Source: a virus. From it: a stretch of DNA of 27,916 nucleotides. Shown one piece after another: positions 1-27,916 of this stretch. Made by a program: the position numbers and the translations under genes. The notes below the pieces were generated by a model. The model was given only the letters and a program-made list of their open reading frames with translations, did no database searches and was not told the DNA's origin. Position 1 is the first letter of the stretch. Each line of letters opens with the position of its first letter. The stretch lies in IMG/VR virus record IMGVR_UViG_3300008952_002741, positions 1-27,916 of that record. One strand, given 5' to 3'.

Positions 1-177
1 ACAAACTAAAAAGCCTTCTGCAGCTTTATGAATCGCATCTTTAAATAAAATGCCCAAAAAAGCTAAAAGCACAAGCCAGCCGTAAGAGCCCATTAACTGC
101 TCTATAGCTTGTTGAAATTCGGGAGTATTGTGGGCCAGACCAAGGATTTTATCTGTAACCGGGTTTATGTCATCCAT
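1..177 (-). CDS. small membrane protein with MscS-like TM segment, 3' end outside the window
   Basis: Reading the minus strand from an ATG at 177 gives 59 residues open to the window edge, beginning MDDINPVTDKILGLAHN. A soluble stretch of about 28 residues is followed by a hydrophobic helix, GSYGWLVLLAFLGILFKDAI. The helix resembles the divergently transcribed neighbour at 232-546, sharing the pattern G-x-x-G-W-L, then G-x-x-F-K-[DE]-x-I and a following Ala. The neighbour looks like a minimal MscS-type protein, so this may be a paralogue that also continues into a beta domain beyond the edge. That continuation cannot be seen. No ribosome-binding site is obvious. The gene is credible because of the shared helix and the divergent arrangement, but its function is inferred. 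Confidence 0.6.
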   Translation of the reverse strand, partial: MDDINPVTDKILGLAHNTPEFQQAIEQLMGSYGWLVLLAFLGILFKDAIHKAAEGFLVC

Positions 178-213
178 CTCTAAATAAATAATTACACCTC
201 TAATAAGGAAACT

Positions 214-227
214 TGTGTATATATATT
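214..227 (+). promoter_or_regulatory. TGTA-type promoter-like element before the MscS-like gene
   Basis: TGTGTATATATA begins 18 bases before the ATG at 232. It resembles the element at 27501 in both sequence and distance to the start codon; the region right before both start codons reads GTATATGG. It belongs to a family of TGTA-rich elements found before several genes in this window. No -35 box is evident. The promoter role is inferred. Confidence 0.35.
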
Positions 228-231
228 GTAT

Positions 232-546
232 ATGGAAGATCAAATCGCTAATGCCGGTCAAAATTTTATCGGCGAACACGGTTGGTTACTCGTTGCGGGA
301 GCGGCGGGTTTAATTTTCAAAGAGACTATAACTAGCTTCGCAGCTGCAGTATCAATGTCTCTTTTCGGAGGAATAAAGACTGACGATGTCTACAGTATGG
401 GTGGACGAGCCTGCAGGGTAGTAAGAGTTGGGATGAGATCTACAACTTTCTATTTTGCAGACACTAAAACCCGAGTAGATATAGCAAATGAAGACATTAA
501 AGGTCTAAGACTCGAAAAGAAGATAGCACCGATGGATACAGAATAA
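232..546 (+). CDS. minimal MscS-like mechanosensitive-channel-type protein
   Basis: The ATG at 232 gives 104 residues; an in-frame TTG two codons upstream is less likely because it lies in the promoter-like element. Residues about 17-46 form one hydrophobic helix, HGWLLVAGAAGLIFKETITS, followed by FAAAVSMSLFGG. Residues about 47-92 read like the MscS beta domain: a D-D-V-Y-x-M-G-G turn, then C-R-V-V-x-V-x-M-R-S-T-T-F, then A-D-T-K-T-x-V-D-I-A-N-E-D-I. This matches the family pattern of pore helix TM3, then 'gD.v...g..G.V..i..r.T.....dg..v.ipN..l'. Typical MscS proteins have three or more helices and a C-terminal cage; both are absent here. It probably sits in the host inner membrane. Whether it forms a channel or modifies a host channel is unknown. 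Confidence 0.7.
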   Translation: MEDQIANAGQNFIGEHGWLLVAGAAGLIFKETITSFAAAVSMSLFGGIKTDDVYSMGGRACRVVRVGMRSTTFYFADTKTRVDIANEDIKGLRLEKKIAPMDTE

Positions 547-566
547 GAGCGAAATAGTTATACATC

Positions 567-1334
567 ATGCCTAGAGTTAAACTTGACCAGTTGGCCAGTT
601 CTCTGGAAGATCTGGATAATCCGCAAGGTAGAGCTTTGCAACGAGAGCCTATGCGACCCCGAGAAAGGTTCCACATAGAAGACTTTAAATGGACCAAGAA
701 ACAAAAAGAATTTATCAAAATAGCTCTAAGCAAGGAGTCTAAGATACTTTTTGCCAAAGGGCCAGCGGGATGTTCTAAAACTCTACTAAGTGTGTATTGC
801 GCCTTACACTTACTAAGCGAGGGGAAGGTCTCCGAAATAGTTTATATTAGGTCTGCGGTAGAAAGCTCCGACTCTAGGATGGGTTTTCTTCCCGGGGACG
901 CCGATCAAAAGCTTCATTTTTATAATTTACCTTTTTTACATAAAATGGAAGAGCTTATATGCCCCAATGTAATAAAAAAATTACAAAAAGACGAGAGAGT
1001 ATCAACTTATCCTGTTAATTTTTGTAGAGGTATGAGTTGGAACTCTAAGTGTTTAATATTTGACGAGTGTCAAAATAGCACTGTAAAAGAAATAGTAACT
1101 GTTTTAACTAGATTAGGCATGAGTTCTAAATGCTTTGTTTTAGCTGACCCTGCTCAAACAGATTTAAAAAATGGAGCTAGGGGAGGATTTGAAAGAATAG
1201 AAGGCCTTTTCTTAGATAAAGAAAGTAAAAAATTTGGAATAAATACTTTTCAATTCGACGAAACCGATGTGGTTAGGTCAGAGCTGGTCAGATTCTTGGT
1301 AACTAAGTTTAAAGACTTGACTACTATTGGTTAG
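567..1334 (+). CDS. phoH: PhoH-family ATPase
   Basis: This 255-residue protein has a P-loop GPAGCSKT at residues 65-72 and a Walker B CLIFDE at 162-167, followed by C-Q-N. It also carries the PhoH-typical blocks I-V-Y-I-R-S-A-V, M-G-F-L-P-G-D, F-C-R-G-M-S-W, V-L-A-D-P-A-Q-T-D and a C-terminal V-V-R-S-E-L-V. The length fits phage PhoH proteins that lack extra RNA-binding domains. PhoH proteins are ATPases common in marine phages, and their exact role in infection is unsettled. The gene starts 20 bases after the MscS-like gene and its stop overlaps the stop of a convergent gene on the other strand, with no terminator between them. The family call is firm; the function is not. Confidence 0.9.
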   Translation: MPRVKLDQLASSLEDLDNPQGRALQREPMRPRERFHIEDFKWTKKQKEFIKIALSKESKILFAKGPAGCSKTLLSVYCALHLLSEGKVSEIVYIRSAVESSDSRMGFLPGDADQKLHFYNLPFLHKMEELICPNVIKKLQKDERVSTYPVNFCRGMSWNSKCLIFDECQNSTVKEIVTVLTRLGMSSKCFVLADPAQTDLKNGARGGFERIEGLFLDKESKKFGINTFQFDETDVVRSELVRFLVTKFKDLTTIG

Positions 1335-1633
1335 TCTTCCTTATCGACACATTGGACTGTTTGTCTCCATCCATCTTTATGTAGGATGTTAGTCACCGTA
1401 CTACAAAATCTTCTAACCTTTTTCTCTGGTACATCCCAAAAGAAGGAATGGAAGATTTCTTCTAGCATGACGGCCATTTCTCTTTTTGGTGGTAAGTCTG
1501 GCGAAATATGGATCTTCGGTCCTTTGTAATCTGGAGGATCACATAGGCCATCTGCGTTGTAGCTATAATGAGGTCGCTTCTTGTAGATTTTGTACTTTAT
1601 TCCATCGTTGTTGGTAAAAGTGTAATTATGCAT
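1331..1633 (-). CDS. small protein with degenerate HExxH-like motif, unknown function
   Basis: A 100-residue minus-strand gene is convergent with phoH, their stop codons overlapping at 1331-1334. The C-terminal half contains MLEEIFHSFFWD (residues 56-67) followed by a V-R-R-F-C-S-T-V-T-N-I-L helix and K-D-G-W-R. I recognise this layout from small bacterial and phage proteins with an H-E-x-x-H-A-x-x-W-D motif. Here the first histidine is glutamate (E58) while E59 and H62 remain, so zinc-protease activity is doubtful. The N-terminal half is rich in Tyr, Pro and Lys. It is the only complete gene on this strand and has its own upstream AT-rich region with palindromes. It is likely real, because it fills the space between two + strand genes and resembles a family. 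The function is unknown. Confidence 0.6.
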   Translation of the reverse strand: MHNYTFTNNDGIKYKIYKKRPHYSYNADGLCDPPDYKGPKIHISPDLPPKREMAVMLEEIFHSFFWDVPEKKVRRFCSTVTNILHKDGWRQTVQCVDKED

Positions 1634-1707
1634 AATATTTTATAACAAAATGTTATTTAGTTGTAATAACTAGTTACCTAGTTTTAAAACGTTATTTGTA
1701 AAAAAAC
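1634..1707. promoter_or_regulatory. divergent promoter region with two operator-like palindromes
   Basis: This 74-base AT-rich gap separates divergent genes. It contains the inverted repeat ATAACA-AAA-TGTTAT (1642-1656) and the perfect palindrome TAACTAGTTA (1667-1676). On the minus strand, TGTTATAAA (1647-1639) looks like an extended -10 element only a few bases before the ATG at 1633. The first inverted repeat overlaps it, as an operator would. For the + strand no convincing -35/-10 pair is seen. The features are visible in the sequence; the regulatory meaning is inferred. Confidence 0.4.
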
Positions 1708-2004
1708 ATGTCCAAGTTCAAAAAAGTTACTTATTGTAAATCTTGCGGAGGCCCTAATCATTGGCTAAGAGAAGGAGGCTCCTCATTACCGAAGAAGCCC
1801 AAGTTCTGCGCTTCCTGTGGTTGCGATTTAACTACAGGGGAAAAACGTCAACAAGAGGTGGTTGCGGAGGAGGAGATTGAAGAAGATGTAGAAATACCTG
1901 CGAATATCCCTCCCCTCGAATTAGACATGGAGGGCTCTTACTTTCCTAAGCGAGATTCTCAATCTTTGGGTAATATGATTGCTCCGGTTTTAAAAGAGGA
2001 ATAA
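1708..2004 (+). CDS. small zinc-ribbon protein
   Basis: The 98-residue product has two cysteine pairs, Y-C-K-S-C-G (C10, C13) and F-C-A-S-C-G-C-D (C34, C37, with C39 extra), the pattern of a zinc ribbon. The C-terminal half is acidic, with runs of Glu at about residues 50-62, and probably disordered. It lies 12 bases upstream of the sigma-like gene and may be co-transcribed with it. Zinc ribbons of this size often bind nucleic acid or RNA polymerase partners, but nothing here identifies the target. The zinc-ribbon fold is fairly sure; the function is unknown. Confidence 0.7.
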   Translation: MSKFKKVTYCKSCGGPNHWLREGGSSLPKKPKFCASCGCDLTTGEKRQQEVVAEEEIEEDVEIPANIPPLELDMEGSYFPKRDSQSLGNMIAPVLKEE

Positions 2005-2016
2005 TAAAATTAAAAT

Positions 2017-2715
2017 ATGCCCAAAAAGAAGGCGATTGAACCAAAAAAGGAATTTGAGAGTTATATTGAAGTTATTGACCAAGAAATATCTAAAAGAAAA
2101 AGTAAGTGGACTTTAACTTCTATTTCTTGGATGGATTTTGATGATATCTCCCAAATACTAAAAATACATATATTTAAAAAATGGCATTTGTATGACCAAA
2201 GTAAGCCTCTTTCCCCTTGGTTAAACAGAATAATATCTAATCAACTTAAAAATTTAATTCGAAATAACTATAGCAATTATTGTAAGCCTTGTTTGAGATG
2301 TGCTGCAGCCGAACCCGACTCGGGGTGCGCTATATACGGATCTCAGGACGCGAGATGTCCCTTATTTAAAAATTGGCTATCTAAGAAGAAGTCTGCCTAT
2401 GACGTTAAAATGGCTTTACCGCTAGAAAATCATCAAAGTGAAGTTCGAGACGTTCAAATCTCTTCATCAAATATAGAAATAGGAATAAAAAAACTTAACG
2501 AAAAGCTAAGAGAAATTTTAAAACCCAATGAGTGGATTGTCTACAAGGGATTTTATATAGATAATGAGACCGAGGTAGAGATAGCTAAAAAGCTAAATTT
2601 TAAAACTACCGAGAAGAATAGAACTCCCGGATATAAACAAATAAAAAATATACAAAAATCAATTATAACTAAAGCTAGGAAAATTTTAGACAAAAACGAT
2701 TTAGATTGGTCATGA
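2017..2715 (+). CDS. divergent sigma-70-like RNA polymerase sigma factor
   Basis: This 232-residue protein has a helical segment at about residues 38-84 (F-D-D-I-S-Q-I, then K-P-L-S-P-W-L-N-R-I-I-S-N-Q-L-K-N-L-I-R) that reads like sigma region 2. A helix-turn-helix-like segment lies at about 165-222 (L-K-P-N-E-W, then T-E-V-E-I-A-K-K-L-N-F, then Y-K-Q-I-K-N-I), as in region 4. Between them is a cysteine cluster, C89, C92, C95, C104 and C114, which could bind zinc. It would redirect host RNA polymerase to viral promoters, perhaps the TGTA-type elements near the virion genes. Its stop overlaps the next start (ATGA at 2712-2715), implying translational coupling. The sigma call rests on weak pattern matching and position. 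Confidence 0.6.
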   Translation: MPKKKAIEPKKEFESYIEVIDQEISKRKSKWTLTSISWMDFDDISQILKIHIFKKWHLYDQSKPLSPWLNRIISNQLKNLIRNNYSNYCKPCLRCAAAEPDSGCAIYGSQDARCPLFKNWLSKKKSAYDVKMALPLENHQSEVRDVQISSSNIEIGIKKLNEKLREILKPNEWIVYKGFYIDNETEVEIAKKLNFKTTEKNRTPGYKQIKNIQKSIITKARKILDKNDLDWS

Positions 2716-3656
2716 TTGATATCCCTCAGTTAAAAAATACTATAAAAGTAAGCGAGACAGGCTCTATTGGAAATTTTTTAGAAGAAGATAGAGAGAATAC
2801 TATTTCGTCTATAAATACTAGAAGAATAAAGTATCCCATACCATATAACGAAGTCAACGGAAGCAAGAATCACTCAAGAGAGCTTAGATCTAAAGGATGG
2901 CTAAAGCTAGAGGGAGCCCTATCTCATAAAAAGTATATTTTAGACGAGATAAGCAAAAAATTAAACCATATTTTAGATGGAGGTCGCCTAGACATAGATT
3001 CTGACTTAGGAAGACAAGTTGGCGAATATAGGTTTAATACAATGAATCAATCAGAAGCAAGAAATAACCAGCTTTTCTTATCGGTCCCTGAGCCCTTGTA
3101 TAATGTGCCAGAGATCTCAGAGATAATATTTGATGACGCTTTGGTTAACGTAGCTAAAAGCTTCTTTGAATGCATGCCAGCCATAGGGACTCTAAATCTA
3201 AGAAAAAGTTTTGCTAATAATCTACAAAGTGATAACACTACTTTATATCACGTAGATCCAAATGCTCTTTACTTTTTTAAAGCCTTCGTTTACCTTAAAG
3301 ACGTAGACTCGGTTGAAGATGGGCCTTTTACTTATATAGAGGGGAGTGTCGACGAGAAGCCGGAAAATTTAACTGATAGATACAGATGGCAAGATGAGGA
3401 AATAGAGACTTTTTATGGCAAGCAAAGAGTCAAGCATTTGACAGGTAAAAAAGGTGACGTTATATTTGCGATGACTAATGGTTTTCACAAAGGACAAAAA
3501 TGCGTAAGAACAGATAGAGAGCTACTTACCATTGATTTTGTGTGCCATCCTGACAGTTGGCAGGCAAAAAGGCAAATGCTAATAAAAGAAGACACTTTTT
3601 TTAAGATGCCACGAAATAAGATTCCGTTAACTGATTTTTTATATATAAGACGATGA
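2712..3656 (+). CDS. Fe(II)/2-oxoglutarate-dependent dioxygenase, PhyH-like
   Basis: The ATG at 2712 (ATGA overlap with the previous stop) gives 314 residues; a TTG two codons upstream is less likely. The metal-binding triad is visible: Y-H-V-D-P-N with H180 and D182, and distal H259 in G-F-H-K-G-Q. A candidate 2-oxoglutarate-binding arginine follows at R266 or R269. The segment F-K-A-F-V-Y-L-K-D-V and then E-D-G-P-F-T-Y-I-E-G-S is typical of phytanoyl-CoA dioxygenase-like proteins, as is G-D-V-I-F-A before the distal His. Such enzymes hydroxylate small molecules, proteins or nucleic-acid bases; the substrate here is unknown. It is tightly packed between the sigma-like gene and a packaging-associated gene, overlapping both by four bases. 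The fold is confident; the role is not. Confidence 0.8.
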   Translation: MIDIPQLKNTIKVSETGSIGNFLEEDRENTISSINTRRIKYPIPYNEVNGSKNHSRELRSKGWLKLEGALSHKKYILDEISKKLNHILDGGRLDIDSDLGRQVGEYRFNTMNQSEARNNQLFLSVPEPLYNVPEISEIIFDDALVNVAKSFFECMPAIGTLNLRKSFANNLQSDNTTLYHVDPNALYFFKAFVYLKDVDSVEDGPFTYIEGSVDEKPENLTDRYRWQDEEIETFYGKQRVKHLTGKKGDVIFAMTNGFHKGQKCVRTDRELLTIDFVCHPDSWQAKRQMLIKEDTFFKMPRNKIPLTDFLYIRR

Positions 3657-4762
3657 GCGAAGAAGATTTAACTTTAACTAACGAGCAAAAATTTGCGTTA
3701 ACCTCTGTAAGAGATAGTTTCTTAGCTGGAGAAGATGTAGATATATCGTTAATGCATTTAATACAGGACGTAGCAGGGTTCAAGGGTAAAGATGGCAGGA
3801 GCAAAGAAGGTCGTGCCGTTAAATCTTATTTGAGTGAAATAGACTTCAACGCAATACCTGCTAGCGAATATCAAAAAGTAGAAAAGCCAGAATTATCTGA
3901 AGAGCAGAAAGAGTTCATTAGGAACAATAGAGGCACAATGAAATATGTGGAGATGTCTCGGATAATCTTTATTAACGATAAGCTTACTAGTCTTAGCGCC
4001 GAGACCAGAATGGTAACTGAGTATACTAAAAGTTTAGACGGAGAAGATTTCGAAGCTTCTCAGCAGGCACAGGAGGAAACTTTTGAGTATAGACCACCTA
4101 AACATCCAGATAGAGTTTTGAGTAGAGTACATAAATTTGTTCATGGCAGCGGGATAGATAAAGAAAAGATAACCCCAAGGCAAAAAAAAGATCTAGAGAG
4201 GCTAATGGCGTATCTTCATACTTTTCGTTTTACCCATCAAATAAGTAACTACCAAAATGATACCGAAAGAGAACTGTTTGAATCTTCTTTTGTTAGGTAT
4301 ACATATAACAAACCAGACCTAACTCAAGAAGAAGTAGACCAGTATATTGTTCTTTCGGCTGAAGTTGTTATAGCGTCTAATATTCAAAGAAGAGTAGGGA
4401 GACTACAAAGATTGCTAGACGAAACCGCTAACGACAACGAAGGAAGAAGAATATCGATGAGTTTAGTTGAAGCAATTAATACAGCTCAAAGTGAATATAA
4501 CTCTTGTGTTAATAGACAGCATAAATTACTTAGTGATTTAAAACAAAAAAGAAGCGACAGATTAAGCAAGCAAGTTCAAGACAATGCTAGCATATTAAAC
4601 CTCGTTGAAACTTGGAAAGAGGAAGAGGGCCGACAAGAATTAATAAAGATGGCTGAACTAAGAAAGAAAGTGGTTAAAGAAGAAGTAGAAAATCTTTCGA
4701 CAATAGATGACGTTAAGGCTAGAATATTTGGCCTTTCAGCAGAGGAGGCTATAAATGGCTGA
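3653..4762 (+). CDS. unknown protein upstream of the terminase; possible small terminase subunit
   Basis: This 369-residue, mostly helical and charged protein has no motif I can assign with certainty. Two stretches look like DNA-binding or small-terminase-type helices: about residues 42-62 (D-G-R-S-K-E-G-R-A-V-K-S-Y-L) and about 80-128 (L-S-E-E-Q-K-E-F-I, M-S-R-I-I-F, then S-A-E-T-R-M-V-T-E-Y). The C-terminal third is rich in Glu, Lys and Arg and may form coiled coils. It overlaps the dioxygenase stop by four bases (ATGA) and the nuclease start by eight, so it belongs to the same transcription unit that leads into the large terminase. Position suggests a terminase small subunit. An unrelated regulatory role is possible. 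Confidence 0.45.
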   Translation: MSEEDLTLTNEQKFALTSVRDSFLAGEDVDISLMHLIQDVAGFKGKDGRSKEGRAVKSYLSEIDFNAIPASEYQKVEKPELSEEQKEFIRNNRGTMKYVEMSRIIFINDKLTSLSAETRMVTEYTKSLDGEDFEASQQAQEETFEYRPPKHPDRVLSRVHKFVHGSGIDKEKITPRQKKDLERLMAYLHTFRFTHQISNYQNDTERELFESSFVRYTYNKPDLTQEEVDQYIVLSAEVVIASNIQRRVGRLQRLLDETANDNEGRRISMSLVEAINTAQSEYNSCVNRQHKLLSDLKQKRSDRLSKQVQDNASILNLVETWKEEEGRQELIKMAELRKKVVKEEVENLSTIDDVKARIFGLSAEEAING

Positions 4763-5708
4763 GTTAAAAGATTGTATAAAGATGGAATTCGCTTGCAAGA
4801 TCGACGGAGAAAAATTCGAAACAGAGAAGGCTCTTCATATGCATCTACGTAAACATAAAATGCGTATGGCTGAATACTACCAAAAGTATTATCCTCGTAG
4901 AGACTTGCTAACAGGTGAGCTGATTAAATTCAAAAATAAAGCTCATTATTTTACTAACTATTTTAACTCTAGACCCAATATGAGAAAGTATCTAGAGTCC
5001 GCACCCGAAGAAGATGCTAGAAAGTTTTGCGTGCAAGTTATTAAAGACAGAATGGAAAGAAGGAAGATTAAATATTCTCCTACTCAAGTAGAGCTTCGTT
5101 CGTCAATGATGCCACCTATATTCTATTACCAAAAGCTTTTTGGTAATTATTATAATCTATGCTGGGATCTTGGTTTGCTTAAAAGATTTAATAAGCTGCC
5201 TAAAAATAAAATAGAAGAAAATATAGAAGAAGGCTACGAGATTGTAGTTGATACAAGAGAGCAGAAACCATTAAATATTAATTACGGAACAAGACGAGAA
5301 GGTTTAAAATTTGCAGATTATTGGCTTGACAAAGAATGTAATAAATGTTACGTAGAAAGAAAAGAGACCAAAGACTTCATAGGTACATTTACTGGCGGCT
5401 GCGATAGATTCTCTAGAGAGTTAGAGAGAGCAGAAGAGGAAGGAGCTTATGTTGTTGTGGTTGTAGAAAACTCTTTAGATAACATGATGAAGTTTAATTA
5501 CCTGAAATACATCACCAAGAAAGTTCAGGTTACTCCTGAGTACGTCATGAGGAACGTAAGAGACATTATACAGAAGCACGATAACGTACAGTTTTTATTT
5601 GCTAAAGGCAGGACAGAGGCTACAAGGCTAACTAGAAAACTATTTTTCTGTGGTTCGAATTATAAAGATGTAGACCTTCAGTTGGCATACGATCTAAATT
5701 TGTTATAA
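4755..5708 (+). CDS. XPF/ERCC4-type nuclease with N-terminal C2H2-like finger
   Basis: The N-terminus (residues about 12-36) resembles a C2H2 finger, C14-x2-D17 then H30-x3-H34, with Asp where the second Cys is expected. It is followed by an A-E-Y-Y-Q-K-Y-Y-P-R-R-D-L segment that I associate with phage zinc-finger nucleases. The catalytic part begins at about residue 160. V-V-D-T-R-E (164-169) and E-R-K-E-T-K-D-F (201-208) match the ERCC4 nuclease motif with its conserved D, E and ERKxxxD. A hydrophobic strand, A-Y-V-V-V-V-V-E, follows. Such nucleases cut branched or flap DNA. Lying directly before the large terminase, with stop and start sharing one base, it may resolve replicative DNA before packaging. 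Confidence 0.8.
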   Translation: MAELKDCIKMEFACKIDGEKFETEKALHMHLRKHKMRMAEYYQKYYPRRDLLTGELIKFKNKAHYFTNYFNSRPNMRKYLESAPEEDARKFCVQVIKDRMERRKIKYSPTQVELRSSMMPPIFYYQKLFGNYYNLCWDLGLLKRFNKLPKNKIEENIEEGYEIVVDTREQKPLNINYGTRREGLKFADYWLDKECNKCYVERKETKDFIGTFTGGCDRFSRELERAEEEGAYVVVVVENSLDNMMKFNYLKYITKKVQVTPEYVMRNVRDIIQKHDNVQFLFAKGRTEATRLTRKLFFCGSNYKDVDLQLAYDLNLL

Positions 5709-7561
5709 TGTGGTCAACTCCAAAAAAGTACGAAAGAGAGGTTGAAGATGTTAACTCTAGGCTAGCCAAGATAGAAGGCTTCCTAGAAGACAAAGAGGCT
5801 AGGATCACTTTAGCTGAATTTTTAAGGAATAATCTATATTTTACTACGTATCTTTTAAGTGGTATAAAGTTAGCGCCTTACCAAGAGATAACTCTAAGAG
5901 CTCTGTTCAATAGAAATTTTAGTATGTGCGTATGGGGTCGAGGATGTGGCAAAAGCTTCATAGCTTCAGTTTATTGTTTTTTACAATGCATATTTGAACC
6001 AAATACAAAAATACTCATAGCTGGCCCAACATTTCGTACTGCAAGATTTATTTTTAACAACATAGAAAAGATAGTAGAGACGAAAGAAGCCGCTCTTTTA
6101 GCTCAAGCCTTAGGAGCCAAGGTAAAGAGAAATGACCAGTATGAGTGGAGGATAAATGGGGGCAGTATAACAGCCATACCCTTGAGTGGAGAAAAGATTC
6201 GTGGTTTTCGTGCAAACATACTTGTCCTTGACGAGTATCTTTTACTGCCAGAAGATATAATTAGAAATGTTCTAATGCCATTTCTTGTTGCTCCTCAAGA
6301 CATGAAGAGAAGAATGGAAGTTAAAGAGTTCGAAGATAAACTTATTGCCGATGGAGCTTTAAAAGAAGAAGAAAGGACTAAGTTTGAAAACAAATCTAAA
6401 ATGATAGCTCTATCTTCAGCAAGCTATACTTTTGAAAATCTTTACAAAACTTACCAAGAGTGGGTGGGCAAAATACAATCAAACGAAGAAGCCGGTGATG
6501 CTAAATATTTTGTATCCCAAATGGGATACGAGGCCCTGCCGGAAGAAATGATAGACAGGACTATTATTGAAGAAGCTCAAGAGGGAGGTTCTTCTCATTT
6601 TTCTTTCCAACGAGAATACTGTGCTCAGTTTACTGACGGAAGTGATAGTTATTTTAGCGCAAAAAAGATGGAGCTATGTACTTTAAAAGGGGATGAAGAA
6701 CCGTGTACTTTAATGGTTGGCAGAAGCGGAAAGCGTTATGTCCTAGGTATAGACCCTAATATGAGCGATAGTCCTACGGCTGATTATTTTGCTATGGCCG
6801 TTATGGAGATAGATGATGAGACTGGGCAAGGTACTCTTGTTCACTCTTATGCTGGACTAGGCAGTCTAAATAAACATGTAAAATATTTAGCTTATCTACT
6901 TCAAGCTTTTAACATTGTTTTTATATGTCTTGATAATGCAGGTTCTGATACTTTTCTAGACAGCTGCAACGAATCTCAGTTTTTTAAAGATATTGGAGTT
7001 AGTTTAAAAACGATACCATTAAATTCTGATGCAGAAGGAATAGATTATCAGAAGTCTTTAAAACAAGCTAAAATAAAATATAATTTAGAGGATAATAAAA
7101 TTTGCTTTAATCAAGTATTTACAAGCAGTTTCATACGTAGAGCGAACGAACATTTGCAAGCTTGTATAGATTACAAAAAGATTTGGTTTGCTTCTAGAAC
7201 AGCGTCGAATGAGGTGTTTTTTAATAGAACAAGTTCTATAAGACTTCCTATGCCTAAAAAACTCATTTTTATAGATGACCGAAAAGAATGGTCTATGCTT
7301 GACTTTATTGAGCATCAAGACGATATGATCTATCAGACCAAAAAACAATGTAGTTTAGTAGAACATAAGTCTACAGCTAGAGGATCACAGAACTTTGACC
7401 TACCTCAACACCTCAAAAGGTCCACTTCACCCAACAAAGCAAGAAAAGATAACTATTCCGCATTAATGTTAGCAAATTGGGGTCTTAAGCTCTATAACGA
7501 TATAACTAACGCAGAAATTAACATTAATAAGCAAACTTTTGAGCCTGTTATGTTTTTTTGA
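5708..7561 (+). CDS. terL: terminase large subunit
   Basis: This 617-residue protein has the two-domain plan of a DNA-packaging motor. The ATPase half has Walker A GRGCGKS at residues 77-83 and Walker B LVLDEY at 172-177. The RNase H-like nuclease half has acidic residues in G-I-D-P-N (D349), C-L-D-N-A-G (D409) and a late Q-D-D-M-I-Y (D538/D539). Translation begins one base inside the preceding stop (TAATG). The protein pumps DNA into proheads through the portal encoded at 8726-10612 and cuts concatemers. Length and motif spacing are normal for the family. No terminator follows; the stop runs into a promoter-like TGTA element. Confidence 0.93.
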   Translation: MWSTPKKYEREVEDVNSRLAKIEGFLEDKEARITLAEFLRNNLYFTTYLLSGIKLAPYQEITLRALFNRNFSMCVWGRGCGKSFIASVYCFLQCIFEPNTKILIAGPTFRTARFIFNNIEKIVETKEAALLAQALGAKVKRNDQYEWRINGGSITAIPLSGEKIRGFRANILVLDEYLLLPEDIIRNVLMPFLVAPQDMKRRMEVKEFEDKLIADGALKEEERTKFENKSKMIALSSASYTFENLYKTYQEWVGKIQSNEEAGDAKYFVSQMGYEALPEEMIDRTIIEEAQEGGSSHFSFQREYCAQFTDGSDSYFSAKKMELCTLKGDEEPCTLMVGRSGKRYVLGIDPNMSDSPTADYFAMAVMEIDDETGQGTLVHSYAGLGSLNKHVKYLAYLLQAFNIVFICLDNAGSDTFLDSCNESQFFKDIGVSLKTIPLNSDAEGIDYQKSLKQAKIKYNLEDNKICFNQVFTSSFIRRANEHLQACIDYKKIWFASRTASNEVFFNRTSSIRLPMPKKLIFIDDRKEWSMLDFIEHQDDMIYQTKKQCSLVEHKSTARGSQNFDLPQHLKRSTSPNKARKDNYSALMLANWGLKLYNDITNAEININKQTFEPVMFF

Positions 7562-7570
7562 GTGTAAGTA
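7561..7570 (+). promoter_or_regulatory. TGTA-type promoter-like element before the first structural gene
   Basis: AGTGTAAGTA begins at the last base of the terminase stop codon and 27 bases before the ATG at 7588. No Shine-Dalgarno sequence is seen in this gap. It resembles the elements at 12562, 17221 and 27501. It could start transcription of the structural block, but this is inferred from recurrence only. Confidence 0.35.
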
Positions 7571-7587
7571 ACGTCAAATAAGCTCTT

Positions 7588-8724
7588 ATGGCTAGTTCAA
7601 TTTCAAGTGGTCAAATTAATGAGGCGGAATTCGTAACTTTTTTTAATAAAAAGCTTTCGGGTTCCTCTACGTATACATCTGGATTTTATACTCACGAAAA
7701 TACATCCGGGTTCGTTCCTCTAGGAGGAGGGCCACAAAGCATGACTGGGTATAGTGGGGAAATCATGTCCAGAACATCTGGGATTGTTTCTAACGTTTCT
7801 GGTGCTTTAGATAACAGTGGAGACTTCCTGTTTAATAAAGCGGTAGATGTGTCAGGTTTTGCGACTGGACTTAATTTTGAAACAAGTGGTTTTCTTCAGG
7901 CTGAAATAGAAACTGTATCTGGAGATTTCTCAACCACTAGCGGAGAATTTCTTAAGTCTGGAAGTTTTTTTCATACAGGTTCTGGAGACTTTTCCATTAA
8001 TTCTCCATCTGGAGCTTTAGCTTTTTCCTCTGGTCATGATAATACCCAAGGGCTTTTTGTTGCTACTGGAGACTCAGCGAACAAAGTTGGTTGGATGAAG
8101 CTTGCTGGATATCCCGAAATGACGGGCTACGTTTCGGTCAGTAGCGGAGATCTCAAAAGTAGCCTAGAAACAACGGGAACAAATCTTACTACATCAATTA
8201 ACAATGTTTTATCGGACGCTTCTACTAATTTCATAGCTAAGAAGAATTTTACATTAGGACTTAAAACTAATCTAGCCGAGTTGGGTGATAATGGAGTCAC
8301 AATGAGAGTTAACTCCAATAAGTCCGTTAGCTTTGATGATGCTAGCGGTGCTTTAGTTACCTTGACTCCGGGATATGGAGCTGATGCCCCCGTTTTCTCT
8401 GTTACTGATAAAGCAGGTTTACCTCTTATTGATGTTTATGACGACGACAGATTAAATTTTGGGCCATATGGTACTAATCCATTAAACGTAAGCGGAGAAA
8501 AGGTTTGTTTGGGTAATTACAGATCTTACTTTAGCGGATCAAATGTGCATTTAAGCGGAGACGTGACAATAAACGACCTATTGACTGTAAGCGGCATATC
8601 CGGAGGGTACGCTATATTTAATAATTTGCCAGTGCATCCTAACACAGGAGGTTTGCCTAATGGAGCTTTATTTATAAGTGGTAACAACACTGCCGGAAAA
8701 GGCAGAACTTTAATGGTGATTTAA
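7588..8724 (+). CDS. Ser-Gly-repeat virion protein, likely fibre or head-associated
   Basis: This 378-residue protein is dominated by Ser-Gly and Thr-Ser-Gly steps spaced roughly every 8-15 residues, with hydrophobic residues around them. The pattern suggests a repetitive beta structure. The N-terminus (S-S-I-S-S-G-Q-I-N-E-A-E-F) is similar to that of the 277-residue protein at 17238 (S-L-I-S-T-G-Q-L-D-L-E-T-L), and both soon continue with L-S-G-S and T-G-F/S-G-F. The C-terminus (N-T-G-G-L-P-N-G-A-L-F-I-S-G, then K-G-R-T-L-M-V-I) looks like a small beta cap. It lies between the terminase and portal. A role as virion fibre, neck or head-surface protein is plausible but not shown. No catalytic motif is visible. 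Confidence 0.6.
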   Translation: MASSISSGQINEAEFVTFFNKKLSGSSTYTSGFYTHENTSGFVPLGGGPQSMTGYSGEIMSRTSGIVSNVSGALDNSGDFLFNKAVDVSGFATGLNFETSGFLQAEIETVSGDFSTTSGEFLKSGSFFHTGSGDFSINSPSGALAFSSGHDNTQGLFVATGDSANKVGWMKLAGYPEMTGYVSVSSGDLKSSLETTGTNLTTSINNVLSDASTNFIAKKNFTLGLKTNLAELGDNGVTMRVNSNKSVSFDDASGALVTLTPGYGADAPVFSVTDKAGLPLIDVYDDDRLNFGPYGTNPLNVSGEKVCLGNYRSYFSGSNVHLSGDVTINDLLTVSGISGGYAIFNNLPVHPNTGGLPNGALFISGNNTAGKGRTLMVI

Positions 8725-8725
8725 A

Positions 8726-10612
8726 ATGACAAAGAAGACAAAAAAGCAAGAAGATCAGGTAAAGCCGATGATGACAAGCTTCGCGGCTTCGCCATATACA
8801 ACAGTCGATCAATCAAGTAGGACACGTAGGAATGTCGGAGGTCAAATAGAGAGGACCAATAGGTTTGAAAATATTGACAATGGTCTTGTTCCTTATAAAT
8901 ATTCTAAAGGAGTGCATAATAAAAGCTCTTTGGATGTGCGGGATGTTGTCATTCTTTGTCAAAAAGCTTATTATAATTTTTCAGTGTTTAGAAATGTCAT
9001 TGATTTGATGACAGAGTTTTCTGCTACAAAAATTTATTTTACTGGAGGCAGCAAAAAGTCAAGAGACTTCCTTGAGGCACTTTATAGAAAAATAGATTTA
9101 CAAAGTTTCTTGGATAAGTTTTTTAGAGAATATTATCGGTCAGGAAATGTTTTTGTTCATAGGTTTGATACGAAAATACAGCCGGATGACTTAAGGAAAA
9201 TTACTCAGACTTATGGGGCTAATTATTTGAAACTCAATGAAAATGAAAGCACTTTACCTGCTAGGTATATAATTTTAAATCCTGCCGATATACAAATGGG
9301 AGGAAATATATCTTTTAGTTCTGGAGTATATTATAAGGTTTTAAGCGACTATGAATTAGAGAGACTAAAGAACCCGAAGACAGAAGAAGATCAACAAGTT
9401 TATGATTCTTTAGATCCAGAAACTAAGAAAGCCTTAAAGGGAAGAAATGTCGGAGTAGTTACTATAAGACTTGATCCTGAAAAGTGCAGTCCGGTATTTT
9501 ATAAGAAGCAAGATTACGAGCCATTTGCCGTGCCTATGGGTTTCCCAGTTTTAGAAGATATTAACTGGAAATCTGAAATGAAGAAGATGGATATGGCTAT
9601 AACCCGGACAACTAATCAAGCTATCCTACTTATTACAATGGGGTCCGAATTGAAAGACGGAAGCCTTAACATTAATCAAAGAAGCATTGAAACAATGCAA
9701 AAACTTTTTGAGAATCAATCTGTTGGAAAGGTTCTGGTATCAGATTATACAACTGAAGCGAAATTTGTTATTCCTGACATTGCTGGTATTCTTGACCCTA
9801 AAAAATACAATGTTGTTAATACTGATATTCAAATGGGGTTAAATAATATTTTAGTTGGGGAGGATAAATTTGCTAACACGAGTATTAAGATTCAAGTATT
9901 TATCGAAAGACTTAAACAAGGTAGAGATGCATTTATTAATCAGTTTTTGGCTCCTGAAATTAAAAGGGTTTGCAAGTCTTTAGGGTTTAAAAATTATCCT
10001 CAGGCTCATTTTCAAGAAATTGAATTAAAAGATAAGACTACTTGGAATAGAGTTGTTGCTCAACTTCTACAATATGGAGTTCTAACTGCAGAAGAAGGAT
10101 TGGAAGCTATCGATACAGGAAGACTGCCTGAGCCACAAGAATCCATAGAGTCCCAAAAGAGATTCAAAGAACTAAAAGAAGAGGGCTATTATAATCCGCT
10201 CGTGGGCGGGGGCCAGCAACAAGAAGGAAGGCCCGAAGGAAGTAAGTCCCCACAGACAACCAAAAAAGTCAGTCCTGTTGGAGAGAATACGAGTGGCTCT
10301 CAAAAGTTTAGTGTTGAAAAAATTAAAGAGAATTTATCTCTAGCCGAAAAGCTCGAGGGTCAGGTTCAAGACCAACTTAAACTCAAATACGAAAATAAAA
10401 GAGTCACTAACAAAATTAGAAATCTTTCAGAGGAAGTGTGTAAGATTATTATGGCTAATGAATCATCAGAAAAATGGTTAGAGAAAAGTCAAGCGTATGT
10501 AGATAACCCATTAGACACTAACTCTGAAAAAGTTAAAGAAGTACAAAATATAGCTTGCGAACATCAAATAGATGATTATTTAGCTAGCTTACTATACGAG
10601 AGTAAAATTTAA
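8726..10612 (+). CDS. portal protein
   Basis: This 628-residue protein begins one base after the previous stop. Residues about 70-145 have the portal-type pattern: a helix beginning V-V-I-L-C-Q-K-A-Y-Y-N, then V-F-R-N-V-I-D-L-M, then a helix ending F-F-R-E-Y-Y-R-S-G-N-V-F-V. A stem and clip-like region follows, with L-D-P-E-K-C-S-P and later I-N-Q-R-S-I-E-T-M. The last 150 residues are polar and low in complexity, with Gln/Gly and Lys/Glu runs, as in many portals. Size, position after the terminase and before the protease and capsid genes, and the helical pattern support the call. The portal forms the dodecameric DNA channel at one capsid vertex. Confidence 0.8.
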   Translation: MTKKTKKQEDQVKPMMTSFAASPYTTVDQSSRTRRNVGGQIERTNRFENIDNGLVPYKYSKGVHNKSSLDVRDVVILCQKAYYNFSVFRNVIDLMTEFSATKIYFTGGSKKSRDFLEALYRKIDLQSFLDKFFREYYRSGNVFVHRFDTKIQPDDLRKITQTYGANYLKLNENESTLPARYIILNPADIQMGGNISFSSGVYYKVLSDYELERLKNPKTEEDQQVYDSLDPETKKALKGRNVGVVTIRLDPEKCSPVFYKKQDYEPFAVPMGFPVLEDINWKSEMKKMDMAITRTTNQAILLITMGSELKDGSLNINQRSIETMQKLFENQSVGKVLVSDYTTEAKFVIPDIAGILDPKKYNVVNTDIQMGLNNILVGEDKFANTSIKIQVFIERLKQGRDAFINQFLAPEIKRVCKSLGFKNYPQAHFQEIELKDKTTWNRVVAQLLQYGVLTAEEGLEAIDTGRLPEPQESIESQKRFKELKEEGYYNPLVGGGQQQEGRPEGSKSPQTTKKVSPVGENTSGSQKFSVEKIKENLSLAEKLEGQVQDQLKLKYENKRVTNKIRNLSEEVCKIIMANESSEKWLEKSQAYVDNPLDTNSEKVKEVQNIACEHQIDDYLASLLYESKI

Positions 10613-10616
10613 TAAA

Positions 10617-11795
10617 ATGAGCGAAAATCAAGAAAATATCCAAGATGTAAATCAGTATTTTGGCGCAGCCGAAATTGATGTTATGGTACCTGATATCCCC
10701 TTGCCTCCTGAGCCAGAGGAAAAAAAAGAAGTTAAAGATGAAGTAGACGGAGCGTTTAAATTCGGCTTCATAGGGGCTGGTCAGGGTGGATCTAGAATTG
10801 CAGAGAGTTTTCATAAGTTAGGCTATAGAAAAATTGGCGTCGTTAATACAGCTCAACAAGATCTAAATTCTATTAACGTAGAGAATAAGCTTTGTATTGG
10901 TGCCGGAGGAGCAGGAAAGGATAGGTCTGTTGCAGCAAAGTGTTTCGAGGAAAGACGAGATGATGTACTTGATTTCATGCGTCGTTCTTTTGGCGAGGAT
11001 GTAGATAGAATTTTTGTATGTGCAGGAGCCGGAGGAGGCTCAGGAGCAGGTATCCTCGTTCCTCTTGTTAAGACTGCCAAAGAGCTACAAGAAACAATTA
11101 AGTCTGGATCAAAGAAGGTGGGAGTCATACTAGCTTTACCGAAGTATTCAGAGGGAAGAAAAGTTAACGCTAATGCCTACGAGACTTTAAAAGAAGCTTG
11201 CACTTTAGTTGATCAAGGAATTGTTTCGCCTTTGGTTATCATAGATAATGAAAAGACCAGTAAGCTCTATTCAAACGTTTCTGTCTCTAATTTCTGGCAG
11301 ACAGCTAATATGAGCACAGCGGGAGTATTTCACTTGTTTAATATGACAGCGTCTAAAGATAGTTCTTACTCATCTTTTGACTCTAGTGACTATAAGAGTG
11401 TTTTAGATTCTGGTATCACTATCTTCGGTGCAACCCCAGTACCACAGTGGGATGACCCAGTAAATATTTCTAGAGCTGTAAGAAGTATTGCCCAGAGTGG
11501 TAGCATGTCTGGAGGAATTGACGTGTCTACAGCAAATGCTGCTGGAGCTATACTTATTGGGGGGAAGGAAGTCTTAGACAACATTCCTCAGTCTAACCTT
11601 GATGAGGCTTTTGATCAATTAAGTAGAATTTTGAGGTCTGGGAGTGTAGTACATAGAGGTATATACAGTGGAGATAAAAATAACTTAACTGTATTTACTA
11701 TAATTGGAGGAATAGCTACTCCTCAGGAAAAATTGAATGAGCTTATGAAACTTGGAGACCTAACTGGTCAAATAGATCCATTAACTAAAGCTTAA
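10617..11795 (+). CDS. tubulin/FtsZ-like GTPase
   Basis: This 392-residue protein has the tubulin-superfamily GTP-binding features. There is a Gly-rich first loop, G-F-I-G-A-G-Q-G-G-S-R (residues 50-60), a second loop G-A-G-G-A-G-K-D-R (95-103), and the signature A-G-A-G-G-G-S-G-A-G (136-145), corresponding to GGGTGTG. The polymer-contact T7 loop is recognisable as S-F-D-S-S-D-Y-K-S-V-L (253-263), aligning with FtsZ N-x-D-x-x-D; both aspartates are kept and Asn is Ser. It could therefore polymerise and hydrolyse GTP. An acidic, proline-rich stretch of about 45 residues precedes the domain. The gene sits directly between portal and virion genes. Phage tubulins (PhuZ) position capsids in jumbo phages; a similar role here is inference. 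Confidence 0.88.
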   Translation: MSENQENIQDVNQYFGAAEIDVMVPDIPLPPEPEEKKEVKDEVDGAFKFGFIGAGQGGSRIAESFHKLGYRKIGVVNTAQQDLNSINVENKLCIGAGGAGKDRSVAAKCFEERRDDVLDFMRRSFGEDVDRIFVCAGAGGGSGAGILVPLVKTAKELQETIKSGSKKVGVILALPKYSEGRKVNANAYETLKEACTLVDQGIVSPLVIIDNEKTSKLYSNVSVSNFWQTANMSTAGVFHLFNMTASKDSSYSSFDSSDYKSVLDSGITIFGATPVPQWDDPVNISRAVRSIAQSGSMSGGIDVSTANAAGAILIGGKEVLDNIPQSNLDEAFDQLSRILRSGSVVHRGIYSGDKNNLTVFTIIGGIATPQEKLNELMKLGDLTGQIDPLTKA

Positions 11796-11806
11796 CTAAA
11801 AAAATA

Positions 11807-11851
11807 TTTCCAAAATGGAAAAAAACAATGTAATTGAATGTATAATAGGAG
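11807..11851 (+). promoter_or_regulatory. promoter-like and ribosome-binding region before the 205-residue virion protein
   Basis: The gap holds the inverted repeat TTTCCA-AAA-TGGAAA (11807-11821), then a perfect -10-like TATAAT at 11841-11846 preceded directly by TG, then AGGAG at 11847-11851 ten bases before the ATG. If TATAAT is a -10, transcription would start near or after the AGGAG, so the two cannot both serve the same transcript fully. The ribosome-binding site is the safer call. Confidence 0.45.
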
Positions 11852-11861
11852 AAATTAAAAA

Positions 11862-12479
11862 ATGGCAAACGAGACTTCAGCATGGAATGCTTTTATGATA
11901 GCCAAGAACCCCGGAGGCGGGGATGTTGGCAGTAAACTTAGTTACCTTACCAGTGGCGCAGGCGTGGGTAAAATTAAATTCATGGGCGCTGGCGAAGCGA
12001 TTAAGTCAGCCCAGAATGTTGCTAAAGCAACCGATGTAACAGGGATTGTTTTCCCTTTACAAGGCGAGGTTTTAGAATCAGTTGGATCCACAGAGTACTC
12101 TCATAGTCCTATGAATATCATTGGAGACCCAACTATCTCTGATTATTCTTTGACTTCTGGCGATTTCTTTGATAACGCTGGTAACGAAGTTGATGGTGGA
12201 GCTCAGAAATTTGTTAACGCCGTGCTTGATGGAGCTTACAGGGCTTATACTTCGGGTGTAGATTTTGGTAGCGGTATTAACAGTATGACAGTTACAAGAG
12301 GCGACCTTTCTCTCTCGAATACAGCCGTCACAAATGGAACTGGAATTGTAAATACTTATACGAGATCTTATACAGTAAACTTTAAGTACTATCAATCCGG
12401 TGTCATTCAGGCTGGCGACGATGATACTGCCGCAAGACCTGATATTGCTGGTGATATGTCAGACGGTGTTCCGTTCTGA
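11862..12479 (+). CDS. probable abundant virion structural protein
   Basis: This 205-residue protein is rich in Gly, Ser, Thr, Ala and Asp, with no cysteine and no catalytic motif. The middle (D-P-T-I-S-D-Y-S-L-T-S-G-D-F-F-D) and the C-terminal part (Y-T-R-S-Y-T-V-N-F-K-Y-Y) look like beta strands. It has a clear AGGAG ribosome-binding site and is followed by a strong intrinsic terminator, so it ends a transcription unit. That suggests high, separately controlled expression of a structural component such as a tail-tube, decoration or cement protein. It lies between the tubulin-like gene and the protease/capsid group. The specific role cannot be decided from sequence. Confidence 0.6.
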   Translation: MANETSAWNAFMIAKNPGGGDVGSKLSYLTSGAGVGKIKFMGAGEAIKSAQNVAKATDVTGIVFPLQGEVLESVGSTEYSHSPMNIIGDPTISDYSLTSGDFFDNAGNEVDGGAQKFVNAVLDGAYRAYTSGVDFGSGINSMTVTRGDLSLSNTAVTNGTGIVNTYTRSYTVNFKYYQSGVIQAGDDDTAARPDIAGDMSDGVPF

Positions 12480-12503
12480 TCCCTAGTCGTAGTTTCCCTA
12501 TTT

Positions 12504-12534
12504 AAACCCCTCATTTATTTGAGGGGTTTTTTTT
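12504..12534 (+). terminator. intrinsic terminator after the 205-residue virion protein
   Basis: A perfect nine-base stem, AAACCCCTC (12504-12512) with GAGGGGTTT (12521-12529), closes an eight-base loop and runs into a T tract to 12534. Confidence 0.92.
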
Positions 12535-12561
12535 ATTTTTTTTATAAGTTTTTTAAAAATA

Positions 12562-12571
12562 AGTGTATAAA
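12562..12571 (+). promoter_or_regulatory. TGTA-type promoter-like element after the terminator
   Basis: AGTGTATAAA lies 27 bases downstream of the terminator and 25 bases before the ATG at 12587. TATAAA is directly preceded by TG. The placement right after a terminator supports a restart of transcription. No -35 box is obvious. Confidence 0.4.
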
Positions 12572-12586
12572 CTTTTAGGTAACTTA

Positions 12587-13039
12587 ATGGAATCTCTTAG
12601 CAAAATGATGTCGCTTGATGTAGAATACTCTTTCGGTAAAAAACTTAGTCCAATTTCTGGGGAAAGAGACGCGGCTTTAGAGTTCTCCAGTAAGGTGATG
12701 CAATTACTAACTATTAAAGCGGAACAACACAATTACGATTATGAAAGTCAAGTTACCTCTGAAAAATTAAAACAAGTTTTTGTTGACAATTTTTCTCAAT
12801 CTTTACAAACAACTCAAGCCTTAGCTCACGTAAACGTTTTCCTTAATACTTGCTCTGCTGGCTCGATGGACAACGGGGATTACTTCGAGCCTTCTATGGA
12901 AGAAATAAAAGAAGCAGAAAGAGAAGTAAAAAGATGTGGTTTAGGTAATTATGATTTCAGGGATGTAGATGATTTATATTTCCAAAGCGACGAACAAGCC
13001 AGATCAGAGGCGAAAAATTGGATAAATAGTGTAATTTAA
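12587..13039 (+). CDS. unknown protein in the virion gene block
   Basis: The start is set at the ATG at 12587 (MESLSKMMSLDVEYSFGKK), giving 150 residues. An in-frame GTG at 12563 lies inside the promoter-like element and is rejected. An AGG lies about eight bases before the ATG. The protein is largely helical and acidic, with V-T-S-E-K-L-K-Q-V-F-V-D-N-F in the middle and an E/K/R-rich helix near residue 110. No known family is recognised. Its place between a terminator and a small beta-rich protein, in the same unit as the prohead protease, suggests a virion assembly or accessory role. Confidence 0.6.
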   Translation: MESLSKMMSLDVEYSFGKKLSPISGERDAALEFSSKVMQLLTIKAEQHNYDYESQVTSEKLKQVFVDNFSQSLQTTQALAHVNVFLNTCSAGSMDNGDYFEPSMEEIKEAEREVKRCGLGNYDFRDVDDLYFQSDEQARSEAKNWINSVI

Positions 13040-13058
13040 TAATAAGGATAATTTAAAA

Positions 13059-13352
13059 ATGGCCAGATCAACTAATTCACAACAAACCCAAGGAGTGCCT
13101 TCTGTATCAAGAACGGCCAATAAAACAGGGGCCGGTGCTGTAGTCGCAGCAAGCAGCGGGGATACTATTGTAATAACAGACATACTGGCTTCAGCGGCTA
13201 CTACACTTAGCACTTCAGCAGCAGGTGCAGATACTATCATAGCTTATGCTCCGGCTGGATCAACAAATTTAAACCAAGGCATTCCGGTGCCGACTAGTTC
13301 CGGTGTCTATAGTAGCGCTGGCAACGTAACAATGAACTATTATATAATCTGA
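13059..13352 (+). CDS. small Ala/Thr/Ser-rich probable virion surface protein
   Basis: This 97-residue protein has an AAGGA ribosome-binding site 11 bases upstream. The first 25 residues are polar and flexible; the rest alternates short hydrophobic and Ser/Thr/Gly segments (D-T-I-V-I-T-D-I-L, T-I-I-A-Y-A-P-A-G, then N-V-T-M-N-Y-Y-I-I), as in a small beta sandwich. It resembles head-decoration or fibre-tip proteins in size and composition, but no family is recognised. The stop overlaps the protease start (TGATG), so the two are translated in a coupled way. A virion role is inferred from context. Confidence 0.55.
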   Translation: MARSTNSQQTQGVPSVSRTANKTGAGAVVAASSGDTIVITDILASAATTLSTSAAGADTIIAYAPAGSTNLNQGIPVPTSSGVYSSAGNVTMNYYII

Positions 13353-14845
13353 TGAAATATACTACAATCTTCAGCTCAAACGTAAGGCCAGTTGTATCAG
13401 AAGAAAAAGATAAGTATTTAGCCTTGGCTTCCGCTATCGAGGTCGCTCAATTTATTCCAGAAGTAGACGAAAAGCAGGTTGACTTGCTTCCAATAGCTTT
13501 TAATGCGTTTGTAGCTAACAGAGTTAATAGAAATGGAGATGTAGTTGATACAGATACAGCTTTAGCCTTTTATAAAGATTTTAAAAATAAACCAATTAAT
13601 ATTGAACATAATAGAGATAAAGTAATTGGTACTATTTTGACAGCAGGTTTTTCAGAATTTGGAACAGATAGACCATTAACAGAAGAAGAGGTAAAAGAAA
13701 CAAAAGAGCCTTTTAATATTACTTTAGGTGGAGTTATCTGGAAGGTAGTAAACCAAAGAATAGCAGACTTAATCGAGGAGTCAGCTGACCCAAGTAGCGA
13801 GGATTACATGAATATTAGCGCAAGTTGGGAATTAGGTTTTAAAGATTATAATTTAGTGCTTTTAGAAGGAAACGATAAGAACATAGAGAATGGATTAGTC
13901 GTTGAAGACGAAGAAGAAATTCTTTCCATGGAAAAAGATCTAAAAGCTTTAGGGGGAGAAGGCAAAACCAAAGATGGAATGTCTGTCTACAGGAAGGTAG
14001 TTGGCGAAGTAGTGCCTCTAGGTATAGGTCTCACAGAGACCCCTGCTGCAGATGTAAAAGGCATTTCTACAAAAGATAACCTAGAGCCCTCAGAAGATCC
14101 TACTGAAGAAGAGGACGAAGATACTTTTGCTGAAGTTGAAAATACTTCACAAAAACAAGAAAAAAATGTAATAATCCAAAACGAGGAGAAAACTATTATG
14201 AAAATAGAAAGTATTAAAGACATCACGAACGAGTCTTTGAAGGAGCTTTCTGCCTCGGCTGTTTCTGATTTTATTCAATCGGAACTCAAGGAAGCTTCCG
14301 AGAGATTTTCAGCCGAAAAACAAAAGGTGGAAACTAATCTCAAAGAAGCTCAAGAGAAGATCGAGTCTATTACAGTAGACTATGATAAAGTCAAAGCAGA
14401 ACTGGAGACTGTTGCAGAAAAGCTTGGCGCTCTGGAATCCGAAAAAGCAACAAAAGAAGCTGAAGAGCTATTCAATCAAAGAATGGCATCTTTAGACGAG
14501 AAGTTTGCTTTGGAAGATAACGATCGCCAAGTTCTTGCGGAACAGATCAAAGATCTTGATACAGAAGGATGGGAATCTTTCTCTACTAAGATTGACGTTT
14601 TGCTTCGAGACAAGTCAAGAGAAGTCTTGGCTAAGAAGGAAGAAGAAGCTAAAGTAGCTGAATCTGAAGAGCAGAAAGAAGAAGTCAAAGCTTCTGATGA
14701 ATCTGAAAATGTCGTGGAAGACGCGATTGACAGAGGAAAAGAAGATACTGACGTCGTCCCTGCTTCGACTCAAGCTTCCGAGGCTAACACATACGATAAG
14801 TACAAGAATGCTTTTAGTGTGGATCAATTTGATATTAGTTATTAG
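13352..14845 (+). CDS. prohead protease with in-frame C-terminal scaffold
   Basis: The N-terminal 240 residues of this 497-residue protein resemble phage prohead serine proteases. There is A-F-V-A-N-R-V-N-R-N-G-D (residues 52-63), a likely catalytic His in N-I-E-H-N (H86), a likely catalytic Ser in N-I-S-A-S-W-E-L-G-F (S156 or S158), and G-I-G-L-T-E-T-P-A-A-D (224-234), a typical closing block. A Glu/Asp-rich linker follows at about 245-275. From about residue 283 the chain is a long charged coiled coil of Glu, Lys and Ala, as in scaffolds, which the protease would later degrade. An internal ribosome-binding site and ATG at 14198 probably give the scaffold alone. The fusion sits just before the decoration and capsid genes, as expected. 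Confidence 0.83.
   Translation: MKYTTIFSSNVRPVVSEEKDKYLALASAIEVAQFIPEVDEKQVDLLPIAFNAFVANRVNRNGDVVDTDTALAFYKDFKNKPINIEHNRDKVIGTILTAGFSEFGTDRPLTEEEVKETKEPFNITLGGVIWKVVNQRIADLIEESADPSSEDYMNISASWELGFKDYNLVLLEGNDKNIENGLVVEDEEEILSMEKDLKALGGEGKTKDGMSVYRKVVGEVVPLGIGLTETPAADVKGISTKDNLEPSEDPTEEEDEDTFAEVENTSQKQEKNVIIQNEEKTIMKIESIKDITNESLKELSASAVSDFIQSELKEASERFSAEKQKVETNLKEAQEKIESITVDYDKVKAELETVAEKLGALESEKATKEAEELFNQRMASLDEKFALEDNDRQVLAEQIKDLDTEGWESFSTKIDVLLRDKSREVLAKKEEEAKVAESEEQKEEVKASDESENVVEDAIDRGKEDTDVVPASTQASEANTYDKYKNAFSVDQFDISY
14183..14188 (+). promoter_or_regulatory. internal ribosome-binding site within the protease gene
   Basis: GAGGAG lies nine bases before an in-frame ATG at 14198, at the boundary between the acidic linker and the coiled coil. 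It is as strong as the sites that serve the capsid genes. Confidence 0.65.
14198..14845 (+). CDS. scaffold protein from an internal in-frame start
   Basis: This nested frame gives 215 residues beginning MKIESIKDITNESLKELSAS. It is identical to the C-terminal part of the protease fusion. Nearly all of it is predicted coiled coil rich in Glu, Lys, Ala and Ser, with a polar tail ending F-S-V-D-Q-F-D-I-S-Y. The arrangement matches lambda C/Nu3, where a protease and its scaffold share a reading frame and the scaffold is made in excess from an internal start. Evidence here is the GAGGAG site, the domain boundary at the start codon and the family precedent. Actual use of the start is not shown. Confidence 0.62.
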   Translation: MKIESIKDITNESLKELSASAVSDFIQSELKEASERFSAEKQKVETNLKEAQEKIESITVDYDKVKAELETVAEKLGALESEKATKEAEELFNQRMASLDEKFALEDNDRQVLAEQIKDLDTEGWESFSTKIDVLLRDKSREVLAKKEEEAKVAESEEQKEEVKASDESENVVEDAIDRGKEDTDVVPASTQASEANTYDKYKNAFSVDQFDISY

Positions 14846-14878
14846 TTATTAATATAAAAAATTAGGAGATAAAATATT

Positions 14879-15520
14879 ATGGCAGCGTTTGTTAAAAACA
14901 CTCAACGGCTGAAGCCTTTTAGGCAACATGCTGAGACAGACGTCGTGAACCTTTTCAGTCTTAAAGACGATGATGGGGACGTAATGGCATCTTACTCTGA
15001 TCTTAAAGCCGATGGCGCTAAGATCAATAAGGGGCTTTTAGTTTCTGTTAAGGCTGGCTGGAAAAACACCGACGATCCTGTAAACAAGACTGGTATCGGT
15101 AACCCCGGTGCCACGTATTCAAACACGGTATCATTCCGTTACGGCGCAGCTGCAACTGTGGAGCCTTGTGCTTCGGGTACTCAACCTCTCGGTTTAACCA
15201 TTTGGGACGTCGCAGAAGTCGACGAGAATGGCGAGAAGTTGATTTACAACCCGCGCAAAGCTGCTGAGATGCAGGCTGTGGTTAGTGGTCAGGCAGTTCC
15301 TGTTTTGACCAAGGGTATAGTTCTCTATAGTGGAAATCTTACAAGTGGTGGTGCTGACTCAGTTACTGCTGGCGCTAAGATTTACGCTGATATGGCCAAC
15401 CAAGGTGAAATCAGTACCTCTGCAACAGAGAGTACTGGCGGAGCTACTCAGTTTCAAGTTGGTACTACTTTGGGGGCTGTTGATGAAGATGGTTTCATTC
15501 TGCTGAAGATTGACCTCTAA
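14879..15520 (+). CDS. head decoration-like protein
   Basis: This 213-residue protein has a strong AGGAG ribosome-binding site ten bases upstream and lies directly before the capsid gene, the usual place of decoration proteins. The C-terminal half (A-V-P-V-L-T-K-G-I-V, T-A-G-A-K-I-Y-A-D, Q-F-Q-V-G-T-T-L-G-A-V-D and final F-I-L-L-K-I-D-L) follows the 'G.kvyad..G......v.vG..l' pattern of capsid-bound beta proteins such as the DUF2190 type. The N-terminus (F-V-K-N-T-Q-R-L-K-P-F-R-Q-H) is basic and could contact capsid or scaffold. Codons look richer in C and G at third positions than in the early genes, fitting high expression. The function is inferred from position and fold pattern. Confidence 0.65.
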   Translation: MAAFVKNTQRLKPFRQHAETDVVNLFSLKDDDGDVMASYSDLKADGAKINKGLLVSVKAGWKNTDDPVNKTGIGNPGATYSNTVSFRYGAAATVEPCASGTQPLGLTIWDVAEVDENGEKLIYNPRKAAEMQAVVSGQAVPVLTKGIVLYSGNLTSGGADSVTAGAKIYADMANQGEISTSATESTGGATQFQVGTTLGAVDEDGFILLKIDL

Positions 15521-15545
15521 TTTTTAAGAAAGGAGATTTAAGAAA

Positions 15546-16715
15546 ATGAGACTTAAGTTAAAAAATACCCCAGAACAAGTTGAACTTATCAAAGCCATGG
15601 GCTCTAAGAATCAGCTTGTAGCTCGTGAAGCTTCAGAGGCTTTTGCGGCATTTCTCGGCCCTGTAATCCAAAAGGTTTTGCAGCAGGCCGCTACGGCTGG
15701 AGCAATCTATACTGATGCTCCGTTTAATCAAGATGAGGGAGCTAGTTATCCTTTAGATCTTTATTACAACGAAACCAATGATGGTTACGTTAGCGTTTGG
15801 TCCCAGAATGTTGCTGGTGGTCTTCCGACCTCACAGGACGTATCTGCGATTCAAGAGCTGAAGATCGCAACATATCGTTTGGATTCAGCTGTTTCTATCA
15901 CCAAGAAGTATGCCAGACAGGCAAGACTTGATGTTGTAAGCAAGCTTATTGAGCGCATGTCTCAGGAAGTTCTGCTTAAGCAGGAAAGAAATGCTTGGGC
16001 TGTGGCTCTATACGCTCTGGCTAACGCTAGCACTGCTTCTGTTACTGCTAATTCAGTTGGGATTACGGATCTGGCCGCTGGCTCTCACGTTATTCCAGCT
16101 CACAACACTAACAGGTTCCAGCTTCAAGATCTTAACAAGCTGATGACTCTTAATAAGAGAATCAATCAGTCTTGGGCAGACGGTACTCCTGACACCGCTT
16201 ATAGCTCTGGTATTACAGATCTGTATGTTAGCCCTGAAATCAAAGAGCAGATTCGCGCTTTCGCTTATCAGCCTATGAATACAAAGGGTGCAGGACAGGA
16301 TACGCCAAGAACCGACGTTGCACTTCCAGATAACATTCGTACCGATATCTTTAATGCCGCTGGCATGCAGGAGATTTACGGTGTGAACGTTGTTGAGCTT
16401 AACGAGCTTGGCATTGGACAGAAGTACAACACCTTGTTTGATGAGTTTGACTCTGGCAACATTGCTCCTCATGGTTCTACTGCTGGTACAGCTATTGCTT
16501 TTACTGGTGGCACTCATGAGCTTTGTGTTGGTGTTGATAACAGTAAGGGTGCGTTTGTTCGCGCTATTGCTCAGGAATCTGATACTGGCGATACTTTCAC
16601 CACTCAGCCTGATGATCAGTTCACTCAACGTAATGAGAGAATTGGTTTCTACGGCTCTTTGGAAGAAGGACGCGTTTGTATCGACTCTCGTGCAGTCGTT
16701 GGACTCACCGTCTAA
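15546..16715 (+). CDS. major capsid protein
   Basis: This 389-residue protein lies after the protease/scaffold and decoration genes. It has an AGGAG site ten bases upstream and a strong terminator right after it, as expected for the most abundant virion protein. The N-terminal helix (T-P-E-Q-V-E-L-I-K-A-M-G) may act as a short delta-like segment. Residues about 40-150 include P-V-I-Q-K-V-L-Q-Q-A-A, S-Y-P-L-D-L-Y-Y-N and S-I-T-K-K-Y-A-R-Q-A-R-L-D, as in HK97-fold capsids with an E-loop and spine helix. The end (R-I-G-F-Y-G-S-L-E-E-G-R-V-C-I-D-S-R-A) is a typical A-domain close. Codon choice includes more CGT/CGC and CTG than the early genes. The identity is strongly supported by context. Confidence 0.82.
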   Translation: MRLKLKNTPEQVELIKAMGSKNQLVAREASEAFAAFLGPVIQKVLQQAATAGAIYTDAPFNQDEGASYPLDLYYNETNDGYVSVWSQNVAGGLPTSQDVSAIQELKIATYRLDSAVSITKKYARQARLDVVSKLIERMSQEVLLKQERNAWAVALYALANASTASVTANSVGITDLAAGSHVIPAHNTNRFQLQDLNKLMTLNKRINQSWADGTPDTAYSSGITDLYVSPEIKEQIRAFAYQPMNTKGAGQDTPRTDVALPDNIRTDIFNAAGMQEIYGVNVVELNELGIGQKYNTLFDEFDSGNIAPHGSTAGTAIAFTGGTHELCVGVDNSKGAFVRAIAQESDTGDTFTTQPDDQFTQRNERIGFYGSLEEGRVCIDSRAVVGLTV

Positions 16716-16737
16716 TCTGGACATCCAGAAAATTAAC

Positions 16738-16764
16738 AAAGCCCTCCGAAAGGAGGGCTTTTTT
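16738..16764 (+). terminator. intrinsic terminator after the capsid gene
   Basis: The stem AAAGCCCTCC with GGAGGGCTTT encloses a GAAA tetraloop (16748-16751) and continues into a T run. It lies 22 bases after the capsid stop. Confidence 0.95.
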
Positions 16765-16784
16765 ATTCTTTTGTTGGGTGATTT

Positions 16785-16804
16785 TGTGTAAAAGTATGTA
16801 TAAC
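16785..16804 (+). promoter_or_regulatory. TGTA-type promoter-like elements after the terminator
   Basis: TGTGTA at 16785 and TGTATAAC at 16797 follow the capsid terminator closely and precede the ATG at 16822 by 37 and 25 bases. An AAGGA at 16810-16814 may be the ribosome-binding site. Confidence 0.4.
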
Positions 16805-16821
16805 GGGAAAAGGATTAAGTT

Positions 16822-17220
16822 ATGGCTACAAAGAAAAAAACAACTGTTAAGCGCAAAACTAACGCCACAAAAAAGGCAAAAGACAAGCAAATGATGCAAA
16901 CTCATGCTATGGAAGAAAAGGAGTCCTTCGAAAAGACTACTTTAGATCAAATATGGGGAGATCAAGGCTTTTCAAAGTATGGAACTTTGAGCGAGAGCGA
17001 TTATATTGGCCAAATTAAAGGCATGAATAAAACTGACCTTCATGCTCATGCGGTGAAAATGGGTATTTTGCCTGTTGAAAATCGAGAACTTTTAAGCAAT
17101 AGGCTGGTTAGGGAGTTCAAAAAATACGTCCTAGCGTACAAAAAACCTAAACCAAAACCTAATAAAAAATCTAGCAAACCATCAGATAAAGTTAAGTCTA
17201 TTCTAGCTGAAGGTAGATAG
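16822..17220 (+). CDS. Lys-rich protein with SAP/Rho-N-like core
   Basis: This 132-residue protein has a very basic N-terminus (about 23 residues of Lys, Thr, Ala and Arg) and a basic, Pro/Lys-rich C-terminus. Between them is a conserved-looking core: L-D-Q-I-W-G-D-Q-G-F-S-K-Y-G-T-L, then K-T-D-L-H-A-H-A-V-K-M-G-I-L and L-S-N-R-L-V-R-E-F-K-K-Y-V. The second part resembles the helix-extended-loop-helix of SAP/Rho-N domains that bind nucleic acid. It could be a capsid-internal DNA-associated protein or a head-completion protein. It follows the capsid terminator and has its own promoter-like elements. The DNA-binding role is inferred from charge and the helix pattern. Confidence 0.6.
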   Translation: MATKKKTTVKRKTNATKKAKDKQMMQTHAMEEKESFEKTTLDQIWGDQGFSKYGTLSESDYIGQIKGMNKTDLHAHAVKMGILPVENRELLSNRLVREFKKYVLAYKKPKPKPNKKSSKPSDKVKSILAEGR

Positions 17221-17230
17221 AGTGTAATTA
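17221..17230 (+). promoter_or_regulatory. TGTA-type promoter-like element before the second Ser-Gly protein
   Basis: AGTGTAATTA starts right after the previous stop and 17 bases before the ATG at 17238. An out-of-frame ATG at 17230 leads to an early stop and is not the gene start. No ribosome-binding site is seen. Confidence 0.35.
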
Positions 17231-17237
17231 TGCCTGC

Positions 17238-18071
17238 ATGCCTTCACTTATTAGTACAGGTCAGCTAGATCTTGAAACCTTAAAAGAATATCTATTAAGG
17301 CCAAACCCTGAAAGTTTATCCGGTAGTGCAAACAACATTACCGGATTTTATCCATATACGGGTAACCCTGCAGACTTTGCTCACACAGGTTATATAGATT
17401 CTGTTAGTGGGGATATATCTGGTTACATAGATACAGTTAGTGGCGTACTAGCTTCTAGGATTGGCGAGTCTGGTGTAGCCTTGAGTGGCTATACTAGTGA
17501 AATTCTTACTGAATTAAAGTCTGACATAGATTTTATAAGCGGAAAGAATATTGAGTTAAGTGGTAATTATTCTTCCGCTAACGTACTGTCCTTAGAGAAC
17601 CAAGCTGATATTGACTTACTAAGTGGTAGTCTTATTACTTCAGGGCAAGACTTATCTCTTTTAATTACTGGAGAAAGCGGTCAAGGTGTTAGCGGTTTTG
17701 TAACAGGTTTCGTAGATACAACTAGTGGCGCTTTAGATGTAAAAATCACAAACTTAGACACCAATCTTAGAAATCACGTAGAAGAGGACTATCTTTCCAA
17801 AAGAAATGAGTCAGAGCATGTTTCTGGCTCTGTAACTTTCGCGCAGCCACCTATTCTTGAGCAAGGAGTAAAGGTACAGAGGGTAGCTGATCATGATGAA
17901 ATAGCCAATTACCAAAGTGGGGCTCATATGTATTCTATGGTGAGTGGGGTGACTGTAGTCGGAGCTGCTCATCAAGTATTAACAACCTATTTACGTTATC
18001 CCCATAGCGGAGACTCCGCTAGGCAAAATTTAATAGTTGGGTCTTTTATGTATTCAGGAGTCATACCATAA
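17238..18071 (+). CDS. second Ser-Gly-repeat virion protein
   Basis: This 277-residue protein has many Ser-Gly and Thr-Gly steps, such as S-V-S-G-D-I-S-G-Y-I-D-T-V-S-G-V, separated by 6-14 residues. The start at 17238 gives M-P-S-L-I-S-T-G-Q-L, similar to the N-terminus of the 378-residue protein at 7588, so the two look like paralogues. Residues about 185-235 break the pattern (V-E-E-D-Y-L-S-K-R-N-E-S-E-H, then Q-P-P-I-L-E-Q-G-V-K-V-Q-R-V-A-D-H-D-E). The C-terminus returns to hydrophobic strands. Its stop overlaps the next start (TAATG), linking it to the LamG fibre genes. A fibre or fibre-adaptor role is likely but not proven. Confidence 0.6.
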   Translation: MPSLISTGQLDLETLKEYLLRPNPESLSGSANNITGFYPYTGNPADFAHTGYIDSVSGDISGYIDTVSGVLASRIGESGVALSGYTSEILTELKSDIDFISGKNIELSGNYSSANVLSLENQADIDLLSGSLITSGQDLSLLITGESGQGVSGFVTGFVDTTSGALDVKITNLDTNLRNHVEEDYLSKRNESEHVSGSVTFAQPPILEQGVKVQRVADHDEIANYQSGAHMYSMVSGVTVVGAAHQVLTTYLRYPHSGDSARQNLIVGSFMYSGVIP

Positions 18072-20023
18072 TGGCATCTTCAAATGGACATATGCGTAAA
18101 AAAACTGATGGTTTAGTCTTGTATACTAATGAGCTTTACCATAAAAGTTACCCCGGTAAGCCTACTACAAACCTGATACCTACTGCAGAAGATAACAGTG
18201 ATTTTTCAGCTAGACTAGGAGGGACTCCAAACGCCTTCTTTAGGATATATAAAGATAAAGACCCTAGTCAACAGGGAATGTATAAGTCTCTTGCTTCTGG
18301 CCACATGTCAAGTAATGATGTAGTTTATAAGTATATAGGCTGGTCTGATGAGTACTATTCTGGTGGAGGAGTGAGTAATGTTTCTCATGGTATGCATACC
18401 TTTTCAAGTAGCTCTAATTCTTCATTGAGGCTAGAAATAGGAACAACTTATACTTTTTCCTGTGAGGTTTTTGTTTCTAATCTACATAATAGAAATTCTT
18501 CTTGGCCAGTTATCTCAGCTAAGGCTACGGATCAGAATGGTAAGCACTATGGCTATTACGATTTTTCTAATAAGGGGAAATGGCAGGTGGTATCTGTTAC
18601 TTTTACTCCCAGTTTAGAGAGCTTAGTGACCGCAACATCTGGCACGTCAGGAACTTCAGGAACTAGTGGTACATCGGGGACTAGTGGCATAGTGTCTACT
18701 ACTCTTGGGCACACTATGTATTTCTGGCCTCATGAAACTACTACTACAAGTAGTGAAAGGCAACATGGATATATATTATACAAAAACCCTCAATTAGAAA
18801 AAGGTTCCAGTAGAACTCAATTTACAAGATATGAGAAACCAAGAAAAAACGAAAACAGCTTAAAAGATATAAGTGGAAATAAAAATTCTTTAAGTATTCT
18901 AAAAAATGATTTTGATGATAGTGCTTTGCCTACTTATGGGAAGGGCAGATTTGCGAATTTAGGCCTTACGAATTCTGCTGTTGGGTATTCTTCGAGTTTT
19001 TCAGTAGGCGGTACAAATAAAAAATCTTATGAATTTTGGGTAAATCTTTCCTCTGTTGATGAAGGGATATCTACGCTTTTATATTCGGACATAACAAGAG
19101 GCTCTAACTTTGTTGGCTCTGAAGCAATCTCAAGAAGACAACACATATACATAAGTCAAGGAAGAATATATTGCTCTTTTTATAATAAATTTGGATTGAT
19201 CTATAATGCTTTTACAACTAGTTCTCATGTACTGAATAATTCTTTATGTCACGTTATAGTATCTGTTAATATGACTAAGAGCGCGGGTAGCAAGATTAGG
19301 TTTTTTGTTAACGGCGAGGCAGTCCCTTCTTCTTCAGTAGCCTCCTTAACTGCTCCCAAGAATTTAAAAGCGAGAGCTATTGCCTCGGCAAGAAAATCTT
19401 TTACCATAGGCTCTACAATAAATTATAGAATTTCGGCTTATAATGAAGAAGGGGAGTCTATTGCTACTTCAAATAAGAAAGTGGTTATAAAAAACAGCAA
19501 TACAGCTGTTAGTCTTACTTGGTCGAATGTGCCAGAGGCGACAGGCTATTATGTGTACAGATCGATAAACAATGTAAATTCTTTTGGAAGTCATTCTCTT
19601 TTGTCAGATGTACCAAACGATCTGTCTTTCTTTTCAAATGCTCAAGGTAAGGCTGACTTTAGAGTGTCTGCGGCATCACACTTTACTACTTTTAATGATG
19701 ACGGTTCAGGTATTCCTCAAGCAGGTTTTCCTAAGGACAGTTCTTTCGCAAGTAAGTACGACATTACCAACAATAGCTTTTACGATGGTTCAGATTTAAA
19801 ACTTACTATAGGAGACTTTACTAAAGTAGGGAAAACTGATAAGACAGCATCAGAAGGGAAAATATATCAAGTCTCTGTTTATAATAAACCTTTTTCATTG
19901 AGTGATGCTAGGAACAACTATTTGCAATCATCTAAAGACTTTAATATAACTAGTAATACTGCAGATTATAGCTTTTCTGCTTCTGCTGGTACGTCGACAG
20001 GTGGATACGGAGGAGGATACTAA
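18071..20023 (+). CDS. LamG-type fibre/adhesin with nested FN3-like domain and TSG repeats
   Basis: The N-terminal region of this 650-residue protein (residues about 8-185, from T-D-G-L-V-L-Y-T-N and T-N-L-I-P-T-A-E-D) looks like a carbohydrate-binding beta sandwich. Six consecutive Thr-Ser-Gly units follow at 189-206. A concanavalin/LamG-like domain starts near 315 (K-S-Y-E-F-W-V-N-L-S-S) and reaches R-F-F-V-N-G-E-A-V near 414. A fibronectin type III-like segment, about 429-500 (P-K-N-L-K-A-R-A-I-A, then G-Y-Y-V-Y-R-S), appears to interrupt it. LamG-like strands resume with L-K-L-T-I-G-D and G-K-I-Y-Q-V-S-V-Y-N-K-P-F-S-L. The C-terminus is G-G-Y-G-G-G-Y. It is probably a host-surface-binding virion fibre. 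Confidence 0.7.
   Translation: MASSNGHMRKKTDGLVLYTNELYHKSYPGKPTTNLIPTAEDNSDFSARLGGTPNAFFRIYKDKDPSQQGMYKSLASGHMSSNDVVYKYIGWSDEYYSGGGVSNVSHGMHTFSSSSNSSLRLEIGTTYTFSCEVFVSNLHNRNSSWPVISAKATDQNGKHYGYYDFSNKGKWQVVSVTFTPSLESLVTATSGTSGTSGTSGTSGTSGIVSTTLGHTMYFWPHETTTTSSERQHGYILYKNPQLEKGSSRTQFTRYEKPRKNENSLKDISGNKNSLSILKNDFDDSALPTYGKGRFANLGLTNSAVGYSSSFSVGGTNKKSYEFWVNLSSVDEGISTLLYSDITRGSNFVGSEAISRRQHIYISQGRIYCSFYNKFGLIYNAFTTSSHVLNNSLCHVIVSVNMTKSAGSKIRFFVNGEAVPSSSVASLTAPKNLKARAIASARKSFTIGSTINYRISAYNEEGESIATSNKKVVIKNSNTAVSLTWSNVPEATGYYVYRSINNVNSFGSHSLLSDVPNDLSFFSNAQGKADFRVSAASHFTTFNDDGSGIPQAGFPKDSSFASKYDITNNSFYDGSDLKLTIGDFTKVGKTDKTASEGKIYQVSVYNKPFSLSDARNNYLQSSKDFNITSNTADYSFSASAGTSTGGYGGGY
18635..18688 (+). 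repeat. six tandem Thr-Ser-Gly codon triplets
   Basis: Nine-base units encoding T-S-G occur six times with varied codons (ACA/ACG/ACT, TCT/TCA/AGT/TCG, GGC/GGA/GGT/GGG). The codon variation suggests selection on the protein repeat and not recent DNA slippage. The same tripeptide dominates the gene at 27520. Confidence 0.9.
20009..20017 (+). promoter_or_regulatory. ribosome-binding site that fixes the start at 20025
   Basis: GGAGGAGGA lies inside the last codons of the upstream gene (its G-G-Y-G-G-G-Y tail) and seven bases before the ATG at 20025. It supports that ATG over an in-frame GTG at 20001. Confidence 0.8.
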
Positions 20024-20024
20024 A

Positions 20025-20861
20025 ATGTCAAGTAAAGTAAATTACGGAAAATATAGAGTAAATACAGACGGTCTAATTTTTAGAGTAGATGGATATTCCT
20101 CTAGGAGTCATGACCACAATACAGAGTACTGGAGAGACTTAACTCCTAGTGGACTAGATGTTAAGCTAGAGAATAGCGGGCTATATGATGAGACTAGTGG
20201 CTATTATAAATTTAGAGCGGGCACCGACAACAGCTACGCAGCAGTAACAGGAGAGAGCTTTACGGGCCTCAGAAACCTTGGCTTATTTAAAGATAAAAAC
20301 TCAAGTTTTACGATTGAGAGTTTCTTTCAAATAAAGACAGGAAGCGAACTAAACAGCCCAGATCATGGATCGGTAATATTTGGTAATACCGACCATAATA
20401 AAAGTGGATATTCTTATGGTTTTGTTGTTCAAACTGGGAATGGAGGAGAAATAAGTGGACTCAAGTCTGTGCTTTCCTCCAACAAGGAGGATGAGGCTTT
20501 AGGCGGCACACATTCAAATAGCCCTTGGACAGGTATATCTCATACTCTTTCAGATGAAAGTTCCCCATCAATAGAACCAAATACCTTTTATCATGCAGCA
20601 ATGACGTTTAATTCTTCTGATGGAGTTATGGTTAGCTATTTAGATGGTGAAGCAAAAGACACTGGAAGTTTTCCTGCCTCTCAAGAGCTTCATAAATCAT
20701 CAGGAAACGAAAACTATCACCAGTTCTATATTGGAGGTAACCCTAGCTCAGGAATAAACGTAGATATAGGCGTAGTTTCTGCCTACAATAGAGCTCTTTC
20801 TAGCGGGGAAGTCGTGGGCAACTACAAGGCCGTAAAACATAGATATGGCGCAGGATATTAG
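20025..20861 (+). CDS. LamG-domain fibre/adhesin protein
   Basis: The ATG at 20025, one base after the previous stop, gives 278 residues beginning MSSKVNYGKYRVNTDGLIFR. Most of the chain is one concanavalin/LamG-like domain. The blocks are F-T-I-E-S-F-F-Q-I-K-T-G, S-V-I-F-G-N-T-D, Y-G-F-V-V-Q-T-G, F-Y-H-A-A-M-T-F-N, V-S-Y-L-D-G-E-A-K, and the closing V-S-A-Y-N-R-A-L-S-S-G-E-V-V-G-N-Y. The last block is very common in phage LamG proteins. It ends R-Y-G-A-G-Y, echoing the Gly-Tyr tail of its neighbour. It probably binds carbohydrate on the host surface or forms a fibre partner of the 650-residue protein, with which it is translationally coupled. Confidence 0.75.
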   Translation: MSSKVNYGKYRVNTDGLIFRVDGYSSRSHDHNTEYWRDLTPSGLDVKLENSGLYDETSGYYKFRAGTDNSYAAVTGESFTGLRNLGLFKDKNSSFTIESFFQIKTGSELNSPDHGSVIFGNTDHNKSGYSYGFVVQTGNGGEISGLKSVLSSNKEDEALGGTHSNSPWTGISHTLSDESSPSIEPNTFYHAAMTFNSSDGVMVSYLDGEAKDTGSFPASQELHKSSGNENYHQFYIGGNPSSGINVDIGVVSAYNRALSSGEVVGNYKAVKHRYGAGY

Positions 20862-20898
20862 TTTTGAAATTTGACTTTTTAAGCTTTAAAACTAGTAA

Positions 20899-21939
20899 AT
20901 GAATTTAGCTAACTTCTATGAGGAACAAGCTCCTCTATTTAATACTGAGAAATCAAGGGGTCAGAAAAGGGCTAAAGATGTCATTCTAAAGATCAACTCT
21001 TTTTCTTTCGGCGACACTTTAGCAGCGACACCGACAATAAGAAAACTAGCTCAATCCTACGCCAAAAAAATAATTGTTTGTACCAGTAAGCCTTTCATAT
21101 TTGACCACAATCCACATGTAGAAAGAACTATTCATACAGATGATTTTAAAGATGAATATTACAATGACTTTGAAGTATTTAATACTTTTAATTCTGTGGG
21201 TAAACCTGACAAAAATGGAATAGAGGCTAAATATGGGCTTTATGACATAAGAAGAATACATTGCATAGAAATAGGTTTTGACCTTAGGCCAGACGAAATG
21301 CACTATGATTATTACCCCGGACCTGTAGAATTCGAAAGAGAAGATCAAGATTTTATCAACAATAATGATTATGTAGTTATACACGTTGGCAAGAACTGGC
21401 CCAGTAGGACTTGGCCCGAAGAAAGCTATAAAGAGCTAATAAAAGGCCTAAATGATCATGGTTATAAAGTTGCTTTAGTTGGTTTTGACCAAAAGACAGA
21501 GCCCGGACAATACAGCCATGATAAGTCTTGTTATGCTTTTGGAGATTTCCAGTTTGGTGGCATTAGCTTTATGAACAGAACAAGCGTAGACCAAGACTAT
21601 TTTATCACTAAAAACTCTATGGCTTGCATAACTCTTGATACTGGGCAACTGCACTTAGCGGGTTGCACAGATACTTACATAATACAAATAGGGTCCTCAA
21701 TCAATCCATTATGGAAAGCGCCGTATAGAAAAGGTAGTCAGAAATATAAGTACACTTTTGTTGGCGGATCCTGTTTTTCCTTTTGCGCTTCTGACCCTAA
21801 ATACTCCGTAATAGAGCATGCTACAATAAATAGCGTGCCCCCTTTACCGTACTGTTTGGAAGGTAGGCCTAATTATGACTGTCAACCTTCATGGGAGACG
21901 GTTTTAAAAACCGTGATTGAAAATGAAGGATGTTTTTGA
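20899..21939 (+). CDS. GT9-family (heptosyltransferase-like) glycosyltransferase with Cys4 tail
   Basis: This 346-residue protein has the GT-B plan of ADP-heptose-type transferases. The N-terminal block is I-L-K-I-N-S-F-S-F-G-D-T-L-A-A-T-P. The C-terminal half has V-V-I-H-V-G-K-N-W-P-S-R-T-W-P, then Y-K-V-A-L-V-G, and the donor-site block L-D-T-G-Q-L-H-L-A-G. Near the end are four cysteines, C292, C296, C319 and C328, followed by Q-P-S and a final helix. The same order of elements, metal-type Cys4 then a C-terminal helix, occurs in the TibC-like domain of the 1277-residue protein. The donor and acceptor are unknown. It opens the modification island and shares its last 17 bases with the next gene. 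Confidence 0.8.
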   Translation: MNLANFYEEQAPLFNTEKSRGQKRAKDVILKINSFSFGDTLAATPTIRKLAQSYAKKIIVCTSKPFIFDHNPHVERTIHTDDFKDEYYNDFEVFNTFNSVGKPDKNGIEAKYGLYDIRRIHCIEIGFDLRPDEMHYDYYPGPVEFEREDQDFINNNDYVVIHVGKNWPSRTWPEESYKELIKGLNDHGYKVALVGFDQKTEPGQYSHDKSCYAFGDFQFGGISFMNRTSVDQDYFITKNSMACITLDTGQLHLAGCTDTYIIQIGSSINPLWKAPYRKGSQKYKYTFVGGSCFSFCASDPKYSVIEHATINSVPPLPYCLEGRPNYDCQPSWETVLKTVIENEGCF

Positions 21940-22258
21940 GAAACACAAAGGTAATGTAGCCTACCCACTTGCTGCCAAGATTGAAGTCGTAAGTAAACAG
22001 CCTATATTTACTTGGGATAAGTTTGGCTTATTTAGCCCTCCTTTTTTTGACGACGGCAAGTTGTTTTTTTCTTGTGTGGTTCGAGAAAGTCTTCCTTTCA
22101 GTTTTCTTAGAGCTACCATGTTTATTAATGATGCGCCTTTTGAGGAACATGTATTTAACATGCCAAACCCCGGTGAGGATGACGAATTTTGGTGGTCTCA
22201 TGATTATATATTAGAAATAATTAATAGCTTGAGTATTAAATTTTATGGTTGCAGATAG
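21923..22258 (+). CDS. unknown small protein inside the glycan-modification island
   Basis: The ATG at 21923 gives 111 residues (MKDVFEKHKGNVAYPLAAKI); an in-frame TTG two codons upstream is less likely. It overlaps the preceding gene by 17 bases and the following one by 14, so it is translated as part of the island. It has many aromatic residues (P-I-F-T-W-D-K-F-G-L-F, D-E-F-W-W-S-H-D-Y) and no recognised motif or membrane helix. Overlaps with two enzymes suggest a real gene with a role in the same pathway, such as a partner of the carbamoyltransferase-like protein. This is not demonstrated. Confidence 0.6.
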   Translation: MKDVFEKHKGNVAYPLAAKIEVVSKQPIFTWDKFGLFSPPFFDDGKLFFSCVVRESLPFSFLRATMFINDAPFEEHVFNMPNPGEDDEFWWSHDYILEIINSLSIKFYGCR

Positions 22259-23267
22259 TGTTATAAGCTTCTACGCAGGTAATGGGCATGATGGAAACAT
22301 AGCTGTTCGCGTCGGCGAATCTGTTTTTATATTAGAGTTCGAAAGAATATTTGGTAGTAGATACTTCACAAGATTACTTAATCCTTTTTCTACACATTCT
22401 GAGGGTATATCAAATGAAGATATAGTAAATTTTTTGGACTACATTAATGCTATATTAATTAATAGAGGTATATTCGTTAGTGGCTTTGATGTAGGTTTGT
22501 TTGATTGGGAAACCTCAGAGGAGGTAGCCGACCTTGTAAGAGGCTATTTTAAAATAAAAAAAGTTTTTCATACAGATCAAGATGTGACTTCGCATCATAA
22601 GGCTCATGCTGCTGGTTCTTTTTTATCTAGTGGATTTGACGATGCTATAGTGTTTAGTTATGATGGAGGAGGAAACGATGGAACTTTTTGTGTTTATAGT
22701 CTAAATAAAAACAATATAAATTTTAACCAGATCAACCCTCGTTTTGATAATCCCTTTCCAACTAAATACGCTAGGATGGGAAACTTCATAAAAGAATTGA
22801 GGAAACCAGAGCTAGGAGACTTACTCGAAACAAGCAAACATGAACATAATGGAGTGAGTTATCCGGGAAAAATAATGGGTCTCTCGGCTTACGGAAGTTT
22901 CGACCAAGGTCTTTACGATAAAATATACAAGTATTTTAATACTTATGATTCTAAGAACTTAAATGTTTCAGAGGCGTATTTGAGGTATTTTGGCGATTTA
23001 AGCTTTAATTGCTTAGAAGGAAAAGAGGCTTATGATATGGCCTTTAATTGTCAGTTAGCTTTTGAAAATATTTTTATAGAAAATTTCCAAATTTATTGGA
23101 ATAACTCTTATAAGAATGTTTGTCTAACTGGTGGAGGAGCCCTGAATGTTTTACTGAACGAAAGATTGAGTAAGACTTACGAAGATGTAAACTTTTTCGT
23201 GCAGCCTTCTCCGGGAGACAGCGGCATATCTTATGGTATGTTAGTTCATTATTTAATTTATAGATGA
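22245..23267 (+). CDS. NodU/TobZ-type carbamoyltransferase, N-terminal domain only
   Basis: This 340-residue protein matches the Kae1-like N-terminal domain of carbamoyltransferases. It has G-H-D-G-N-I-A-V (residues 14-21), an E-F-E-R-I-F-G-S-R block, S-H-H-K-A-H-A-A-G-S-F (116-126, with the HHxxHA metal/ATP motif), S-Y-D-G-G-G-N-D-G (138-146), then C-L-T-G-G-G-A-L-N and Q-P-S-P-G-D-S-G-I-S-Y-G near the end. Full-length family members are about 550-600 residues, with a C-terminal domain after the last motif; here the chain ends within about 15 residues of it. It may make carbamoyl-adenylate for a separate acceptor-binding partner, or be a remodelled enzyme. The next gene begins in an ATGA overlap. 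Confidence 0.85.
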   Translation: MVADSVISFYAGNGHDGNIAVRVGESVFILEFERIFGSRYFTRLLNPFSTHSEGISNEDIVNFLDYINAILINRGIFVSGFDVGLFDWETSEEVADLVRGYFKIKKVFHTDQDVTSHHKAHAAGSFLSSGFDDAIVFSYDGGGNDGTFCVYSLNKNNINFNQINPRFDNPFPTKYARMGNFIKELRKPELGDLLETSKHEHNGVSYPGKIMGLSAYGSFDQGLYDKIYKYFNTYDSKNLNVSEAYLRYFGDLSFNCLEGKEAYDMAFNCQLAFENIFIENFQIYWNNSYKNVCLTGGGALNVLLNERLSKTYEDVNFFVQPSPGDSGISYGMLVHYLIYR

Positions 23268-26200
23268 AGAGAAGAATATTATATGTACCAATGCACTTGT
23301 CTACTGGCGGCTCTCCCCAGTGGTTATACGAGCTTATAAAAGTTAGCATGCTAGAAAGCGAGGTTTTTGTAGCAGAATTTAATAATTATGGTTCATATAA
23401 TATACAAAAAGATAAAATAATTAATCTTGTTGGCAAAAAAAGTCATGAATGCATAGGGCCTTGCTTCTCCGATAATTGGAAAGAAGAGAGAAACAGGCTT
23501 TGGGAGATTATACAAGAATTTAAACCACACGTCATACATTTTAATGAAATACCAGAAAATTTTGAATATAATGGATTTCCAGAAGATTTACTAGAAAAAA
23601 TATATAACAAAAACAGGAGGTATAAAATATTAGAGACTTGTCACTCTAATTCTTTTGATTTCAGTAACAAAGTTCATATTCCAGATGGTTATGTTTGCGT
23701 TTCCGAATATCATCCAGAGAAGATAAAAGAAGTCTTTCCAGATGCCGAATGCTATATATGGGATTATGAAATAACACCTAAAGAAAGACCGGACAGAAAA
23801 GAGACCTTATTGAGCCTCGGTTTGGATCCCGAGAAAACTCATATATTAAACGTCGGCCTTTTTCATGAAAATAAAAATCAAAAGTTTATTTATGAAATAG
23901 CCGAGCAAATGTTAGACAAGAATATAGAGTTTCATTTTATAGGGAACGATTGTTATCTATGTAATTGTGGTATAGAGAATACAGATTTACCTAATTGTAA
24001 AGTTTGGGGAGAAAGAAATGACGTTGATACTTTTTACTCATGCATGGACTTATTCTTTTTTCCGTCTAAAAGAGAGCTAAACCCTCTAAGCGTAAAAGAG
24101 GCTATATCTTGGGGTATGCCTGTTTTAATGAATAGAATAGAGTCTTGCGATCTATATAAAAAATATGAAAATAATGATAAGGTAACTTTTATAGATGACG
24201 TAGACGCAAAAGAGTATATTAAGAAAATCATTAAAAACCCAAGAAAAAAAGAAGATTTAAGAATAGCTTTGTATACAAGTTTCTACAATAACGCCAGATA
24301 CATACCGGGATTGTATGAACAAATATACAACCAAACTCACTCTGACTGGAAGTGGTTCGTAACAGATGATTTCAGTAAAGATGATACGGTAAAAAGCGCT
24401 CTTCTTGATTTAGCCTCTAGGGATAGCAGAGTAATTTATTGCGAGCAAAAAAGTAAAAAAGAAATGTTTTGGAATCCTCAGCATTTTATATCTGAAGATT
24501 GTGATTATCTTGCTTTAGTAGACGCAGATGATGGTATATACCCTAAAGCTTTAGAGTTTTTAAATCATATGCTGAAAAAAAATCCAGACGCATTCAGCTT
24601 CTCCACTTGGTTTCATCAGTATAAAAATAACTTAAATGAAGTAAGAAATATAACACACACAGACTACTCTTATCCAAAAGGGGACTGGCACAACTACTTA
24701 AACAAACATGAAAATGATTTAAAAAATGATGGTTTCGACTGGAGTTATTTGAGGAGCTTTAGATTTTTCGGAGCTTTGAGAGGGCATAAAAATAATAAAA
24801 AAGTTGAAATAGATGTAGACTATCCAGTAGAAACTGTCTATGAAGATTCAATAAGAATGGCTCAATTACAGAAATATGGAGACTACATTCTTTTTCCTAG
24901 ACCTATGTACAAAGTCTTGAATCACGAAGAGTCTCATGCTACGCCTTCTAACGTAAACGAGAAGCAAAATAGAGTAGGTAAGCAAAATCTTTACAACTCT
25001 ATAAAATCAACAAAAGACTTTAGTCATAATACAATATTACCAACTTATTATGATTTTTTTGATGAGCTTTGTGCGTTATCTAGGTCAAGCATTCATTTTG
25101 AAAAAGATAGAAAAAAGATTTGTTTAATTACTAATAGATTTGTTTCTGACTCCAATATAGAAAAAATGTCTGATCTTTATTTTGATCATGACTTCTGCAT
25201 AAATGAATTCTCTGAATCTGTAGATTACTTTTTTATGAGCTGTGATAGCTTTACTGATAGTCAGCTTAAGGATATATTTGAAAAATTAAAGAACATAAAT
25301 GGAGATTTTGAATTAAACTTATATTGTTTGCTAGAAGGTTTAGGCGACGCTTCTTTTGAAAAGGCAAAATCAAGAATATTAAAAATATTTAATAAGCCCA
25401 TGAGTTGGAATCATTTTTGTAGAAATTCATTTTTTAAAATACCTTTTAAAAATAGCGATAATAACAAAAGTAGTAAAAAGAAGGTGTTAATTGAGCTTTG
25501 TAGTTCTTCCTTAGGCGACAGTATCGCTTGGACTCCATACGCGGAGCAATACAGGCAGGAGAATGATTGCGAAGTATACCTTTTCACCTACAAAAACGAT
25601 CTATATCGAAATAGTTATCCAGACATAACTTTTGTTGATGATATGGGAGATGTGAAAAATATAGACTTTGACAATAAGTTTAGAATAGGTTGGTTTAATG
25701 ATACTCCTGATTGGGTTAAAAATCAAGAAGAGCAGAGAGCGGGGTCTTACTACCTTGGATTAAAGCATAAAGAGATTAAGCCAAAGATAGATGTTAAAAA
25801 CAAAAATAAGGTAATAGATGGTAAATATGTATGTATATCTGTTCAGTCCACAGCTCAGTGTAAATACTGGAATAACCCAAAAGGTTGGAATGAGATTATA
25901 AAGTATTTAAATTCAAAAGGTTATAAAGTAGTCTGCATAGACAGGCACGCAACTTATGGTGGAAAAGGTAAGTTTAATAAAGTTCCTTCTGGTGCCATAA
26001 ACAAAACAGGAGATTTCGACTTACAAGAGAGAATAACCGACTTATATCATTGTGATTTTTTCATAGGTCTTGGCTCTGGGCTTTCTTGGCTCGCTTGGGG
26101 TGTCGGTAAAGATGTGGTTTTGATAAGTGGTTTCAGTAATGAACAGACAGAATTTTATACACCTTATAGAGTGATAAATAAAAATGTCTGTAATTCTTGT

Positions 26201-27097
26201 TGGAATAGGCATGAGTTTGACCCAAATAATTGGAGCTGGTGCCCGGATCATGAGGGCACGAAAAGACAATTCGAGTGCTCGAAGCAAATAACTTCTAAAA
26301 TGGTAATAGAGGAAATAAATGAGCTACTAAAAAATAACTATCATTTTCATGACTCCAAAATGACGAGAATGCTGAAAAGAATAACATCCTCCAGAGACTC
26401 AATTAAAGGTTGGCCTGAGGCTTGGGCGCACATCTATGATGAAGTGTGCGTTAAAAAGCAATATGAGTATGGTTTTAAAGTAAATGAAGGGGATTACGTG
26501 GTGGATTTGGGTTGCTCTACTGGAGCTTTCTATGAAAGCATAAAAAATAAAAACGTACAGTATTTAGGGATTGAGGCCGCTAAGCAAAATTTAGAAGATT
26601 TTAAATCTATACTTCTTCCAGAAGATAATGTTGTTCTAAAGCATAATATAGTTACTAATACCAAGCATGGATTAGTAGCAATAGAATCTAATGATTACGA
26701 TAGTGGTAAAAAATCTCAAGCAGAGGCTCTATCTTTAGAGCAAATAATACTTTTAGGAGATAAAAGAAAAATAGACTTTCTTAAATTTGACATAGAAGGA
26801 GAAGAAATAGCAGTTTTAAGTGATGAAAATTCTTACAATTTATTCATTAAGTACATTAAAACTTTTTCTGGAGAATATCATTTAATTGAAAACTCTGCCA
26901 CGATGACCGCGTATAGCAAAGAAAGCATGAAGCCCATATCCACGCTCAAAAAATTAAAAGATGACGAAAGAGTAAATTTAAAAATTTATTCAGTTGATGG
27001 TATAGATATAACTGAGAGCTTCTGGGAAAAAGCTGACTTTGAAAAAGAAAAACATAATTTTTATACTGAAGCAATAATCACGGGGAAAATAACATAA
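23264..27097 (+). CDS. 1277-residue fusion: GT4, GT2, TibC/BAHT-like heptosyltransferase, FkbM methyltransferase
   Basis: Four domains are visible. Residues 1 to about 330 form a GT4-like GT-B enzyme (M-H-L-S-T-G-G-S-P-Q-W near the start, and E271-x7-E279 followed by A-I-S-W-G-M-P). About 332-600 is a GT2 domain (A-L-Y-T-S-F-Y-N-N-A-R-Y, D-D-F-S-K-D-D, and DxD at 420-422 in V-D-A-D-D-G). A less clear linker runs from 600 to 737. About 738-1030 is GT9-like with S-S-L-G-D-S-I-A-W-T-P and a four-cysteine site, C976, C979, C993 (W-C-P-D-H) and C1005 (R-Q-F-E-C), the signature of TibC/BAHT protein O-heptosyltransferases. About 1048-1277 is an FkbM methyltransferase (V-V-D-L-G-C-S-T-G-A-F, 1079-1089; K-F-D-I-E-G-E-E). 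Together they could build and cap a glycan. Confidence 0.82.
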   Translation: MKRRILYVPMHLSTGGSPQWLYELIKVSMLESEVFVAEFNNYGSYNIQKDKIINLVGKKSHECIGPCFSDNWKEERNRLWEIIQEFKPHVIHFNEIPENFEYNGFPEDLLEKIYNKNRRYKILETCHSNSFDFSNKVHIPDGYVCVSEYHPEKIKEVFPDAECYIWDYEITPKERPDRKETLLSLGLDPEKTHILNVGLFHENKNQKFIYEIAEQMLDKNIEFHFIGNDCYLCNCGIENTDLPNCKVWGERNDVDTFYSCMDLFFFPSKRELNPLSVKEAISWGMPVLMNRIESCDLYKKYENNDKVTFIDDVDAKEYIKKIIKNPRKKEDLRIALYTSFYNNARYIPGLYEQIYNQTHSDWKWFVTDDFSKDDTVKSALLDLASRDSRVIYCEQKSKKEMFWNPQHFISEDCDYLALVDADDGIYPKALEFLNHMLKKNPDAFSFSTWFHQYKNNLNEVRNITHTDYSYPKGDWHNYLNKHENDLKNDGFDWSYLRSFRFFGALRGHKNNKKVEIDVDYPVETVYEDSIRMAQLQKYGDYILFPRPMYKVLNHEESHATPSNVNEKQNRVGKQNLYNSIKSTKDFSHNTILPTYYDFFDELCALSRSSIHFEKDRKKICLITNRFVSDSNIEKMSDLYFDHDFCINEFSESVDYFFMSCDSFTDSQLKDIFEKLKNINGDFELNLYCLLEGLGDASFEKAKSRILKIFNKPMSWNHFCRNSFFKIPFKNSDNNKSSKKKVLIELCSSSLGDSIAWTPYAEQYRQENDCEVYLFTYKNDLYRNSYPDITFVDDMGDVKNIDFDNKFRIGWFNDTPDWVKNQEEQRAGSYYLGLKHKEIKPKIDVKNKNKVIDGKYVCISVQSTAQCKYWNNPKGWNEIIKYLNSKGYKVVCIDRHATYGGKGKFNKVPSGAINKTGDFDLQERITDLYHCDFFIGLGSGLSWLAWGVGKDVVLISGFSNEQTEFYTPYRVINKNVCNSCWNRHEFDPNNWSWCPDHEGTKRQFECSKQITSKMVIEEINELLKNNYHFHDSKMTRMLKRITSSRDSIKGWPEAWAHIYDEVCVKKQYEYGFKVNEGDYVVDLGCSTGAFYESIKNKNVQYLGIEAAKQNLEDFKSILLPEDNVVLKHNIVTNTKHGLVAIESNDYDSGKKSQAEALSLEQIILLGDKRKIDFLKFDIEGEEIAVLSDENSYNLFIKYIKTFSGEYHLIENSATMTAYSKESMKPISTLKKLKDDERVNLKIYSVDGIDITESFWEKADFEKEKHNFYTEAIITGKIT

Positions 27098-27107
27098 TAA
27101 AAACATT

Positions 27108-27500
27108 ATGAAAGTAGAAGTATCAGATGGAGAGGTTTTGGATAAGCTATCTATCTTGGAAATCAAATTAGAAAATATACAAGATGGGTCTAAACTAGCT
27201 AATATCGGAAAAGAACACGTTTCATTATTGGAGACTATTGGTCAGCCAGATTGGCATGAACATGTGTTTAGAAGACATGGGTTTTATGACCAACTAAAAG
27301 GTATAAATAAAGAGCTATGGGATATAGAAGACAAGATAAGACTAAAAGAAAAAAATCAAGAATTTGACTCTATTTTTATTAAGTTAGCGCGAGACGTCTA
27401 CTATACTAATGACAAAAGAGCTGAAATAAAGAAGGAAATTAACATTTACACTGGATCCAATCTATTAGAAGAAAAATCTTACGAAGATTATGTCCAATAA
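27108..27500 (+). CDS. DUF6165-like protein of glycan loci
   Basis: This 130-residue protein starts 10 bases after the giant fusion. It opens with V-S-D-G-E-V-L-D-K-L-S-I-L-E-I-K-L-E, continues with L-W-D-I-E-D-K-I-R near the middle, then F-I-K-L-A-R-D-V-Y-Y-T-N-D-K-R-A-E-I-K, and closes with G-S-N-L-L-E-E-K-S-Y. I associate this pattern with a small uncharacterised family (DUF6165) often encoded beside glycosyltransferases in bacteria. It is helical and soluble, with no catalytic signature visible. It is probably the last gene of the island and co-transcribed with it. The family name comes from pattern memory and was not searched. Confidence 0.65.
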   Translation: MKVEVSDGEVLDKLSILEIKLENIQDGSKLANIGKEHVSLLETIGQPDWHEHVFRRHGFYDQLKGINKELWDIEDKIRLKEKNQEFDSIFIKLARDVYYTNDKRAEIKKEINIYTGSNLLEEKSYEDYVQ

Positions 27501-27514
27501 TGTGTAATTTATAT
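27501..27514 (+). promoter_or_regulatory. TGTA-type promoter-like element before the collagen-like gene
   Basis: TGTGTAATTTATAT starts directly after the previous stop and 19 bases before the ATG at 27520. It is the closest match to the element at 214. No ribosome-binding site is evident. Confidence 0.4.
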
Positions 27515-27519
27515 AGTAT

Positions 27520-27916
27520 ATGGCGGTCAAGAGGTATGTCGGAGATAAGCTAGTAGGCTTAGATGCTGAAAGGGATGGTGTTTTACACACTGTATCTGAC
27601 GGCGCAAATTTTTATGCAACTGACGATCCCTACAATGTATACATAAAAGAGAACGAAGCTTGGCAGCAGATTAGCGGTGGCGGAGGTGGTACAGATGGAA
27701 CTGCAGGTACTTCAGGTTCTAGTGGTACATCAGGTTCATCTGGCACTTCGGGAAGCTCCGGTACATCAGGTTCTAGTGGTGTAGATGGAACTTCAGGTAC
27801 TTCAGGTTCATCTGGTACTTCGGGAAGCTCAGGAACTTCCGGTACAACAGGTTCTAGTGGTGAAGATGGAACTTCAGGTACTTCAGGTTCATCTGGTACT
27901 TCGGGAAGCTCTGGAA
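27520..27916 (+). CDS. collagen-like Gly-Thr-Ser/Gly-Ser-Ser repeat protein, 3' end outside the window
   Basis: The ATG at 27520 gives 132 codons, open to the window edge. The first 50 residues (M-A-V-K-R-Y-V-G-D-K-L-V-G-L-D, then Y-A-T-D-D-P-Y-N-V-Y and A-W-Q-Q-I-S) look like a small beta anchor. After a run of five glycines, every third residue is Gly with T-S or S-S between, interrupted by D-G-T units. This is a collagen-like Gly-X-Y pattern without proline. Such regions form trimeric stalks in phage fibres. The dense Ser and Thr would offer many O-glycosylation sites, and the gene follows the glycan-modification island directly. Its binding head, if any, lies beyond the edge. Confidence 0.75.
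   Translation, partial: MAVKRYVGDKLVGLDAERDGVLHTVSDGANFYATDDPYNVYIKENEAWQQISGGGGGTDGTAGTSGSSGTSGSSGTSGSSGTSGSSGVDGTSGTSGSSGTSGSSGTSGTTGSSGEDGTSGTSGSSGTSGSSG
27694..27916 (+). repeat. in-frame tandem DNA repeats encoding Gly-Thr-Ser/Gly-Ser-Ser
   Basis: Units beginning GATGGAACT start at 27694, 27784 and 27865, giving periods of 90 and 81 bases (30 and 27 codons). Inside each unit a shorter 18-base step encodes G-T-S-G-S-S. The 27784 and 27865 units share a long near-identical stretch, so recent duplication or length variation is likely. Confidence 0.88.

Follow-up and report, generated by a model that had tools for sequence, protein, structure and literature searches.

The window analysed here is a 27,916-nucleotide stretch of a virus record. 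It carries P0001, an open reading frame of 1277 aa from a virus of bacteria, at 23264–27097 on the plus strand, which a reading-frame check shows to be uninterrupted. The gene row around P0001, together with the segments of its own peptide chain, is as follows.

20899..21939, plus strand: GT9-like glycosyltransferase, 346 aa, with a cysteine-rich tail (Pfam Glyco_transf_9, 39.7 bits)
21917..22258, plus strand: 113 aa open reading frame overlapping both flanking genes (ORF call)
22245..23267, plus strand: carbamoyltransferase, N-terminal-type domain only (PF02543, 73 bits; phrog_1601, Nol-like carbamoyltransferase)
23264..24259, plus strand: GT4 domain, P0001 residues 1–332 (PF00534 Glycos_transf_1, 46.7 bits, match 184–333)
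24260..25060, plus strand: GT2 domain, P0001 residues 333–599 (PF00535 Glycos_transf_2, 44.3 bits, match 339–474)
25061..25465, plus strand: alpha/beta segment, P0001 residues 600–734 (AlphaFold2 secondary structure), at the position of the TibC beta-barrel
25466..26353, plus strand: TibC/Aah-type glycosyltransferase domain, P0001 residues 735–1030 (TIGR04414, 328 bits)
26354..27097, plus strand: FkbM-type methyltransferase, P0001 residues 1031–1277 and stop (PF05050 Methyltransf_21, 24.7 bits)
27108..27500, plus strand: DUF6165 protein, candidate accessory partner (PF19662, 50.2 bits)
27520..27916, plus strand: collagen-like GTSGSSG-repeat fibre protein, proposed acceptor (PF01391 Collagen)

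The upstream GT9-like protein gives RfaF as its best NCBIfam match (26.4 bits), with no TIGR04414 match listed, and at E 0.1 neither Pfam nor PHROG assigns a family to the 113 aa open reading frame. The carbamoyltransferase gene overlaps the start of P0001. On the other side the record ends at the neighbouring collagen-like fibre, whose product (PF01391 at 47.4 bits, cut-off 27.2) is thereby truncated and displays 25 G-X-Y triplets, 20 of them with serine at Y. A longer relative of this fibre, found in L003, has Peptidase_S74 at its end. Several other proteins of the window appear Ser-Gly rich by eye, and 18071–20023 shows a short TSG run. The capsid-protein candidate (15546–16715) has no match among deposited phages, and the terminase is at best ~25% identical among the deposited-phage matches listed.

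The first-pass annotation read GT4, GT2, GT9-like and FkbM domains in the single 1277 aa chain, and this is confirmed, as all four Pfam families exceed their curated cut-offs. The Glyco_transf_9 match lies at 837–986 (33.9 bits); the Methyltransf_21/FkbM match, at 1145–1187, is the weakest of the four (24.7 bits versus a cut-off of 22.7). EX7E is found at 271 in the GT4 domain, DXD (as DAD) at 420 in the GT2 domain, and VVDLG at 1079 and DIEGxE (as DIEGEE) at 1176 in the FkbM region; these we take to be the catalytic motifs of the three domain types. The four-domain list left out residues ~600–730, where AlphaFold2 predicts alpha/beta blocks (model residues 11–130, pLDDT 75–91). A loose methyltransferase-like match of residues 600–730 was set aside, the score (Z = 9.5 over 123 residues) being barely above the noise level of the tool. 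The full order GT4-GT2-TibC-type-FkbM is rare: only L011 and L017 share it with the window (3 of 46 loci). Nor is the four-part fusion a fixed unit, since in six close relatives (L001, L002, L003, L008, L009, L010) GT4, GT2, the middle segment and domain 3 follow one another with no FkbM match.

Domain 3 belongs with near certainty to the TibC/Aah-type enzyme family. TIGR04414, which describes the TibC/Aah O-heptosyltransferases (BAHT), matches residues 735–1020 at 328.3 bits against a cut-off of 200 and covers profile positions 79–373 of 374, whereas the LPS heptosyltransferase models remain below their cut-offs (III, 14.3 versus 170.2 bits; I, 12.1 versus 185.3 bits). PDB 4rap matches the domain with an E-value of 1.2e-65. 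The predicted model (pLDDT 93.4) has a GT-B fold and superposes on TibC with Z = 34.5 (2.3 A, 288 residues), while no other GT9 structure scores above Z = 21.8, the value of the next family. A reading of domain 3 as an LPS heptosyltransferase is ruled out by the TIGR04414 score and the TibC superposition. The TibC-type assignment made earlier from the letters of the DNA thus agrees with both profile search and structure comparison, and Cys976, Cys979, Cys993 and Cys1005, positioned as claimed, align with the TibC iron-finger residues Cys339, 342, 358 and 370. By sequence, the domain has the four-cysteine site, and by profile and fold its matches are not confined to LPS heptosyltransferases.

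The active site is retained as well. TibC Asp110, Thr226, Lys230, Arg286 and Trp305, whose catalytic and donor-binding roles are given in passages of PMC4358343, correspond to D752, T863, K867, R923 and W942 of P0001. Asp110, Lys230, Trp305, Phe368 and the four cysteines are present in all 46 non-redundant (95%) virus-set domains, window included, Thr226 in 44 and Arg286 in 30. Lys230 is inside one search pattern used; the four cysteines and Asp110 are outside it. A chance origin of the four cysteines is ruled out by their invariance in 46/46. Residue 300 is glycine in the P0001 domain, versus proline in TibC and serine in Aah. According to PMC4358343, the TibC iron finger has roles in dimerisation and acceptor recognition, and TibC modifies serine, not threonine, of TibA, as does Aah on AIDA-I.

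The arginine for the adenine of the donor, which is ADP-heptose in TibC/Aah, is retained in the P0001 domain, judged by sequence. Among 36 enzyme-bearing records, TIGR02199 gives matches in 7 and none above cut-off, and gmhA gives matches in 2, with one above cut-off (megaphage LR756504). A phage-encoded heptose pathway is thus ruled out as the rule, as a search of these records does not find the pathway genes in most of them.

P0001 departs from TibC at the barrel and the thumb. The N-terminal beta-barrel is absent: a barrel-profile search gives no match and the TIGR04414 match begins at profile position 79. The pair Phe265-Val266 at the tip of the TibC beta-hairpin thumb aligns to Gly902-Lys903, with loss of the hydrophobic tip. 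TibC depends on both features, and on the barrel for heptosylation of TibA (PMC4358343). The site had been likened to that of autotransporter heptosyltransferases, and the autotransporter part of that claim is not supported for P0001, given the absent barrel and the Gly-Lys tip. An autotransporter substrate and a TibC-like dodecamer are unlikely because both features are missing.

The collagen-like fibre next to this enzyme type is a recurrent arrangement. In 10 of 46 non-redundant virus loci the fibre is the very next open reading frame on the same strand, 56–94 bases downstream of the enzyme, and in 7 further loci, window included, it follows DUF6165 with a gap of 19–22 bases. A second copy of the TibC-type domain intervenes in the enzyme-DUF6165-fibre row of L002, L008 and L009. 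The next-gene order recurs in more than one subclade. A strict collagen repeat is found in 19/46 enzyme loci (0.60 Mb) versus 2/120 Peptidase_S74 fibre loci (1.13 Mb), with p = 1.4e-10 when loci are counted as independent despite kinship. The 27 enzyme loci in which the strict repeat was not found include 5 whose records carry a repeat elsewhere (DNA pattern), and 22 of the 46 enzyme records show no collagen repeat by either the strict-repeat or the DNA-pattern test.

Taken from the side of the fibre, TIGR04414 exceeds its cut-off in 20/41 collagen-repeat virus records versus 1/21 S74 control fibre records (p = 4.8e-4), and in that sole control record the enzyme lies beside a collagen repeat. 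For GT2, used as a control, the counts are 16/41 and 4/21. The collagen-repeat records total 3.47 Mb versus 1.15 Mb for the controls, and this greater length makes the odds at record level too high; normalised to megabases, the enrichment is ~7.6-fold for TIGR04414 and 2-fold for GT2. Enzyme is absent from 21 of the 41 collagen-repeat records, which may be fragments, carry other enzymes or have an unmodified fibre. The record- and locus-level counts alike are samples of virus records. At the locus level the reverse test finds the enzyme in 9/120 collagen-pattern loci versus 2/120 S74 loci (p = 0.059), many loci being short. A control for the collagen association that used the GT9-like neighbour as query gives just 4 loci, too few for use.

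Of the 20 records carrying both, 14 have a repeat within ~9 kb of the enzyme, versus a random-placement expectation of 4.9 for one repeat locus or 8.2 for two; the count uses a slightly looser pattern, and L195 and L196, which matched too, were left out. The ~4-kb loci around the enzyme contain a repeat in 0/20 of these records and the 16–20 kb stretches in 14/20. The repeat is immediately adjacent (86 bases) in one of the 14 and on the opposite strand in 5, thus strict next-gene order is limited to some clades.

Twenty fibres with 1769 triplets give serine at 88% of Y places and serine or threonine at 93% of X places, with one proline across all X and Y places. The fibre of the window is of this Ser-rich, nearly proline-free type, with GTSGSSG repeats. 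Serine at Y does not mark the presence of the enzyme, the values being 76% with enzyme and 80% without.

DUF6165 is tied closely to the enzyme: all 24 loci with a DUF6165 match also encode the TibC-type glycosyltransferase, and in L059 the two are fused. That DUF6165 is confined to barrel-less enzymes is ruled out by G081, which has both, its TIGR04414 match starting at profile position 16 and its DUF6165 match lying 8 bases downstream. One named isolate whose host is on record, Microcystis phage Mel-JY01, has a gene row similar to that of the window. The only annotation of its TibC-type enzyme is 'methyltransferase FkbM', and hypothetical genes on the opposite strand cover its collagen repeat.

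The P0001 domain resembles TibC and Aah in its GT-B fold, its Asp/Thr/Lys/Arg/Trp active site and four-cysteine iron finger, and in that the gene often adjoins one for a Ser-rich surface protein. It differs in being phage-encoded and fused to GT4, GT2 and FkbM; the virus homologues branch separately from the bacterial ones, the window clade has neither barrel nor thumb tip, and a collagen-like fibre takes the place of the autotransporter as probable partner. Bacterial homologues show a large Ser/Thr/Gly/Asn/Ala-rich open reading frame in 41/80 loci, in 23 of them 100 bases or less from the enzyme, and a collagen repeat in just one of the 80.

Multi-domain glycosyltransferases, with several GT domains, also extend the glycan on the streptococcal serine-rich repeat adhesins, but there GtfA/GtfB attach the first sugar, and no iron-finger GT9-type enzyme is known to do so. 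The lysyl hydroxylase/glycosyltransferase of Mimivirus belongs to an enzyme family unrelated to the TibC type, the GPT-type repeats of BclA are glycosylated by other enzymes, and glycosylation of mycobacteriophage virions uses different glycosyltransferases and is not known to involve a collagen repeat. The Mimivirus enzyme is nonetheless a likeness, being a bifunctional virus enzyme that glycosylates the virus's own collagen, with the difference that it combines lysyl hydroxylase and glycosyltransferase and that its virus infects amoebae; BclA of Bacillus spores is a glycosylated bacterial collagen-like protein, but cellular (PMC8968730 for both). Mycobacteriophage glycans are found on capsid and tail proteins (cited in a section of PMC12619734). 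Titles and abstract openings among the open-licence PMC matches listed contain no phage TIGR04414-family enzyme and no glycosylated phage collagen.

Since the enzyme gene lies just upstream of a gene for a Ser-rich collagen-like fibre, the virus probably sugars its own fibre. P0001 is thus read, with fair though not strong confidence, as a multi-domain protein O-glycosyltransferase acting on the phage's own collagen-like fibre, gene neighbourhood being what points to the fibre as substrate. That the enzyme instead alters LPS, capsule or an adhesin at the surface of the host during infection to exclude other phages, with the fibre merely sharing a host-recognition region, is unlikely on balance. 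Pelagimyophage glycosyltransferases beside tail fibres are interpreted in this way in part of PMC7029224, and the missing barrel, the higher frequency of GT2 too in collagen-repeat records and the repeats on the opposite strand agree with it. Yet the iron finger, in TibC a site of acceptor recognition (PMC4358343, in part), is invariant in the virus set, the collagen association exceeds that of GT2, and the strict gene order is found in more than one subclade.

The recurrence of the repeat as neighbour in several subclades also makes it distinctly unlikely that collagen is a bystander and that P0001, as a true protein O-glycosyltransferase, acts on another virion protein (e.g. 7588–8724, 17238–18071 or 18071–20023) or on a host protein, although the Ser-Gly-rich proteins of the window, with the TSG run, and the enzyme records with no repeat are in keeping with such a role. 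Virus-encoded glycosyltransferases that hypermodify DNA exist (PMC12619734, in part), but glycosylation of phage DNA by P0001 is highly improbable, as the fold and active site match a protein glycosyltransferase; a weaker point is that no base-modification gene is found among ten window open reading frames scanned against Pfam.

If P0001 glycosylates the fibre, the TibC/Aah-type domain would transfer a sugar from a nucleotide-sugar donor, probably host-derived, directly to serine of the Gly-X-Ser triplets. The sugar would then be lengthened by GT4 and GT2, perhaps also by the upstream GT9-like protein, and FkbM and the carbamoyltransferase may cap the glycan. The order in which domain 3 starts, domains 1 and 2 extend and domain 4 caps would correspond to the assembly line proposed in the first-pass annotation. 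As the enzyme has neither the TibC barrel nor the thumb tip, DUF6165 may help to deliver its acceptor. In other collagens threonine-linked sugars are said to stiffen the triple helix, and the glycan may likewise stiffen the nearly proline-free collagen helix of the phage, or mask or tune the fibre, or both. More tentatively, and with a little less than even confidence, phages may have repurposed an adhesin-glycosylating family as a collagen serine O-glycosylation machine, joined in some clades to extending and capping enzymes and to DUF6165, that replaces hydroxyproline stabilisation, with DUF6165 as the acceptor-recruiting subunit that stands in for the lost barrel and thumb in the window clade.

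If true, phages would have a system for glycosylating protein whose enzyme family and substrate can both be named, present in many unrelated-looking virus records. It would also provide a functional link for DUF6165 and a possible account of how long collagen-like fibres could be stable with one proline in 1769 triplets.

An uninterrupted open reading frame on the plus strand (23264–27097) encodes P0001, a chain of 1277 residues. GT4, GT2, GT9 and FkbM domains are each above the Pfam cut-off, FkbM by a narrow margin, and the four-enzyme chain described in the first-pass annotation is therefore upheld. The NCBIfam model TIGR04414 (hepto_Aah_TibC) matches residues 735–1020 with 328.3 bits (cut-off 200), whereas the LPS heptosyltransferase models give just 12–14 bits. 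A phmmer search of the PDB with P0001 gives TibC (4rap; E = 1.2e-65). The AlphaFold2 model of the third domain (32-row alignment) has a mean pLDDT of 93.4, and in VIA-align TibC is the top structure (Z = 34.5, 288 residues, 2.3 Å) versus 21.8 or less for other GT9 structures; the Foldseek search is consistent with this ranking. The profile search and structural comparison proposed at first pass thus both point to TibC, and it is close to certain that the third domain belongs to the TibC/Aah enzyme family.

Residue equivalences were taken from the phmmer alignment and, for the TibC roles, from the TibC paper (PMC4358343). Asp752 corresponds to the catalytic base Asp110, and Thr863, Lys867, Arg923 and Trp942 to the donor-binding Thr226, Lys230, Arg286 and Trp305. 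Cys976, 979, 993 and 1005, previously proposed as an iron site, align with the iron-binding Cys339, 342, 358 and 370. When 75 sequences were clustered at 95%, 46 non-redundant domains remained, among them that of the window. All 46 have the four cysteines, Asp110, Lys230 and Trp305; Thr226 is found in 44/46 and Arg286 in 30/46. The position of Pro300, which determines heptose stereoselectivity in TibC (PMC4358343), is Gly in P0001 and Gly (27) or Ser (19) among the 46. On the basis of family and iron finger, P0001 is very likely a protein O-glycosyltransferase.

The TibC-like barrel is absent from the AlphaFold2 model of P0001 residues 600–1030 (8-row alignment, mean pLDDT 75.2), whose leading part is alpha/beta. 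A barrel profile made for this analysis was run on 62 virus-side sequences (the 46, 14 others and the metagenome-assembled contigs L318 and L387). It matches 47 and gives no match in 15: the window, L001, L002, L003, L008–L014, L017, L030, L059 and L318. The thumb tip in P0001 is Gly-Lys. Because TibC requires both barrel and thumb tip (PMC4358343) and P0001 has neither, it is filed as a separate branch within the TibC/Aah sequence family, outside the bacterial autotransporter heptosyltransferases (BAHTs) in the strict sense. Of the BAHT-type assignment made at first pass, the sequence family, cysteines and fold stand, but strict BAHT membership does not.

Relatives were found in 73 loci of the virus collection and vary in architecture: a stand-alone form of ~391 aa with barrel, a form of ~718 aa with barrel and a different N-terminal part, and the window type. 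When the parts of P0001 were compared by blastp with the 46, six relatives (L001, L002, L003, L008, L009, L010) show GT4, GT2, the middle part and the third domain without FkbM, and two (L011, L017) show GT4, GT2 and FkbM as in the window. At most one other part is detectable in the remaining members, thus the exact four-part fusion is rare. L002, L008, L009, L013, L014 and L030 carry an extra copy of the domain as a separate downstream open reading frame, with the four cysteines retained. In the bacterial genome collection 528 relatives were found, and the 80 best were retained. A branch with an SH-aLRT of 100 divides the tree: the contigs L318 and L387 group with all virus rows but one (59 of 60), the exception, L047, being on the bacterial side.

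The window displays, on one strand, a GT9-like gene, a 113 aa open reading frame, a carbamoyltransferase, P0001, DUF6165 and a collagen-like fibre, with overlaps or gaps of <20 bases. The fibre gene is truncated by the record end, yet matches PF01391; its relative in L003 (963 aa) scores 327.8 bits for Collagen and terminates in Peptidase_S74. Counting the window, seven loci have DUF6165 followed by the fibre after 19–22 bases; in ten more, from other subclades, the enzyme is directly followed by the fibre open reading frame at a distance of 56–94 bases. DUF6165 matches occur in 24 loci, several of them near-copies or overlapping, and all 24 carry the enzyme, which itself is found in 214 of the loci in the analysis. 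A single open reading frame in L059 (6792–9272) fuses the TibC-type domain with DUF6165. Three of 41 collagen-repeat records contain DUF6165 (two above cut-off), all three with the enzyme. DUF6165 is a candidate accessory of the enzyme, perhaps in acceptor recruitment.

Other genes were observed as well. The GT9-like protein at 20899–21939 has its own cysteine-rich tail (CFSFC, two further Cys later) and might be another metal-finger variant; its cluster, with some longer members, is found in 15/46 non-redundant loci. A Tubulin/FtsZ-like gene (10617–11795; PF00091, 45.5 bits; weak PhuZ match) lies among structural genes, and 2706–3656 gives a weak PhyH-type dioxygenase match (15.7 bits, below cut-off). 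The TibC-type enzyme of L034 (1–7526) is preceded by a fibre end judged S74-like by eye, an Ig-domain protein carrying Pro-Thr-Glu repeats, an O-FucT family protein, a 2OG-Fe(II) oxygenase and a GT4-like protein; this gene row resembles a set for hydroxylating and glycosylating a different repeat type.

The strict collagen repeat is found in 19 of the 46 enzyme loci (0.60 Mb) versus 2 of 120 control loci chosen for an S74 fibre (1.13 Mb); Fisher p = 1.4e-10 overstates independence since the 46 are related. On the tree it appears in the window clade, the L048–L070 clade, the L060/L061 clade and other scattered rows. TIGR04414 is above cut-off in 20/41 long collagen-repeat records versus 1/21 long S74 records, and GT2, the general glycosyltransferase control, in 16/41 versus 4/21; the collagen-repeat records are longer, and hand-summed ratios per megabase are ~7.6 and ~2. 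In 14 of the 20 positive records, repeat and enzyme are no more than ~9 kb apart, against a chance expectation of 4.9 with one random repeat locus (P = 1e-5) or 8.2 with two (P = 0.005). In those 14 the repeat is on the same strand in 9 and the opposite in 5, directly adjoining in only 1. By DNA pattern, the repeat is found elsewhere in 5 of 27 records whose non-redundant locus has none nearby, in 2/3 deposited records and in 0/30 S74 records. Among the best 80 of 528 bacterial-collection loci, one shows the repeat, and that one is placed in the virus branch; 41 show a large low-complexity surface-type open reading frame.

X is Ser or Thr in 93% and Y is Ser in 88% of the 1769 Gly-X-Y triplets counted in 20 fibres (runs of at least five triplets), with a single proline in all. 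Threonine glycosylation is cited as stabilising collagen (PMC3368898), and the bacterial BclA is glycosylated (PMC8968730). Repeats are similar in records with and without the enzyme, therefore the repeat by itself does not demand a TibC/Aah-type enzyme.

Only 4 of 50,697 deposited phage records match at E = 1e-5: the Microcystis phage Mel-JY01 and three uncultured records of 636–735 kb, two equally long. Mel-JY01 opens with this feature:

PP395634.1, 2–3052, plus strand: collagen-repeat open reading frame, 179.4 bits for the part 635–3049

It is followed by a structural protein, a 1227 aa enzyme and a second repeat open reading frame. The enzyme, deposited as methyltransferase FkbM, combines GT4 and a middle part with a region that matches TIGR04414 over profile positions 9–373 (317.4 bits), and thus includes the barrel part; its fusion layout differs from that of P0001. 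The hypothetical genes deposited on the minus strand at 1–651 and 739–2298 (L195, 1–2298) are the complement of the plus-strand repeat and look spurious. In LR756501.1 (735 kb), which also carries the enzyme, the minus strand has 1117 matches to the collagen-repeat pattern and might encode a giant collagen-like protein; positions among the matches listed start at 103558 and reach 105593. LR756504.1 carries the enzyme and, ~27 kb from it, the heptose-pathway gene gmhA above cut-off (430182–430640, in locus L441, 425000–462000); the collagen repeat was not found in this record by DNA pattern.

No description of such a system was present among the matches listed from open-licence PMC literature (titles, abstract starts). 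Gene order and association point to the phage's own collagen-like fibre as the probable acceptor, the best-supported reading, though held with modest confidence. A plausible proposal is an assembly line in which a first sugar would be added, then extended, and then capped by a methyl or carbamoyl group.
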